A stretch of DNA of 64,000 bases from an uncultured Clostridia bacterium (GTDB lineage: Bacteria; Bacillota; Clostridia; Lachnospirales; Lachnospiraceae), in NCBI GenBank assembly GCA_948472945.1, contig CAOKVX010000014.1, positions 1-64,000 of the forward strand, given 5' to 3'. The stretch's first letter is position 1. Every line of letters begins with the position of its first letter. The notes beneath the pieces were generated by a model that saw only the letters and a program-made list of their open reading frames with translations, had not been told where the DNA came from and did no database searches. Shown piece after piece: positions 1-64,000 of this stretch. The position numbers and the translations under genes were made by a program.

Positions 1-127
1 TCTGCCAACAAAACGGCTCGCAGCATGAACAGCGGCTATATAAAGGGCGAAAAAAGCTGCCATTCCCCGACATTTTTCGTATGGAGATTTAATACAATTC
101 CAAGGAATCTTCCGCATTTACCTATAG

Positions 128-262
128 CTACATACCGCCCTCAAGATATAGTCTTGCATATTCCAGAGGTTTATCTATTGCCAAAGCATTTAAGGCACAT
201 TCGGAACATGGCGTTGTTTTTAATCTTTCTTCCGTTTTGTTGCAATCTATCCGCAAGAAATA
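128..262 (-). pseudogene. Unidentified coding fragment, opposite strand
   Basis: A minus-strand frame here reads like real protein (it contains YAGYFLRIDCNKTEER and PLEYARLYLEGGM), then hits a stop and continues weakly in the same direction with further stops. I do not recognise the family; the composition suggests a small protein of a mobile element, but that is a guess. It lies head-on against the acetyltransferase remnant, so the two cannot both be intact genes. Treat it as scrap DNA in a decayed region. Confidence 0.2.
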
Positions 263-491
263 GCCTGCATAAGTATATATGTCAATGCTGTTACAGACTT
301 TGGTATGCGTATTCTTTGACAGGGGTGGTATTATAATCGGATACAATGTTCAGATTGCGCCAAAAGTCAATCTTGTTACGCTGAATCACGATCTTAGTGC
401 AGGCGGCAACAGAAAAGCGACTTACTGCAAGCCGATTGTAATCGAGGATAATGTATGGATTGGAATTGATGCAACAATCTTGACCAATTGA
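262..491 (+). pseudogene. Broken hexapeptide-repeat O-acetyltransferase
   Basis: The frame from about 310 reads DRGGIIIGYNVQIAPKVNL, then NHDLSAGGNR and IVIEDNVWIGIDATIL. This is the left-handed beta-helix core of maltose/galactoside-type O-acetyltransferases, which acetylate sugars with acetyl-CoA. The residues that should come just before it (VNAVTDFG) are in another frame at about 280-300, so a frameshift separates the two parts. The C-terminal coils that normally follow WIG are missing because a stop falls at 489-491. Only about 75 residues of a normal 180-220 remain, and no start or ribosome site is visible. It is a non-functional remnant. Confidence 0.6.
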
Positions 492-810
492 GATTAGGAA
501 ATAACAGGCAGAAAACGGGCAAAAGAACCTGACCAATCAAAAAGTTGGTCAAGCGTAAATTCCACCATCAGAAAATAACGGAAAAACGCCGGTTTTTAGG
601 GAAAGTTACTATATCAGTTAAAAAGATCTCAAAGCAGATGAATCAGTAAACTTCTGAGAATTAATTTACGAACCCCTGAAAATCCCATAGAATGGGCATT
701 TTTAGGGGTTTTTGGGGGGAAGAGTTGGGGGAAAGGGATCCCCCAACTGGTATGTGAAAGTTTGCCTCGTTGTAGAAATGGCTAAGCATTAGTGTTAAAG
801 AAATAAGTTT
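492..810. other. Intergenic stretch with no gene seen
   Basis: No supportable coding frame is present between the acetyltransferase and VOC remnants. The only clear structure is the hairpin at 671-710. The sequence is AT-rich and looks like decayed flanking DNA. Confidence 0.5.
671..713 (+). terminator. Rho-independent terminator-like hairpin
   Basis: AACCCCT at 671-677 pairs with AGGGGTT at 704-710. The inner arms AAAAT and CCCAT pair with ATGGG and ATTTT, giving a long stem with a tiny loop and then TTT. It sits in the decayed region with no intact gene upstream, so it is probably the leftover terminator of a lost gene. Confidence 0.5.
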
Positions 811-1181
811 AATTGTGAAGAGGCGGTTAATAAATACATAAATGTGTTTGGAGGTGAGATTTTATATATTTCCCGTTGGTCTGAAAGCACATTTGTGTAA
901 CGCCCGAGCAAATCGGAAAGATAATGCATGTTGAATATATGATTGGCAGTACACACATGGCAGCAGGAGATAACTTTGACGGTGTCGATGTGAATACGGA
1001 TATAAATCTGATGCTCCATATAGATTCATAAGCGGAAGCATTACATACGATATCACTATTGTCAGAAAGTGGAATTGTACTTTCGCCATTAAAGCCACAT
1101 CCGGAACCAGATGATGATGGCTGCGGTTCTATTGCGAATTTTACATGGATTATTACATGCCCAAACTCTGCGAAACAGTAA
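811..1181 (+). pseudogene. Broken PhnB-like VOC (glyoxalase fold) protein
   Basis: Pieces of one protein are spread over two frames. The first frame gives NCEEAVNKYINVFGGEILYI and SRWSESTF; the second gives MHVEYMIGSTHMAAGDNFDG, then LLSESGIVLSPLKPHPEPDD and FTWIITCPN. The order and motifs match small PhnB/VOC-family proteins of about 140 residues (catalytic role unclear; no link to phosphonate use is implied). Three lesions are visible: a stop at the TAA near 898, the frame change before 924, and an in-frame TAA at 1029-1031. Some residues before FTWI also appear lost. It cannot make a functional protein as it stands. Confidence 0.6.
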
Positions 1182-1386
1182 AAGCAGGAGGGGCTTCTTT
1201 TGCTAAGGTGATATCGCATAGATATGGAACAGATTAAAGAAAAACTTCCCCCAATCAAAATCAACATTGTGTAAAGTGTTAAGTATATGCAGGTGCTTAA
1301 TCGTTCCGCATGATAAATATTTAGGAGAAAAATAGTGTTCCTATATTACAGATTGGACAAGGCATCAGATTTTTATATGATAGAGT

Positions 1387-1930
1387 GTGTCAATGGGGGG
1401 ATTTATCGGATTACCGCCGTCGTTGATTGAAACTTACGGAAGTGACATAAAAAAGGTTTATAAAGCAAACGGAGTACCTATCTATTTAGGACTTGTTACA
1501 ATGTTCCTTTCAGCATTTGTTCATTTGATGATTACCTGTGTTGTGATAGTGCTACTAGCCCCTATTCTATTTGAAGCAACTTTGTCGACACAACTTTCGT
1601 TTTTATTTCTTGCACTTGCTATATACATTACCTCGTCGTTAAGCATTGGAAGTGTTTTAGGATTGACGATAAAAAATCAAGCTAAACTGACGATGATAGC
1701 ACAATTAGTGTTTTTGCCCTCAATTATGCTTTCGGGAATTATGTTTCCCATTAAGTTTCTACCCGATTTTTTGGAAACGATAGGACTAATTTTCCCAGCC
1801 TCTTGGGGATACCAATTGATGTTGGATAATGGATTTTGCTTTAAAAATCTATGGTATCTAATCTTTATCTTTTTTGCAGCGGTAATTGTATGTGGAATAG
1901 TTTTGAAAAAACAAAAAGCAATCAAGATGA
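1387..1930 (+). pseudogene. Truncated ABC-2 type transporter permease
   Basis: About 180 residues match the second half of an ABC-2 exporter permease: GGFIGLPPSLIE, then several hydrophobic helices, PSIMLSGIMFPIKFLP (the typical conserved loop of these permeases) and a last membrane segment near 1850-1910. The N-terminal half, with the first membrane segments and outer loop, is absent and no ribosome site precedes the ATG. After about 1925 the reading frame runs into unrelated sequence (KMKDRKSSSILHN), so the natural C-terminus is also replaced. No ATP-binding partner gene is adjacent. This is a remnant of a drug- or peptide-export type transporter. Confidence 0.6.
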
Positions 1931-1967
1931 AGGACAGAAAAAGCTCCAGCATCCTCCATAACTGTGA

Positions 1968-2315
1968 CTTTGCAATCGTAAATACTACATTGACGATAAC
2001 GGATATAAAGGTCAGGAATATATCCACTATGACAAATCGCACATTAAATATACATGGTGTGAACAGCCGGATGGGTATTATATGATGCCAGATAAAATTG
2101 ACTGGATTAAAGGGAACGATTTGTGGAAATACATGAGGGATTTATATATCGAAAAGAAAAACAAAAATGAGAACCCGAATATTCATTCAAGAACCATTTT
2201 CGCTATAACTGTCCATGAGATATGTCAAAGATATGAAACGGCAAATATTGCAGTAATTTATCAACTATGGTGTGAGATTTGCTATATATGGCGATTTTTC
2301 AAGATATACGAGTAA
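1968..2315 (+). pseudogene. Unidentified gene fragment
   Basis: A frame different from the permease remnant reads KYYIDDNGYKGQEYIHYD, KYTWCEQPDGYYM and DWIKGNDLWKYMRDL, with balanced, protein-like composition. Two stops sit at its upstream edge (around 1959 and 1965). I do not recognise the family. It joins directly to the permease remnant, which suggests a recombination or deletion joint near 1930-1970. A further orphan stretch in another frame (2330-2460) is similarly coding-like but has no start signal. Confidence 0.3.
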
Positions 2316-2471
2316 GCCTTTAAAGAATTTTATGTATGAGAGCAATAAAGGAAAAGATATTTACTTTCAACCTACCGCTTCGCTTGCTGTAGATAAGCTC
2401 TCTGGATGTGACAAAACAAATAAGAAACCACATTATTATGAAGACAAGGTTTGGGGGACGCTATGCCAAAA

Positions 2472-2516
2472 CCGAATTGGGTGGGAGGTATTGTATCTGC
2501 CTCCAACCCAATTCGG
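2472..2516 (-). terminator. Strong terminator of the SpoVB-like gene
   Basis: CCGAATTGGGTGGGAGG (2472-2488) pairs with CCTCCAACCCAATTCGG (2500-2516) with one mismatch and an 11-base loop. Read on the minus strand it begins three bases after the TAA of the flippase gene and is followed by TTTT. It marks the boundary between the decayed region and intact genes. Confidence 0.75.
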
Positions 2517-2518
2517 CA

Positions 2519-3835
2519 TTATGCCGCAATATCCCGCCGATTTTTAAATATAAGCCGTCTGTAACATTTATAACTAAGTCCAGTCACGATGAGCTGGCTT
2601 ACGAGAAGGCTTATCAGATAACCGCTTATACCTTGTGACGGTACAGTTTTAATTGTAATAAATATTCTGATTGCAAGCCCTATAATTGTAATTACAAATG
2701 TTATATGTGTTTTTCCGAGTCCGTTTATTATGCTTGAGAGTGTAGTTGTGAGGAATAAGAACGGGCACAAGAATGAAAGTATTTCTATAAATGTCCCTAC
2801 AGTATCGTCATGGAATACAAATGAGCCGAGGTTTGCCCCGAATATTAAAAAAACAAATGTTGATACAATTCCAAGCAGTATTGTCCCGCCGATACAAAGT
2901 CCTGATATTTTTTTAATCCTGTTGTTATCTTCATTAACCTCTGATATTGTCGGCAGTAGAAGCACTGAAAGCGAATTAGTTATCGTTGACGGGAACAGTA
3001 TAAACGGCATTGCCATACCTGTAAGGACGCCGTAAACGGAAAGCGCATTGTCGGAGCTCATTCCATGCTTTTTAAGCATAACCGGAATAAGAATGGTTTC
3101 TACGCTGTGCAGTAAGGCGACCGTCAGCCTGTTTGCGGTAAGCGGTGCGGACATTTTCAGGAGCGGCCTATATATACTTTCGGAAACATATGTTTTTTTG
3201 TATTCCATGCCGTGGTAGTAGCTGATAATCATAATTAGGCTGTAAAGCATGGAAACTCCTTCGCCGACAGCAATTCCCAGAACAGCGTATATGCATAGTT
3301 TATCAGGGTTTCCCGAGGCAAAGAAACAGGCTGCTGCTGCGACGAAAGCCACTCGGGCAATCTGTTCAATAAGCTGCGTAAGCGCTGGAACAGTTGCTTT
3401 TTTTAGCCCGTAATAACATCCGTTGACACAGGAGGATATACCGCATAGTGGAAATGCGTAGACCAATACGCGGAGTGAATCGGCGCATTTAGGTTCGCCG
3501 AGAAGCGAGCAGGCAATAAAATCGCATTTTAAACAGACTATTAAGCCAAGGAGCAGGGAAGTAATTATAGACAAAATAGACGCCCTTGTATAAACTTTCT
3601 TTTGGTAGTAGATATCGTCCGCCTTTGCCGCAACCATCTGTGACACGGCAGTCTGAATCCCCGCACCGAACATCGTATAGCACACTCCGAATACGGGAAA
3701 AACAAGCTGGTAAATTCCAAGATTTGCGGCTCCAAGAATGTTTGACAGATATATTTTATATACAAAACCAATTATTCTTGTTATCAAGCCGGTAATTGTC
3801 AGTATAAGAGTTCCTTTTAAAAGAGATTTAATCAT
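2519..3835 (-). CDS. SpoVB/MurJ-like polysaccharide flippase (MOP superfamily)
   Basis: The protein of 438 residues is almost entirely hydrophobic, with 12-14 predicted membrane segments. The opening KGTLILTITGLITRIIGF and the following YKIYLSNILGAANLGIYQL are typical of the SpoVB branch of the MOP/MATE flippases. These proteins move lipid-linked cell wall or polysaccharide precursors across the membrane; SpoVB itself acts in spore cortex formation. The open frame extends 33 codons upstream, but the family begins at MIKSLLKG, so the ATG at 3835 is the better start even though no good ribosome site is visible. The upstream neighbour is divergent. No sporulation genes lie beside it, so a general cell-envelope role is equally possible. 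Confidence 0.8.
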   Translation of the reverse strand: MIKSLLKGTLILTITGLITRIIGFVYKIYLSNILGAANLGIYQLVFPVFGVCYTMFGAGIQTAVSQMVAAKADDIYYQKKVYTRASILSIITSLLLGLIVCLKCDFIACSLLGEPKCADSLRVLVYAFPLCGISSCVNGCYYGLKKATVPALTQLIEQIARVAFVAAAACFFASGNPDKLCIYAVLGIAVGEGVSMLYSLIMIISYYHGMEYKKTYVSESIYRPLLKMSAPLTANRLTVALLHSVETILIPVMLKKHGMSSDNALSVYGVLTGMAMPFILFPSTITNSLSVLLLPTISEVNEDNNRIKKISGLCIGGTILLGIVSTFVFLIFGANLGSFVFHDDTVGTFIEILSFLCPFLFLTTTLSSIINGLGKTHITFVITIIGLAIRIFITIKTVPSQGISGYLISLLVSQLIVTGLSYKCYRRLIFKNRRDIAA

Positions 3836-3890
3836 TATGCGACCAAATATGTTTTTTTTAATTATATGAAACATGCATAACAAAAATACT

Positions 3891-3918
3891 TTCAAAACGG
3901 TATGATTTGTGGTAAAAT
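3891..3918 (+). promoter_or_regulatory. Candidate sigma-A promoter for the repeat-tail membrane protein
   Basis: TTCAAA (3891-3896), a 16-base spacer and TAAAAT (3913-3918) lie 34 bases before the ATG at 3952. The -35 box is weak and the -10 box good. Confidence 0.4.
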
Positions 3919-3951
3919 TTATAAACAAAAACATTGTATGGGAGAATAAAC

Positions 3952-6207
3952 ATGATATATAAGAAAAATTGGTTTACATATCTCGGATATACGTTGTTTG
4001 GTTTGCTTTTGGTCTGTCTCATATTCCTTAGCTCCGGCCTGCATATTGAATTTTCCGAAAATAATTTAATAAAAAATTTGATAGTGGTTGTTCCTGTAGT
4101 GGTATGTGCTATAATATTATGGTTCGCATCATTTCTTTTTTCTACATTGTCAAATAAATTAAACGGCGAAAAAGCGGGTCTGCTGTACAATATAGTTATT
4201 GTTGTTTTGTTTGCTGCTTCAATAGGAGTCAGAGCGTATTATGTTTTAACGTACACAGATGCATTTTCAGCGGGAGGTTCTGATTTGCTTATATCTGCGT
4301 TGGCATGTATGGCCGGCGTTTTGAAGCTTGTATTTGTATATTTGATAGGCGTAAGCGCATTCGGAAGACAGGGAGCTGCTGCGGCTCTCTTTTTGGAGGG
4401 ATTTCTTGCAGGTGAGATAGAATCATGCGCTGTTCTTGATTATAGAAATGTTTCAATACTTGTTGTTTTAGGTATCATTTTATTGTATTCCGTTTATTAT
4501 AAAAGATGTAATAATGGAAAAATGAGCACAGCGGTCAGCTGGCTAATTATCGTGATAATAACTGTGATTATCAGCGCTGGAATCGGTGTGTCAATATATA
4601 TGGACTATTCGATTGCGGTACCCGCTGTTCTCGCGGCAGCATTGATTTTAAGCATGCTGTTTGCGGGATGGAAGCAGGCGCTTGTGCCTCTTCTTGGCAT
4701 TCCGGCGCTTTGTGCCGCCGCATATTTTGGAGTGTATGCCGCGGACGAAAGTTACGGCACACGGCTGGACAATGAGATTGAATATCGTATGTCGAATATT
4801 GAAAAAATATTTGACGAACCGGAGGATACTTTTAATGAGATTTGCGAATATGTCGAGCATTCGGTTATGTTTGACGATTCACTGACCTTTACGATTCCCG
4901 GAGGATATGAGTATAATCATGATGTCCTATTAAATATGGTATTTATGTTCCTCTCATTATGCTCACTGATATTTTTATTTTTAAAAAAGCGTTCCCCGAT
5001 GTCAGCTTACATTTTGTTCACAGTTGGAGTATATTTGTTTGACAGCAACATTGTGCTCTGCAATATATTTGTCGTCAGCTTATGTTTTCAGGAATTGTAT
5101 GAGGGCAGGGACAGAATATCATATATTGTAAATTCGTCTGTAATTGACATTGCAGATGATGATTTCGATATTGAAAGCGGCGCAATCGAAGACATCTATA
5201 CTGTTCCAGAGGCAGCTGTATCTGATGAAGCCACAGTACAGGATGACAGCGATTCCGTATCTAAAGTAAAAGAAAATAATAATATTAATGAACATGTAAA
5301 TAAAGATGAGGTTCAATCAATTGATGAAAATACGCTGTATAAAGGTTCGTCTGTGAATGATACCGACTCTTTAGAAGAGGCCTCTTCGACTAAAAATTAT
5401 ATATATGAAGATTCTATTTATGAAGAAAGCACGGTTTACGGCGTCACTGAAACATATGACAACACTGCACCGGAGTACGGTGTAACTGAACCGCTGGATT
5501 TGAAGGAATCAGATTATGCAGATGTGGAAACGCAGGATAATGCAGGATCAGACTATTGCGACATTGGGACGGAATATAGTTCAGGTACTGATTATGGCAC
5601 ATCAGAAGAAATATCGGATTACTCAGGCTCAAATTACGGCACGTCCGGGACGGAATACGATTCAGTTTCAGTGTACGGATCGTCCGAAGACCCATCAGAG
5701 TATACCGATTCAGACTACGGTACGACTGAATCGGTATACGGTTCAGTTTCAGAATACGGATCGTCCGAAGACCCATCAGAGTTTACCGATTCAGGCTACG
5801 GTACGACTGAGTCGGAGTACGGTTCAGCTTCAGCGTACGGATCGTCCGAAGAACCATCAGAGTATACCGGCTTGGGCTACGGCACGACTGAGTCGGAGTA
5901 CGGTTCGGTTTCAGGGTATGGATCGTACGGAGCGTCCGAAGATCCATCAGAATATACAGGTTCTGCATATGGAGCCGTCAAAACGGACGAGTATTCTGCT
6001 CAGGATGTGTTGGACAAACTTCCGGTTCCAAAGCCCGTTTCTGTTTATGTTGATGACAATACGGAAAATATAATATTAAAAAAATCATCAAATAATGAAA
6101 AAGAAACAGTCGACAAAAGTTTTGACAAAGATATATGGCAGAATAGAAGAAAGAGGGCGACAAAGCATACCGAAGATGATACATCGAAAGGAGATTTATA
6201 TGGATAA
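3952..6207 (+). CDS. Multi-pass membrane protein with acidic Tyr/Gly/Ser/Glu repeat tail
   Basis: 751 residues. The ATG at 3952 follows GGGAG with good spacing. Residues 1-400 contain about ten hydrophobic segments, with a soluble stretch around 265-320. The rest is hydrophilic and strongly acidic. From about residue 500 it becomes a repeat rich in Tyr, Gly, Ser, Glu and Asp, whose best part has a 27-residue period (DNA period exactly 81 bases, copies starting at 5674, 5755, 5836 and 5917). I do not recognise the family. The stop overlaps the start of the GtrB-like glycosyltransferase by 8 bases, so the two are translationally coupled. A role in modifying or exporting a lipid-linked glycan, with the tail as a cytoplasmic or surface scaffold, is inference only. 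Confidence 0.8.
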   Translation: MIYKKNWFTYLGYTLFGLLLVCLIFLSSGLHIEFSENNLIKNLIVVVPVVVCAIILWFASFLFSTLSNKLNGEKAGLLYNIVIVVLFAASIGVRAYYVLTYTDAFSAGGSDLLISALACMAGVLKLVFVYLIGVSAFGRQGAAAALFLEGFLAGEIESCAVLDYRNVSILVVLGIILLYSVYYKRCNNGKMSTAVSWLIIVIITVIISAGIGVSIYMDYSIAVPAVLAAALILSMLFAGWKQALVPLLGIPALCAAAYFGVYAADESYGTRLDNEIEYRMSNIEKIFDEPEDTFNEICEYVEHSVMFDDSLTFTIPGGYEYNHDVLLNMVFMFLSLCSLIFLFLKKRSPMSAYILFTVGVYLFDSNIVLCNIFVVSLCFQELYEGRDRISYIVNSSVIDIADDDFDIESGAIEDIYTVPEAAVSDEATVQDDSDSVSKVKENNNINEHVNKDEVQSIDENTLYKGSSVNDTDSLEEASSTKNYIYEDSIYEESTVYGVTETYDNTAPEYGVTEPLDLKESDYADVETQDNAGSDYCDIGTEYSSGTDYGTSEEISDYSGSNYGTSGTEYDSVSVYGSSEDPSEYTDSDYGTTESVYGSVSEYGSSEDPSEFTDSGYGTTESEYGSASAYGSSEEPSEYTGLGYGTTESEYGSVSGYGSYGASEDPSEYTGSAYGAVKTDEYSAQDVLDKLPVPKPVSVYVDDNTENIILKKSSNNEKETVDKSFDKDIWQNRRKRATKHTEDDTSKGDLYG
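5641..5960 (+). repeat. 81-bp tandem coding repeat
   Basis: Copies begin at TACGGA boxes at 5674, 5755, 5836 and 5917, each exactly 81 bases apart. The last copy carries a 9-base insertion (a doubled TACGGA module). Degenerate units extend upstream to about 5440. The repeat stays in frame and codes units of the type YGSSEDPSEYTDSDYG. Confidence 0.9.
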
Positions 6208-7159
6208 AATACTATATATGGTCGTTCCCTGCTATAACGAAGAGCAGGTATTGGAAGAAACTACAGGTAGGCTCAACAAGAAATATGATGAATTAATCAA
6301 GGCCGATAAGATATCTCCTAAAAGCCGCATAGTTTATGTAAATGACGGTTCCAGAGATAAGACGTGGAAAATGATTGAGGAGATTCACGCAAAAAACAAA
6401 TTCTTTCGAGGGATATGCCTGTCAAGGAACAGAGGGCATCAGAATGCCGTTTTGTGCGGACTTATGTACGCAAAAGAAGATGCGGACATGGTAATATGTA
6501 TGGACGCCGACCTACAGGATGATATAGATGCGATTGACGAGATGGTTGACAAATATCATGAGGGCTATGACGTTGTGTACGGAGTAAGAAACAGCAGGAA
6601 AACAGATACTTTTTTTAAGAGGTTTACGGCTCAGGCATATTACAAGCTCCTATTGTTTATGGGAGTTGACATTGTATACAACCATGCGGATTTCAGACTG
6701 ATGAGTAAGCGCGTACTAAATGAGCTGGAGAATTACAAAGAAGTAAATTTGTTTTTAAGGGGAATCGTGCCTATGATTGGTTTTCCGTCGACGAACGTGT
6801 ATTATGAGAGGCATGAGAGGTTTGCCGGTGAGTCAAAATATCCACTCAAAAAAATGCTGCATTTTGCGTTTGACGGTGTAACATCTCTAAGCGTAAAACC
6901 TATAAGACTGATAACGACGCTGGGCAGTCTTATATTTATTTTCAGCGTTGCGATGCTTTTGTATTCAATAATTGTTCACTTTTTGGGCAAAAGTATGATT
7001 GGATGGAGCAGTATAATGGTCTCAGTATGGGCGCTCGGGGGTCTTCAGCTTCTAGCAATAGGTGTAATAGGCGAGTATATTGGTAAAATTTATATGGAGA
7101 CAAAATCGAGGCCAAGATTCATTGTACAGGAATATCTTAAGGATGATGAGAATGATTAA
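6200..7159 (+). CDS. GtrB/DPM1-like family 2 glycosyltransferase
   Basis: 319 residues. The N-terminal GT2 domain starts MVVPCYNEEQVLEE and contains VNDGSRDKTW and MDADLQDD (nucleotide-sugar and metal binding), followed by VYGVRNSR. Two C-terminal membrane segments (about 235-300) match the GtrB/YkcC/CsbB group, which transfers a sugar from UDP- or GDP-sugar to undecaprenyl or polyprenyl phosphate at the inner membrane face. The open frame extends upstream, but the ATG at 6200 has AAAGGAG in front and fits the family. It overlaps the previous gene by 8 bases. The product likely feeds a glycan-modifying step in the envelope; its acceptor is unknown. Confidence 0.9.
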   Translation: MDKILYMVVPCYNEEQVLEETTGRLNKKYDELIKADKISPKSRIVYVNDGSRDKTWKMIEEIHAKNKFFRGICLSRNRGHQNAVLCGLMYAKEDADMVICMDADLQDDIDAIDEMVDKYHEGYDVVYGVRNSRKTDTFFKRFTAQAYYKLLLFMGVDIVYNHADFRLMSKRVLNELENYKEVNLFLRGIVPMIGFPSTNVYYERHERFAGESKYPLKKMLHFAFDGVTSLSVKPIRLITTLGSLIFIFSVAMLLYSIIVHFLGKSMIGWSSIMVSVWALGGLQLLAIGVIGEYIGKIYMETKSRPRFIVQEYLKDDEND

Positions 7160-7244
7160 AACAAAATATTGACAAAAAAATCACTTTTTCTCGTTTTTAA
7201 CATATAATAATAAAAAAGAGCCGGTCAGGAATGGTGATTATTGT

Positions 7245-8435
7245 ATGATTTATCTTGATAATGCTGCGACAACTGCTGTAGACGATACAGTTATTAAGGA
7301 AATGCTGCCATATTTTACAATGGAATATGCCAATCCTTCTGAGATATATAGTTATGCAACGGGCGCCAGAAAGGGAATGAATTCCGCCAGAAAATATATT
7401 GCGGATTTAATAAAAGCAGATATGACAGAAATTTATTTCACGTCAGGCGGTACGGAGTCTGACAACTGGGCAGTCAAGGGCGCCGCCTATACGCTTAACG
7501 GAAAAGGTAAGCATATTATTACCTCTGCAATTGAGCACCATGCTGTGATAAACAGCTGTAAAGAACTTGAAAAATCAGGTTTCGATGTAACATATATACC
7601 TGTGGGCAGAGACGGAATTGTCGAGCCTGAGAGCGTTAGAAAGGCAATGCGCAGCGATACAATCCTTGTTTCTATTATGCTGGCAAACAATGAGATTGGA
7701 ACAATTCAGCCTGTAAGTGAAATTGCCCGTATGGCGCGCGAGCGTGGAATATGGGTACACACGGATGCAGTTCAGGCATTTGGCAACATCGACATTGATG
7801 TTAACAAACTAAACGTAGATATGCTAAGTGCAAGCGCGCATAAATGCCACGGGCCGAAAGGTATGGGTATGCTCTATATAAGAAACGGAGTTAAGCTATT
7901 GCCCGTCATGTCCGGAGGAAAACAGGAGCGTGCAATGCGTGCGGGGACTGAAAATATACCGGGAATTGTTGGATTTGGCAAGGCCGCGCAACTGTGCAGA
8001 GAAAAGGACAATTATAATTCAGAATATATTACAAAGCTTAGAAATCATTTTATTAAAAGGGTTACGGACGAGATTGAGCATGTAATGGTAAACGGAAGCA
8101 TAGACAAAAGACTTCCGGGAAATGTCAGCTTTTCCTTTGCGTGTCTTGACGGTGAGACGATTCAGATACAGCTTGATATGAAAGGTATATGCTGTTCAAC
8201 CGGTTCCGCGTGCAACGCGGGTGTAAGCGGAATGTCGCATGTCATTGCCGCCTTGAACATACCGGAGGAATATTCATTTGGAACTTTGAGATTTACGATA
8301 TCCGACATAAATACGCGCAAAGAAATAGATTACACTGTCGAGGCGTTAAAGGAGGTTGTAAAAAAACTCAGAAGCATGTCGGCAAAATATAAGATATATA
8401 AAAATGCCTGCACCAAAAATAAGACTATATATTAA
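7245..8435 (+). CDS. Cysteine desulfurase (NifS/IscS type)
   Basis: 396 residues, the normal length for the family. It is a PLP enzyme that takes sulfur from cysteine for Fe-S clusters and thio-modified tRNA. It opens MIYLDNAATTAVDD and shows the His pair IEHHAVINS, the PLP lysine in SAHKCHGPKG (about residue 200) and the catalytic cysteine loop CCSTGSACNAG (about 316-326). The vicinal Cys-Cys is slightly unusual. No nifU/iscU or thiI follows; the next gene runs the other way, so it appears to stand alone. A TATAAT box lies at 7203-7208 but its -35 box is poor, and the ribosome site is weak. Confidence 0.93.
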   Translation: MIYLDNAATTAVDDTVIKEMLPYFTMEYANPSEIYSYATGARKGMNSARKYIADLIKADMTEIYFTSGGTESDNWAVKGAAYTLNGKGKHIITSAIEHHAVINSCKELEKSGFDVTYIPVGRDGIVEPESVRKAMRSDTILVSIMLANNEIGTIQPVSEIARMARERGIWVHTDAVQAFGNIDIDVNKLNVDMLSASAHKCHGPKGMGMLYIRNGVKLLPVMSGGKQERAMRAGTENIPGIVGFGKAAQLCREKDNYNSEYITKLRNHFIKRVTDEIEHVMVNGSIDKRLPGNVSFSFACLDGETIQIQLDMKGICCSTGSACNAGVSGMSHVIAALNIPEEYSFGTLRFTISDINTRKEIDYTVEALKEVVKKLRSMSAKYKIYKNACTKNKTIY

Positions 8436-8483
8436 TTTTGAATTTAAATTGTTGTCCGATAAAGTTTAAGGTTTTTTTTTTAT

Positions 8484-9290
8484 TTAAAATATGCGTCTCA
8501 TAATGGGAGTTCTATTTTTGAAGACAGCATATTCTTTAAGCCCGGCAGCTCTAAGAAGCTTTGAAAGTTCATCATATTTATATCCGACATATTCGGCTGA
8601 ATGTGCGTCGGAGCCGATTGTGATGAGCTTTCCGCCGAGGTTAACGTACCGTTCGATAATACTGCGTGACGGGTTAGGTTGTCCGATACTTTTATATCCC
8701 GAAGTGTTAATTTCAAGCGCTATATCCTTTTTTATTATAAAACGAAGTATGCTGTCTATTATTTCTTTGAAGTCATTATATGAGTACACGGACGGTCTGG
8801 TCGGCGTATATCTTAAAATATAGTCGAGGTGTCCGAGTGAGTCAAAGTTATTGAACGATTTGATATTTTCGTATACACACTCAAAGTATCTTTTTATACA
8901 GTCATATTCGGATGCTTTACACCAGTAGTCGGAATAATATGGGTCGATTCCGTCGACAAGATGTGTTGAGCCTATGACAAAATCCCAGCCGTATTTGTCA
9001 AGAAAACAATCATAGCTTGTTTTCAAATCATATTTAAGTCCTAGTTCTATTCCGTTCAAAATGGTAATTTTCCCGCCATATATTTTTCTTGCCCTGTCCG
9101 TCTCGGCAAAATATTCATCAGGCTCGAATCTAAAGTTCAGGTCGTATATTTCTGGAAATTCCCAGTCCATGTGCTCGGTGAAAGTGATTGTGTCAAGCCC
9201 GGCGTCTATTGAGGCGCGTGCCATCTCGTCCATAGGAGTGTCCGAGTCTGAACTTATCGAGGTATGCATATGGCAGTCGGTTTTAATCAT
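8484..9290 (-). CDS. PHP-domain histidinol-phosphatase (HisJ-like)
   Basis: 268 residues, matching the PHP-type histidinol phosphatases that remove phosphate from histidinol phosphate in histidine synthesis. Metal-binding motifs are visible: DCHMHTSISSDS at the N-terminus, TEHMDW, GIELGLK, GSTHLVDG, LGHLDYI and the closing IGSDAHSAEYVG. The ATG at 9290 is preceded by AAAGGAG seven bases away. No other his genes are adjacent, so the true substrate is not proven; related PHP phosphoesterases act on other sugar or nucleotide phosphates. Confidence 0.85.
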   Translation of the reverse strand: MIKTDCHMHTSISSDSDTPMDEMARASIDAGLDTITFTEHMDWEFPEIYDLNFRFEPDEYFAETDRARKIYGGKITILNGIELGLKYDLKTSYDCFLDKYGWDFVIGSTHLVDGIDPYYSDYWCKASEYDCIKRYFECVYENIKSFNNFDSLGHLDYILRYTPTRPSVYSYNDFKEIIDSILRFIIKKDIALEINTSGYKSIGQPNPSRSIIERYVNLGGKLITIGSDAHSAEYVGYKYDELSKLLRAAGLKEYAVFKNRTPIMRRIF

Positions 9291-9424
9291 AGCAGTGCTC
9301 CTTTTTAATTTTGTATTTTATAAGATGTTTTTACAATTACATTTAAAATTAAATCATTAAATCTGTTAATTATAAAATTAATATATTCTAATCCAAGGTT
9401 TTTATATAATTCCTGTATAAAAAA

Positions 9425-11179
9425 TCAATCGGAAATCTCTTTGAGATTTGATATGCTGCTCGGCGCAACCATCGAGTAATTGGTGTAATAAACCACAAAT
9501 CCCGGCTTGCTGCCCTTTGGTTTTTTTACATTTTTTAGTTCGGTATAGTCAATCTCAACTCTGCCGGAATCTCTGCCCTTTGAATAATATGCGGCAAGGG
9601 ATGCGGCTTCCTCGAACGCCCTATCGGTAATTTCCCGTCCGGCGGATTTTAATACGACATGTGAGCCTGCAATTCCTTTTGAGTGAAACCACCAGTCGCC
9701 CGGGGACTGATTTCCGAATGTGAGTTCGTCGTTCTGGTAATTATTTTTTCCAACGTATATGTCAAAACCGTCGCTTGATATATAGTGAAGAGGTTTGCTT
9801 GCCGGTGTTTTCTGTTGTTTTTTTCTGCTGAAGCTGCGCCTTATATATCCTGATGCAATCATTTCTTCTTTTATTATATTTAGGTCTCCGAGTATAGTAG
9901 CTATATCGAGCGAGTTGCTTATTGATTCAAGGTGGTCAATCTCGGTCTTTGTCTCCTCAATCTGTATTTTCAGGGCCTCGTAAGTTCTCTTTAGTTTTGA
10001 GTACCTGTCAAAATATTTTTTTGCATTGTCAATAGGTGACAGCTCTGAGTTGAGCGGTATCTTAATTTCCTCGCCTGTGTAATAGTTATTACAGATAAGT
10101 TCTTTGTCGCCTTTTGCCGCACTGTATCCGTAGGTAGTCAAAAGCTCGCCGTATACTTTGTATTTGTCACGTTTCTCGGTGTCCTTAAATTGTCTGAGCT
10201 GCAAATCAAGCTTTTTTCTGTTGCGCTCAAGCGCAGTTGACACAATTCTTCTAAGGTCGGAAGATTTCTGGTTAATCCTTGTGTGATTATTTTTTTCCGA
10301 ATAATAGCTGATAAGCATTTCGCTTACCGTATCGAATTTCCGCACATTTAACCCTGAATAGCAAGTCATATCGAAAACCCCGAATTCGACAGGTCTGTCT
10401 CCGTCGTATACAATGTTAGGATTATAAATATTACTTTTTATGTCTGAAATAAAAGAGTCGATTGCAGAGTAAAGTTTAAGTTTTCCGTCGTTGTCAAGTG
10501 AGTCTGCTGAAACATCGCCGTTAACGCCTGCCCTCTCGCATATCTCGTGGGCCGCAATAGGACTGAAACCCGTGAGCGTTGTGTATATAGCTTTCTGCAG
10601 GTTTGCAGGTTTTTCTATAATATGGGCCATTATTTCATTGTCAAATTCAAGAGGATTGTATTTATCCATAGTATTTGGTATAAAATAATCCCTGCCCGGA
10701 AGGACCTCCCTCACAGAGCTTACAAAGCAGTTGATTCTCTTGATACTGTCGATAATACGAAGCTTATCGTCAGCCTTTTCGCAAAAAATTATATTGCTGT
10801 GCTTACCCATGAGCTCAACAATTAGGAATTTCCGGCACAAATCTCCGAGTTCGTCAAGGTGCTCAAGCTCAAAATTAATGACGCGCTCCATGCCAAACTG
10901 GGTCACGCTGATTATTTTTGCACCGGACAGGTGTTTTCTTAGAAGCATGCAGAAGCCCGGAGCATTGAGCGGCGACGGTTTGTTTTCATCAGTAATATAT
11001 ATGAGCGGAAGGGAGGCGTTTGCAGATATCATAAGTCTGTAATTAGTGCGCCCGGAAGCCTTTACAGTCAACTGCAACTCGTCCTTTTCAGGCTGTGCAA
11101 TCTTACTTATGCGCCCGTCGGAAAGCGTTTTGTTTAGTTCGTATACAATATTTGAAACAGTAATACCATCGAAAGCCAT
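9425..11179 (-). CDS. rqcH: RqcH (NFACT-family ribosome quality-control protein)
   Basis: 584 residues. It begins MAFDGITVSNIVYELN, the classic start of the NFACT/FbpA family. An NFACT-N domain is followed by a long charged coiled coil (about 290-450) and the C-terminal NFACT-R domain, with DIYVGKNNYQNDELTFG and PGDWWFHSKGIAGSHVVL. In Bacillus, RqcH binds stalled 50S subunits carrying peptidyl-tRNA and directs alanine tailing of the nascent chain; older annotations call it a fibronectin-binding protein. The start has AGGAGG six bases upstream. It is divergent from yicC and shares a short intergenic region with it. Confidence 0.92.
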   Translation of the reverse strand: MAFDGITVSNIVYELNKTLSDGRISKIAQPEKDELQLTVKASGRTNYRLMISANASLPLIYITDENKPSPLNAPGFCMLLRKHLSGAKIISVTQFGMERVINFELEHLDELGDLCRKFLIVELMGKHSNIIFCEKADDKLRIIDSIKRINCFVSSVREVLPGRDYFIPNTMDKYNPLEFDNEIMAHIIEKPANLQKAIYTTLTGFSPIAAHEICERAGVNGDVSADSLDNDGKLKLYSAIDSFISDIKSNIYNPNIVYDGDRPVEFGVFDMTCYSGLNVRKFDTVSEMLISYYSEKNNHTRINQKSSDLRRIVSTALERNRKKLDLQLRQFKDTEKRDKYKVYGELLTTYGYSAAKGDKELICNNYYTGEEIKIPLNSELSPIDNAKKYFDRYSKLKRTYEALKIQIEETKTEIDHLESISNSLDIATILGDLNIIKEEMIASGYIRRSFSRKKQQKTPASKPLHYISSDGFDIYVGKNNYQNDELTFGNQSPGDWWFHSKGIAGSHVVLKSAGREITDRAFEEAASLAAYYSKGRDSGRVEIDYTELKNVKKPKGSKPGFVVYYTNYSMVAPSSISNLKEISD

Positions 11180-11260
11180 TTTAGTCCTCCTGAATTTCTG
11201 ATTCTGATATAACGGTTATTATAACATTACTTATTAAAACAATCAATTCATTTACGGCAC

Positions 11261-11289
11261 TTGACTTGGCCTAATGATTATTTTATAAT
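11261..11289 (+). promoter_or_regulatory. Sigma-A promoter of the yicC operon
   Basis: TTGACT (11261-11266), a 17-base spacer and a perfect TATAAT (11284-11289), 47 bases before the yicC ATG. Confidence 0.75.
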
Positions 11290-11335
11290 GTATTGTAATG
11301 CCAAATTGCAATACTATATTTAAGGAGATTATATA

Positions 11336-12214
11336 ATGATAAAAAGTATGACCGGCTTTGGACGCTGTGAGAAAGCAACAGAAGAATACAAGGCTGTCGT
11401 GGAGATAAAGTCAGTTAATCATAAATATTGTGATATATCTATAAAATTACCAAAGAAACTTAATCAATTTGAAGTTGCAATCCGCAGTATACTTAAGGAA
11501 TATATAAAGCGTGGCAAGGTTGACGTATATATTTCCTATGAAAGTCTGACAACCGGGAACGTACAGGTAAAGTATAACAGGGAACTTGCAAAAAGCTATG
11601 CTGACAGTATACGCTCTATCGGGGATGATTTCGACATTAGCGCCGATATATCTGCGTCCCTGCTTTCAAGATATCCCGAAGTACTGACGCTTGAGGAGTC
11701 TGCGGACGATGAGACGATGATATTTGAGAGAGTCGAGGGTGCAATACGCACTGCGTGTGAGAACTTTGTAAGGTCTCGTATGGATGAAGGTGAAAACTTG
11801 AAAAAAGACCTGCTGGAGAAGATTGATTTTATAAGCGATACAGTTGATTATATAGTTGAGCGTTCGCCTGCCGTCGTTAATGAATACAGGGCAAAGCTCA
11901 AATCAAAGGTTGAGGAGCTTCTCGGAGGAGTACAGGTTGATGAGTCGATTCTTGCGACGGAGATTACTGTTTATGCCGACAAAATGTGTGTCGACGAGGA
12001 GATGGTTCGTTTGAAGAGCCATATTGTCAGTATGAAAAAAGCATTTGAGGATGACGACAGCATAGGGCGCAAACTCGATTTCATTGCGCAGGAGCTAAAC
12101 AGGGAGGCTAACACGACGCTGTCAAAGTCGAGTGATGTGAGCATTTCAGACAAAGCGATAGAGCTTAAAACCGAAATAGAGAAAATACGCGAGCAGATAC
12201 AGAACATAGAATAG
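11336..12214 (+). CDS. yicC: YicC-family endoribonuclease
   Basis: 292 residues, the usual length. It opens IKSMTGFGRCEKATEEYK, the signature start of YicC/YloC proteins, and has the C-terminal DUF1732 region with DFIAQELNREANTT. Family members are RNases reported to cleave structured RNAs in E. coli and Bacillus. AAGGAG precedes the ATG. It heads a run with remA, gmk and rpoZ, an order common in Firmicutes. Confidence 0.93.
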   Translation: MIKSMTGFGRCEKATEEYKAVVEIKSVNHKYCDISIKLPKKLNQFEVAIRSILKEYIKRGKVDVYISYESLTTGNVQVKYNRELAKSYADSIRSIGDDFDISADISASLLSRYPEVLTLEESADDETMIFERVEGAIRTACENFVRSRMDEGENLKKDLLEKIDFISDTVDYIVERSPAVVNEYRAKLKSKVEELLGGVQVDESILATEITVYADKMCVDEEMVRLKSHIVSMKKAFEDDDSIGRKLDFIAQELNREANTTLSKSSDVSISDKAIELKTEIEKIREQIQNIE

Positions 12215-12227
12215 CCGGGGGAATTTT

Positions 12228-12491
12228 ATGAATTGTATTATTAATGTAGGTTACGGCAATATGGTCAATGCCGGCAGGGTAATCGGAATAATAAAACCAG
12301 AGGCGGCGCCGATAAAGAGAATGATACAAAATTCAAAGGACAGCGGAAAGGCGTTTGACGCTACATGCGGAAGGAAGACAAAATCAGTTCTTGTACTAGA
12401 CAACGGCTGCATTATGCTATCGGCTTTGCTGCCAGAGACTATTGCGTCAAGAATAAATTATGATTACGGCAGAGGTGATGTAATTGAGTAA
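12228..12491 (+). CDS. remA: RemA-like DNA-binding regulator (DUF370)
   Basis: 87 residues. The start INVGYGNMVNAGRVIGII and the later DATCGRKTKSVL match RemA/DUF370. In Bacillus RemA is a ring-forming DNA-binding activator of matrix and osmoprotectant genes. The gene lies 13 bases after yicC and its end overlaps gmk by 8 bases. Its targets in this organism are unknown. Confidence 0.9.
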   Translation: MNCIINVGYGNMVNAGRVIGIIKPEAAPIKRMIQNSKDSGKAFDATCGRKTKSVLVLDNGCIMLSALLPETIASRINYDYGRGDVIE

Positions 12492-13104
12492 CAGAGGATT
12501 ATTAACTGTAATTTCAGGTTTTTCGGGATGTGGAAAGGGGACAGTAGTCGGCAAGATGGTAGACAGCTACGATTACTCGCTGTCAATTTCGGCCACTACA
12601 AGAAAACCGCGCAGCGGCGATGTTGACGGAGTACACTATTTTTTTATATCAAAAGAAGAATTTGAAGACAGGATAGGGAATAACGGTTTTTTGGAATGGG
12701 CAGAATATGTTGGTAATTATTATGGAACTCCAAAGGACTACGTGGACAGGATGCTCTCCGAAGGGAAAAACGTAATACTGGAGATAGAGATGCAGGGCGG
12801 TTTGAAAGTCAAGGAAAAATGCCCTGAGGCGGTTCTTGTTTTTATGGTCCCGCCGTCTGCGGACGAACTGAAAAGCAGGCTGGTTAACAGGGGTACTGAA
12901 GATATTAACACTATAAACAGGAGGCTTTGCCGCGCGTCTGAGGAGATAGACTTTATAGATGACTATGATTATATTGTAGTAAATGAAAATGCAGATATAT
13001 GCGCGCAAGATATACACCGAATAATATGTAACGAGCATAAAAAGGTTGCCAACAACAGTGAATTCATAAATAAAATCAAACAAGATTTTAAGAATATAAA
13101 GTAA
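12484..13104 (+). CDS. gmk: Guanylate kinase
   Basis: 206 residues. It converts GMP to GDP with ATP. The P-loop GFSGCGKGT lies at about residues 11-19, followed by the GMP-binding SATTRKPRSGDVDGVHYFF and the lid region EWAEYVGNYYGTP. The start is TTG at 12484, chosen because GAGGTGA precedes it and the family begins near this point. It overlaps the remA stop by 8 bases. Confidence 0.95.
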   Translation: MSNRGLLTVISGFSGCGKGTVVGKMVDSYDYSLSISATTRKPRSGDVDGVHYFFISKEEFEDRIGNNGFLEWAEYVGNYYGTPKDYVDRMLSEGKNVILEIEMQGGLKVKEKCPEAVLVFMVPPSADELKSRLVNRGTEDINTINRRLCRASEEIDFIDDYDYIVVNENADICAQDIHRIICNEHKKVANNSEFINKIKQDFKNIK

Positions 13105-13117
13105 AGGAGATTTTTAT

Positions 13118-13363
13118 ATGTTACATCCGTCTTACACTGATTTAATGAAAGTAGTTAACAGCGAGGTAGAACAGGGAGAAGCCCCTGTAGTAAACAGCAG
13201 ATACTCGATAGTAATTGCGACAGCTAAGCGCGCAAGGCAGATAATTGACGGCTCCGAGCCGCTTGTCGGAGGTTTTGGCTCTGATGATAAGCCTCTGTCA
13301 ATAGCAATATCAGAACTCCATCAGGGTGAAACAAGAATACTCGCTGAGGATTCGGACGAGTAA
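13118..13363 (+). CDS. rpoZ: RNA polymerase omega subunit
   Basis: 81 residues. It opens MLHPSYTDLMK and holds the conserved NSRYSIVIATAKRARQI, which wraps the beta-prime C-terminus during RNA polymerase assembly. It lies 13 bases after gmk with an AAAGGAG site, in the usual gmk-rpoZ pairing. Confidence 0.93.
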   Translation: MLHPSYTDLMKVVNSEVEQGEAPVVNSRYSIVIATAKRARQIIDGSEPLVGGFGSDDKPLSIAISELHQGETRILAEDSDE

Positions 13364-13380
13364 GCGGCGGAGGTTTTGCA

Positions 13381-13953
13381 ATGAGCGATGATGTTAACAA
13401 CAATCAGGCACGCAAAAAGAGAGGGATAATCAGGGAGATTATAATATATGCCTTAATAATTATATTGTTTGTTTTTTTAATTCCCAGATATGTCTTTCAG
13501 ATGACTATAGTCGACGGTGAATCCATGACGGAGACGCTTCAGGATAAAGACAGGCTTTTTGTTGAGAAAGTATCGTACAGGTTCAGCGACCCTGACAGAT
13601 TTGATATCATAGTATTTTACCCATATGGACGCGAGGACCCTGACGATTACTATGTTAAGAGGATCATAGGGCTTCCGGGTGAGACGGTTCAGATAAAGGA
13701 TTCAGTCATATATATAAACGATGAGCCTTTGTCGGAAAATTACCGCAAAGAGCAGTACATGGCATATAACGGAATTGCGGGCGAGCCGCTTTTGCTCGGT
13801 GATGACGAATATTTTGTCCTTGGCGACAACCGCAACGGAAGCACGGACAGCAGGGACCCTGATACCGGACCTGTCAAAAGGGAAAATATCGACGGCAGGG
13901 TTGTTTTAAGAGTCTATCCGTTTGATGATTTTGGATTGATGACTGACAAGTAA
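13381..13953 (+). CDS. lepB: Signal peptidase I (first copy)
   Basis: 190 residues. It has an N-terminal membrane anchor at about 20-42, then box B with the catalytic serine in DGESMTETLQ, the catalytic lysine in DDYYVKRIIGLPGE, and the late box LGDNRNGSTDSRD. It cleaves signal peptides from secreted proteins at the outer face of the membrane. It follows rpoZ by 17 bases with a GGAGG site and precedes a second copy by 13 bases. Confidence 0.93.
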   Translation: MSDDVNNNQARKKRGIIREIIIYALIIILFVFLIPRYVFQMTIVDGESMTETLQDKDRLFVEKVSYRFSDPDRFDIIVFYPYGREDPDDYYVKRIIGLPGETVQIKDSVIYINDEPLSENYRKEQYMAYNGIAGEPLLLGDDEYFVLGDNRNGSTDSRDPDTGPVKRENIDGRVVLRVYPFDDFGLMTDK

Positions 13954-13966
13954 TGGAGGCTGGAAA

Positions 13967-14698
13967 ATGAGTTTGGAAAACGAAGATACAGATTCAGACA
14001 AAAATATAGGCGGCGGCATGCCGGAAACGGATTCTTTTAAAGAGCCCGTTTTTGAAAGTGGGAATACAGGGGAAAATGATGATTCCGAGAGCACAGTCCC
14101 GTCTGACAATCAAGATAACGGCTTAGGAGAAGCCTCAGAAGCTTCAGAGAACGTCAAAAAGAAGTTGTCGGCAAAGAGAATAGCGGTTGAAATATGTATA
14201 TATGCCGCAATGCTGTTCATATGTGTGTGCATTATACCTAAGTATGTTATTCAGCGGACCGTCGTTTCCGGTTCATCGATGCTCAATACGTTACATAATA
14301 ATGAAAGCATTCTTGTCGAGAAAGTTTCGTACAGATTTACCGACCCTGACAGATTCGACATTATAGTATTTTATCCGTACGGCCGTGACGACCCGGACGA
14401 TTACTACGTAAAGAGAATTATCGGACTTCCGGGTGAGACGATACAGATAATCGGTGATGATATATATATCGACGGTGAGGTGCTTGAGGAGAATTATGGT
14501 AAGGACCCAATTACGGACGAGGGAATAGCGTCTGAAGCTATAACACTTGCGGACGATGAATTTTTTGTTCTCGGCGATAACAGGGAAATTAGCGAGGACA
14601 GCAGGATATTTGGACCTGTAAAAAAGGTTAATATTGCCGGACATGCTGTGTTTAGAATATTTCCGTTTAATAAATTTGGACCTTTGACTAACAAGTAA
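13967..14698 (+). CDS. lepB: Signal peptidase I (second copy, with acidic N-terminal extension)
   Basis: 243 residues. All catalytic boxes are present: SGSSMLNTLHNN (serine), DDYYVKRIIGLPGE (lysine) and LGDNREISEDSR. It closely resembles the preceding copy over the middle (both contain DRFDIIVFYPYGR), so this is a tandem duplication. It differs by about 60 acidic, Ser-rich cytoplasmic residues before the membrane anchor at about 70-92. A terminator follows, closing the yicC-lepB run. Confidence 0.93.
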   Translation: MSLENEDTDSDKNIGGGMPETDSFKEPVFESGNTGENDDSESTVPSDNQDNGLGEASEASENVKKKLSAKRIAVEICIYAAMLFICVCIIPKYVIQRTVVSGSSMLNTLHNNESILVEKVSYRFTDPDRFDIIVFYPYGRDDPDDYYVKRIIGLPGETIQIIGDDIYIDGEVLEENYGKDPITDEGIASEAITLADDEFFVLGDNREISEDSRIFGPVKKVNIAGHAVFRIFPFNKFGPLTNK

Positions 14699-14715
14699 AG
14701 ATAATAAAGGTGATA

Positions 14716-14756
14716 AGGGGGCTCTCAGGTGAGATGCCCTCTGTTTTTGTTTTTTG
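14716..14756 (+). terminator. Terminator after the signal peptidase pair
   Basis: AGGGGGC TCTC (14716-14726), loop AGGT, then GAGA and GCCCTCT, followed by GTTTTTGTTTTTT. It closes the yicC-remA-gmk-rpoZ-lepB-lepB run. Confidence 0.75.
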
Positions 14757-14792
14757 TGCGAACATAATTTCCGAACATTTATTCTTTTTGCA

Positions 14793-14850
14793 TTGACAAA
14801 CATATGTTTGAGTGTTAATATACTAACAACGAAATCGAACATATGTATTG
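14793..14850 (+). promoter_or_regulatory. Promoter with two LexA-type SOS boxes
   Basis: TTGACA (14793-14798), a 17-base spacer and TAATAT (14816-14821) form a near-consensus promoter. The palindrome CAAACATATGTTTG (14797-14810) fills the spacer. A second site, CGAACATATGTATTG (14836-14850), lies just downstream of the -10. Both resemble the Gram-positive LexA box (GAAC-N4-GTTC). Their position would block RNA polymerase, as expected for DNA-damage control of the YneA-like gene. Confidence 0.65.
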
Positions 14851-14888
14851 CATATGTCAAATATTAAAATAATATTAGGAGATTATGT

Positions 14889-15209
14889 ATGAACAATATA
14901 TCAGCTGAGTGCATAAAAAAGATTATATTAAAGACGGTAATCGTCGCAGTTGTCCTGTTTTTATGTGTCATGGCAGCCAAATCGCTGAAACGTCCTCCGT
15001 CAGTGGCAGACGCGGAGACAAAAAGAAATTTGAAGTGTATTTCAGTATGTGTCACGGATAATGATACTTTGTGGAGTATTGCCGCTAAGTATTATTCCGA
15101 CGAGTATAATGGTGTGTCAGACCTTGTTGACGAGATTAAGAATATTAATAAGATGAGTTCAGACCGTATTAATTTGGGTAATTATATAATTGTTCCGTAT
15201 TATGAATGA
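14889..15209 (+). CDS. YneA-like LysM protein (probable SOS cell-division inhibitor)
   Basis: 106 residues: a short cytoplasmic start, one membrane segment (about 15-37), and a C-terminal LysM domain with DTLWSIAAKYYSDEY and ending LGNYIIVPYYE. This is the layout of Bacillus YneA, a membrane-anchored peptidoglycan-binding protein made during the SOS response to delay division. The gene has its own promoter with two LexA-like boxes, which supports the call. LexA itself is not in the window. Without the SOS boxes it would only be called a LysM membrane protein. Confidence 0.75.
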   Translation: MNNISAECIKKIILKTVIVAVVLFLCVMAAKSLKRPPSVADAETKRNLKCISVCVTDNDTLWSIAAKYYSDEYNGVSDLVDEIKNINKMSSDRINLGNYIIVPYYE

Positions 15210-15359
15210 TGCTGTAATGCAGTGGTTATATTGAGCTAACAAAACCGGATATAATAATACTTTGAACAAAAAATAAAGAATAAAAGAGATAAAGTTAGTA
15301 TATAAGAGCATTAAAGAGTATACATTATAAATGATGTCGTTTTGCGAATTATTAATAAG

Positions 15360-15427
15360 TTGCAAATATTCCATCATTTTACTAATATATTACTCAACGG
15401 TTAGCACTCGGCACAAAGGAGTGCTAA
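15360..15427 (+). promoter_or_regulatory. groES promoter and perfect CIRCE operator
   Basis: TTGCAA (15360-15365), a 17-base spacer and TAATAT (15383-15388) form the promoter. TTAGCACTC (15401-15409), nine bases, then GAGTGCTAA (15419-15427) is an exact CIRCE inverted repeat, the binding site of the heat-shock repressor HrcA. Confidence 0.95.
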
Positions 15428-15455
15428 CAAACAAAAATATCAGGAGGAATGAATT

Positions 15456-15743
15456 ATGAAGTTAGTACCTTTAGGAGACAAAGTAGTATTAAAACAATTT
15501 GAAGCGGAAGAAACAACAAAATCAGGAATTATTCTGGCCGCACAGTCAAAAGAAAAACCTCAGCAGGCAGAAGTTATTGCTGTAGGACCTGGCGGAAATA
15601 TAGACGGCAAAGAGGTAGTAATGCAGGTTAAGGTTGGAGATAAGGTTATATATTCAAAGTATGCCGGCACAGATGTTAAGCTTGGGGATGATGAGTATAT
15701 AGTTGTAAGACAGAATGATATTGTTGCTATTGTTGAAGACTAG
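15456..15743 (+). CDS. groES: Co-chaperonin GroES
   Basis: 95 residues, standard length. It begins MKLVPLGDKVVLKQFEAEE, with the mobile loop EETTKSGIILAAQSKEKP that contacts GroEL, and GDKVIYSKYAGTDVK. It forms the seven-subunit lid of the GroEL folding chamber. AGGAGG precedes the ATG. It is under HrcA/CIRCE control and followed by groEL. Confidence 0.97.
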   Translation: MKLVPLGDKVVLKQFEAEETTKSGIILAAQSKEKPQQAEVIAVGPGGNIDGKEVVMQVKVGDKVIYSKYAGTDVKLGDDEYIVVRQNDIVAIVED

Positions 15744-15803
15744 TATTGGTTTGCTGCCAAGCTTTCAAGAGAGATAATAATCTATAATTTTAGGAGGATA
15801 TGA

Positions 15804-17429
<1,626 letters not shown>

Positions 17430-17478
17430 GAGCGTTGCAGGTTAGAAATCTTACTGCGGATTATGATTGGAGAATGAC

Positions 17479-17979
17479 ATGGATGGAATGTATGCAGAGG
17501 CAGGTGTGAAGAGAGCTAATTCTGCTAAATTATTAATGCTTAGGGTGCTTGTTATCGCGGCCGTATTATTTACATTTTTCTTTGCCGGAGTGACCGGCAG
17601 CAAGATATTGTTTGCACTTGGACTTATATTAGGATGTCTTATAGTATGGTTCTGGCCAAGATTTAATGTTGAGTGGGAATATATTTTTGTTGACGGACAG
17701 CTTGATTTTGATACAATATCCGGCGGTGAAAAGAGAAAGACAAGGCTGAGAATTGACTTTGAGCAGGTTGAGGTTGTGGCTCCGCTTGGCTCGCACGCTT
17801 TGGACGCTTACAAGCATTACAGGATTAGAGATTATTCCTCGCTCAGGAAAAATGCGAGAATCTATGTCATTGTTGCAAAGGTTGCCGAAGACGGTCTTGA
17901 ACAGATATACTTTGAGCCGTCCGAGAAAATGCTTTCACTAATGAAAGAGAAAGCTCCGCGCAAGGTAATGACACTGTGA
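17479..17979 (+). CDS. Small membrane protein, probably DUF6106 family
   Basis: 166 residues. Two hydrophobic segments lie close together (about 22-40 and 44-62), and the remaining 100 residues are a soluble domain with FNVEWEYIFVDGQLDFDTI and a regular pattern of beta-strands. I recall this as a clostridial family of unknown function (DUF6106). A frame with a TTG start exists four codons upstream, but GGAG sits six bases before the ATG at 17479, so that start is preferred. It follows groEL by about 50 bases and is closed by a strong terminator, so it may share heat-shock control. Confidence 0.75.
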   Translation: MDGMYAEAGVKRANSAKLLMLRVLVIAAVLFTFFFAGVTGSKILFALGLILGCLIVWFWPRFNVEWEYIFVDGQLDFDTISGGEKRKTRLRIDFEQVEVVAPLGSHALDAYKHYRIRDYSSLRKNARIYVIVAKVAEDGLEQIYFEPSEKMLSLMKEKAPRKVMTL

Positions 17980-18061
17980 TATAAATTAATAAAATGTTAT
18001 GTTAAAAAGCTTATAAAAAATCTTTTAAATTTAACTAAATATTTTTTGGAATTACTATTAT

Positions 18062-18107
18062 CACCGTAAAATGTCAATGTTTAACAGGGCATTTTGCGGT
18101 GTTTTTT
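18062..18107 (+). terminator. Terminator after the groESL-DUF6106 unit
   Basis: CACCGTAAAATG (18062-18073) pairs with CATTTTGCGGTG (18090-18101), with one mismatch, followed by six T residues. Confidence 0.85.
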
Positions 18108-18168
18108 AAATTGTATTTACAAAATGCCATATTATATTTCCAAAAATCTATATAGTCTTAAAAAAGTA

Positions 18169-18197
18169 TTGAAATAAATATCTTTAAGTAATATAAT
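18169..18197 (+). promoter_or_regulatory. Promoter of the coiled-coil/EH_signature pair
   Basis: TTGAAA (18169-18174), a 17-base spacer and a perfect TATAAT (18192-18197). Transcription would begin near 18204, which argues against a start at 18212 and for the ATG at 18278 in the first gene. Confidence 0.7.
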
Positions 18198-18277
18198 AGT
18201 AATTAATAACAATGATAAGGAAAAACAGCAAACTTACAGGATTAAATTTCAAATTATTGCCGGAGGTTTTGCTTATA

Positions 18278-19150
18278 ATGAATAATAAAAAGGTTGACAG
18301 CATGGCTGACAGAATATCCGGTGAGATATCAGAAGGTCTTGCTGAAGTAATGAGACCTGTATTTGAAAACCTTGCACAGGAGATAAGTAAATTAGTCACA
18401 GGGCTTGAGTACAGACAGAAAGAAAACATGAAAATTATGGCCGATGCTTTTTTACAGGAGATGGCTAAGGCGTCAGGCAGGATGTTTGAGGGAATCACAA
18501 AGGATACTGTAGATATATGCAGGATGCAGTCGGACACCGTCAGGGAATTATCTGTTATAGTTGACAAGATGACAGAAGACAGGGCGGTGGTTCAGAAAAT
18601 AAGCGAGGACAACAGCAAAACGGCAGCTGAAATGTCTCGTCTTGTTAATATGATGGATGAACAGATTGGCAAGCTCGCAGGGATAAGCGAGGGCGTTGAA
18701 GTGATTGACAGGGATATTGCAGAGAGAATCAGCGCTGAGACGGGACTGTATTCAAAACTGGAGCAGAGCAGCAGCAATTGGGCGAAGCAGCTTGCAGAAT
18801 GCGGCGAGATGGTGGCTTGTACCTCGGAAGATGCAGCGGATAAGGTTAATGGGAGTGTGGCAAATGCCATAGATAATTTAGATAAATGTTCAGTAAAGCT
18901 TGAGGGAATAACAAGACAGATAGAAAGCTCGTACGATAGGATGCATAGAGATATGTATACGATGATGGACGAGTACAGAGAGACTGTTTCAAAAGATATC
19001 AATGATACATTCAGGGCGTTCGATGAGGGTATGTCTGAGATTGTGAGAGCGCTTGGAACAGCCGTCACAGATATAGCTGATGCAGCTGACAGAATTCCGC
19101 GTGCAATTAAAGGTAGTATTGATGCACTGCAGCAGTCTGTAAAACAATAA
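18278..19150 (+). CDS. Coiled-coil protein resembling the tail of ZorA/MotA-like proteins
   Basis: 290 residues, with no membrane segment. It is almost wholly alpha-helical with heptad patterns. The stretch EISEGLAEVMRPVFENLAQE, the later MADAFLQEMAKASGRMFEGI and the end ADRIPRAIKGSIDALQQ recall the long cytoplasmic tails that follow the MotA/TolQ domain in ZorA-type proteins, but the membrane motor domain is absent. GGAGG lies 11 bases before the ATG at 18278. An in-frame ATG at 18212 would leave almost no leader after the promoter. The gene has its own promoter and lies 12 bases before the EH_signature-like gene, so the two are probably cotranscribed. Function is unknown; the ZorA comparison is from memory and needs a profile search. 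Confidence 0.65.
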   Translation: MNNKKVDSMADRISGEISEGLAEVMRPVFENLAQEISKLVTGLEYRQKENMKIMADAFLQEMAKASGRMFEGITKDTVDICRMQSDTVRELSVIVDKMTEDRAVVQKISEDNSKTAAEMSRLVNMMDEQIGKLAGISEGVEVIDRDIAERISAETGLYSKLEQSSSNWAKQLAECGEMVACTSEDAADKVNGSVANAIDNLDKCSVKLEGITRQIESSYDRMHRDMYTMMDEYRETVSKDINDTFRAFDEGMSEIVRALGTAVTDIADAADRIPRAIKGSIDALQQSVKQ

Positions 19151-19162
19151 CGGGGTGATATT

Positions 19163-20362
19163 ATGTATACTGTTTTACATTTTAATGGTGCAGTTGGATA
19201 TATCACTGACATAGTAGACAGAAGAAAAGTAAACGCCGAAAAAAAGCCGGATTTGACAGATGAATATATTAAACTGTTTGAGATGGTTGCACATTCTGAC
19301 GGATTGAGGCAGCCCGGATGGGCATATTGTTTTAACTCAGGGGAGCTTAAACTTCTGGCAGAATATATTTTTATGAATGACAAAAGAGAGCCCGGCGAGA
19401 TTAAAGCTATGCTTTCGCCGTACAGGAGGCCGGGCGCTATAGAATTTATCAATATTTTATATAGCTTATGGCAAAATTACTATAAGAATAAAAATTACAT
19501 ACATTTGTTTAACATAATAAATGAATCCGATGAGCTTCGAACTTATTTTGGCAGGCAGTATGGCGTCGACACTTCAGATCTGGCCGGTTATCTTGCGGAT
19601 GGGAGGGCGCCGGAATATTTCAGCCGTATTGCCGGCATAGGCGGCAATGGTGAATACAACAACTATTGTGAGAAGCTTCAGAAGTCTGGGGTAGATGTAC
19701 ATTCGTTGCTATACAGCGAATGTGTAAATATGTATGCGCTTGTCTGTGACGGCAAGGCGTATATGAGGATGGGGACGGACACTGTAAAGGATTTTATGAA
19801 AAAACTTTGCCATGATGACAGAATTATTATGATGCAGAATATGCTGCGTGTTCTAGACAGTTTTCAGTTGAAAAAGTTTGTTCCGGTATTTCAGTTGTTT
19901 CGCGAGTATGTTGGCGACAAGAATTCAGAGTCTTACAGAGAGGTAATAGCTCCGTTTCCTGATGAAATCAGAAAGAAATATCTGTTATGGCAGAATCAAT
20001 ATTTTATATACAGTATCCTCGGCGACGGGGAAAAGGCAGAGTTTTGGATGGGTTATGCCGACAGGGGAACGATAACAAGACATGGTTATGCGAATATTCT
20101 TATTCTCTGTTTTGAAAGTTTTACAGCAATAGAATTTAAGAATGTCGATGCGGCATATTTCTTTAACATTATGTATTTTGAAGAAAACATTGAGCCTTAT
20201 ATATGTAATATGCAGACTGAACAGGATATCGAAGAGTGGATATATAACAATACCGAGTGGAGTTTAGATAAAACGCATCAGGACCACTGGCGCAAGGCGC
20301 ATATCGGTTCTTGGCAGCTTGATATGAAAGCATATATGAGCCGTAATCTTTTCAAGATATAA
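19163..20362 (+). CDS. Candidate EH_signature-domain (ZorC-like) protein
   Basis: 399 soluble residues; no signal peptide and no membrane segment. The C-terminal part shows the spacing I associate with the EH_signature domain of ZorC from Zorya phage-defence systems: EKAEFWMGYADRG, then AIEFKNVDAAYFF (candidate conserved Glu), then THQDHWRKAHIGSWQ (candidate conserved His, 48-51 residues later). ZorC is a DNA-associated factor needed for defence together with the ZorAB motor. The ATG at 19163 has GGGGTGA before it. The upstream gene encodes a ZorA-tail-like coiled coil, but no ZorB or helicase/nuclease gene is adjacent. The family call is tentative; otherwise it is an unknown protein. Confidence 0.55.
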   Translation: MYTVLHFNGAVGYITDIVDRRKVNAEKKPDLTDEYIKLFEMVAHSDGLRQPGWAYCFNSGELKLLAEYIFMNDKREPGEIKAMLSPYRRPGAIEFINILYSLWQNYYKNKNYIHLFNIINESDELRTYFGRQYGVDTSDLAGYLADGRAPEYFSRIAGIGGNGEYNNYCEKLQKSGVDVHSLLYSECVNMYALVCDGKAYMRMGTDTVKDFMKKLCHDDRIIMMQNMLRVLDSFQLKKFVPVFQLFREYVGDKNSESYREVIAPFPDEIRKKYLLWQNQYFIYSILGDGEKAEFWMGYADRGTITRHGYANILILCFESFTAIEFKNVDAAYFFNIMYFEENIEPYICNMQTEQDIEEWIYNNTEWSLDKTHQDHWRKAHIGSWQLDMKAYMSRNLFKI

Positions 20363-20481
20363 CGATTAAATAGAAAACGATTATTATTTAAAAAATATAG
20401 ATAAAATTATATAGATATATTATATAATCTGTCAGGACATATTATCAAAATATTGTCAGGATATTAGGATGGGAGTTTACA

Positions 20482-22188
20482 ATGGCAATTATCAACAGGC
20501 AAAAAAAAAGGATGGGCGACCTATTAGTGGGGGCGGGTATTCTCACGGAGGAACAGCTTATTAAAGCCCTTGAACTTCAAAAGGAGAAAAAACAAAAACT
20601 TGGAATTCTTCTTGTAGAGGAAGGATTCGTAGATGAAAAACAGATTGCATATACTCTGCATAAGCAGATGGGTCTGGATATTGTAGAGCTCGGCAAATAT
20701 AATGTTTCGCCGGATATATTAAAGTTAGTGCCCGACAGCACAATACTAAAAAAATCATGTATGATTCCGTTCGAGTTTGACCCGTTTGACTCGCAATATC
20801 TGCGCGTTGCGATGAGCGACCCGCTTGATATCATATCTATTGATGATTTGCAGGTTATAACAGGTATGATGGTGTCGCCTGTTATTGCAACGTCAAGCGA
20901 TATAATGACGGCGATTGACAAATATTACGGCAATGCTGAAAATCAGGCGGTTGCAGACCTCTACAACCGCGAGCGGGGCGTAGATGAAGATGAGGAAGAA
21001 CTGATAGACGAGACGGTGGAAAACGCGCCAATTGTCATACTAGTAAAGCGTATAATTGAACAGGGCGTGCACCGCAGGGCAAGCGATATACACATTGAAC
21101 CAATGGAGAACCGTATTAGGGTGAGATATAGGGTTGACGGCGTTATGCAGGAGGCCGGTTCATATCAGGTGAATATGCTTCAGGCGCTCATATCCCGAAT
21201 TAAGATAATCGGGGGAATGGATATATCTGAGAGAAGGAAACCGCAGGACGGGCGCATAACGTCTATAGTTGACAGGATTGAGTACGATATCCGTGTTTCC
21301 ATACTTCCAACTGTGTTTGGAGAAAAAGTCGTAATGCGACTGACATCAAAGCAGGCGCTGTCTAGGGATAAGAAGCTTCTCGGTTTTTCACAGGAAGAGC
21401 TGGCAAAGTTCGACAAAATGTTTTCCAATTCCAATGGAATCATACTTGTAACAGGGCCGACGGGAAGCGGAAAATCTACAACGCTGTACACTGCGCTTAG
21501 CGAGTTAAACAGCGAGCACGTCAACATCGTAACGGTTGAGGACCCCGTCGAGGCCAATATACAGGGAATTAATCAGGTTCAGGTCAACGTAAAGGCGGAT
21601 ATGACATTCGCGAGCGCATTAAGGTCAATTCTAAGGCAGGACCCTGACATAATTATGATTGGAGAGATACGAGATGAGGAGACCGCAAATATAGCCGTTA
21701 CCGCGTCCATTACCGGACATCTCGTTGTAAGCACACTTCATACAAACAGTGCCGCCGCATCAATAACGAGGCTGGCTGATATGGGGCTTGACAATTATCT
21801 CATAGCTGATTCAATGGTAGGGGTGATTGCACAGAGGCTTGCAAGAAGGCTATGCGTATGCAAAAAACCTAAGCAGGCAAATGAATTTGAGAAGAGACTC
21901 CTGCGGGTTAATGAAAGTGAAAATATTACGATATTTGAGCCCTGCGGGTGCGCTCAGTGCGGTAACACAGGATACCGTGGAAGAATCGGCGTATATGAAA
22001 TGATGACAATAACCAAAAAGATAAAAAATGTAATCTCTGCAAAGGGGACTACTGAGGACATAGAAAAAATTGCGGTACACGACGGCATGAAAACGCTGCA
22101 CGACAGTGCGGCAAGACTGGTGAGAGAGGGCGTTACGTCAATCGGTGAGCTGAGAAGGATAGTTTACAGCAACGACGAGGACATGTAA
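20482..22188 (+). CDS. pilB: Type IV pilus assembly ATPase PilB (GspE family)
   Basis: 568 residues. An N-terminal GspE-N/MshEN-type region (about 1-160) is followed by the hexameric ATPase domain with Walker A GPTGSGKST (about 325-333), the Asp box DPDIIMIGEIRDEETA and the His box ITGHLVVSTLHT. Near residues 458-495 lies the zinc tetracysteine of PilB/GspE (LCVCKK and CGCAQCGNTGYRG). It powers addition of pilin subunits from the cytoplasmic face. It is the first gene of a long pilus operon, about 120 bases after the EH_signature-like gene. Confidence 0.94.
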   Translation: MAIINRQKKRMGDLLVGAGILTEEQLIKALELQKEKKQKLGILLVEEGFVDEKQIAYTLHKQMGLDIVELGKYNVSPDILKLVPDSTILKKSCMIPFEFDPFDSQYLRVAMSDPLDIISIDDLQVITGMMVSPVIATSSDIMTAIDKYYGNAENQAVADLYNRERGVDEDEEELIDETVENAPIVILVKRIIEQGVHRRASDIHIEPMENRIRVRYRVDGVMQEAGSYQVNMLQALISRIKIIGGMDISERRKPQDGRITSIVDRIEYDIRVSILPTVFGEKVVMRLTSKQALSRDKKLLGFSQEELAKFDKMFSNSNGIILVTGPTGSGKSTTLYTALSELNSEHVNIVTVEDPVEANIQGINQVQVNVKADMTFASALRSILRQDPDIIMIGEIRDEETANIAVTASITGHLVVSTLHTNSAAASITRLADMGLDNYLIADSMVGVIAQRLARRLCVCKKPKQANEFEKRLLRVNESENITIFEPCGCAQCGNTGYRGRIGVYEMMTITKKIKNVISAKGTTEDIEKIAVHDGMKTLHDSAARLVREGVTSIGELRRIVYSNDEDM

Positions 22189-22329
22189 ATATTATCGTCA
22201 GTAATGCGTTAGAAACATTAATAGCATTGATGCAGTTTATGTGACAACATATATTTCAATATATACTGGTAATGTTTTTTATTAGACAATTATGATAAAA
22301 ATATGTAAAATTATTTGGGAGGAAATATA

Positions 22330-23385
22330 ATGATAACAATAAACCGGCTTCTTGAGGATGCTATGTCAAAAAAGGCATCTGATTTGCATCTTACGGTAGG
22401 GGTGCCGCCCAAGGTAAGGATATTCGGAAAACTGACGAGTCTGGATTATCCGAGCCTTATGCCGGACGATATGCACGAGCTGGCATATTCCATTTTACCT
22501 GAGAGCCTTGTCCTCAAATTTGAGGAACAGGGCGAGATTGATTTCTCTTATTCGATAAGGGGAGTTGGAAGGTACAGAGTAAACGTGTATCACCAAAGGG
22601 GCTCTTTGGCGGCGACTATTAGGCTTGTCGCTGAGAAAATCCCTACGGCCGATGAACTCGGAGTACCTAAAGCGGTACAGGAGCTGGTTAACAAAAAGAG
22701 AGGGCTTATTCTTGTTACAGGTCCTACAGGAAGCGGCAAAAGTACGACGCTCGCGTCGCTTATTGATATAATTAATACAAACTATCCATATAATATTATA
22801 ACACTTGAGGATCCGGTTGAGTATTTGCATAAGCACAAGAAAGCAATTGTCAATCAAAGGGAGATAGGTATTGACACGATGAGCTATCAGAATGCGCTTG
22901 TAGCGTCGCTGCGGGAGGACCCTGACGTCATTCTGATAGGGGAGATGAGGGATATCAACACAATTCAGACTGCAATTACAGCTGCGGAGACAGGGCATCT
23001 TGTCTTTTCAACGCTGCATACGGTTGGAGCGGCGCCTACGATAGACAGGATAATAGATGTATTCCCTCCTTACCAGCAGTCACAGATACGCAGCCAGCTT
23101 GCCATAGTGCTTGAGGGCGTCATATCACAGCAGCTTGTACCGAACATGGACGGCAATGGCAGAAAGGCGGCCTTTGAGGTTATGCTTGCAACTCCTGCGG
23201 TTCGAAACCTTATAAGGGAGTCCAAGACACATCAGCTTACATCTATTATGCAGACTAACAAAAGGATTGGCATGCAGACGATGGACGACGCGCTGTATGA
23301 ATTGTATTCACAGAGATATATTGACAGGGAGCACGCCCTGTCATATGCGCAGGACCCTGTAACCATAGGAAACAGAATGTTCTGA
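22330..23385 (+). CDS. pilT: Type IV pilus retraction ATPase PilT
   Basis: 351 residues. It opens INRLLEDAMSKKASDLHLTV, the PilT N-terminal domain, then Walker A GPTGSGKST (about 130-138), the Asp box DPDVILIGEMRD, and the His box AETGHLVFSTLHT. It carries the PilT-type AIRNLIRE-like helix as PAVRNLIRESKTHQL. The zinc-binding cysteines of PilB are absent, as expected for PilT. The ATG at 22330 follows GGGAGG and was preferred over the upstream in-frame start at 22315. Its presence implies pili that retract, so twitching motility or DNA uptake are possible. Confidence 0.95.
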   Translation: MITINRLLEDAMSKKASDLHLTVGVPPKVRIFGKLTSLDYPSLMPDDMHELAYSILPESLVLKFEEQGEIDFSYSIRGVGRYRVNVYHQRGSLAATIRLVAEKIPTADELGVPKAVQELVNKKRGLILVTGPTGSGKSTTLASLIDIINTNYPYNIITLEDPVEYLHKHKKAIVNQREIGIDTMSYQNALVASLREDPDVILIGEMRDINTIQTAITAAETGHLVFSTLHTVGAAPTIDRIIDVFPPYQQSQIRSQLAIVLEGVISQQLVPNMDGNGRKAAFEVMLATPAVRNLIRESKTHQLTSIMQTNKRIGMQTMDDALYELYSQRYIDREHALSYAQDPVTIGNRMF

Positions 23386-23403
23386 TTGATTGGAGGATAA
23401 ACC

Positions 23404-24615
23404 ATGTCAGATTTTACATATGTCGCAATTAACAGAGATGGAAAAGAGATTAAAGGAACAATCGAAGCCGGAGACATTAATTCGGCTAGAACAAAACTAA
23501 AATCTGACGGTTTGACTCCTGTAACTGTTAAGGCGGCGAGTATTTTTACAAAAGACATCAGTTTTGGAGGCAAAAAGGTTAAGACAAGGGATTTGAGCGT
23601 ATTTTGCAGGCAGTTCTCAAGCATACTAAACGCCGGAGTTACTGTTGTTGAGGCACTCAACATGCTTGCGGAGCAAACTGAAAACCCGGCGCTGAAAAAG
23701 GCTCTGTCAGAGACATGCAGTCTTGTCGAACAGGGAGAGACGCTGGCCGGAGCAATGGCAAAATACCCTAATGTGTTTCCGGTGATGTTAGTCACGCTCG
23801 TTGAGGCCGGAGAACAGTCCGGTACTCTTGAGATGTCATTTCAGCGTATGAGCATTCAATTTGAAAAGACTGCTAAGCTGCAGGGCCTTGTAAAAAAAGC
23901 TATGATATACCCTATAGTGCTCTTATGCGTTGCGGTTATTGTCGTCATAATAATGTCCGTGGCCGTAATACCGCAGTTTGTGGAAATGTTTGAGGATATG
24001 GGCTCTGAACTTCCTTTTATCACGCAGATGGTAATGGCCCTGAGTAACTTTCTTATACATAAGTGGTATATACTCATATTATGTGTTATAATACTTGTGA
24101 TATCTGTTAAGTTTGCGGGGAAAACAGAGGGAGGTCAGGCATTTTTCGGAAACCTTGCAATGAAAGCTCCGATATTTGGAGGCATGAATGTAAAGTCATA
24201 TTCCGCAAAATTTGCGCGAACGCTTAGTACGCTTGTAACCTCAGGGCTGGCATTATCTTCGGCTCTTGAGATTACGGCAAAGGCGATGAGCAATATACAT
24301 TTCAAGAGGGCCGTAGAAAAGTCGAAGTCTGAGATAGAACAAGGTATAAGCCTGTCGGTGCCGATTAGGGGTTCAGGGATATTCCCGTCGATGGTACCTA
24401 ACATGCTTGCAATAGGGGAGCAGACAGGTAATGTCGAGGAGATGCTTGATAAGGTTGCCGACTATTATGAGGAGGAAACTGAACTTGCAACCCAGAGCCT
24501 CACAGCTATGATGGAGCCGGTTATTATTGTAGTTATGGGTATCATAGTTGGTTTTCTCGTAATCGCAATGTATATGCCTATGATAAGCATGTACGGCGGA
24601 ATGGGTGATTTGTAG
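23404..24615 (+). CDS. pilC: Pilus inner-membrane platform protein PilC (GspF family)
   Basis: 403 residues. It begins SDFTYVAINRDGKEIKGTIE, the usual PilC opening. Two GspF domains follow (about 70-190 and 275-400), each ending in a membrane segment, with the repeated motif pattern ILNAGVTVVEALNML and LVTSGLALSSALEI. It connects PilB/PilT to the growing pilus base. It starts 18 bases after pilT with GGAGG. Confidence 0.94.
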   Translation: MSDFTYVAINRDGKEIKGTIEAGDINSARTKLKSDGLTPVTVKAASIFTKDISFGGKKVKTRDLSVFCRQFSSILNAGVTVVEALNMLAEQTENPALKKALSETCSLVEQGETLAGAMAKYPNVFPVMLVTLVEAGEQSGTLEMSFQRMSIQFEKTAKLQGLVKKAMIYPIVLLCVAVIVVIIMSVAVIPQFVEMFEDMGSELPFITQMVMALSNFLIHKWYILILCVIILVISVKFAGKTEGGQAFFGNLAMKAPIFGGMNVKSYSAKFARTLSTLVTSGLALSSALEITAKAMSNIHFKRAVEKSKSEIEQGISLSVPIRGSGIFPSMVPNMLAIGEQTGNVEEMLDKVADYYEEETELATQSLTAMMEPVIIVVMGIIVGFLVIAMYMPMISMYGGMGDL

Positions 24616-24700
24616 TTATTGATTAAACCTTTCAGTCATGGCTGGGGGAGGTCCTGACTAAAAAGTTTAAAATATAAAAAGAAAAAAGGAGATAATAATT

Positions 24701-25132
24701 ATGAAAAGAACTTTGAAAAGCAACAAAGGTTTCTCACTTGTTGAGTTAATTGTTGTTGTACTTATTATGGCTATCATAGCTGTAGCGCTTGCACCGCAGG
24801 TAATGAAATGGGTAGGACATTCACGTACTTCTACAGATGCAAACACATATGATACACTTTATGAGAACATTCAGCTTGCACTTGCAGACGAGAAGGTTTT
24901 GGCAGAGGTAACTGGTGATATTTCTTTCACAATATCAAGCACAGGAACTACTGCTACTTTAGGAACTGAATTTGAAAAAAAGATGAAAGAGATATGTGGA
25001 GATAGCTGGACAACTAAAGTTAAGAAGAAAGACTCGGCAGGTTCTGATTATGTTATCACTGTAAAATACAATGCAGGCAACATCAATGTTGACAGAACAA
25101 CAGAACCCTCAACTGATAAAGTAAAACAGTAA
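24701..25132 (+). CDS. pilA: Major type IV pilin (class III prepilin signal)
   Basis: 143 residues. The short positively charged leader MKRTLKSNKG ends at the prepilin cleavage site before FSLVELIVVVLIMAIIAV, with the methylated Phe1 and Glu5 both present. This is followed by a small globular domain rich in Thr and Asp. A strong AAAGGAG site and a hairpin directly after the gene fit a highly expressed subunit. It is placed between pilC and the prepilin peptidase, so it is taken as the main fibre subunit. Confidence 0.9.
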   Translation: MKRTLKSNKGFSLVELIVVVLIMAIIAVALAPQVMKWVGHSRTSTDANTYDTLYENIQLALADEKVLAEVTGDISFTISSTGTTATLGTEFEKKMKEICGDSWTTKVKKKDSAGSDYVITVKYNAGNINVDRTTEPSTDKVKQ

Positions 25133-25161
25133 TTACCCGTGGTGGCAAGTAAAGCCTTAAT

Positions 25162-25191
25162 ACACAGGAACTCCCCCGTTCCTGTGTGGTT
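25162..25191 (+). terminator. Leaky terminator or attenuator after the major pilin
   Basis: ACACAGGAAC (25162-25171) and GTTCCTGTGT (25178-25187) form a perfect 10-base-pair stem with a six-base loop, followed by only GGTTTT. The short T tract suggests partial termination, which would raise pilin over downstream genes. Confidence 0.65.
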
Positions 25192-25212
25192 TTGGAGAAA
25201 GCAGGAAAAACA

Positions 25213-25965
25213 ATGATTTTTACGGTTTTAATGTACATAATAATATTTTTATATGGAATTGTGATTGGCAGCTTTCTCAATGTATGTATTCTGCGAATCC
25301 CTGAGGGTAAAAGCATTGTGACAGAGAGGTCGCACTGTATGTCGTGTGGTTATGTGCTAAAGTGGTATGACATGTTTCCGGTATTTTCTTATCTGTTCCT
25401 TGGAGGGAAATGCAGACAGTGCGGTAATAAAATCTCAGTTCAGTATCCGCTGATTGAGACTGCAAACGGATTCTTGTGGGTTATAAACTTTGCCTGTTTC
25501 GGAGTTACATGGGATATGCTGCTGATATGTTTTTTGTTTTCTTCTCTTTTGACATTGAGCATAATTGATTTAAGAACGTATGAGATTCCCTTTGGAATAA
25601 ATGTGTTTATCGGTATTTTGGGTTTAATTAGAATGTCCATTGACTACCGTCATTGGAGCCAGTATGTCATAGGTTTTTTTGCGGTAAGCATCCCTCTGCT
25701 TATAATATTCCTTGCAACGAAAGGCAGGGGTATCGGAGGCGGTGATGTTAAGCTTATGGCGGCCGCAGGACTGTTTTTGGGATGGCAGTCTGTCTTGCTT
25801 GCATTTATTCTCGGGTGCTTTTACGGAAGCGTTATCCATATAGCAAGAATGAAAATAGCAGGCGAGGGAAGGATTTTGGCAATGGGTCCGTATCTGGCAA
25901 TGGGTATAGCGACTGCGCTGGTGTTCGGCGACAGAATAATAGAGTGGTATATTTCGATGTTTTAG
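25213..25965 (+). CDS. pilD: Prepilin peptidase and N-methyltransferase PilD
   Basis: 250 residues with about eight membrane segments. The N-terminal domain carries the two cysteine pairs (SHCMSCGYVLKWYD and GGKCRQCGNKIS) and IGSFLNVCILRIPEG. The two catalytic aspartates of the A24 aspartic protease are in SIIDLRTYEIP and GIGGGDVKLMAAAG. It cleaves prepilin leaders after Gly and methylates the new N-terminus. The ATG at 25213 is chosen; a GTG nine codons upstream lies inside the hairpin of the preceding terminator. Confidence 0.94.
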   Translation: MIFTVLMYIIIFLYGIVIGSFLNVCILRIPEGKSIVTERSHCMSCGYVLKWYDMFPVFSYLFLGGKCRQCGNKISVQYPLIETANGFLWVINFACFGVTWDMLLICFLFSSLLTLSIIDLRTYEIPFGINVFIGILGLIRMSIDYRHWSQYVIGFFAVSIPLLIIFLATKGRGIGGGDVKLMAAAGLFLGWQSVLLAFILGCFYGSVIHIARMKIAGEGRILAMGPYLAMGIATALVFGDRIIEWYISMF

Positions 25966-26213
25966 ACTTTTGTCTATATAAGATTTGTATATTTGTATAT
26001 TGCCGGTTCAGTTGGTTATTTTTTCTTAGTATATGGTTTGGAGTACATTACACCGGTTTTGAATGCGGAGATATGTGTCGCTGTTGTGAATTGCGAACTG
26101 TATATTGGGCAGAATTGATGGAACTGTAATTGTGAAGAAATGAGGCAATTCGTTGACATCATAAGTGTTACATGCAGCTAGAAAAGTGCCGTCAGGCAGG
26201 AAAAGAGGAGAAT

Positions 26214-27893
26214 ATGGCGATATCAAAGGTGGTCAGTATAGAAATAACTGACTTTGTCACCAGAGTTTGCGAGGTGAGTTACGGTAAAAAGATTGCGACG
26301 GTGTACAATACGGTGATGTTTGAAAATCCTGAGAATACCGTTGAGGACGCTTTTATAGCCGAACGCTCTGCCTATGTTCCGGAGTTAAAAAAGCAATTAA
26401 AGGAAGCTAAGATTAAGTGCAGGGATGCGGTATTTGTTTTGGCAAGCAACAAAATATTGAGCCGTGAGATTACAATACCGGATATGAAAGATAAGCTTAT
26501 TGCGGATTATATTGAGGGGGAGAAAAACCAGTATTTCCCTATGGACATATCTGAGCATAAGATTACATACTGTATAGCGGACAGAAATGAACAGAAAAAA
26601 GAAATTAAGCTTATCGTATATGCGGCGCCTATTGAGCTTATTAAGAACTATCAGGAGCTTGCGAAAGAGCTCGGTGTCAAGATAGTAAAACTTGACTATT
26701 TTGGCAATGCGGAGTATAAGCATCTTCAGAATAATAATTCCAATTCGAGACTTGACTTTTATCTTGAGATTAATGAGAGCAACACTATGTTTACTATTCT
26801 TGAGAATGGCAAATTTGCTCTGCAGAGAAATATGAATTTTGGCGTGCTTCAGCTTGTGCAGCATCTGATTGACGAGGGCTACTACGGAACAATTGATGTG
26901 AAAGACGCGATGCGAAAGCTTATATCTGAAAGGCTTATCTTTGGCTCATATTCGGAGATGGTTGAGTATTCACCGGTTGACGAGGCTGATTCTAAGCTGT
27001 ATGAGTGCAAAAAAAGGATTACTGATGCGGTAAGGCCGCTTATATCGGGAGTGGCGAGGGTTCTTGAATATTATAATAACAGGAATAAGGATCTTTCGAT
27101 ATCTGAGATATTTGTCGGGAGCTGTGGCTCTGAAATAGGCGGTATTCTTGAAATTATTACGAGTGAGTTTGAGGGAGTCAAATTTAAAAGGCTTGCGAAA
27201 CTGCCGGGAATTAAATATTCAAAGGCAAATGAATTTATGGTAAACAGGAGCACCGAATTCATGTCATGTATAGGTGCGTCCCACATTTCCGGCGTGGACT
27301 TTAACATACGTGAAGAGTCCGCCGAAAAACAGTCGCAGACGTTTGCGCTGCTCGCACTTTTACTTGCGTTCGCAGCGGCGGGCGCGCTGGTGGGAGTTCC
27401 TATGTTTAACTATTATATGGAGATTAACAGGCAGGAGTCGCTTAGCAAAAAGATAAGCGAGCTTGCGGAATTCGATAAGCTTAAAATTGACAGGGATAAA
27501 GGAACTGCTGATTATGAGGAGCTAAGGAATTTTTCAGAATCGACGGTTACGAACAATCAGGGATTCAACACTGTGCTCGCCAAGATTGAATCGCTTGTGC
27601 CTTCAAATACGGTTGTGTCGTCGGTTACTGCCGACGAAGAGGGCGTGACGTTTGTAGTAAGTACTCCGTCTAAAGAGGAAGCCGCAAAGCTTTTAATACA
27701 GCTTGAACAGATTGAGGAATTCGAATCGGTGACGGTTAACAATATTACCGAGGAATATGATGACGAGACTTCTGTCAGGTATGAGACATTTACCGTACTG
27801 TGCTCGTATTTTAAACCTGAGCCTACACCGACGCCTGCGCCGCCGGATAATTCAGGAGCGGATGGAGATAGTAACGCGGAGGGAGGCGAGTAA
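26214..27893 (+). CDS. PilM-PilN fusion protein
   Basis: 559 residues joining two alignment-complex proteins that are usually separate. Residues 1 to about 355 are an actin-fold PilM domain (SKVVSIEITDFVTRV at the start, GSCGSEIGGILEI in the second lobe). A membrane segment at about 378-398 is followed by a PilN-like periplasmic-type domain with coiled coil and NTVVSSVTADEEGVTF. It ends in a Pro-Thr/acidic tail. PilM binds the cytoplasmic N-terminus of PilN, so the fusion keeps partners together. The ATG at 26214 has GAGGAG. The stop is 1 base before the pilO start. Confidence 0.85.
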   Translation: MAISKVVSIEITDFVTRVCEVSYGKKIATVYNTVMFENPENTVEDAFIAERSAYVPELKKQLKEAKIKCRDAVFVLASNKILSREITIPDMKDKLIADYIEGEKNQYFPMDISEHKITYCIADRNEQKKEIKLIVYAAPIELIKNYQELAKELGVKIVKLDYFGNAEYKHLQNNNSNSRLDFYLEINESNTMFTILENGKFALQRNMNFGVLQLVQHLIDEGYYGTIDVKDAMRKLISERLIFGSYSEMVEYSPVDEADSKLYECKKRITDAVRPLISGVARVLEYYNNRNKDLSISEIFVGSCGSEIGGILEIITSEFEGVKFKRLAKLPGIKYSKANEFMVNRSTEFMSCIGASHISGVDFNIREESAEKQSQTFALLALLLAFAAAGALVGVPMFNYYMEINRQESLSKKISELAEFDKLKIDRDKGTADYEELRNFSESTVTNNQGFNTVLAKIESLVPSNTVVSSVTADEEGVTFVVSTPSKEEAAKLLIQLEQIEEFESVTVNNITEEYDDETSVRYETFTVLCSYFKPEPTPTPAPPDNSGADGDSNAEGGE

Positions 27894-27894
27894 T

Positions 27895-28542
27895 ATGGGT
27901 AAACTTGATGCAAAACAGTCGCGTATTGTAATAATGCTTCTTGTTGCGGCGGTTATTATAGTAGCTTTCAGGTTCGGCTACACCACTATAACAGAAAAGA
28001 CTGACGAGGTTGCTGCGGAGAATGAAGTGCTCAGCGATAAGCTTTCCGAGCTTGAGTATGTCAGGGATAATGCAGAGCAGTTCAGGGCTGAACTTAGTGC
28101 GGCTTTGAGCGGAATAGAAGCCGTGAAACAAAAATTTGCCGCAGATATAAAGCCTCAGAAGTCGATAATGATGCTGAGGGAGCTTGAGACAGCCGCAGAT
28201 ATGAATATAATCAATATAGGATTTAACGAAACAGAGAACATATTTACATCTTCATTTGTAAATGAGGCCGGCGATCCGGCGATCGCCAACAAAAGCGTTC
28301 TAAATATAAGCTACAAGACATCATATGAGGGATTGAAGAAATCTTTGGAGTTTATAAACAGCTACGGTGATTATATGAATCTTGAGAGCATTACATCGTC
28401 ATATAATCAGGAGACGGGACTGCTTATGGGAAATATGTCAATTAACATGTATTCGCTCACGGGACTTGGGAAAATGTACGAGAATCCGCGGGTTGACGGA
28501 ATTGGATTATCAAAGGACAATATATTCGGCACCATGAGGTGA
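27895..28542 (+). CDS. pilO: PilO-like pilus alignment protein
   Basis: 215 residues. One membrane segment (about 13-30), then a short coiled coil (about 38-60) and a ferredoxin-like domain: the PilO layout. It begins one base after the PilM-PilN fusion. Partnering with the PilN part to make a membrane complex that aligns PilC with the ATPases is the known family role; sequence identity to PilO is weak, so the call rests mostly on layout and position. Confidence 0.75.
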   Translation: MGKLDAKQSRIVIMLLVAAVIIVAFRFGYTTITEKTDEVAAENEVLSDKLSELEYVRDNAEQFRAELSAALSGIEAVKQKFAADIKPQKSIMMLRELETAADMNIINIGFNETENIFTSSFVNEAGDPAIANKSVLNISYKTSYEGLKKSLEFINSYGDYMNLESITSSYNQETGLLMGNMSINMYSLTGLGKMYENPRVDGIGLSKDNIFGTMR

Positions 28543-28546
28543 TTAT

Positions 28547-29938
28547 ATGAACCGTATATTATGTAAAATTAATAAAGAAAGGCAGCCGCGTCAGTCGGCA
28601 AATAGCCGCGCATTTAGGGCTGAATGGCTTGACGAGAGCCGGAATAAAGGAATTACGCTTGTCGAGATTATTGTAAGTATGCTTATACTGGCAATAATCA
28701 TAGTTCCGCTTTTATCATCATTTGTCACAGCCGGAAAAGCTAATCTTGCAGTTAAGAATAATTCATTTGCCAGAACTGTAGGTGAGAGTGTTATAGAATC
28801 TGTAAAACTTTTAGGCATTGAGGGTACGGCGCTGGAGTTTTATAAAGACACGGAAAGTGCAGAAACCTTTATAATGGCTGCGGAGTGCAGCGGGTTCGGC
28901 GAGATTGTCCCTGTGGGAGGACATGAGTCAGTTGTAACTAATAACGGTATCAAGAAATTCTCCCCGCAGGCTTCCGGAATATATGAGTATATGATAACCG
29001 GTGTTAAACAGGGTACCGGAACTTATGATGTGAAGTTAAAGCTGGATAAAAACGCATACCCTAACGATTATCAGTATGCGGACCTGTCGGCATTTGCCTC
29101 AGACAAGACAGCGCTTGTCAATCCTGCCCTAAGGAATTCAGATTACGATTATAAAGCGCTGCAGTACTTTAAACAGCTTCATGAGAGATACTTGTACTCC
29201 AAATATGTAACTATAAGGGACCAGATTGAAGCCGAGAACGGCGAGAAATGGGAACAGTATTATGAGGAACTTGACAGATATAACGAAGAGATATCGCAAG
29301 GCCATGAGGCCGTCAAACCGGAACTGCCACAGACAAAGCCTATACCTGACAAGGAAGAGGCTCTGCCTGATGAATATATAAAAAATAACATAAAAAAGAC
29401 TCTTGATATTTCTATTAAGGAAAAAGTAGAAGGTGGAAATACAATTTACATTGTCGACTCGACAATGACTTATGAGTGTGACAACACGTTAAGGCAGTTT
29501 GCCGCAACGAATGATGTAATTGTCAAAACCTATTCAGGTTACTGCAGCGATCAGGGATATGCTGATATAGAATCGCTGCTGGTGATGTACGCGCCATTTT
29601 CCGGTATTGATACGCTTAATCTCGAGACTGTTAATATTAAAAAAGAAACATTAAGGGATATAGATGTATATATAATTGTGCAGTCTGACAGGGATGTAAG
29701 TACCTCGGGTTCGGCGCTCAATGTAAATGTTGACACTGCCGCCACCGGCAGCATTAATCTATATAGTCAGGCGTCTCTTGACGTGACGCCCGCAACGATA
29801 TCAAGCGAGAGGAAACTTATACACGATGTTGCAGATTCGGCCGACACTATATACAATATCGACGTTGAAGTCTATAAGGCCGGAGGAACTTTCAGCAGCC
29901 TTATAACATCAATAAAATCTACGCTTGTCAACAGGTAA
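28547..29938 (+). CDS. Prepilin-like minor pilin with large extracellular domain
   Basis: 463 residues. The prepilin signal is unusually far in (about residue 35): NKG then ITLVEIIVSMLILAIIIVPL, with Glu5 present. The long basic leader is typical of some clostridial minor pilins. The C-terminal 400 residues are an unknown globular domain, too large for a shaft subunit. It sits 4 bases after pilO and in the minor-pilin position, so a priming or tip role resembling PilV or GspJ is inferred. Confidence 0.75.
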   Translation: MNRILCKINKERQPRQSANSRAFRAEWLDESRNKGITLVEIIVSMLILAIIIVPLLSSFVTAGKANLAVKNNSFARTVGESVIESVKLLGIEGTALEFYKDTESAETFIMAAECSGFGEIVPVGGHESVVTNNGIKKFSPQASGIYEYMITGVKQGTGTYDVKLKLDKNAYPNDYQYADLSAFASDKTALVNPALRNSDYDYKALQYFKQLHERYLYSKYVTIRDQIEAENGEKWEQYYEELDRYNEEISQGHEAVKPELPQTKPIPDKEEALPDEYIKNNIKKTLDISIKEKVEGGNTIYIVDSTMTYECDNTLRQFAATNDVIVKTYSGYCSDQGYADIESLLVMYAPFSGIDTLNLETVNIKKETLRDIDVYIIVQSDRDVSTSGSALNVNVDTAATGSINLYSQASLDVTPATISSERKLIHDVADSADTIYNIDVEVYKAGGTFSSLITSIKSTLVNR

Positions 29939-29979
29939 AAGCAGAGTAAGGAAACATGTGTAAAGTAAGGAGGTTTTGT

Positions 29980-32166
29980 ATGAAAAGGTTTAAGCGGGAT
30001 ATTGACAACAGGGGAATGTCCCTTCTGCTTGTCATAGTAACAATGTCGTTTGTGACTATCATTGCGGCTGTTGTTATTGCAATTACATACAGAAACCTTG
30101 AGGCGATGAAGAACAGTATAGGATCTACAAAGAGCTTTTACACTGCGGAGAGCGCGATGGACGAGATGCGCGCGAAATTTTATGAGTGGTCCGACGAGGC
30201 GTTCAGAAAATCTTATGGGGACTGGCTCGGACGTTATAATTCGGTTCCCGAGAGCGAACGGGAGAAGCTCTTTAAGACATCATATATCGGTGAGCTTGAG
30301 ACGGTAATAAACGATAAATTTATGTGTTATTTTGGTGAATTCCCGAGTGATATTGACGGTCTTTTTGTTAATTTTACGTCTGACAGGGTATCATGGAATC
30401 CGGAGTATGAGCCGAGCATAGAAAAAAATGCAGACGGAACCTCCATGACGGTAAAAGATATATCGCTTGTTTATACGGATGCGGACGACTATGAGACCAT
30501 CATAACAACTGACCTTAAGCTTGACGTAAAATATGACGGGCTTTCACATAATACCCTTGACAAGTCCGATGCTGACTGCGCAGCTTACGCAATAATATCC
30601 GACTGCAGGATTGCAAATACGCCGGGAACTATGGCGCAAATTGACGGCAATATCTATGCGGGCGGTTATAACATGGATAAGGCGTCATACGGTGACGCGG
30701 GAATATTGTTTGACGGAGGTTCGCTTGAAATCAGCGCGGATAAAATAGTGTCAAGGGGAGACATAGAATTTACCAACGAGGCGATACTTAAGGCGGAAGG
30801 CCCCGGGGAAGTGAACGGAACAGGAGACGCACAGTACTGTAATATATGGGCGCAGGGGTTCGGTCTTACCGGCGTGGGGGCTGCGGTTATGGACATACAG
30901 GGCAACTGTTATATATATGACGATACGACGGTTGACGCAGCCGGCTCTAGCTTTACCGTTAACGGTTCTTACTACGGATATAACACGAACAATGCGGCAG
31001 GCCATATGACTGATGCGGATAATATTGAACTGAGAATGGGTACTCCGGCGGGAAGCAGCTCCATAGTAATTAATAAAAATGATTCCAAGGTTGACCTGAT
31101 GGGCTGCGATCCCGTATGGATTGCCGGAAAAACTTTCGTATCTGTCCCTAAGCTTTACGGGGAGGCAGATATACTTGATACAAACGTGTCATTTCCGCAG
31201 GGCGAAGCCATATCGTACAAAGGACTGCAGTCGGCGTATCTTATGCCTGGAGACTGTATAATAGGAATAGGGCATAATCCTATGTCGATTGATGAGTATG
31301 AAAGCCTTGTCAATGACGAAAATGTGTTTATAGATCTGGACAAAAGCCGTAAAAACGGCGGGGTTGCCCTTGCAGGATATGTCCAGATTGATAAGCCTTA
31401 CCGTGTCGCGACGGTGGATTACTCCGCTTCTTCTGAAAACAAAGTTGTATATCTGTATCTCAATTTTATAAACACTGACAAGGCAACGGAGTATTTTCAG
31501 GAATTTGCAGTGAAATATAATGAGCTGCTCGAATCGAAAATGTCAGTACTCGGAGGCGGAAGTATTCTATTCAATCCGTCTACGCTTGTAACTACCGGAA
31601 ATATGCTATTATACGACGGCAGCAAAAGTAAACCCGAGCTGTCGGTGACGGACGGAAAATATAATGTATTTGATGAGAGGATAGAAACGAAAGAAGCCGA
31701 GCTGAACAACAGGTATAATGGTCTTATAACCGCTCTGGACGAGGATTACACGGGAGTCGGTGCAGCGCAGTTTATGACTGACAATTTTGTTGATTTCAGC
31801 AAGGTTAACGGTAATACCGAGGAGGAGCTCGATTATGCTTTAAGCGGCGGTAAAAAATATAAGCTCATAACAGGTGACAATATTAATATTACTTCTAATA
31901 CAAATGCCATAATTATAGCTACAGGGAATGTTAAGATAGCGGCTGGAGCCACAGTAAACGGGCTGATAATGGCCAGAGGCAGCGTTGAACTTACCGGGGC
32001 GTCCGTATATGCCGAGCCTGAGGATGTTGCGGAACTTATTTTAAATGAGGAAAAGGTAGCAAAATATTTCAGCTTTGAAACTTCTAATGAGATAGGAACA
32101 AACACAGGAGGAATGTTTTCATCTGATTTGATTATGACCGAATATGTGAATTGGCGCAAAAACTGA
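29980..32166 (+). CDS. PilX/GspK-like minor pilin lacking Glu5
   Basis: 728 residues. The leader is followed by DNRG and MSLLLVIVTMSFVTIIAA. Position 5 of the mature form is Leu, not Glu. Loss of Glu5 is characteristic of GspK/PilX-type proteins that cap the pilus or pseudopilus tip. The rest resembles polymer-forming, beta-rich secreted domains in its Gly and Asp content (GAAVMDIQGNCYIYDDTT), but I recognise no family. The ATG at 29980 follows AAGGAGG. It is likely part of a tip complex with the neighbouring prepilin-like proteins. Confidence 0.75.
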   Translation: MKRFKRDIDNRGMSLLLVIVTMSFVTIIAAVVIAITYRNLEAMKNSIGSTKSFYTAESAMDEMRAKFYEWSDEAFRKSYGDWLGRYNSVPESEREKLFKTSYIGELETVINDKFMCYFGEFPSDIDGLFVNFTSDRVSWNPEYEPSIEKNADGTSMTVKDISLVYTDADDYETIITTDLKLDVKYDGLSHNTLDKSDADCAAYAIISDCRIANTPGTMAQIDGNIYAGGYNMDKASYGDAGILFDGGSLEISADKIVSRGDIEFTNEAILKAEGPGEVNGTGDAQYCNIWAQGFGLTGVGAAVMDIQGNCYIYDDTTVDAAGSSFTVNGSYYGYNTNNAAGHMTDADNIELRMGTPAGSSSIVINKNDSKVDLMGCDPVWIAGKTFVSVPKLYGEADILDTNVSFPQGEAISYKGLQSAYLMPGDCIIGIGHNPMSIDEYESLVNDENVFIDLDKSRKNGGVALAGYVQIDKPYRVATVDYSASSENKVVYLYLNFINTDKATEYFQEFAVKYNELLESKMSVLGGGSILFNPSTLVTTGNMLLYDGSKSKPELSVTDGKYNVFDERIETKEAELNNRYNGLITALDEDYTGVGAAQFMTDNFVDFSKVNGNTEEELDYALSGGKKYKLITGDNINITSNTNAIIIATGNVKIAAGATVNGLIMARGSVELTGASVYAEPEDVAELILNEEKVAKYFSFETSNEIGTNTGGMFSSDLIMTEYVNWRKN

Positions 32167-32269
32167 CTGCTGATTTAACGTATAAGCAAGATAGTTACGT
32201 ATTATGAAAGAAGTGTTAGAGTTGCGCGCCTAAGGCGCTTAACATATGTATAAGAGAAGGTGTATTTAT

Positions 32270-32794
32270 ATGAACGGTAAAAATCTTAATAATAGGGGAT
32301 TTTCACTCATTGAGCTTATCGTTGTAGTGTTGATTACAGCGATACTAAGCGGCGGTATTGTCACTTCGATGATTGTCATACGCGACTCCGACGTATCTGC
32401 GGCCTCTAAAAAACTTGTCTCAATTCTGACGGCGGCCAGAAGCTACACGATATCAAAATCAGGAGATACCATATGGCTTGAGCTGTCGAAAGAGGACGGC
32501 AGCTGTTATGCATATGTATATCAGGGGGATAAGGGAGCGCCTGACGATGCAAAAGTTTTATCCTCCGAAAAAATTTGCGGCAAATCCATTACTCTCAAAA
32601 TCAGGGAGGAGCTTTACGACGGCTCAGAAGAAGTGACCGAGGTTGCGGACGGAACGTCTGTAAAGTTCAACTTTATAAAAGCTTCCGGGGCTCTTACTGA
32701 GGGATACACAGATATTACGGTTAAGGGCGGAAGTGATAAAGAGGAAAATATAATAGTAATTAAAGAAACCGGAAGATGCATTCGTGATATTTAA
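32270..32794 (+). CDS. Prepilin-like minor pilin (GspH type)
   Basis: 174 residues. The signal NNRG then FSLIELIVVVLITAILSG has Glu5. The mature part is short and beta-rich with SAASKKLVSILTAARSYTIS, the pattern of GspH/FimT minor subunits. The ATG at 32270 with GAGAAGG is preferred to the upstream start at 32246. It lies between two other prepilin genes. Confidence 0.8.
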   Translation: MNGKNLNNRGFSLIELIVVVLITAILSGGIVTSMIVIRDSDVSAASKKLVSILTAARSYTISKSGDTIWLELSKEDGSCYAYVYQGDKGAPDDAKVLSSEKICGKSITLKIREELYDGSEEVTEVADGTSVKFNFIKASGALTEGYTDITVKGGSDKEENIIVIKETGRCIRDI

Positions 32795-32830
32795 GGTTTA
32801 ACTATCGTAAAAGTTCAGGGAGCGGCGTTT

Positions 32831-33463
32831 ATGAAAAAAAAGATAAACTGTTTCAGACAATCGAATAATGGCGTTACGCTTATAGAGCTTATAGTCACTA
32901 TACTCATTATGACTATAGTGACAGGCTGCATAACCTTATTTATATCTTCATCGAGGAACAGCTATTTTCGTATAAGCAATGAGACGGCTCTTCAGACAGA
33001 GGCCGACGTTGCGATGACTTTCCTGACCGACATGGCCGAGGAGGCGTCAGCTTTCAGGATTTCACAAGAACATATTGCGGGCGCAGGCGGTACATTGCGG
33101 CAATTCAATGTACTATGCATGCAAATATACGATTCAGAGCCGTTTTTCTGTTTCATAATTCACGACATAGAGGTAAATGAGCTGCGATTTTTAAAAGTCA
33201 AACAAAACGATACGGGAAAATTGCTGTGGACGGAAGGAACATCGGGAGTTAATATTAATAATATTGATATTAAGGGAACTTTGTCGGCAAACGGTATAGA
33301 CAATCCTGATAATAAAAGATGTTTCCTAGCCTCGTATGTGACAGGCTTTAACCCGGTTGTCCCGGCTGAAAAAAAGGGACTGCTTCAGGTATCAATAGAG
33401 CTGAAATACGGCGGCAGCACGTATTCGGCAAATAAAAATATATCAAGCAGAAATATTGGTTGA
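32831..33463 (+). CDS. Prepilin-like minor pilin (PilW/GspJ type)
   Basis: 210 residues. The signal NNG then VTLIELIVTILIMTIVTG has Glu5, followed by an alpha-helix and TDMAEEASAFRISQ, typical of PilW/GspJ. It is the last prepilin before the giant InlB-repeat protein. Together with its two neighbours and the Glu5-less protein it makes a complete minor pilin set of the kind that primes fibre assembly. Confidence 0.8.
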   Translation: MKKKINCFRQSNNGVTLIELIVTILIMTIVTGCITLFISSSRNSYFRISNETALQTEADVAMTFLTDMAEEASAFRISQEHIAGAGGTLRQFNVLCMQIYDSEPFFCFIIHDIEVNELRFLKVKQNDTGKLLWTEGTSGVNINNIDIKGTLSANGIDNPDNKRCFLASYVTGFNPVVPAEKKGLLQVSIELKYGGSTYSANKNISSRNIG

Positions 33464-33512
33464 ATAAGTTAATTATTTTGTTGTTGGTTTCATGGATATA
33501 AGGAGTGGTTAT

Positions 33513-36500
33513 ATGAAATTGTTTAAGGTATTTAGTGTAAAAAATGGAGCGGTTAAAAAGTTCAAACAAAACAAAAAGAAAATAATTCCGGCATTCTTTG
33601 TATTCATGATTATATTTTTGGTTGTGTCAGCAGCCGAGAGCATTTTATATTTCAGGGACAGCAAAGTAAACGCTGCGGGCTCTGTCGTGTCCACGGACGG
33701 AAAGTTTGTAATACCTGAATGTAATGAAGATTCGGAAAAGGGAAGCAAGGATAATCCATTTGTCGTTCTTGAAATAGTGCCGGGCGCAGCAAGCGCGTCT
33801 TTCGGATATCTTGTCGGGGGACAGGAGCCTATAGACATTGAAAAGGCGTTGAAAGAGGACCCGTCGGCTAAGGATGTGCTTTCTAAATATGTCGATATAA
33901 ATGAGGACGGAACAGGATATACAAATACGGACTTATTTAAGAAGCTTGGAATCGGTCTTGCCTATAAAGACAATGATATAGCCAACGGCGAGGATATATC
34001 AAAGTTTGAGTTTGGAGGCTGGTTTCTTGAAAAACAGTGTGTCAACCGTGTTGACGCCGGCATGAGACTCTCAAAGGACACTACGGTATACGCAAAATGG
34101 GTTACGGTATATCCAACCGACGAGGTCAATCAGGCGGCTGGAAAGAACGAGACCTATAAGCCTCAGTATACAGTAAAATTTGACGCCAACTGTGGCGGCG
34201 ACGGGGATGGCGTTGTCGGCATGCCCGAGGATATTGCTCATATAGAGCAATACACATCGCTTGTGGAGCCGCTTTCCGTGCCAAGGCTTAAAGGAAAGCT
34301 TTTTGCCGGCTGGTATACCGACAGGGAATGTACCTCGAAATATTCATTTAACAGCCGTGTAGAGGGCGACGTTACATTATATGCAAAATGGAATGAGCTG
34401 CCTGATATAGTTTATAGCCTGCAGTTTGACGCAAACCTGCCTGAAGGAATGTCTGCGGACAGTGTAAGCGGTATGCCGGGTACAATAGAGAATTATGCAA
34501 AGAACGGTATGAGCTTTGATTTTACCGACGTCACCCCTGTGAACGAGCCTTCGGTTTCCGGTTATTTGTTTACGGGATGGTATTATGACAGCGCATGTAC
34601 GCGTCCATTTAATTTTACAGAAATCGTGCCGGATGACATTGCCGGAGTAAATGTTACCCTTTATGCAGGGTGGGCTAAGGAAGGGTCTGAGTCGTATACC
34701 CTGTGGTTTGACGCAAATGAGCCTGCCGAAGCTGTAGCAGAGGCGAAGCAGTATAAGGATTTTTTGGATACTGACGCTTCGGGAAAGGTTATAGGGCTTG
34801 AGGACGCTCTTGCGGGGGAGCCTGTTCTTGAGGGAAATATATCGAAGAAAGTTAAAGACTATAATGTAAAGGTTATAACTACTACTCCGGAAGACTTTTT
34901 TGAGTATGGATATAATTATTACATACAGGGCGGGGGTAATCCTCCTATTCTCGGAAAAAATAAATATAAGGACAACAATGTGTTACTTATAGACAGGGCC
35001 GACATGATATTTATAAGCGAAGGTCTGTACAATCAGAATATACAGAGTCAGGATACGGATAAGCAGCTTATGCAGCTCTTCAGGAAGTATAAAAATACAG
35101 ATATGTGGTATGACAGGGGATATAATGATGCGGATAATGCGCCATATACTGATATAGACTACAATAATTGCAGCTTTAAGCCTGAGCCTATGTTTTTTGG
35201 AATGTATAACGGAATGTTTTCCATTGATTTTGACTGGGAAACAACTATGAGAATATTCAAAAAAACAACGGTTGGAAGTAAGGGAGACGGTTCTGACGCT
35301 GTCCCGATTATATATGATGTAAAAAGTCTGGGCTCGTGGCTTCAGGACGATAATAAGCAGGAGGTAACATATACCACGAGCGACGGCAAAGTAGTTACGG
35401 TTGAAGGCGGAAGGATTCTCGGAAAAACCTCGCGTGAGAATACGTTTAAACTCTACTTAATGACTCAGCAGATGGACCCTCTTACAGTCTATAACGCATA
35501 CATAGAGGGTAAATCACAGTATGGTAAGATATGTGTCGACGGTGAACACGCAGGTTGTTTTGAATATTATGACCCTGAAAATGGTACGCATAAATATACT
35601 GATTTGTGGTCGTTTAAGACGTTGCTGCCTGTTGAGGCTATGACCGAGGAGACATGGAAAGAGTATTATAAGCATTGTCTCTGTTATATAGACAACAATA
35701 TTAATCCGGACGGAGTCGACCCTACGGGAATCTCGCAGTCGCTTGGGTTCAACGATTATCCGGCTATAAATAACAGTACGGTAAATAACGGTATACTTGC
35801 GGCAACGACTGCCAACTCGACGCTTGTTCTGGAGTTAATCAACAGAAGCAAGGTTACGCCTGACGAGGGTATGAAAGATTTTATACCAAAAGATGTTGTC
35901 GATGCGGAGGGTTACAATATGACGAATGCGTTATATTACCTTTTGCACGGCGACGGGGCGCCTAAAAAATATGAGGGCGACGTCAGGGTGCTTGACATTG
36001 AGCCTTCGGACGGCGACGGCTCGCATAAGGACAGTTCATTCTGGTTTTGGTACATAAGCAAATATATCCGTAATTTCTCGGGTAAGGTAAGCGTCACAAA
36101 CACTACTACATGGGAATTTGCCGGAAATATAGACGACCTTAACAGCATGTACGATATAATATATGTAGGCGGCAATATTGGGGCTATGAATGACAATCTA
36201 AAAGATATGATGCCGAAAAATTCAAAAGACAGCATATATCTTTACGCACACAACGGGGCTGTTATGGACAATGTAAAGCTCACAAACAGGGCGGGCAGTC
36301 TCGGAGATACGACGGCCGACTCAGCTGTCACAAAGTTTATAGCGTCCGGAAATGATTTGACAAAAACTAAATATAACGACCTTCTTCAGTTTGCCGAGGC
36401 CGGTTATCCGATAGTGTTTGGAAGAGAGCTGATTAACGGTACATTCATCAAAGGCAATTTATCGGTAAGCGATATAAACACAGATGCCGTTGACACAGCA

Positions 36501-38894
36501 TCTTATGTATACAGGCTGATGCATACGCTCGTTACAGGTAAGAATACTGACGGCAGCAATAAGTACCTAAGCGCAGTATTTTGTGAGAATGAAAATGATG
36601 ATTCCAGAAAAGAAGACTTTGTCAATTCAATTACAAATAATAAGTTTTCTATAAAAGTATCGTCAATGCCGCCGGAGTACGTCGACAGAACCCAGTCAAA
36701 ATATGCCGGATATCTTGACAAGGACGTATATGTAAACGGTGACGACATAAATGACAAATCGCTTGATTTTAAGATAAAGATTGAGGGTGACAAATCAAAC
36801 AGATATACGCTCAATATATATATTGACACCAATGCGGACGGAAGATACGAATCTAACGAGAGGCTTGACGCGCTCGAAATACACGACGTAACTTCAGGGA
36901 AGACTGCCAGATACAATAATCTCACAGGCGGGCACACTTTTACGATAAGCCGCGAGATAGAAAACTATGCCGGCGCTATACCATATAAACTTGAAATTAT
37001 AGACAATTCCAACAGTCTTGTCAGAAAAAATATTACCGGTCAGTGCGCAGTGAAAGTAGCTGAGAAGACCAGGCTCAATGTTTTGCAGATTGTGACTAAC
37101 GACACAAGCGCATATTTTAAAAATAATGTTTATCTCCCTACAGATGAGGAGATATCAATGGCAAATGGGAAAAATGGTCCTGTTACGGAGGCAAATATGC
37201 GCACATATTTTGAGGACAGCATAGAACCTATTAACAGACTGCGTGATGAGATAACAACATATCCGGCAGAATTTCAGGAGCTTGCAAGAGCCGAGATGGA
37301 AAATGTGCTTGCTAATTCCGGAATGTTCCACTATTATGTTTCAATACTTGAGGAGTTTGACGTGCATTTTACAAGATTGACCGTTGCTGAATTTGAGCAG
37401 AAAGTTGCAGAGCAAAATAAGGCGAACGCAGGCAGGGATGAGTTTGGACAGACGAATATTATGGATAATTACAACATGATAATACTCGGCTATTCCGACT
37501 GCTATTCTGATGTCAATGATGAGGCGTGCAAAGTAATTGATACGTATATAGAGGAGGGCAACACTACGTTGTTTACGCACGATACAACCTCTTATGTAAA
37601 CCTTGAAACGGATGAGTTTGAAAAAGCCAATGATAAAGCCGGAGTGGACGCTAAATACTGGGGTTATAACATTAACAGGTATTTTAGAAAGATTGTAGGT
37701 ATGGACAGATACAATGTCACCGATAATAAAGGGGACAAAAACCGTATAGACGTAAATGAAGACAGTTATGATAAGCCGTACAAAACCGGCACTAAACAGG
37801 GTGATAACACGTTTGAGGAAACCGGCTTAGGAAAGGCGCTTAATCAGGGCATGACTAATGTAACATTGACATGTTCCGAATATGTTTATCCCGATAAAGT
37901 TACTAAAACTAATGACGGACAGATTGTATCTTATCCATATCTGATACCTGACCAGCTTAACGTGGCTGATACGCACGCGCAGTATTATCAGCTGAACCTT
38001 GATGAAGATGATATTGTAGTATGGTACTGTATAGGGGAATCAAATGAAAACGAGTGGTGCTACAGCCAGAAAAACGATGTGCGCAACAATTATTATATAT
38101 ACAATAAAGGTAATATAACATATTCCGGAGCCGGCCATTCTTCAGGAATGACTGAACAGGAAGTGAAGCTGTTTATCAATACGATGATAGCTGCATATAA
38201 TGCCGGGGTTGCTCCGCCGCAGCCTGTGATAACGAATACAGACAAGAGCACCGATAATAAAGATACCGATTTTGTTTATATAGATTATGACGCGACAGTG
38301 TCGCCTGAGGATTCCCAGCCGTTTGGAAGCGGGGTGTATGACAAAACTGTCGACGCTTATTCAGGTGGTAAGAAAGATATAAAGACAAAGAGAATTTTCT
38401 TTAAGGTAAACAACAACAGCATTGTTATGAACAAAGAGATGTCCGTGCACTATTTTCCGGCAGTGCGCGATGAATCGGGAAATGTCAGACTGCTTTCTTC
38501 GTTCCCGCTGCCGCTTAAAACGTACAGAGTTGATGATGCAGATAAGAAGTACAGTAAAGACCATGAGGGGGCGACGGAGGTAAATATGGCGACAATATCC
38601 GTTCCTTGGAAAGTAATTTCCGGAAACGGTGTCAATTCAAAAGTCAGCCTGACCGGAGGAATTGTCGATACTGACGAAGAATACTATGTTGACGTACCTA
38701 TATCTGACTGTTATTATGAGGGTATAGCATATGGGGACAGTAACACAAAGTTTGGGGCGCTCGACAACAGTAATCAGTTTGCGGTTCAGATTCAGGTTAT
38801 AATGAGATACGGTAAGGATAAGGATTCCAAGCTGCCTCTCAGGGGATACCGCAATCTGTTTATTATGAGGAGGGGAATGTTTGCGTTAGACTGA
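33513..38894 (+). CDS. Giant InlB-repeat / DUF5057-type pilus-associated protein
   Basis: 1793 residues. A membrane segment near residues 28-48 acts as a signal or anchor. A conserved region about residues 75-110 (VVLEIVPGAASASFGYLVGG) matches the DUF5057 start as I remember it. Three InlB B-repeats (Listeria-Bacteroides type) follow at about 150-390, each closing in GW and TLYAKW-type motifs. The remaining 1400 residues are a large unknown extracellular domain, the last part beta-rich with FKVNNNSIVMNKEMSVHYFP. There is no LPXTG sorting signal. It is the last gene of the pilus operon, so a PilY1-like tip adhesin, or a filament cap held by the minor pilins, is a reasonable guess. The ATG at 33513 has AAGGAG. 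Confidence 0.75.
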   Translation: MKLFKVFSVKNGAVKKFKQNKKKIIPAFFVFMIIFLVVSAAESILYFRDSKVNAAGSVVSTDGKFVIPECNEDSEKGSKDNPFVVLEIVPGAASASFGYLVGGQEPIDIEKALKEDPSAKDVLSKYVDINEDGTGYTNTDLFKKLGIGLAYKDNDIANGEDISKFEFGGWFLEKQCVNRVDAGMRLSKDTTVYAKWVTVYPTDEVNQAAGKNETYKPQYTVKFDANCGGDGDGVVGMPEDIAHIEQYTSLVEPLSVPRLKGKLFAGWYTDRECTSKYSFNSRVEGDVTLYAKWNELPDIVYSLQFDANLPEGMSADSVSGMPGTIENYAKNGMSFDFTDVTPVNEPSVSGYLFTGWYYDSACTRPFNFTEIVPDDIAGVNVTLYAGWAKEGSESYTLWFDANEPAEAVAEAKQYKDFLDTDASGKVIGLEDALAGEPVLEGNISKKVKDYNVKVITTTPEDFFEYGYNYYIQGGGNPPILGKNKYKDNNVLLIDRADMIFISEGLYNQNIQSQDTDKQLMQLFRKYKNTDMWYDRGYNDADNAPYTDIDYNNCSFKPEPMFFGMYNGMFSIDFDWETTMRIFKKTTVGSKGDGSDAVPIIYDVKSLGSWLQDDNKQEVTYTTSDGKVVTVEGGRILGKTSRENTFKLYLMTQQMDPLTVYNAYIEGKSQYGKICVDGEHAGCFEYYDPENGTHKYTDLWSFKTLLPVEAMTEETWKEYYKHCLCYIDNNINPDGVDPTGISQSLGFNDYPAINNSTVNNGILAATTANSTLVLELINRSKVTPDEGMKDFIPKDVVDAEGYNMTNALYYLLHGDGAPKKYEGDVRVLDIEPSDGDGSHKDSSFWFWYISKYIRNFSGKVSVTNTTTWEFAGNIDDLNSMYDIIYVGGNIGAMNDNLKDMMPKNSKDSIYLYAHNGAVMDNVKLTNRAGSLGDTTADSAVTKFIASGNDLTKTKYNDLLQFAEAGYPIVFGRELINGTFIKGNLSVSDINTDAVDTASYVYRLMHTLVTGKNTDGSNKYLSAVFCENENDDSRKEDFVNSITNNKFSIKVSSMPPEYVDRTQSKYAGYLDKDVYVNGDDINDKSLDFKIKIEGDKSNRYTLNIYIDTNADGRYESNERLDALEIHDVTSGKTARYNNLTGGHTFTISREIENYAGAIPYKLEIIDNSNSLVRKNITGQCAVKVAEKTRLNVLQIVTNDTSAYFKNNVYLPTDEEISMANGKNGPVTEANMRTYFEDSIEPINRLRDEITTYPAEFQELARAEMENVLANSGMFHYYVSILEEFDVHFTRLTVAEFEQKVAEQNKANAGRDEFGQTNIMDNYNMIILGYSDCYSDVNDEACKVIDTYIEEGNTTLFTHDTTSYVNLETDEFEKANDKAGVDAKYWGYNINRYFRKIVGMDRYNVTDNKGDKNRIDVNEDSYDKPYKTGTKQGDNTFEETGLGKALNQGMTNVTLTCSEYVYPDKVTKTNDGQIVSYPYLIPDQLNVADTHAQYYQLNLDEDDIVVWYCIGESNENEWCYSQKNDVRNNYYIYNKGNITYSGAGHSSGMTEQEVKLFINTMIAAYNAGVAPPQPVITNTDKSTDNKDTDFVYIDYDATVSPEDSQPFGSGVYDKTVDAYSGGKKDIKTKRIFFKVNNNSIVMNKEMSVHYFPAVRDESGNVRLLSSFPLPLKTYRVDDADKKYSKDHEGATEVNMATISVPWKVISGNGVNSKVSLTGGIVDTDEEYYVDVPISDCYYEGIAYGDSNTKFGALDNSNQFAVQIQVIMRYGKDKDSKLPLRGYRNLFIMRRGMFALD

Positions 38895-38922
38895 CAGTTC
38901 AGCGTCAAACACTACTATGTTA

Positions 38923-38948
38923 CGGCATCATGCAGGCGCATGGTGCCG
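38923..38948. other. Hairpin after the pilus operon
   Basis: CGGCATCATGC (38923-38933) pairs with GCATGGTGCCG (38938-38948) across a 4-base loop, 11 pairs including one wobble. No T tract follows, so it is not a clear terminator; it may stabilise the long pilus mRNA or regulate read-through into the GGDEF gene. Confidence 0.5.
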
Positions 38949-38961
38949 AACGTATATTATT

Positions 38962-38997
38962 GACAGGCTTTTTATAAGTGACAGACTTTTTATAAGT
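38962..38997 (+). repeat. Two adjacent 18-base direct repeats
   Basis: GACAGGCTTTTTATAAGT (38962-38979) is followed at once by GACAGACTTTTTATAAGT (38980-38997), differing by one base. The pair ends 18 bases before the ATG of the GGDEF gene. Each copy carries a TATAAG box. Confidence 0.85.
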
Positions 38998-39015
38998 TGG
39001 CGGAGGTAAATCAAA

Positions 39016-40689
39016 ATGAAGTTTGATATCAGAAAAGCGGCCCTTATTGTCATAGGGCTTGCTGTTTTGATAATGATTTTTTCTATAATCACTGCAGCTA
39101 ATGCAGATAAACAGATTTATCATGATTATAAAGTCCTCGACGAATGGACGTACAGTTTTGAGGGTGAGTCAAAGACTGTTGCTCTTCCGTACGCATTCAG
39201 TAATCCTGATATGAAATCGTTTAAAATATCAAAAACTTTTGATGAAAGCATACATGATGATGCCCATGATTTATATTTGGTTGCTTATTACTGCAACTTC
39301 AACATTTATCTTGACGGGAAACCTTACTACATATGTGATAAGAGGAGCCGACGGGTACCGGGCATGGTGTATGTTATAGTTGATTTGCCGGAAAATTTAA
39401 ACGGCAGGACGATTACGATTGAGTATAAACCGCATCTTGACCTCGAACGGTTCAGGATAACTGCCCCTTACCTTGGCGACAAGGGTGACATTGTAAGGAA
39501 TCTGTTTAAAGATAACATGTTTGATACGGCGTTTCTGCTAATTATTACCGTAGTAGGCGCATTTCTTGTAATAATAGGCGCATTTGTGAGGTTTAATGTT
39601 CGATACATGAATATTAACATACTGTCCACAGGACTTTTTTCACTGTTCAGCGGAACATATATGATGTCAAGAATAGAGTGGATACGCGTATTGTTTGACA
39701 TTGACTATATTCTTTACCTAATAGAGTTTACCAGCCTCATGGTGTTGATGCTGCCGATACTCATGCTTTTAATGTCAGTATTTACCGGCAAAAGCCGGGT
39801 TGTAGTAAATGTCCTTCTGCACATTAATATACTTAATATTATTGCGGAGGAGACGCTGTCTCTTATGAATGTGCGAAGCCTGCGGGAAATGCTTACGCTA
39901 AACCATGCAGTGCTGATAGTGACTACGGCGGCATTTTTATACTGCCTGTATGCAAGACGGGAGATTATAGACGAATACAGGTTTGAGATTACCGTTTCGA
40001 TTATACCGCTTGTGGTGTTCTCGGCGCTGGATGTTGTATTGCACTATTTCAGGACCAACATACGCTCCGGAATGTTCCTAAAGGTCGGCATTATATTTTT
40101 TCTTTTCTTTGAAATGTTTTTCATAATGAAAAAATATAATAAGTTTAACAGGGAGCTTCAGCGCTACAATCTTTACAGGGAAATGGCAATCACTGACATT
40201 GCAACCGGTCTTAATAACCGAAACGCTTATGAACAGCTTTGTCAAAGTCTTGAGCGTACAAAAGATAAGTATGACAACATATGCTGCGCTGTGTTTGACC
40301 TCAATTCGCTGAAAATGACCAACGATACGTTCGGCCACGCGGCGGGCGACGAATTAATATGCGCGATGGCCGGAGTCCTAAAAGATATATTTAAGGACAG
40401 GGCAAGCGTGTTCAGGACCGGCGGCGACGAATTTATTGTCATCATGCGCAATGAAACGGAGGAAAATTTCAGCCGGATAATTGAATCGGTTGCAATGGAA
40501 GCGGAGAATACAGTATTGTCATACAATATAAAAATAGATTACAGCATCGGGGCGGCTTCGCTTAGCGAAGGTTTGTATTCAAGTATTGATGATATGTTAA
40601 AAGAGGCGGACAACAGAATGTATGAAGATAAAAAGAGATATCATAATATGGATACTTCAGAAATGGATTTGTCTGCGTGTGACTTCTGA
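39016..40689 (+). CDS. Membrane diguanylate cyclase (7TMR-DISM-like plus GGDEF)
   Basis: 557 residues. One N-terminal membrane segment, an external domain (about 35-150), then seven or so hydrophobic segments (about 165-365) in the 7TMR-DISM style. The C-terminal GGDEF domain has the intact active-site motif in FRTGGDEFIVIM (about residue 470) and DIATGLNNRNAYEQL. It should make cyclic di-GMP from two GTP. The inhibitory I-site RxxD is not seen upstream of GGDEF (KDRA instead), so product feedback may be absent. It follows the pilus operon directly, and c-di-GMP often controls PilB-type ATPases. GGAGG precedes the ATG. Confidence 0.9.
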   Translation: MKFDIRKAALIVIGLAVLIMIFSIITAANADKQIYHDYKVLDEWTYSFEGESKTVALPYAFSNPDMKSFKISKTFDESIHDDAHDLYLVAYYCNFNIYLDGKPYYICDKRSRRVPGMVYVIVDLPENLNGRTITIEYKPHLDLERFRITAPYLGDKGDIVRNLFKDNMFDTAFLLIITVVGAFLVIIGAFVRFNVRYMNINILSTGLFSLFSGTYMMSRIEWIRVLFDIDYILYLIEFTSLMVLMLPILMLLMSVFTGKSRVVVNVLLHINILNIIAEETLSLMNVRSLREMLTLNHAVLIVTTAAFLYCLYARREIIDEYRFEITVSIIPLVVFSALDVVLHYFRTNIRSGMFLKVGIIFFLFFEMFFIMKKYNKFNRELQRYNLYREMAITDIATGLNNRNAYEQLCQSLERTKDKYDNICCAVFDLNSLKMTNDTFGHAAGDELICAMAGVLKDIFKDRASVFRTGGDEFIVIMRNETEENFSRIIESVAMEAENTVLSYNIKIDYSIGAASLSEGLYSSIDDMLKEADNRMYEDKKRYHNMDTSEMDLSACDF

Positions 40690-40732
40690 AATTGAGGGCA
40701 GAAAATTAACTTTTAAAAGAATACGTAAGAAT

Positions 40733-40761
40733 TTGACTTGTCAGCGTGATTAAGTTATAAT
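40733..40761 (+). promoter_or_regulatory. proS promoter
   Basis: TTGACT (40733-40738), a 17-base spacer and a perfect TATAAT (40756-40761), 35 bases before the proS ATG. Confidence 0.75.
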
Positions 40762-40795
40762 AGGTACTTGATAATAATTAAGGAGATAAAATGTT

Positions 40796-42526
40796 ATGAG
40801 ATTAAGTCAGTTACTCGGAGAGCGCATGAAGCAGACTCCGTCGGAATGTACAACGGTTAACCATACTTTTATGGTGAGGGGCGGCTACATCAAGCAGATG
40901 TCAAGCGGAATATACTCGTTGTTCATGCCCGGCAAGAGGGTGTGCCGTAAGATAGAGAATATAATCAGGGAAGAGATGGATAAAATAGACGGACAGGAAG
41001 TTCAGTTTCCGGTCGTTATGCCGTCTTCAATCTGGGAGGAGTCAAAAAGATATTACACTGTCGGAAGTGAAATGGCACGGTTTAACGACAGAGGCGGCTC
41101 AAAGCTTGTTCTCGGCATGACTCACGAGGAGGCTGCCGTTCATCTTGCGCGTGACGTGGCTTCTTCTTACAACGACTATCCGTTTATGATATATCAGATT
41201 CAGACAAAGTTCCGAGATGAGCCGAGAAGCAGGGGCGGTCTTGTAAGGGTGCGTGAATTTACGATGAAAGACGCGTATTCATTCCACACATCGCAGGAGT
41301 GTCTTGACAGCTACTATGAGAGGTGTCTTGAGAGCTATAACAAAATATATGCGAGAGTCGGCCTTCCGGAAGTTATATCGGTGAAATCGGACACCGGTAT
41401 GATGGGAGGCAGCGGGGCTCATGAGTTTATTTTTCTTGCTGACATAGGTGAGGATTCAATTGCAATATGTCAGGAATGCGACTATAGGGCTAACGTAGAA
41501 GCATCTGACTGTATAATTGTTCAGGATGCCGGTAAGGAGACTGAGCTTGTTAAGGTTGAGACTCCTGACTGTAAGACGATAGATGATTTGTGCAGATTTT
41601 TATCCGTTAAGGACAAGGACACGTGCAAGGCGGTAGTGTACTGCAAAAATGAGGACGACAGTTACGTTATAGTATTTCTTCGCGGAGACAGGGAAGTCAA
41701 CGAGACTAAACTAAACAATTATCTTGGCTGCGAGGTACATACTGCGGCTGAGATTACGGAGGACAGCGGAATAACTGCAGGATTTATCGGACCTGTCGGA
41801 CTGAACGCGAAAGCTGAGGTAATATATGACAAGTCGCTTGAAGGTGCGAGGAAGCTCGTCTGCGGTGCGAATGAGCCGGATATGCATTATACGGGAATGT
41901 CTGCAGAACGCGACATACCGGCCGGAACAAAATTTGCTGACGTCTCAAAGAGCGTTGACGGGGATATATGCCCTGTGTGCGGAAAACCGTCGATTGCCGT
42001 TAAGCGTGGAATCGAGGTAGGAAATATATTTAAGCTCGGAAAAAAATACACTGATTCGATGGATATGACATATCAAGACAGCGACGGAACGCTTAAAACA
42101 CCTATAATGGGATGTTATGGAATAGGCGTTGGCAGACTTGCCGCATGTATACTTGAGAAACATCATGATGATTACGGGCCTGTCTGGCCTGTTTCCGTTG
42201 CACCTTGGCATGTTCACATTTGTGCGCTCAGCATTACAAAGGATGAAAAAGTGAAAGTTATCGCGGACGGAATATACGCCGCACTCAACGATGCCGGTGT
42301 GGAAGTCGTATATGACGACAGGAAAATGAGCAACGGAGCAATGTTTGCGGACGCAGACCTTCTCGGATGTCCGGTAAGGATTGTTGTAAGTCCAAGGAAC
42401 TGCGGCGGCGGGGTAGTAGAGATAAGTGCGAGGGATAAGTCTTTCAAGGAGGAAGTATCTTATTCTGAAAGTGATTACAGTAATATTGTAAAGTCGGTCA
42501 GAGATAAATTAGCGGCTATGTCTTAA
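40796..42526 (+). CDS. proS: Prolyl-tRNA synthetase, bacterial type
   Basis: 576 residues, the length of the bacterial form with an INS editing insert. Class II motif 1 lies near the start, motif 2 is TKFRDEPRSRGGLVRVREF, and motif 3 is GCYGIGVGRLAACILE. The editing insert spans about residues 225-400. It charges tRNA-Pro. It is monocistronic with its own promoter, and no T-box is seen upstream. Confidence 0.96.
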   Translation: MRLSQLLGERMKQTPSECTTVNHTFMVRGGYIKQMSSGIYSLFMPGKRVCRKIENIIREEMDKIDGQEVQFPVVMPSSIWEESKRYYTVGSEMARFNDRGGSKLVLGMTHEEAAVHLARDVASSYNDYPFMIYQIQTKFRDEPRSRGGLVRVREFTMKDAYSFHTSQECLDSYYERCLESYNKIYARVGLPEVISVKSDTGMMGGSGAHEFIFLADIGEDSIAICQECDYRANVEASDCIIVQDAGKETELVKVETPDCKTIDDLCRFLSVKDKDTCKAVVYCKNEDDSYVIVFLRGDREVNETKLNNYLGCEVHTAAEITEDSGITAGFIGPVGLNAKAEVIYDKSLEGARKLVCGANEPDMHYTGMSAERDIPAGTKFADVSKSVDGDICPVCGKPSIAVKRGIEVGNIFKLGKKYTDSMDMTYQDSDGTLKTPIMGCYGIGVGRLAACILEKHHDDYGPVWPVSVAPWHVHICALSITKDEKVKVIADGIYAALNDAGVEVVYDDRKMSNGAMFADADLLGCPVRIVVSPRNCGGGVVEISARDKSFKEEVSYSESDYSNIVKSVRDKLAAMS

Positions 42527-42544
42527 TATGGTTTATGGGAGGTT

Positions 42545-42573
42545 TTGCAACTTCCGTAAATATACATTATAAC
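42545..42573 (+). promoter_or_regulatory. Promoter of the zinc-ribbon DUF4234 gene
   Basis: TTGCAA (42545-42550), a 17-base spacer and TATAAC (42568-42573), 20 bases before the ATG at 42594. Confidence 0.55.
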
Positions 42574-42593
42574 AATTTTAAGGGGGATTTTTT

Positions 42594-43151
42594 ATGAAGT
42601 GTAATGCATGTGGTTACGAGTATCAGGATGGAAATAAGTTCTGTCCTAATTGTGGTGCTGTCAATAATAACGCAGACAACAGCACGGTTAACCAGCCGAA
42701 CAACAACGGGTTTAACAATAATGGTTTCAACAATAACGGCTATAACAATAGCGGTTACAACCAGCAGGGAAACGGCGGTTACGGCGGACGTTATACAGCG
42801 CCTATCAAGAAAAGGGACATCGTTCTAAGCATTATTTTGTCTTTTGTAACATGTGGAATATATGCCATCATATGGTATATTGGCATGGTTGACGACCTCA
42901 ATGTTGCAGCAGGGACACCTGGAGAAACGTCGGGCGTTACCGTATTCCTTCTCACAATTATCACATGTGGTATATACGGAATATACTGGGCGTACACTGC
43001 AGGCGCAAAAGTTAACTCCATTCGCGAGAAGACCGGTGACAGACGTGATGAGAATAACGGTATACTTTACCTTGTACTCAATCTTTTCGGTCTTGCGATT
43101 GTTACATACTGTCTCATCCAGACAGAGCTCAATAAGGTTGCCGAATATTAA
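42594..43151 (+). CDS. Zinc-ribbon DUF4234 membrane protein
   Basis: 185 residues. An N-terminal zinc ribbon (CNACGYEYQDGNKFCPNCG) is followed by an Asn/Gly-rich linker of repeated NNNGF/NNNGY units, then two DUF4234-type hydrophobic regions with the doubled motif FVTCGIYAIIW and IITCGIYGIYW. The function of DUF4234 proteins is unknown. The next gene, 16 bases on, is a DUF2752 membrane protein. These two are often neighbours in Clostridia, which suggests a common envelope role. Confidence 0.85.
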   Translation: MKCNACGYEYQDGNKFCPNCGAVNNNADNSTVNQPNNNGFNNNGFNNNGYNNSGYNQQGNGGYGGRYTAPIKKRDIVLSIILSFVTCGIYAIIWYIGMVDDLNVAAGTPGETSGVTVFLLTIITCGIYGIYWAYTAGAKVNSIREKTGDRRDENNGILYLVLNLFGLAIVTYCLIQTELNKVAEY

Positions 43152-43167
43152 TATGCGGTAAAATGTG

Positions 43168-43566
43168 ATGAGCAAAAAGAACAGCAACATAATTATGTTA
43201 TTGATAACAGGGCTGCTTATATTGGCAGCCTATATTCTTGGAATCGGATGTCCAATTAAATATATGACAGGAATTTCCTGTCCGGGCTGCGGCATGACAA
43301 GAGCTGTTTTTGAATGTTTTCATTTTAATTTTGGAGCCGCATTTTATTATCATCCGTTATTTTTCACGCTGCCGGTAATAATCATAGTATTATTGCTTTG
43401 GAAACGTATACCCGCACATGCAGGAAATGCGGTTATGATAAGCTGCATTGCCGCATACTTGGCGACGTATGTAATCAGGCTGTTTTTTTTGAAAGATACG
43501 GTTGTGGCAATAGAGCCTGAAAAGGGGTTTATAGTGAGGATAATAACTGGTATTGTACGTAATTAA
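43168..43566 (+). CDS. DUF2752 membrane protein
   Basis: 132 residues, three membrane segments. The conserved CPGCGMTRA motif, typical of DUF2752, lies after the first segment, then FNFGAAFYYHPLFF. Function unknown. The ATG at 43168 is preferred; the GTG one codon upstream is also possible. Confidence 0.85.
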   Translation: MSKKNSNIIMLLITGLLILAAYILGIGCPIKYMTGISCPGCGMTRAVFECFHFNFGAAFYYHPLFFTLPVIIIVLLLWKRIPAHAGNAVMISCIAAYLATYVIRLFFLKDTVVAIEPEKGFIVRIITGIVRN

Positions 43567-43620
43567 ATTAAAATGTTATCAGAAAAAAGTTCTCGGAAAA
43601 AAATTCTTAGATAAAAACCC

Positions 43621-43648
43621 TTGACATTTCATTTTCCTGTAGTATAAT
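43621..43648 (+). promoter_or_regulatory. trp operon promoter
   Basis: Perfect TTGACA (43621-43626), a 16-base spacer and perfect TATAAT (43643-43648), just upstream of the T-box leader. Confidence 0.85.
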
Positions 43649-43651
43649 AGT

Positions 43652-43952
43652 TATCAATTAAATAGTGTTCACTTAAACCGATGACGTGGAGATAACGCTA
43701 TATGTGCACTCACAGAGAGCAGGGGATGCTGAGAACCCTGCAGAACGCAGTATTGCAAATGGACCACCGAGGGCATGGTCAAAGGATATTATTAATCTGA
43801 GTATTCCATGACGTAACGCATACGTTAGTTGCAATGAATATGATGGTATTCATAAAGTGCACAGTGCATTTCTGCGCTGTGAATCAAGGTGGCACCGCGG
43901 AATTTAACAATCCGTCCTTGACAGATATTTTATATTTGTCAAGGACTTTTTT
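43652..43952 (+). ncRNA. Tryptophan T-box riboswitch
   Basis: The conserved T-box core AAGGTGGCACCGCGG lies at 43886-43900. The UGGC in it pairs with an acceptor end whose discriminator is G, as in tRNA-Trp. Stem I includes the AGAGAG motif near 43716, and the likely specifier UGG followed by A is at 43760-43762. A terminator (43914-43952) completes the switch. Uncharged tRNA-Trp would pair with specifier and T-box, favour the antiterminator and turn on trpEGDCFBA. The specifier placement is inferred, the T-box core is certain. Confidence 0.93.
43914..43952 (+). terminator. Terminator of the T-box leader
   Basis: GTCCTTGACA (43914-43923) pairs with TGTCAAGGAC (43937-43946), then six T residues. 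Confidence 0.9.
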
Positions 43953-43964
43953 ATTTTATAGAAA

Positions 43965-44001
43965 TTTTACTTAATAGGAAAATACTTTTTATTAAGTAAA
44001 A
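43965..44001. other. Inverted repeat downstream of the T-box
   Basis: TTTTACTTAATA (43965-43976) and TATTAAGTAAAA (43990-44001) are a perfect 12-base inverted repeat with a 13-base spacer. It lies in the stretch between the T-box terminator and trpE. No T tract follows. Confidence 0.7.
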
Positions 44002-44053
44002 ACTTCGCGAAAATCTCACTCCGGCAAAAAAGTGAACCTTAACTTTAACCCTG

Positions 44054-44093
44054 GTATTGTACAATTCACGTTTTGACATGAACGGTACAATAC
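44054..44093. promoter_or_regulatory. Perfect inverted repeat just before trpE
   Basis: GTATTGTAC (44054-44062) and GTACAATAC (44085-44093) match exactly across 22 bases; CTG and CAG outside extend the pairing with a small bulge. It ends 7 bases before the AAGGAGG of trpE. It could be an operator for a repressor or an RNA hairpin affecting translation; neither is established. Confidence 0.55.
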
Positions 44094-44114
44094 ACCAGTA
44101 AAGGAGGAAAAGAT

Positions 44115-45590
44115 ATGGTTAGACCAACATTGACAGAGGCGCTCGGATACGTAAACGACTTCAGGATGATTCCCGTGTGTAAGGAAATCTATTCAGATTT
44201 TATAACTCCGATACAGGCTCTTAGGAAACTTAAAAAAGCAGACGGACACTGCTATATGCTTGAGAGCGTGGAAAATCAGGAGCAATGGGGAAGATATACA
44301 TTTCTAGGTTACAAGCCTAAACTTTGTGTAACATGCCTTAACGGTAAACTAAAGGTTAAGGATATTGAAGGAGGGATTATCACCGAGAAAACGGCGGCGC
44401 ATCCGGGTGAATTCATAAGTGAGATGTTAAAAAACTATTTAAGCCCTAAGATTGAGGGGATGCCTACATTTACAGGAGGGTTTGTCGGATATTTTGCCTA
44501 TGATTTTATAAAATACAACGAGCCAAAACTTAACCTTAACCCTGAGGATGAAGAAGGTTTCAATGATGTTGATTTGATGCTCTTTGACAGAGTGATAGCG
44601 TTTGACAATGTAAGGCAGAAGATAATGGTTATAGTCAACGCCCCGGTTGATAATTTTGAGGGGAATTATATAAAAGCCGTTCAGGAGATAGATCAGATAA
44701 TCAATCTTATAAAATACGGCGAGGAGGAGAAAACGAACTCTGGAAGGATTATGTCGGAATATAGGGCGCTGTTTGATGAAGAATCGTTCTGTAAAATGGT
44801 TGATCGTGCAAAGAAATATATATGTGAGGGAGATATATTTCAGGTGGTTTTGTCAAACAGGCTTGAGGCAGATTTTGAAGGAAGCCTGCTTGATACGTAC
44901 AGAACATTAAGGACGATTAATCCCTCACCATATATGTTTTACTTTTGCGGGGACGATATAGAGGCTGCGGGCGCTTCACCGGAGACGCTTGTAAAACTTG
45001 AGAACGACGTTCTACATACGTTTCCGCTTGCTGGAACGAGAAAAAGGGGTACTGACAAAGCGGAGGACGAAGCGCTTGAGAGAGAGCTTCTTTCGGACGA
45101 AAAGGAATGTTCTGAACATAACATGCTTGTAGACCTTGGCCGGAACGATCTGGGGAGAATAAGTAAATTCGGATCGGTCGAGGTTGAAAAATATATGTCG
45201 GTTGAGAGATTCTCGCATGTTATGCACATTGGTTCTACCGTGAGAGGCATAATAAGGGATGATAAGGATGCGCTTGACGCGGTTTGCGCGGTACTTCCCG
45301 CCGGGACTTTATCAGGGGCGCCTAAAATAAGGGCATGCGAGATTATTAACGAACTTGAGGACAACAAGCGGGGAATATACGGCGGCGCAGTCGGATATTT
45401 GGATTTTACCGGAAACCTTGACACTTGTATTGCCATTAGGATTGCGTATAAGAAAAACGGAAAAGTATTTGTTAGGTCGGGAGCCGGAATCGTTGCGGAC
45501 AGTGTTCCCGAAAATGAATACAGGGAGTGTATTAACAAGGCTGCGGCTGTAATGTCGGCAATAGAAAAGTCACAGGAAATGGAGGTGTAG
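44115..45590 (+). CDS. trpE: Anthranilate synthase component I
   Basis: 491 residues, full length. The N-terminal part has the tryptophan-binding LLES-type motif as YMLESVENQEQWGRY. The chorismate-binding core includes GDIFQVVLSNR, AGASPETLVKL, FPLAGTRKRG and LVDLGRNDLGRI. It converts chorismate and ammonia (from TrpG) to anthranilate, the first step to tryptophan, and should be feedback-inhibited by tryptophan. It starts the T-box-controlled operon with a strong AAGGAGG site. Confidence 0.96.
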   Translation: MVRPTLTEALGYVNDFRMIPVCKEIYSDFITPIQALRKLKKADGHCYMLESVENQEQWGRYTFLGYKPKLCVTCLNGKLKVKDIEGGIITEKTAAHPGEFISEMLKNYLSPKIEGMPTFTGGFVGYFAYDFIKYNEPKLNLNPEDEEGFNDVDLMLFDRVIAFDNVRQKIMVIVNAPVDNFEGNYIKAVQEIDQIINLIKYGEEEKTNSGRIMSEYRALFDEESFCKMVDRAKKYICEGDIFQVVLSNRLEADFEGSLLDTYRTLRTINPSPYMFYFCGDDIEAAGASPETLVKLENDVLHTFPLAGTRKRGTDKAEDEALERELLSDEKECSEHNMLVDLGRNDLGRISKFGSVEVEKYMSVERFSHVMHIGSTVRGIIRDDKDALDAVCAVLPAGTLSGAPKIRACEIINELEDNKRGIYGGAVGYLDFTGNLDTCIAIRIAYKKNGKVFVRSGAGIVADSVPENEYRECINKAAAVMSAIEKSQEMEV

Positions 45591-45592
45591 AC

Positions 45593-46204
45593 ATGGTGCT
45601 TCTGATTGACAATTATGACAGTTTTTCATATAACCTCTACCAGCTTGTAGGTGATTTAACCCCCGATATAACCGTTGTAAGAAATGACGGGACGGATATT
45701 GAAAGAATTGAAATGCTTGCACCCTCGCATATAATCTTATCCCCGGGGCCCGGAAAACCTTCGGATGCGGGAATATGCGAGGAAGTTATAGATTATTTTA
45801 AGGGAAAAATTCCGATACTCGGAGTGTGTCTCGGACATCAGGCGATATGCGAGGTGTTCGGCGCGAGAGTGGGATATGCAAAAAGGCTTATGCACGGAAA
45901 AATTTCCGTGATTAACATTGACAATAAGAGCAGAATATTTGAAAGCATGGAGAGCTCTATGCAGGCGGCAAGATATCACTCGCTGTCAGCTATTAGGGAA
46001 ACGATTCCGTATGAACTTAAAGTTACAGCCAAGGCATCAGACGGGGAGATTATGGCGGTGGAACATACAGACTACCCTGTGTACGGCGTACAGTTCCATC
46101 CGGAATCGATACTTACCCCTTGCGGAAAAAATATTATAGAAAATTTCCTGAAAATTGTTGCACAGACAGTTGTCACAAAAATAGAAAGGAAGGTTTTGTT
46201 ATGA
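45593..46204 (+). CDS. trpG: Anthranilate synthase component II (glutamine amidotransferase)
   Basis: 203 residues. A class I amidotransferase with IDNYDSFSYNLYQL at the start, the oxyanion loop SPGPGKP, the catalytic cysteine in GVCLGHQAI and the His/Glu of GVQFHPES. It supplies ammonia from glutamine to TrpE. It begins 2 bases after trpE and overlaps trpD by ATGA. Confidence 0.96.
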   Translation: MVLLIDNYDSFSYNLYQLVGDLTPDITVVRNDGTDIERIEMLAPSHIILSPGPGKPSDAGICEEVIDYFKGKIPILGVCLGHQAICEVFGARVGYAKRLMHGKISVINIDNKSRIFESMESSMQAARYHSLSAIRETIPYELKVTAKASDGEIMAVEHTDYPVYGVQFHPESILTPCGKNIIENFLKIVAQTVVTKIERKVLL

Positions 46205-47217
46205 TAAAGGAAGCTATAAGCAAATTAATGAATGGTGAAAATATAACGGGCGTGGAAGCAGGTATTGTAATGGATGAGATAATGACAGGAAGAGCGACTC
46301 AGGCGCAGACATCGGCGTTTCTTATTGCACTTCACGTTAAGGGAGAGACGGTTGAGGAGATATCTGCCTGCGCGGACAGTATGAGAAAATTTTCCTCAAG
46401 GGTTGACAGGGGCGATATGGATGTGCTTGAGATTGTAGGAACCGGCGGGGATAGGTCAAACACATTTAACATATCTACGGCATCAGCATTTGTCGTGAGC
46501 GCGGCGGGCGTATGTGTGGCAAAGCACGGCAACAGGGCGGCGTCAAGTAAATGCGGAGCTGCCGACTGTCTTGAGGCTATGGGCTGCAACCTTATGATTG
46601 AGCCGAGAAGGAATGAACAGATTCTAAAAGAGACTAATATGTGCTTTATGTTTGCACAGAAATATCACTCTGCAATGAAATATGTAGCTTCTGTGAGAAA
46701 GGAAATAGGGGTTCCCACTGTGTTTAACATACTTGGACCGCTTTCAAATCCGGCGTATAACAATTACCAGCTTCTAGGAGTATATTCGGAGGAGCTTATG
46801 GAGCCGATGGCAAGAGTACTGTACAACATCGGAGTCACAAGGGCGATGGTAGTCCACGGCAGGGACGGGCTAGATGAGATATCAGTGTGCGCGCCGACCT
46901 CTGTAGTTGAGATGGTTGACGGGAAAATTTCCAGATACGAGATATCGCCGGAACAATTCGGAATTGAGACATATGACAAATCTGAGCTGACGGGCGGAAT
47001 GCCGGATGAAAATGCCGCTATTCTAAAGAGTATTTTAAGAGGAGACAGGGGCGCCAAGAGAAATGCGGTTCTCATCAATTCCGGGGCCGCCCTCCATATA
47101 GCGAAGCAGATTACTATTGAGGAAGGGGTAAGGCTTGCAGCAGATGCAATCGACAGCGGGGAGGCATACGCGCAGATGGAGAAATTTGTCATGGCATGTT
47201 CAGCCGGGGCTGCTTGA
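46201..47217 (+). CDS. trpD: Anthranilate phosphoribosyltransferase
   Basis: 338 residues. It joins anthranilate with PRPP. The signature loops are VGTGGDRSNTFNIST and AKHGNRAASSKCGAAD, and NILGPLSNPA follows. The ATG at 46201 overlaps the trpG stop in ATGA with AGGAAGG before it, so the longer upstream frame is not used. Confidence 0.96.
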   Translation: MIKEAISKLMNGENITGVEAGIVMDEIMTGRATQAQTSAFLIALHVKGETVEEISACADSMRKFSSRVDRGDMDVLEIVGTGGDRSNTFNISTASAFVVSAAGVCVAKHGNRAASSKCGAADCLEAMGCNLMIEPRRNEQILKETNMCFMFAQKYHSAMKYVASVRKEIGVPTVFNILGPLSNPAYNNYQLLGVYSEELMEPMARVLYNIGVTRAMVVHGRDGLDEISVCAPTSVVEMVDGKISRYEISPEQFGIETYDKSELTGGMPDENAAILKSILRGDRGAKRNAVLINSGAALHIAKQITIEEGVRLAADAIDSGEAYAQMEKFVMACSAGAA

Positions 47218-47286
47218 AATATACAGTGGATAATAAGTGATTTAAGCGCATATTATGCGTAGAATAATGCGAAAGGCAGTTAATAT

Positions 47287-48063
47287 ATGATATTAGATGA
47301 GATAGCTGAAAGAACCGTAAAACGCATTAACGATGAGAAAAAAATTTTTTCACTTTATGAAATGAGGAGACTGGCAGAGTCGGCTCCTGCGCCTGTTGAT
47401 TTCCCTTTTTACAGGGCGTTAAAAGAGGATGGAATATCGTTTATATGCGAGGTAAAGAAAGCGTCGCCGTCAAAGGGTGTTATATCGGAAGATTTTCCTT
47501 ACTTGAAGATAGCAGGAGACTATGAGTGTGCGGGCGCCAGAGCAATATCATGCCTTACGGAGCCTTACTACTTTAAGGGGAGCGACAAGTATCTTGTGGA
47601 AATTGCGGGTAAGTCCGGCATACCTGTTCTTAGAAAAGATTTTACCGTTGACGAGTATATGATTTATCAGGCAAAGGTGCTGGGTGCGTCGGTCATACTT
47701 TTAATTTGCTCTCTGCTTGACAGACAGGAGCTTATGGAATATAAAAACATAGCGCATTCGCTTGGCTTGTCAGCGCTCGTGGAGACGCACGACGAACGTG
47801 AAATTGAAGATGCGCTGTTTGCGGGAGCAGAAATTATAGGCGTAAATAACCGTGACCTTAAAACATTTGAAGTTGATGTCGAAAACTCTGTACGACTTAG
47901 GAAACTTGTGCCGCCGGAGGTCGCATTTGTCTCGGAGAGCGGAATTAAAACAAAGGAAGATATACGCAGGCTTGTACTTAACGGCGCCGACGCAGTGCTT
48001 ATAGGTGAAACGATTATGAAAAGCGGTGATAAGAGACGAATGCTTGAAGAATTGAGTGTTTGA
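47287..48063 (+). CDS. trpC: Indole-3-glycerol phosphate synthase
   Basis: 258 residues. A TIM barrel with the catalytic region FICEVKKASPSKGVI, VLRKDFTVDEYMIYQ, and VNNRDLKTFEVD. It closes the indole ring from carboxyphenylaminodeoxyribulose phosphate. It is not fused to TrpF, which follows as a separate gene 26 bases on. Confidence 0.95.
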   Translation: MILDEIAERTVKRINDEKKIFSLYEMRRLAESAPAPVDFPFYRALKEDGISFICEVKKASPSKGVISEDFPYLKIAGDYECAGARAISCLTEPYYFKGSDKYLVEIAGKSGIPVLRKDFTVDEYMIYQAKVLGASVILLICSLLDRQELMEYKNIAHSLGLSALVETHDEREIEDALFAGAEIIGVNNRDLKTFEVDVENSVRLRKLVPPEVAFVSESGIKTKEDIRRLVLNGADAVLIGETIMKSGDKRRMLEELSV

Positions 48064-48089
48064 AGATTATATACTAGGAGGCGGTAATA

Positions 48090-48728
48090 TTGAACGGCAT
48101 TAAGATAAAGCTGTGCGGCATGACGCGCGAATGTGACATTGAATACGCAAATGAGGCTAAGCCTGATTATGTGGGTTTTGTGTTTGCCGGAACGAAAACA
48201 AAGATATCGCATGACACTGCAAAAAAGTTCAGGAAGCTTCTGTCGGATAAAATTGAGGCCGTCGGGGTTTTTGCAGACGAGGACATCGGTGTGGTGGCAG
48301 AATTGTTAAATGAGGGTACTATAAACATCGCACAGCTTCACGGCGGCGAAGATGAGAAATTTATTTCAGAGTTAAAGAGAATGACAGGGTGTAAGGTAAT
48401 CAAGGCTGTACGGGTTGCCTCAGAGGAAGATATAATATGTGCGCATGGGACCGATGCGGACTATCTTTTGTTTGACGCATACAAAAAGGGGATTCCCGGA
48501 GGGACCGGGGAGATGTTTAAGTGGGCTTTTATTCAAAGGGCGTACAGTGTTATACAGGAGGAAAAATGGAAACCGTTTTTTCTTGCGGGCGGTATAAATA
48601 TTCATAATGTGCGCAGAGCGGCGGCTTTTAATCCATGCGGAATCGATTTAAGTTCGGGAATTGAGACCGAAGGATTTAAAGATAGAGATAAGATGATTGG
48701 TATTGTCAGGAGGATTAGAGATGTCTAA
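48090..48728 (+). CDS. trpF: Phosphoribosylanthranilate isomerase
   Basis: 212 residues. It opens [16 protein letters not shown] and has [26 protein letters not shown] and [11 protein letters not shown], typical of TrpF. The start is a TTG at 48090 with AGGAGG ahead. It overlaps trpB by 8 bases. Confidence 0.94.
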
Positions 48729-49914
48729 AATGTCTAAAGGAAGATTTGGAGTTCATGGCGGGATGTATATACCGGAAACGCTTATGAACGCGGTAAATGA
48801 GGTTGATGAAGCATACAGGAAATATAAGGATGACCCTGAATTCAACAGGGAACTTACGTCTATGTTAAATGAGTACGCCGGAAGGCCTAGCAGGCTGTAT
48901 TATGCAAAGCGTATGACAAAGGCGCTTAGGGGAGCTAAAATATACTTAAAGAGGGAGGATATGAACCATACGGGTTCGCATAAGGTTAACAACGTAATCG
49001 GGCAGATGCTGCTTGCAAAGCGCATGGGAAAGACAAGGGTGATTGCCGAGACGGGTGCAGGGCAGCACGGCGTTGCGACAGCCACGGTTGCTGCAATGAT
49101 GGATATGGAATGTGAGATATTCATGGGAAAAGAGGATACAGTAAGGCAGGCGCTTAACGTGTACAGGATGAAGCTGCTCGGCGCAAAGGTACATGTGGTT
49201 GATTCGGGTACGGCAACGCTCAAAGACGCTGTGTCGGAAACATTCCGCGAGTGGACAAACCGCATTGATGACACACATTATGTTCTCGGTTCGGTTATGG
49301 GGCCTTATCCGTTTCCGGAGATGGTCCGCGATTTCCAGTCGGTTATAAGCAGGGAGATTAAATCGCAGATTATGGAGAAAGAGGGAAAACTTCCTGACGC
49401 GGTTATAGCGTGCGTGGGCGGCGGCTCAAACGCAATGGGAGCTTTCTATAACTTCATAGAAGATAAAAACGTAAAGCTTATAGGATGCGAGGCGGCGGGA
49501 AAGGGAGTAGACACGTTTGAGACCGCAGCCACGATAAGTGTCGGGAGGCCCGGAATATTCCACGGTATGAAATCTTATTTCTGTCAGGATGAATACGGTC
49601 AGATTGCGCCAGTATACTCGATATCTGCCGGTCTTGATTATCCGGGAATCGGACCTGAACATGCGTATCTGCACGATTTAGGCAGGGCAGAGTATGTAGC
49701 CGTTACCGACGATGAGGCTGTAGAGGCGTTTGAGTATCTGTCTCGCACGGAGGGAGTTATCCCGGCTATCGAGAGCGCGCATGCGGTAGCGCACGCCATG
49801 AAGCTTGCGCCTGCGATGGCAGAGGACAAAATAATTGTAATTAATATTTCAGGACGAGGAGACAAGGACTGTGCGGCGATTGCACGCTACAGGGGGGAGG
49901 ATATTTATGAGTAG
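48721..49914 (+). CDS. trpB: Tryptophan synthase beta chain
   Basis: 397 residues. The PLP lysine lies in [15 protein letters not shown] (about residue 88), with [17 protein letters not shown] and the phosphate loop VGGGSNAMG. It makes tryptophan from indole and serine. It is the TrpB1 type, followed by trpA with an 8-base overlap; the ATG at 48721 fits both the overlap and the family start. Confidence 0.97.
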
Positions 49915-50683
49915 AATTACTGAAACATTCAAGGACAAAAAGGCGTTTATACCCTTTATTACATGCGGGGACCCGGACCTTGAAACTACGGAGAAGCTTG
50001 TTTATGCTATGGATAGGGCGAGAGCCGACATTATTGAGCTCGGCATTCCATTTTCAGACCCTATGGCCGAAGGGCCTGTGATACAGGCGGCCAACATACG
50101 AGCCCTGTCGGGTGTGGGCATGGTTACGACGGACAAAGTATTCGACATGGTAAGGAAGATAAGAAAAACGACGGATATTCCACTTGTTTTCATGACTTAT
50201 GCAAATGTTGTATTCTCGTATGGCTCGGAGAGATTCATTTCTGCGTGCAGGGAGTCCGGGATGGACGGACTTATTCTCCCTGATATACCGTATGAGGAAA
50301 AGGATGAATTTGCGCCGCTTTGCAGGCGGTACGGGATTGATTTTATATCGCTTGTCGCGCCTACGTCCGAGGACAGAATTGAGAAAATTGCCAATGATGC
50401 GGAAGGATTCATGTATTGCGTGTCATCGCTCGGCGTTACGGGCACGCGCTCCGGAATAACAACCGACGTCGGGGAAATGGTAAAACGGGTAAAGAAAATA
50501 AAAGATATACCGTGCGCCGTAGGTTTCGGAATATCCGATACGGTTACCGCAAAAGATATGGCCGCGTGTTCCGACGGCGTTATAGTAGGAAGTGCAATAA
50601 TAAAAATTATAGCCGAGTATAAGAGAGATTGCATTCCCTATGTAGAAGATTACGTAAGAAAGATGAAAGAGGCTGTCAGTTAG
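49907..50683 (+). CDS. trpA: Tryptophan synthase alpha chain
   Basis: 258 residues. A TIM barrel with [12 protein letters not shown], the catalytic Glu in [19 protein letters not shown] and [12 protein letters not shown]. It cleaves indole-glycerol phosphate and passes indole to TrpB. It ends the operon; its stop lies in the loop of the terminator hairpin. Confidence 0.97.
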
Positions 50684-50696
50684 CGACAGTCTCTTT
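50666..50696 (+). terminator. Terminator of the trp operon
   Basis: AAAGAGGCTGTC (50666-50677) pairs with GACAGTCTCTTT (50685-50696), one wobble pair. The trpA TAG sits in the loop. The T tract is short. Confidence 0.7.
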
Positions 50697-50737
50697 CATT
50701 CTGTTCTTTACAATTATTTACAATTAACCGATAAATA

Positions 50738-52927
50738 TTATTTTACCGAATGACCGGCGATAAACTGCTCAATTTTATCGGATTCCATTAGAACATATAC
50801 TGTATCTTCAATGGACAGACTGTCGTCTGCATCATGATCAAAGTAATTGGAATAATCATAGGACGAGAAATTAATTGATAATATGCTGTAGTTCTCGCTG
50901 TCAATAGATTCTATAGGCGCAGGATTGCTGAAACTGGATTTAACAAAATCTATTATTTTGCTTTCGTCATCTATGGACGCTATGAGATTATCTTCAGTTA
51001 CCTCTCCACTGTCGTTCCGGTTATACTTATAAATTTCCAAAGGACCTCTGTAATCTGAATCAAAGATGCAGTATGATTTGCAGAATTTAAAGTCCTCTGA
51101 CAGTAAGTCTATAGATATTGAATATCCCATGTCGTCGTCCTTGCTGCTATTTTGGTCTACCGCATTTATTACCCTGTTTATTTTATCCGCGTCATTTTTT
51201 GTAATGGACGCATTAATGGTATTGATATAGGCGAGCAGTGTTTTAGGCGTCATTATATTTAACGGCATGTTGGTATAAGTTGTTTTGTCATCAATTATTG
51301 TCTGGAATGTAAGGCCAATCGGAGAATTGTTCATACTGATTTGCTCGGCCCAGTTTGCGGGGTCTATTGATTTCAGTTCCTCCCTGAGGGTGTTGTATAT
51401 TTCCTCTGATTTTTTTTCGTCAATAGCGCCGCCGATTTCAATGAGCGCCGAATATTTGTCATACTCTGGCAGGTTTGTGAATATCTGCTGTATATCGTTA
51501 TTTGCATATAAAATGTTATAAAACTGTTTAAATTCATCTTCAGGTATGCACAGGTTTCTGTATTTCATAAAGACGCCTGATTTTATGCCGACTGAAATCA
51601 CGCTGTAGTCATCTCTGGAGAAATTGTTGTATGCATTGTTATTTTTACAGTGTTTCACAGTATCGGCGAGTTTATCGGACACAAAGTTGATAAGCTCCGG
51701 CTCTGTGATTTTATAATTTCCAAGTATGCGTTCAAAGTATGTCGGTTCAGAATATGGCGATTCGTCCTGCACAAGTGTTATATACTCTATCTTATCAGCG
51801 GACGGCGTATAGTTTAGCTGCGTGGTATTAATTAAATACAAACCTACAATAATCAGTATGTTTGTAATAACCAGAATGCCGACGGAAGGAATGGCTTTCC
51901 GTACGTTCCTTATTTTTCTGCTTGAAATAAATTCGTATATGAACATAATTAATATCGCGATGATATATATAATGAATATGTTAAATATCTCCGAAGCCCC
52001 AATACTCTCAACGCCGATAATTCTGTAGTAAATTATCGGGAGGGCAAACAGTGTGACAGGAAGCGCTATGGCTATCCTTATGATGCACTGGGTTTTTTTG
52101 CCAGACGCCGGCGTGCCGGCGGTTTCACTCTTTCTTCTCACAAACAAAAATCCTGCGGCGGCAAAATAAATTACGGCTAGTGCAGACGTATATATTAACG
52201 GAGCCGCAGCAAAGAACGACGGCGTACTATTCAGGAATACAGAGAAAACGGAATCAAAAACAATATTCATGTCACTGTAAAACAATGGAAACAGCTTGTC
52301 GGCTACAAATACGCCGTGAGCGGTTGTAATAATTGAGCAAAACAGCGTGATAAGTATTCTTGGAAGAAAGATAATCAGTCCCGATACCGCAACATTGGTG
52401 AAAGTGGTACCTGTTATGGAGCAGGCCAGAACGATTGATGCTGTAACCAGAAGCGAGCATATAAAAATTGAAAGCGCAAACAGCAGCAGTCTTCCTATAT
52501 TCAGAATAAAATATTTGCTTAATATGGTGTAAATTAATATTGAAACAATGATGTTGCTTAACAATACTATTATAATCCATGATATTACGCTCGCGATTAT
52601 CGTAAGGTAAAGACAAGTCCTTGTATGCGGGAACGAGTGGTAGTAGTCGCATGCATTTCGTTTTGTGAGAAAGTTAAATGCGTATAGAACAAGCACCGGT
52701 ACATATATCGTGAATATAAACGCGAAATAAAAAAATGAACCTATGATATTTACTACAGTTTTTGAATCCGGTGAAAGCGCCAATATATCAAACATATTGT
52801 TTATTGGAACCAGAACCGTAAAAAGCATCAGTATCCCAAGGAATATAAGGCTTAAAATACTTTGCTGCCTGAAAAACTCTTTATATAATTTTAAATTTAT
52901 ATAGTTATATTGCTTATCTTTATTCAT
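50738..52927 (-). CDS. ABC-2 type transporter permease with large soluble domain
   Basis: 729 residues. Six or more membrane segments fill residues 20-340 (NFLTKRNACDYYHSFPHTRT is a typical early loop), then one more at about 345-370. The remaining 350 residues are soluble, apparently external, and resemble the DUF6449-type domain found in such permeases as I recall it. It is the membrane partner of the ATPase encoded upstream on the same strand, 62 bases away. The GntR-ATPase-permease layout recalls the Bacillus YtrABCD type of exporter that responds to envelope antibiotics; the substrate is not known. Confidence 0.85.
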   Translation of the reverse strand: MNKDKQYNYINLKLYKEFFRQQSILSLIFLGILMLFTVLVPINNMFDILALSPDSKTVVNIIGSFFYFAFIFTIYVPVLVLYAFNFLTKRNACDYYHSFPHTRTCLYLTIIASVISWIIIVLLSNIIVSILIYTILSKYFILNIGRLLLFALSIFICSLLVTASIVLACSITGTTFTNVAVSGLIIFLPRILITLFCSIITTAHGVFVADKLFPLFYSDMNIVFDSVFSVFLNSTPSFFAAAPLIYTSALAVIYFAAAGFLFVRRKSETAGTPASGKKTQCIIRIAIALPVTLFALPIIYYRIIGVESIGASEIFNIFIIYIIAILIMFIYEFISSRKIRNVRKAIPSVGILVITNILIIVGLYLINTTQLNYTPSADKIEYITLVQDESPYSEPTYFERILGNYKITEPELINFVSDKLADTVKHCKNNNAYNNFSRDDYSVISVGIKSGVFMKYRNLCIPEDEFKQFYNILYANNDIQQIFTNLPEYDKYSALIEIGGAIDEKKSEEIYNTLREELKSIDPANWAEQISMNNSPIGLTFQTIIDDKTTYTNMPLNIMTPKTLLAYINTINASITKNDADKINRVINAVDQNSSKDDDMGYSISIDLLSEDFKFCKSYCIFDSDYRGPLEIYKYNRNDSGEVTEDNLIASIDDESKIIDFVKSSFSNPAPIESIDSENYSILSINFSSYDYSNYFDHDADDSLSIEDTVYVLMESDKIEQFIAGHSVK

Positions 52928-52989
52928 GTCTATGTCTCCTTATATTAATAATCTGACTTCCGGTAACATTAGTTAAACGCTGATGAACC

Positions 52990-53895
52990 TCAGTCCAATA
53001 TATTGTCAAATACATATCCGAGCGCCTCCATCTCAAAGGTAAACACCTCTTCAAGTGTAAGCGGCAGGGCTTCGATTAAAATTGGATTTAGTGTTTTTAG
53101 TTTATCCATTGTAGTATCATAGTCGCCGCGGACTATCATATTCGTTACGCTTCCCGACTTTTTGATATTGTGAATATCAAGTTCAAGCGGAGTAAATATA
53201 TCGGCTTTGTATTCGTCGCTAAGAGCAATCTGAATCTTAAACTGACTGGTTTTAAGGTTATTTATATCATTTTCAAGCACAAGACCGCCTTTGTGGAGAA
53301 GCGCAAGCTGGTCGCATATGTCTTCAAGTTCCCTGAGGGAATGCGACGTTATAATCGAGGTCGTTTGATTGTCGATTACATCTTTGCATATCAGGCCTTT
53401 TACGAGATTACGCATAACCGGATCAAGACCGTCAAATGTCTCGTCAAAAAAGAGATAATCAGGTTTTGAAGAAAGTGCAAGTATAATCGCAGCCTGTCTT
53501 TTCATTCCCTTTGAAAATGTACTTATATTTTTGTCCGGATTAAGGTTAAACTGGGCTGTAAGGCTTGTGAACCGCTCCATGTCGAAACTTTCATATATGG
53601 ACTTATAGAACTGCGCCATGCGTTTCATGCTTGACGACGGCAGAAAATACAGCTCGTCAGGTACGTAACATATTCTTTTTTTAATATCGGAATTTTCGTA
53701 AAGCGGGTAGTCGTCAATGTATATTTTTCCTTTATCCGCTTTGTATACTCCGGTTAGAAGCCGCAAGAAAGTTGATTTTCCCGCTCCGTTGGAACCGACC
53801 ATTCCATATATACAGCCTTTGGGAATTGAACAGCTGACATCCGAGAGTGCGGTAAAATCCTCAAATTGTTTTGTAAGATTATATGTCTTAATCAT
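52990..53895 (-). CDS. ABC transporter ATP-binding protein (YtrB-like)
   Basis: 301 residues. Walker A GSNGAGKST (about 34-42), signature STFSKGMKRQ (about 125-134), and Walker B YLFFDETFDGLDP (about 147-159) are intact. The signature FSKGMKR instead of LSGGQ is typical of exporters of this group. It pairs with the downstream permease and lies just after the GntR regulator. Confidence 0.93.
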   Translation of the reverse strand: MIKTYNLTKQFEDFTALSDVSCSIPKGCIYGMVGSNGAGKSTFLRLLTGVYKADKGKIYIDDYPLYENSDIKKRICYVPDELYFLPSSSMKRMAQFYKSIYESFDMERFTSLTAQFNLNPDKNISTFSKGMKRQAAIILALSSKPDYLFFDETFDGLDPVMRNLVKGLICKDVIDNQTTSIITSHSLRELEDICDQLALLHKGGLVLENDINNLKTSQFKIQIALSDEYKADIFTPLELDIHNIKKSGSVTNMIVRGDYDTTMDKLKTLNPILIEALPLTLEEVFTFEMEALGYVFDNILD

Positions 53896-53936
53896 AAATT
53901 AATTGTCCTCCTTAAATAAATTATTTGAGCAGGCGT

Positions 53937-54320
53937 TTATTCAGCCTTGTCTGTACAGTATTTGAAAGCATCGTCAACGCACGATATAATTTCTGCGTAG
54001 CTGACCCCTGCTATGACAAGTTTACTTAAAAGCCCCATTAGTTCATCAAGCCTGCTGCGGTTATTTTCCTTTAATATGCCTAGTGCGTTGTCAGATACAA
54101 ACGAGCCACGGCCCGGAACAGACGAAGTTATGCCTTTTCGGTCGAGTTCCGAATAAGCTTTTTGAATTGTATTTGGATTAATTGACAGTTCAATTGACAG
54201 GCTCCTCACTGACGGCAGTTTGTCACCGGATTTGTATACTCCGACAAGTACGAAATTCTCAATCTGTTCGATTATCTGTTCATATACCGGTGTGCGGGAC
54301 ATGTAATTGATATTTATCAT
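53937..54320 (-). CDS. GntR-family regulator (YtrA subfamily)
   Basis: 127 residues: a winged-helix domain (about 10-75) with SGDKLPSVRSLSIELSINPN and RKGITSSVPGRGSFVSD, then a short dimerisation helix pair. The short C-terminal part marks the YtrA subfamily, which represses adjacent ABC exporter operons. The ATG at 54320 has AGAGGTGA before it; an upstream ATG in frame has no ribosome site. An inverted repeat overlapping the promoter just upstream fits autoregulation. Confidence 0.92.
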   Translation of the reverse strand: MININYMSRTPVYEQIIEQIENFVLVGVYKSGDKLPSVRSLSIELSINPNTIQKAYSELDRKGITSSVPGRGSFVSDNALGILKENNRSRLDELMGLLSKLVIAGVSYAEIISCVDDAFKYCTDKAE

Positions 54321-54395
54321 AAATTCACCTCTTTTCCGTTCAATATTGTGCTGAATAGTCATATTATATGCTGTATTAAATATACTATACATACT

Positions 54396-54422
54396 AACTG
54401 TAACATGACAAGTAGTACAGTT
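54396..54422 (-). promoter_or_regulatory. Candidate YtrA-type operator over the GntR promoter
   Basis: AACTGTA (54396-54402) and TACAGTT (54416-54422) form a perfect inverted repeat with 13 bases between. On the minus strand the -35 TTGTCA lies inside it and, 16 bases on, TATAGT is the -10. A repressor bound here would block transcription of the GntR-ABC operon. Confidence 0.55.
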
Positions 54423-54480
54423 GGTATGGTATTAATATATATCTTTAAAGCTCGGAAGTCAAGGGGAAATTCAATTTATT

Positions 54481-54573
54481 CCCGCGAGCAGCAGTCTTAA
54501 GCGTCGGGGGGACGCTTGTTAAGGACGGGTCGGAACAAAGTGTGTAGACTGAAGCAGCCAAGCTTGCTGCGGG
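54481..54573 (+). other. Candidate structured RNA element
   Basis: The 93 bases can fold as CCCGC (54481) with GCGGG (54573), AGTCT (54493-54497) with AGACT (54546-54550), and an inner hairpin AAGCGTC-GGGGG-GACGCTT (54499-54517). The 3' half also has GCAGC (54554-54558) with GCTGC (54566-54570). It lies before the promoter of the GT-C gene, not in its mRNA. I know of no family that matches; it may be a small RNA or chance. Confidence 0.3.
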
Positions 54574-54600
54574 ATATTTGGCTTTATTGGTCATCTAAAA

Positions 54601-54629
54601 TTGCAGAAAAGAAAAAAATTTGCTATACT
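54601..54629 (+). promoter_or_regulatory. Promoter of the GT-C type gene
   Basis: TTGCAG (54601-54606), a 17-base spacer and TATACT (54624-54629), about 87 bases before the ATG at 54716. Confidence 0.6.
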
Positions 54630-54715
54630 TTATCTTGCGTTAAAGGAATGTAATTTGTGTTTTTTAGAACTTGTTTATATTTTTATTTGATATTTTTAAT
54701 GAAAGGAAAGTTAAA

Positions 54716-56116
54716 ATGTACAAAATGTCTGTGACAGGACGCATTACAAAAACTATTGCTTTTACAATATGTATTTGTATTTTTTTTGCTATTTCTATGT
54801 GGGGCGTATTAATGCAGTCAAACTATAGTTTTGACGACTATCCGTATTTTGCGTGGAACAATTTTTCAAATTATATTGCAATAACCATAAATATATTACT
54901 TATATCCGGCATTTATTTACTTTTCAGACATAGGAAAATAAATGTTTTTCCGTGTTTGGTTTTGTATGGGCTGATATGCTTTGCTTTCATACTAATAATC
55001 CCTTTAGAACCGTTTTCAGATATGAAAAGTATTTTTGATATTGCCCGGAAAGGGCTTTCGGATGATTCCGGCTATTTAAGCAGATATACAAACCAGATAC
55101 CGGTTACATTATATTTATATCTTTTAAGTTTTTTAGGAAAAAGTATTATTATTCCAAAATTAATGAATATATTATGTAATATTTTAATTGTCTATATGAC
55201 TTATAAGATACATGCAATAATTTTTCGGGAAGATAAACGTATCATTTTTTATACCTGTATGTTCGTCCCTGCAATTCTTTACGCAAACCACATTTATAAC
55301 GATACGATTAGCACGGCTCTTACGGTAGTAATGGCATATCTGGCGCTGTCTCCTAAAAAAGGCAGAATAAGCTTTTTTATAATGATACTTTTTTCCGCAC
55401 TATCTGTATGGCTGCGCGCGTCAAATATTTTGTTTGTAATTGCACTCATCATTTATATGCTGTTTTCGCTTAAACTGTGGAAACATACAGTAGTTTATCT
55501 CATGGCGTTTGCTATTTTTTTATGCGGGTTTTCTTTGGCAGGAAAAAAGCTGTTTGACACAAATAAAGAAGATGCTTATCCTATATGGTCGTTTATTCAA
55601 ATGGGCTTTAACGAGGAAGAATTTGGATTTCAGGATGGCAGCCATTCTGTAGAATGGACTTTTTCAGACTGTATAGATAGGGTAAAGGACTTGGGGGTGG
55701 CCGGAACATTAAAGCTTTTGGCAAAAAAAGAGCTTTGGATGTGGTCAGAGGGAACTTATCAGGCTGAACGATATGGTTTTGGAGATGCCGCCGCGTCGTA
55801 CTCCTGCAATGGTATTGTTACTCGAAATATAAGTAAAATGGACAGGTCTTTTTTAAGAAAGGCAGTTGTATATTTTATGAAAGGACAGTATTATCTGTTT
55901 GCAATTTTAGCGTTGGCCGGCATATATGCAGGAAAAAACAAAAAGGGCGCGGAACTTTTAATGTATTTTATATGCGGCTTTTTCTGTTTTTATCTCATAT
56001 GGGAAATGAAATCCAGATATATTTATGCGTTATATCCGTATATGCTTATATTTGCATGTAATGGGGCCAACTATATTAATGATTCCCTAATTGACCGAAA
56101 GAGCCTCTTTAAATAA
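54716..56116 (+). CDS. Multi-pass membrane glycosyltransferase of GT-C type (GT39-like)
   Basis: 466 residues with about 11 membrane segments. After the first segment comes NYSFDDYPYFAWNN, an acidic pair in the first outer loop as in GT-C enzymes. The following ARKGLSDDSGYLSRYTNQIP matches the style of bacterial GT39-type proteins. These use polyprenyl-phosphate sugars to glycosylate lipids or proteins on the outer face. The acceptor is not known, and the call is by fold type. The ATG at 54716 has AAAGGAAAG in front and a promoter of its own. Confidence 0.65.
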   Translation: MYKMSVTGRITKTIAFTICICIFFAISMWGVLMQSNYSFDDYPYFAWNNFSNYIAITINILLISGIYLLFRHRKINVFPCLVLYGLICFAFILIIPLEPFSDMKSIFDIARKGLSDDSGYLSRYTNQIPVTLYLYLLSFLGKSIIIPKLMNILCNILIVYMTYKIHAIIFREDKRIIFYTCMFVPAILYANHIYNDTISTALTVVMAYLALSPKKGRISFFIMILFSALSVWLRASNILFVIALIIYMLFSLKLWKHTVVYLMAFAIFLCGFSLAGKKLFDTNKEDAYPIWSFIQMGFNEEEFGFQDGSHSVEWTFSDCIDRVKDLGVAGTLKLLAKKELWMWSEGTYQAERYGFGDAAASYSCNGIVTRNISKMDRSFLRKAVVYFMKGQYYLFAILALAGIYAGKNKKGAELLMYFICGFFCFYLIWEMKSRYIYALYPYMLIFACNGANYINDSLIDRKSLFK

Positions 56117-56129
56117 GACTGTTATCACA

Positions 56130-56170
56130 AAACAATACCGGGGAGCTTACAAACTCTCCCGGTATTGTTT
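56130..56170. terminator. Bidirectional terminator between the GT-C and AraC genes
   Basis: AAACAATACCGGGGAG (56130-56145) pairs with CTCTCCCGGTATTGTTT (56154-56170), one bulged base. T tracts lie on the proper side for both strands, and it ends both convergent genes; it overlaps the last codons of the AraC gene. Confidence 0.85.
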
Positions 56171-56911
56171 GGGCGACATGCCGGTTTCTTTTTTAAACTG
56201 TCTGCTGAAATGCTCAGTGTTGGAATAACCGCACAGATTAGCAATTTTTTTTATTGAGTTTTCTGTGCAGCCGAGCTGTTTTTTTGCAAGAAGAATTCGG
56301 TTTTTTATCACGTCCTGCATACAAGATATTCCGAATTCATCATAATAAAACTTATGAAGAAGCCTCGGGCATACATATAGCTGCTTAGCCATATAAGAAA
56401 TAGTCCACGGAAACGCGGGATTATTTTTTATGTTTTGGTGCAGCTGATATAATGCCAGCGTCCTGAAATCATCAGTCTTGCTTGTAAGAGACTCATTTAG
56501 CTTGTAAAATAATATGTGCATTAGCGACTGAATTGTTAGTTCTTTGTTTTTATTTTCAAAAAAATTTTCGGCCGCGATAAGGTGAATAATCTGGCTTATA
56601 AAATCTGACTGCATTGTCCTAAAAGGAGTAGTAGTAGGTATCATACCATTTGTCACAAACGTCTCGTCAGTAAAAAAACGAATCCAGTCGTCGCTGAAAG
56701 GCTCATTATTGTGAGCTTTATACATTATCTCGGAATGCGGCGGATATAAAATTGCCGTATTTTCAGGCATTATTATTTCCTCACCGTCAATATAAAAGCA
56801 AGTTGTTGAATGCGTCTGTATGAGCAGCCACCATTCATGAGAATTATCGTTCTTATATACAAAATTAGCATTGTGTGAGGTCGAGCTCTCCGCACATTCT
56901 ATTCTAATCAT
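56147..56911 (-). CDS. AraC-family transcription regulator
   Basis: 254 residues. An N-terminal cupin-like sensing domain (about 10-90, with PENTAILYPPHSEIMY) is followed by two helix-turn-helix motifs: WTISYMAKQLYVCPRLLHKF and the signature IKKIANLCGYSNTEHFSRQF with KKETGMSPKQYRESL. This is the layout of sugar-utilisation regulators. Targets are unknown; the secreted glycosidases further along are possible. Its C-terminal codons share the bidirectional terminator. Confidence 0.92.
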   Translation of the reverse strand: MIRIECAESSTSHNANFVYKNDNSHEWWLLIQTHSTTCFYIDGEEIIMPENTAILYPPHSEIMYKAHNNEPFSDDWIRFFTDETFVTNGMIPTTTPFRTMQSDFISQIIHLIAAENFFENKNKELTIQSLMHILFYKLNESLTSKTDDFRTLALYQLHQNIKNNPAFPWTISYMAKQLYVCPRLLHKFYYDEFGISCMQDVIKNRILLAKKQLGCTENSIKKIANLCGYSNTEHFSRQFKKETGMSPKQYRESL

Positions 56912-57034
56912 TTTACAGCCTCCTTTATCAGCATATCAAATATAAATGCTGTTTTATCTATATATACAGTAATTATTTATCATATAGAGTATAGAATATT
57001 CCATATCGCAAAAAAATGCAATAAAATAATTATA

Positions 57035-57931
57035 TCAATACTTTTGCGCCCTGCTTTTTTCGCTGAGATTGTAACGTGCAAGCTCGGTGCGCTCCACATA
57101 TAGGTAGTTGTTATAGCCGACCTCGGTGTTCCATTTTACCAGGAAAAGCGTATTACCGCATACCTCAATGCATGTTATGCAGCGGGGATGGACGCTGCTT
57201 CCGGTATTTGCGTAAGGTGAGGTGTCGGTACACATCATAGGACGGTGCGTATGTCCGGTAATCAGTATCTGTCCCTGCTGCTTTGCCCATGCTTCAAGTA
57301 AATTTTCCGTATTCTGTTTCCTCGTATAATTTTTGGCCGCGCTGGTCGGGTCAAGTATTCCGGTCTGTTCAAGCGGTTTCCACACATAACGTACTAAAAA
57401 ACAGTTAATTGGCCATAGGGTAGAGTTTAAAAGTGAAGCCTGATGGCCGTGCGTCAGATATAGGCTTTCACCTAAACTTTCATTTTTTAAAATAATTCCC
57501 GAATAAAATTTTATATCAGGGAAAAGAGGTTTGTCGCACCGGTTCTCGATACAAAAAAATGTTGAATACTTTTTCTTTGCAAACGACTGATATTTTTTGA
57601 CAATATCATGGTTTCCATAAATCATATATAGGCGGTTTTCTTTATAGAAGCGGGAGAGCTGCCAAAATACATCGCTGTGTATTTCTTTAATCTGCGCCAT
57701 TCTGCGGTTTTCCCATAGTTCGTCGCCGTCTCCGAGCTCAATATAGGTAAAGCCTTTCTGATAATAATTTTTGAGGGCGGCAAAATATAGATTCTGATTC
57801 TTAAGGAAATTATCGTTGTGTGTTCCATTGCCGCGGTGACAGTCGCTGAATAGCACATAGTTGTACTTCGGCCCCATAGGAAGTATTGGAGCGTTTTCAA
57901 AAGATTTGTTTAAACGATTCCGGCAGCCCAC
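57035..57931 (-). CDS. Calcineurin-like metallophosphoesterase
   Basis: 298 residues. The five phosphoesterase blocks are visible: LFSDCHRG, ELGDGDELWEN, IYGNHDIVKKYQ, YLTHGHQAS and LITGHTHRPMM. A two-metal hydrolase that may act on lipid, nucleotide or glycan phosphate; the closest shape to my eye is the LpxH/UDP-2,3-diacylglucosamine type, but no lipid A genes exist here, so the substrate is open. The start is GTG at 57931 with AAGGGTGA before it. It follows the DUF4474-like gene by 49 bases, likely one operon. Confidence 0.85.
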   Translation of the reverse strand: MGCRNRLNKSFENAPILPMGPKYNYVLFSDCHRGNGTHNDNFLKNQNLYFAALKNYYQKGFTYIELGDGDELWENRRMAQIKEIHSDVFWQLSRFYKENRLYMIYGNHDIVKKYQSFAKKKYSTFFCIENRCDKPLFPDIKFYSGIILKNESLGESLYLTHGHQASLLNSTLWPINCFLVRYVWKPLEQTGILDPTSAAKNYTRKQNTENLLEAWAKQQGQILITGHTHRPMMCTDTSPYANTGSSVHPRCITCIEVCGNTLFLVKWNTEVGYNNYLYVERTELARYNLSEKSRAQKY

Positions 57932-57980
57932 TTAGTTCACCCTTTCCTGTTTTTAAATCTAATTAAATCACGCAAATTTT

Positions 57981-58880
57981 TTATCTGTTGTGTTTGTGTT
58001 TTTTATGCTTCCTGTGATGCCTAAGCCTTAACATATGCCTGAATATATACGGCAGGTAGAAGTACAGATATAACATCCTGTCGTAAGTGCATTTAAAAGG
58101 TCTTGTGACGAAGCGGTAAAGCTTACATAACAATCTGTTCAGCAATTGTACATATCCTCGGTAAAGCCTTACAAAAATGTTGCGTTTGCGTTTTGAAACA
58201 CGGAAAGTAAACGAAACCATGTTGCAGTTCGTGCAGATTGCGTCCGGGCAGCATCCTGTTTCAATAAGTGCGTCCACAAACGCCTCCCGCATTTCCTGAT
58301 TTGGAAAATCAATAAATATTTTAAGCTCCAAATCCTTAGGCTTAGAAAAACATCCCATCTTAAAAATTGTGAGCCACCAGTGGCGGGCGCTCAAATCTGC
58401 AATTGGCTTATCTTTTCGTATGAGTTCCGTGCGCATTTCAAGATACTCATCCTCCTGTACAGCTGCAAATATCGTCTTTTTACGCTTTTTCGGAGGGATG
58501 ATATCGTCAGCGTGGTATACGCCGATTTCACTTCCGGTGTTGATGCCGTACTGCCCTTTCCAAAATTCAATGAGCCATGTTTTTCCGGCGTAGTCAAAAT
58601 AAACCGGCTGGCAGTCAAATATCATATTTCCGAACGGGGCCAGCCTATCGTATATTTCGCTGTAGCCAAATTTTTTCTGCCATGCGTCTGTAGTACTTGT
58701 AAAGATATCCTGCTTTAAATTGTAGCAATAACCGAACGGCTCCACTAACTCGTTCAGAAGACAGCATTTTTCATGTACTGACATCAGGCATATCTTTTTG
58801 ATGATTTTCTTTTTCCTCCAGTGGAATATAAGGAGAAAAATTATAGCAATTACTATTACTGCAGGAATTAAAAAATACAT
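57981..58880 (-). CDS. DUF4474-like membrane-anchored protein
   Basis: 299 residues. One N-terminal membrane segment, then a basic stop, a soluble domain with FGYCYNLKQDIFTSTTDAWQ, PVYFDYAGKTWLIEFWKGQY and GINTGSEIGVYHADD, which I associate with DUF4474. The end is strongly basic, with many His, Lys and Arg residues. Function unknown. It is the first gene of a pair with the metallophosphoesterase. GGGAG precedes the ATG. Confidence 0.75.
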   Translation of the reverse strand: MYFLIPAVIVIAIIFLLIFHWRKKKIIKKICLMSVHEKCCLLNELVEPFGYCYNLKQDIFTSTTDAWQKKFGYSEIYDRLAPFGNMIFDCQPVYFDYAGKTWLIEFWKGQYGINTGSEIGVYHADDIIPPKKRKKTIFAAVQEDEYLEMRTELIRKDKPIADLSARHWWLTIFKMGCFSKPKDLELKIFIDFPNQEMREAFVDALIETGCCPDAICTNCNMVSFTFRVSKRKRNIFVRLYRGYVQLLNRLLCKLYRFVTRPFKCTYDRMLYLYFYLPYIFRHMLRLRHHRKHKKHKHNR

Positions 58881-59108
58881 ACAATTCTCCCATTTTTCGA
58901 TATATTTATATAATTATATGCGTATGATGTAGAAATGTGCTGTATTATAATGATAATAATTAATCACTATTAATACGCAAAAAGTCATAGAAAAAATAAG
59001 CAGAAAACCTTATAATTATATAATCAAATTTCTCATTATGGAAAGTGATATAATTCTATATATAAAACATGCGAAGTTTGAGTAATAAAATATTAATGGG
59101 GTGATACC

Positions 59109-62100
59109 ATGAAAAAAAGATTTATAAAAACTATTGTCAGTTCCGTAATGGTATTGGCAATGTCATTTACGGTAATGTCAGGCGTACAAGGCGCCGACGC
59201 CGCAAAGAAAGCGTCTCTTAAAACTAAAAAGCTTGAGATTGTGAAAGGAAAGTCAAAAAAGATTACGATTAAAAATAAAAAGGCAAAGAATACATATACC
59301 TTTAAGACTAACAAAAAGAAGATAGCTACGGTCTCAAAAAAAGGTGTGGTAAAAGGTAAAAAAATAGGAAAGGCAGTCATTACCGTGAAAGAGAAGTATA
59401 AGTCTGGTAAAAAAACTAAGTATAGGAAAATTGGAAAGGTTAATGTAAAGGTTGTAAAGAAAAAGACGGTTCCTGTTGTGACACCAGCACCGCAGAATAC
59501 ACAGCAGACACCGGCGCCTAACCAGCAGCAGACTCCGCCTCCTGTAACGGCAAAAGCCGATATATATGTTTCACCTAACGGGAACGACGCGGGTAATGGT
59601 ACTGCGGCAAGTCCGTTTAAGACGCTTGAAAGAGCTAAGGATGAGGTTAGAAAGTTTGCAAAGACAAAGGACATAGTTATTGAGCTGGCAGACGGTTTTT
59701 ATCCTGTTTCTGAAACCATAAAATTTACGTCGGAGGATTCCGGCAGCGAGTCTTCAACTATATATTACAGGGCGGCAAAAGGCGCGAATCCGGTAATAAG
59801 CGGAGGAAAGAAGCTTGAGGGAACATGGACTGTGGCTGAAGATGTCGACTGGCTTGCAGACGGTGTAGCCGCATATAAGATTCCTCTTAAAAGGGACAAG
59901 AAACTCAGGGCTTTGTATGTCAACGGTGAACGCGCCGAGATGACGTCAAAAAAGATTACTCCGTCAGGAGGCTCGGGAAACGTATCAGTGACTAAGGGAC
60001 AGGCTGACTGGGCATGGGCTTCCAGGTCTTCCGGACTGTATGAGAGCACAATCTTCCCGGCGGGAAGTATTCCAGCGGACACGAGAAACCAGCAAAATAT
60101 TGAGCTTGATTCCTCGTCGAGATGGGCGAGACAGGTTGTATGTGTGGAACAGCTTGCACCTGCGGCTGACGGAAAAGTACAGGCGGACCTTCAGATGCCG
60201 TACGGAGCCGTTGCGCAGAACCTTGGCTGGGGAACCGCATACAGTACTTCAACTGAAAACACTGTCACCAATGTCTTTGAGTGGCTTGAAAAACCGGGTC
60301 AGTTTTACTTTGACCAGGAGGGCGGAATGCTCTATTACATTCCACAAGATGGCGAAGACATAAATGCATCAGAGTTTGTTGTGCCTGAGCTAGACACTAT
60401 TGTCGACATGACGGGGAACAATCCGCTTGAAAGTTACGTACAGAATATAGTATTTGAAGGAATTACATTTGCATACTCGGACTGGAACCTGTATGAGCTT
60501 GAGGGTTCGCACGGATATGCCTCGGTACAGGGCTCTATTGTACTTAAAGCGTTTGCGAGCGAGAATCAACATGACGATATTTACCGCTCATACGACGTTC
60601 CGGCGGCCGCCGTGCACGTTACCAGCGCGCGTAACGTAAAGTTTATAAACGGAGAGATAAGACACACGGGAAATTTGGGCATCCATATTGAAAATGACGT
60701 CGACAACATAGACGTGACCGGCAATTATATAGGTAAAACCAGTGGCGCGGGAATTGTTGTGGGACATCCGACCCACGTGTATGAGAACGATGGTCCTGAG
60801 CACAATGTAAAGGCAGGCAATGCGGGCCCTGACAGGGAAAAGTTCAGCGACGGAACGGAGTCGGTGCCAAAGAACATTACGCTAAGCAACAACTATCTGC
60901 TTGAGAACTGCTATTTCTTCTCAGGACACTCGCCGATAACAACATTCTATACTTATAACTTACAGATACTTCACAACTTCGTATACAAATGCTCATACAG
61001 CGGAATGAGCATAGGATGGGGATGGTGTAACTTTGACGGCTACAACGGAAGTGATTCGCAGCTGCCGGGATATCCTACCGAGACGTCCAGAAATAATCAT
61101 GTCAACTATAACAGGGTAGAGGAGATATGCTCCCTTTTGCAGGACGCAGGCGGAATATATACGCTTGGACAGCAGGGTAATGATGACTGGACAGAATTTT
61201 CGGAGATGAGCTTTAATTATATTAATGCGAAACGTGAACCTCAGAAAGCTGACGGAAGCAGGATGGTCAACGGATTCCACCCTGACGAGGGAAGCGCATA
61301 TATCAAATTTGACAGCAATGTTATAACAAATACAATTCGTAACGTATATGAGATGAACGATTGGAGAAGAAAACATGATATGATTGTCACAAACGGCTTC
61401 TCCAACACCGACCGCTCTGAGTGTACCGCGCCTAACTGTACGCTCGACCAATATGTAAACGCCGATTATATATGGCCGCAGAAAGGATATGAGACGGTTC
61501 TCTACTCAGGACTTGAGGACGCATATGTCCATATGGTTGGAAAGGATGTAATACCTGATACCGACTATGAGCTTGCTGCAAACGTAAGGCTCACATCCGG
61601 AGATATGCTAAAGAGAAGGGGACTGCTTGGAGCTACCGATACCGTATGGCTTGCGCCAAAGGGAACAACCTCATTTTCAGAGGGCGGTTCAATGGTCAAG
61701 GCCGCAGGCAATTCAAAGGAGATGGTTATTCCGTCTGAAGCGGGAGAGTATAAGCTGTATATTGTATATGCCGATGGAACGGTATCAGATGAGTCGACAT
61801 TTACTCTTTATGTAGGCGAGGATAACAGCGCTGCAAACGTGAAAGAGGGAGCAGACTATTCGATATCAAAGAAAAAACCGTTTACATTACAGCTTGACGA
61901 GTCCGGTTATACGTTCAAACTTAATAACAGCAGCGTATCGGACGGCCATGTAATTGATACCGAGGGAAGATGGACTCTCACAATTACTCCGAATAACGGC
62001 GGCAGCGCGCAGACCATATTGTTTACGACTTCAGTAAACAGGGCCAATAAACTTTTGTCAGAGGACGTTACCGTTAATCCGGGCGAGTATGTATACTTTG

Positions 62101-62309
62101 ACGAGCCTATATATGATGCGGGCAAGATAGTTTGGCTTGCAGATACCGGCGTTTCCGCATTTGATAAAAACGACCCTGCACAGTCATATACTACAGCCGA
62201 CAAAGATGGAATTAATGTTCCTAATGTACCTGGTACTTACAGACTTACAATCACCGACAATAAGAATGAAATTGACAGCTTCTCGGACGCTTTCATTACT
62301 GTCAGATAA
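59109..62309 (+). CDS. Secreted Big_2 plus right-handed beta-helix protein (GH141-like)
   Basis: 1066 residues. A signal peptide (about 1-30, AMSFTVMSGVQGADA) is followed by a very Lys-rich Big_2-like domain (about 35-125: KLEIVKGKSKKITIK and later KIATVSKKGVVKGKK), a Pro/Gln/Thr linker (125-152), and a right-handed beta-helix region beginning DIYVSPNGNDAGNGT. The stretch DAGGIYTLGQQGNDDW is typical of GH141-type helices (fucosidase or xylanase activities in that family). The C-terminal 300 residues look like Ig-like or carbohydrate-binding domains. The partner gene is a GH43 enzyme, so plant polysaccharide breakdown is likely. GGGGTGA precedes the ATG. Confidence 0.75.
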   Translation: MKKRFIKTIVSSVMVLAMSFTVMSGVQGADAAKKASLKTKKLEIVKGKSKKITIKNKKAKNTYTFKTNKKKIATVSKKGVVKGKKIGKAVITVKEKYKSGKKTKYRKIGKVNVKVVKKKTVPVVTPAPQNTQQTPAPNQQQTPPPVTAKADIYVSPNGNDAGNGTAASPFKTLERAKDEVRKFAKTKDIVIELADGFYPVSETIKFTSEDSGSESSTIYYRAAKGANPVISGGKKLEGTWTVAEDVDWLADGVAAYKIPLKRDKKLRALYVNGERAEMTSKKITPSGGSGNVSVTKGQADWAWASRSSGLYESTIFPAGSIPADTRNQQNIELDSSSRWARQVVCVEQLAPAADGKVQADLQMPYGAVAQNLGWGTAYSTSTENTVTNVFEWLEKPGQFYFDQEGGMLYYIPQDGEDINASEFVVPELDTIVDMTGNNPLESYVQNIVFEGITFAYSDWNLYELEGSHGYASVQGSIVLKAFASENQHDDIYRSYDVPAAAVHVTSARNVKFINGEIRHTGNLGIHIENDVDNIDVTGNYIGKTSGAGIVVGHPTHVYENDGPEHNVKAGNAGPDREKFSDGTESVPKNITLSNNYLLENCYFFSGHSPITTFYTYNLQILHNFVYKCSYSGMSIGWGWCNFDGYNGSDSQLPGYPTETSRNNHVNYNRVEEICSLLQDAGGIYTLGQQGNDDWTEFSEMSFNYINAKREPQKADGSRMVNGFHPDEGSAYIKFDSNVITNTIRNVYEMNDWRRKHDMIVTNGFSNTDRSECTAPNCTLDQYVNADYIWPQKGYETVLYSGLEDAYVHMVGKDVIPDTDYELAANVRLTSGDMLKRRGLLGATDTVWLAPKGTTSFSEGGSMVKAAGNSKEMVIPSEAGEYKLYIVYADGTVSDESTFTLYVGEDNSAANVKEGADYSISKKKPFTLQLDESGYTFKLNNSSVSDGHVIDTEGRWTLTITPNNGGSAQTILFTTSVNRANKLLSEDVTVNPGEYVYFDEPIYDAGKIVWLADTGVSAFDKNDPAQSYTTADKDGINVPNVPGTYRLTITDNKNEIDSFSDAFITVR

Positions 62310-62398
62310 TTTGCAAAAACAGGTGTTTTGTAGTAAAATATAATAATAGCAGAGCTTATATATAGATGCTGGCAAAAATATTTCAGGGGGTAATATTA

Positions 62399-64000
62399 AT
62401 GAGAAGTAAATGTTGTTTAATCAAAAAAATGTCGGCTGTTTTCCTTGCAGCAGCAGTATGTATAACTGCAATGCCGACGTCCATAAAACAAGCGGAGGCA
62501 ATAAACCCTATAGTGCAGGATGTGTATACGGCCGACCCGGCGCCAATGGCATGTTCTGACGGAAGGCTTTACGTGTATACCTCGCATGATGAGGATGAGA
62601 CGCTGAACGGTTTCTATACAATGAATGACTGGAAGTGTTATTCAACGTCCGACATGATTAACTGGACAGACCACGGAACAGTGCTAAGCTACCATGATTT
62701 TGAATGGGCGAAAGAGAATTCTTCGTGGGCCGGTCAGGTAGTCGAGAGAAACGGTAAATTTTATTTTTACGTTCCAATCAATGCAAAGAACGGTCAGACT
62801 GCCATAGGCGTTGCAGTAGGAGATTCGCCTACAGGGCCGTTTACCGACCCGTTAAACGAACCGCTTATCGGACCGGCGCCTAACTATATCGACCCTACCG
62901 TATGGGTGGACGACGACGGTCAGGCATATATGTACTGGGGCAATCCGGATTTATTCTGCGTTGCTTTGAACGAGGACATGATAAGCTACGACAAGGAATA
63001 TCCGGGCAGCGATAAAGGTATTATCAAGTGGGAGCTTGAAACCAGTGATTACCCTGACCTCGAAAGCGAAGAATGTAAGAATGTTCAGGCACAGTTTGGC
63101 ACAGGTACAAGAATGGACAACGGTAAACTTAGGAGACCTACATTATACGAGGAAGGCCCTTGGTTTTATAAGAGAGAGGGACATTATTATCTTGTATATG
63201 CGGCAAACGGAATTCCTGAAAGGATTGACTACTCTATGGCGGACAGCCCTCTCGGACCTTGGGAGTATAAGGGTATGATTATGGACGACAATGTCAATGG
63301 ACAGGGATCGGGAAGTTTTACAAATCATCCGGGAGTTGTCGAATATAAGGGACATTCTTATCTTTTCTACCATACGGGAAAACTGCATGACGGAAACGGC
63401 TATCACCGTTCGGTTGCCGTTGACGAGATATTTTATAATGAGGACGGAACAATCGAAACTATTCCATTCACGTCAGAGGGAGTAGAGCCTGTCGGAACAC
63501 TTAACCCGTATAACAGGGTTGAGGCAGAGACAATCGAGTACAGCAATTCGCTAAAGGCATCTGACAACGACCCGCTCGGAAAGTACGGAATAGAAAAAGA
63601 GCCTTGCTCTAACGTGACAGGCGGGGTAAACCTTTGTGATATAAGCAACGAAGATTATATATGTATAAGAAATGTTGATTTCGGACAGTACGGCGCTGTT
63701 AAATTAACCGCATGTACTGCGGCCGATGCAGCGGCGGGGGCTGTTGCCGGAAAGATTGAGGTATACCTTGATTCAATCGACAGCGAGCCTGTGGCTGAAT
63801 ATGAGGTTAAAGGCGGAGGTGACGCCGATACTTGGGTGACAAACTCTGTAGATGTCGACAAATCTGTTGTTAAAGGCTTACATGATGTTTATATGCTGTT
63901 CACGGGAAACGATGAAAGCGAAAGCCTGTTCAAATTTGATTACTGGCAGTTTACTCAGGATGAGATTCCATTGCCGCCTGTAACACCTACTACACCGCCT
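62399..64000 (+). CDS. Secreted GH43 glycosidase with CBM6-like domain (partial)
   Basis: Open to the window end, 534 codons shown. A signal peptide (about 1-35) is followed by a five-bladed GH43 domain: DPAPMACSDGRLYVY (catalytic base Asp at about 46), NYIDPTVWVDDDGQAYMYW (transition-state Asp) and RRPTLYEEGPWFYKREGHYY (catalytic acid Glu at about 252). After about residue 372 a CBM6-type binding domain begins (NRVEAETIEYSNS). A Pro/Thr linker appears at the very end, so another domain may follow. GH43 enzymes remove arabinose or xylose from xylan and arabinan. It starts about 90 bases after the beta-helix gene and likely shares its operon. Confidence 0.92.
   Translation, partial: MRSKCCLIKKMSAVFLAAAVCITAMPTSIKQAEAINPIVQDVYTADPAPMACSDGRLYVYTSHDEDETLNGFYTMNDWKCYSTSDMINWTDHGTVLSYHDFEWAKENSSWAGQVVERNGKFYFYVPINAKNGQTAIGVAVGDSPTGPFTDPLNEPLIGPAPNYIDPTVWVDDDGQAYMYWGNPDLFCVALNEDMISYDKEYPGSDKGIIKWELETSDYPDLESEECKNVQAQFGTGTRMDNGKLRRPTLYEEGPWFYKREGHYYLVYAANGIPERIDYSMADSPLGPWEYKGMIMDDNVNGQGSGSFTNHPGVVEYKGHSYLFYHTGKLHDGNGYHRSVAVDEIFYNEDGTIETIPFTSEGVEPVGTLNPYNRVEAETIEYSNSLKASDNDPLGKYGIEKEPCSNVTGGVNLCDISNEDYICIRNVDFGQYGAVKLTACTAADAAAGAVAGKIEVYLDSIDSEPVAEYEVKGGGDADTWVTNSVDVDKSVVKGLHDVYMLFTGNDESESLFKFDYWQFTQDEIPLPPVTPTTPP

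Follow-up and report, generated by a model that had tools for sequence, protein, structure and literature searches.

The window, the whole 64,000-nucleotide stretch of Lachnospiraceae DNA analysed here, carries two adjoining genes, here called A and B, directly ahead of a type IV pilus (T4P) operon. The features referred to below are the following.

18169–18197, forward strand: promoter-like site TTGAAA-17-TATAAT 5' of gene A, 11 of 12 consensus matches
18278–19150, forward strand: gene A, ZorA-tail-like soluble coiled coil, tip matching ZorA models only; possible longer start at 18212
18311–18505, forward strand: conserved N-terminal segment of A, about residues 12–76, resembling the stretch that follows directly on the membrane domain of longer relatives
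18938–19147, forward strand: final 70 residues of A (C-terminal tip), common to ZorA-like tails; candidate docking site for B
19163–20362, forward strand: gene B, 399 aa, ZorC-like/EH_Signature-like by profile comparison
20126–20164, forward strand: E block of B, residues 322–334, AIEFKNVDAAYFF, with E324; aligned with ZorC VEF..NACYYY
20288–20329, forward strand: H block of B, residues 376–389, WRKAHIGSWQLDMK, with H380; aligned with ZorC HxGxWEY
20482–22188, forward strand: pilB, first T4P gene, 119 bases past B (T2SSE 1e-129, MshEN 9.8e-14)
22315–28542, forward strand: remaining core T4P operon (pilT, pilC, pilin, prepilin peptidase, fused pilM-pilN, pilO-like)

The open reading frame of gene A (290 aa) lies where the first-pass annotation had put it and has a GGAGG 5' of its start at 18278, with the in-frame ATG at 18212 as an alternative start giving 312 aa. 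Gene B follows on the same strand after a gap of 12 bases, and both genes are supported as coding by the comparison of the window with L025 (pN/pS 0.23 for A and 0.30 for B). The recurrence of the pair in all six genomes with B likewise supports coding, and the two adjoining genes at this site are confirmed. The suggestion that the pair has its own promoter held only as far as the site itself, which does exist, but promoter-like sites are no commoner in the region (14) than in shuffled sequence (11.1 ± 3.2), and no terminator was predicted between B and pilB; A-B may thus equally form the head of the pilus operon rather than a unit of its own. The Pfam families matched in the core T4P operon were T2SSE, T2SSF, N_methyl, Peptidase_A24 and PilM_2 plus PilN, and the pilO-like gene, with no Pfam match, was named by eye and place. 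Further pilin-like genes were noticed in the operon by eye.

When compared at the profile level, gene B is a distant homologue of ZorC and EH_Signature. It matched two ZorC proteins with P 9e-6 and 1.4e-6, against P 0.16 or more for 13 unrelated families, and the six T4P-linked B-like proteins described below as a set with P 6.4e-15. The residues E324, H380, G382 and W384 are invariant in six of six B proteins, including that of the window. The conserved Glu and His proposed from the first reading were correct, but not their distance: E324 and H380 are 56 residues apart in the window's B, while 48 and 51 are the spacings of the true ZorC proteins L015 and L016. With HMMER, no ZorC or EH_Signature match was obtained for the window's B, and the sole Pfam match was Gb3_synth (E 0.011, below cut-off). 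PF15611 gave sub-threshold matches in two of the six B proteins (best E 0.013) and none at the 27.5-bit cut-off, which the seven B-likes scanned did not reach either. The ZorC models were matched by none of the six B proteins and none of the five B-likes tried, and by both true ZorC proteins. An EH_Signature search of the window's own genome gave no match, a PDB search with the B profile returned chance matches only (E 0.24 and 0.56), and the ZorC structure 8r68 was reached from true ZorC only (E 7.6e-4). One control was positive, as alignment A6 matched its own reverse over 44 columns near the profile end (P 1.6e-4), which we read as an alanine/serine-rich extension of one row; for alignment A4 the comparison with the reversed alignment stood at P 0.017. 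The likeness of B to EH_signature proteins and ZorC, previously judged by eye, is upheld at the profile level, below the family cut-offs.

The gene A product is coiled-coil-like and has no membrane segment (top 19-residue hydropathy 0.76), which bears out its earlier description. Coiled coils align with much, as seen from matches of the whole-length product to ATG17_like (7e-6) and of the A profile to a chemotaxis receptor (1.8e-5), and the two ends of the protein were compared separately. The last 70 residues of all six A proteins, searched against 5027 PADLOC models, gave matches to ZorA models only (E up to 1), with a best E per tip of 4e-5 to 0.0024, and 15 of 18 matches finished at most 40 positions from the C-terminal end of the ZorA model. 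The tip furthermore matched those of 10 longer relatives (P 1.7e-11; controls P at least 0.003). Against one true ZorA the A tip gave a weak match (P 9e-4; best control 0.0044), and the tips of nine longer relatives matched the true ZorA tip with P 1.5e-6, L110A being omitted from this last comparison since further residues follow its tip. For the N-terminal segment, four A proteins against the ten relatives gave P 9.9e-8, compared to 0.0012 to 0.13 for the mid-tail, tip and reversed controls; single relatives reached only P 2e-4 to 0.14, and the same true ZorA was not matched (P 0.017 or weaker). Since each end of A matches the corresponding end of the cytoplasmic tails when the relatives are taken together, A looks like such a tail with the motor missing. 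The resemblance to a ZorA tail first noted by eye holds against the PADLOC models, though the A tip matches the true ZorA itself only weakly.

A itself offers no motor with a membrane domain. A profile built from the membrane domain of the relatives found nothing at E 0.1 in the window's genome and recovered four of four positive controls (G668 from outside the profile). It would not detect canonical ZorA, however, as neither genome with true ZorA, G599 or G632, was recovered, the one weak G599 match being a receptor-like protein. A single protein of the window's genome exceeded the PF01618 cut-off; it lies beside a MotB-like frame and was taken as flagellar. No ZorB was seen by eye beside A-B in six stretches of 3 to 21 kb, and ZorD and ZorE do not adjoin the pair, the next genes being T4P genes; the first reading was right that these parts do not adjoin the pair.

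In all six genomes with B, A is found directly 5' and pilB directly 3' of it, making the pilus operon, earlier given as a mere neighbour, a constant partner of the pair. On the other side, groEL precedes A-B in only three of the six (the window, L025 and L026), with other genes 5' of A in L029 and contigs starting inside A in L027 and L028, so that of the two flanks named in the first reading, groESL and the pilus operon, only the second is general. In a PilB tree made by a quick method, the six A-B operons fell into one clade of seven rows (SH-aLRT 97). The seventh row, G299, has the same operon without A-B and nests inside the clade, which indicates a loss and also that the pilus can do without the pair. 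A-B was not seen 5' of pilB in 28 other loci of the family, judged by eye from the C-termini of upstream frames, with only about 220 bases available in L046 and with L058 kept outside both survey and tree for a Walker motif mismatch.

The pair is rare: strong B matches came from 4 of the 10 genomes in the genus and 2 of the 299 in the family, and both counts include the window's own genome. Weak matches were left out as chance in the genus (G299, E 0.08, and a second place in G302, E 0.14), the family (four fragments, E 4e-4 to 5e-3, 16–20 bits) and the class (two fragments, 15–16 bits). Nothing was found with a single B sequence, be it in public genome contigs, in plasmids or in viral contigs; an alignment-based scan of the genome contigs gave 5 B relatives. 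Neither B (72,556 plasmids) nor ZorC was found in plasmids, and the ZorC and B alignments matched nothing in viral contigs.

A search of 366 genomes of the class with the A-tip profile turned up 10 places below E 1e-3 that were not self matches. At every one of them a B-like gene comes next, either directly or, in three cases, after ZorB. A weaker place at E 0.002 also has a B-like gene after it, bringing the number of loci to 11. A second place in G741 (no locus) and G620 were among those examined, and places at E 0.005 to 0.1 (L084–L100, plus places without a locus) were left out; two further places, L082 and L083, looked unrelated once read. Each of the 11 B-likes matches the others with P ≤ 4.3e-12. 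Seven of the loci lie inside T4P gene clusters of differing layouts, including three from family f44 (L102, L103 and L108) where ZorA-like, ZorB and B-like genes are followed by pilB, the ZorB proteins scoring E 1e-62 to 2e-66 with PADLOC. In the alignment, the B-likes of these three have D replacing E and no H-x-G-x-W. The remaining four are without T4P linkage, L107 and L109 lying by an acyltransferase gene, L105 by fur, and L110 by transporter and Fur-like genes (by eye), and their B-likes matched ZorC with only P 0.001–0.004.

A-B is comparable to type I Zorya (ZorA-ZorB-ZorC-ZorD) in the homology of B to ZorC with aligned EH blocks, in an apparent likeness of the A tip to the end of the ZorA tail, and in a tail gene being followed by an EH-type gene; unlike type I Zorya, it has no adjoining motor domain, ZorB or ZorD but pilB next to it, is inherited with the pilus operon, and has a B below the family cut-offs. 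The f44 sets resemble A-B in having pilB directly next, tail ends among the ten that match A as a set and B-likes among the six that match B as a set, but they have a membrane domain and ZorB, and in the alignment their B-likes lack the residues that B keeps. With EH_Signature, B shares an E block then an H block at its C-terminus, but all B proteins score under 27.5 bits, and the E-H spacing in the window is wider than in ZorC. Relative to a T4P operon of the pilB-pilT-pilC-pilin-pilD-pilMN-pilO type, A-B directly precedes pilB in each of the six genomes but is accessory, given the G299 operon and the 28 other family loci without the pair.

We regard A-B as a T4P accessory module homologous to the ZorA tail and ZorC, a reading to which we give an even chance of being right; this motor-free, Zor-like pair would probably sit at the base of the pilus and serve there as adaptor or regulator. 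Among the observations that favour this reading, A and B evolve at similar rates (dN 0.19/0.24 for L025, 0.54/0.55 for L026 and 0.83/0.76 for L029). Elsewhere in the Clostridia the module would be more complete: a ZorA-like protein of the membrane, accompanied by ZorB in three loci, would extend a long coiled coil into the cytoplasm, and the tip of this tail would cooperate with the B-like protein encoded just 3', frequently inside a T4P cluster. The form seen in the window has no membrane domain. A is here a free tail, whose N-terminal segment would attach to the pilus base in place of a membrane domain of its own and whose tip would hold B there by direct contact. B might then act on the pilus machine or report what state it is in, be it assembling, retracting or under load, a role that we infer to be regulatory rather than defensive. 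Of the two origins offered in the first-pass annotation, the better fit is that Zorya drew parts from a housekeeping relative, or the other way round, rather than that A-B is a motor-free offshoot of Zorya defence: A-B has been kept at the head of one T4P operon clade and its relatives are often in T4P clusters. One of the two outcomes that were to count against the first-pass reading has come about, as the genes around A-B are constant and serve a different process, that of the pilus. The other has not, the homology of B to EH proteins being genuine.

The regulatory role has to be weighed against pilus-coupled defence, where A-B would be a motor-free Zorya variant guarding the T4P as an entry port: pilus-dependent phage or incoming DNA would perturb the pilus base, A would relay the signal, and B, like ZorC, would engage the DNA. 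Consistent with this, B has both EH-signature residues in six of six proteins, unlike the three ZorB-bearing T4P forms, and presence is patchy with one loss. A and B also change faster than nearby genes in the L025 comparison (pN 0.17 for A and 0.21 for B vs 0.01–0.08 for groEL, DUF6106 and YicC) and than five T4P genes in the L026 comparison (0.39 for both vs 0.13–0.28). However, the six stretches of 3 to 21 kb show by eye no helicase or nuclease gene beside A-B, the pair keeps to a single site beside the pilus operon instead of lying in an island, and the plasmids and viral contigs searched hold no match. Moreover, of the ZorB peptidoglycan binding, ZorA tail and ion flow on which Zorya defence depends according to the abstract of PMC11890865, A-B has the tail only, and we consider such a defence unlikely.

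Still less probable is a role in DNA uptake, with B binding pilus-imported DNA and A anchoring it at the import site in the service of natural transformation. The operon carries pilT and the by-eye pilin-like genes, and ZorC reportedly works with incoming DNA, but the relatives without T4P linkage would require a different role. Very improbable is that A is a generic coiled coil beside an unrelated protein, the Zorya likeness reflecting composition bias and convergence. The many coiled coils matched by whole-length A, and the HMMER searches in which the window's B found neither ZorC nor EH_Signature and every B missed the ZorC models and the EH cut-off, would fit this, but the 13 unrelated families came no closer to B than P 0.17, the reversed and mid-tail controls of A were far weaker than the true matches, and the tip profile led to B-like neighbours in 10 of 10 cases.

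Going beyond the accessory-module reading, we tentatively put forward, as a possibility somewhat on the unlikely side, a signalling core common to Zorya and the pilus, a tail-plus-EH module at the T4P base driven in some cases by a ZorAB motor of its own and in others, such as the window, by the pilus machine in the motor's stead. Zorya defence would have arisen from a pilus-associated module, or the pilus would have captured Zorya parts, and the window would hold a pilus-coupled sensor that, with its EH signature intact, may still act on incoming DNA.

To our knowledge, the field has yet to settle what is sensed by ZorAB motors and how Zorya originated, and no pilus-linked Zorya-like module appears in the titles and abstract beginnings of the open-licence PMC matches listed. 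PADLOC ZorB models score so strongly on three pilus-operon proteins that a pilus module may lie behind some of the loci called 'Zorya'. The presence of ZorA, ZorB and ZorC relatives in pilus operons makes the partnership of tail tip and EH protein testable through piliation, twitching and DNA uptake, and the motor-free A-B isolates that partnership. Related sets, with or without a motor, in the pilus operons of other Clostridia suggest that Zorya-type parts also serve, or derive from, pilus machinery.

Both frames described by the first-pass annotation were present upstream of pilB in the type IV pilus (T4P) operon, separated by a gap of 12 bases:

18278-19150, + strand: gene A, coiled-coil protein of 290 aa (312 aa from an alternative start at 18212)
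19163-20362, + strand: gene B, ZorC/EH_Signature-like protein of 399 aa

A promoter of their own had also been proposed, and the site at 18169 fits 11 of 12 positions, but sites of this kind showed no excess over shuffles (14 observed vs 11.1 +/- 3.2). The pilB ATG lies 119 bases downstream of B, an interval in which no terminator was predicted; the corresponding gaps are 68 (L026, assuming a pilB start at 11290), 21 (L027), 48 (L028) and 37 bases (L029) at other loci carrying the pair. Compared with the L025 pair, pN/pS was 0.23 for A and 0.30 for B, with synonymous sites close to saturation, which suggests purifying selection on the two genes. For the same genome pair groEL (0.02), DUF6106 (0.10) and YicC (0.14) all change more slowly, and the like rates of A and B fit a physical pair.

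The kinship of B with ZorC is missed by single-sequence searches. PF15611 (EH_Signature) had no match anywhere in the window's genome; two of the six B proteins gave sub-threshold matches (best E 0.013); window B matched no PADLOC model, and its sole Pfam match was Gb3_synth (E 0.011, below the cut-off). As references we used two true EH_Signature proteins from the same class, L015, by eye in an apparently full ZorA-ZorB-ZorC-ZorD operon, and L016, flanked by ZorB-like and ZorD-like genes, which PADLOC ZorC models match with best E values of 1e-14 and 1e-16. The six B proteins matched the profile of these two with P 9.2e-6, and 1.4e-6 in the opposite direction, while 13 unrelated control families from the same loci gave at least 0.17 against B and at least 0.16 against ZorC. 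When B and ZorC are aligned together, IEFKN-VDAAYFF and HIGSWQLDMKAYM of B stand opposite VEFAESGNACYYY (L015) and HRGNWEYDFTAYL (L016) of ZorC; E324, H380, G382 and W384 are invariant in all six B proteins, the first two being the aligned E and H. These profile comparisons identify B as a predicted ZorC relative, bearing out the proposed EH_signature resemblance.

Whole-length A matches many coiled coils, which is little proof of kinship. Its last 70 residues, in all six proteins, matched ZorA models only among 5027 PADLOC models (E up to 1; best E per protein 4e-5 to 0.0024), and 15 of 18 matches end at most 40 positions from the C-terminal end of the model. A profile of this tip, run on 366 genomes of the window's class (taken as Clostridia, from relatives named as Lachnospiraceae), matched 52 genomes at E 0.1 and 11 places at E < 1e-3, window included; the ten others and a weaker one in genome G620 (E 0.002) constitute the distant loci L101-L111:

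Distant A-like/B-like loci and their settings
L102, L103, L108: ZorA-like, ZorB, B-like, then pilB and further pil genes; the ZorB-scoring proteins (PADLOC; L102:7065-7886, L103:4294-5088, L108:3056-3862) are OmpA-type and stand at the head of the T4P operons
L104: pilin-like genes upstream; pilD-pilB-pilT downstream
L101: pilD upstream; pilT-like gene downstream
L106: pilM-pilN-pilO upstream
L111: pilT-pilB downstream, convergent
L107:3000-5854, L109:4792-7946: pairs adjoining fabD-type acyltransferase genes, from two genomes; no pilus genes in the stretch read
L105:7449-10339: pair adjoining fur, with ABC transporter genes also there
L110:7966-11593: pair adjoining transporter and Fur-like genes (by eye)

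At each of the 11 loci, a gene whose product carries the tip at or near its end is followed by a B-like gene, directly next in eight and after an intervening ZorB in three. Each B-like protein matched a profile of the others (P at most 4.3e-12; reversed controls at least 0.12), the three from the ZorB-containing loci being compared with the other eight. The B family matched six T4P-linked B-like proteins with P 6.4e-15 and four non-T4P ones with 6.7e-6; against ZorC, the T4P-linked set gave P 6.7e-8 and the non-T4P set only 0.001 to 0.004. The A-like gene start is complete in ten loci (in L111 the contig end truncates it). In each of these ten proteins, an N-terminal domain containing two to four hydrophobic segments is followed by a long tail, where ZorA models match (best E each 8e-16 to 8e-5). 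Nine A-like tips matched the ZorA tip with P 1.5e-6 (1.1e-3 at best in controls). As for the N-terminal domain, that of the three ZorB-associated proteins matched a true ZorA motor domain with P 2.9e-7, all ten together only with 3.2e-4. The middle gene of L102, L103 and L108 is ZorB by PADLOC (1e-62 to 2e-66) and matches true ZorB with P 1e-48, so that automatic defence annotation could label these OmpA-type proteins Zorya.

The A tip matched the tips of these relatives with P 1.7e-11 (controls 0.003 or weaker), and A residues ~12-76 matched the segment directly behind their membrane domain with P 9.9e-8 (controls 0.0012 to 0.13). Taken singly, the relatives gave only P 2e-4 to 0.14 for this segment, with no support from L104A, L105A or L110A; as a set, both tail ends of the longer relatives are matched by A. 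No membrane segment was found in the four A proteins whose gene start is intact (window, L025, L026, L029) or in the two cut ones, in line with the annotated lack of a membrane domain. Against the single true ZorA compared, the tip gave P 9e-4 (best control 0.0044) and the N-terminal segment no match, which counts against a direct derivation of A from ZorA. A resembles a motorless tail, and by these profiles canonical ZorA is more distant from it than the longer T4P-type relatives are.

The membrane-domain profile of the relatives found nothing at E 0.1 in the window's genome or the five relatives tried. It recovers four of four positive controls but misses the true ZorA of genomes G599 and G632; since it would miss a canonical ZorA, a canonical motor elsewhere in the window's genome was judged by PF01618 alone, for which one protein scored above cut-off, next to a MotB-like frame.

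The constant partner of A-B is the type IV pilus. Strong B matches occurred in 4/10 genomes of the genus and 2/299 of the family (own genome in both counts); five public contigs carry B (Lachnospiraceae or Lachnoclostridium MAGs), four being genomes already counted and L028 new. In 6/6 genomes with B, A lies upstream and pilB downstream, the latter represented in G303 by its start on the contig of the pair (L038). The annotated position between groESL and the pilus operon is therefore general only on the pilB side; groEL lies upstream in three of six, L029 has other genes there, and two contigs start inside A. In the window, groES is directly preceded by two tandem signal-peptidase-like genes (13381-13953 and 13967-14698, by eye). 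Pfam confirmed six of the seven T4P genes submitted from the window, the pilO-like gene having no match; a PilM-PilN fusion is encoded at 26172-27893 (one 573-aa protein, PilM_2 + PilN domains), and the gene run closes with an 1800-aa protein (33492-38894) whose repeats by eye resemble surface-protein repeats. In a PilB tree (42 rows, quick method, SH-aLRT support only), the six A-B operons fall within one 7-row clade (97); the pair is absent from the seventh row, G299, whose sister is G302 (95), which looks like loss. The pair is likewise missing from all 28 other pilB loci inspected in the family, judged by eye from script-printed upstream frames (hardly any upstream sequence in L046). Genome G039 has three separate high-scoring pilB-like matches (L042 and two more places), one partial. 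T4P linkage extends to 7/11 distant loci, where Pfam assigned nine of ten neighbours run to pilus or type II secretion families, others being named by eye; the differing layouts argue for function, not shared descent of one locus. Four loci (L105, L107, L109, L110) are not T4P-linked, and the Fur-type regulator/ABC transporter neighbourhood of L105 and L110 is a third setting of the module.

According to passages of two Zorya studies, a ZorA5-ZorB2 motor has a tail important for defence, which in the model recruits ZorC and ZorD (PMC11890865, PMC12904381); A-B, by comparison, retains just a tail and a ZorC-type partner. The pair may have a defensive role at the pilus: it is patchy in occurrence and fast-changing, and the EH residues of its B are intact, unlike those of the three T4P forms with ZorB (L102, L103, L108), whose upstream neighbours are partly in common (by eye), as for a fixed chromosomal place. 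On the other hand, no effector gene was seen near A-B, agreeing with the annotated absence of an adjacent ZorD/E, the surroundings showed no mobile context, and inheritance of the pair follows that of the pilus operon.

No pilus-linked Zorya-like module was found in the open-licence PMC literature, by titles and abstract openings, among the matches listed; the parts of A-B are Zorya-like, and their pilus setting and motor-free form are undescribed in the literature searched. In the arrangement we propose, the N-terminal segment of A, which in relatives adjoins the membrane domain, would here bind the pilus base, the tip would hold B, and B, so placed, would either sense the pilus state or set it.
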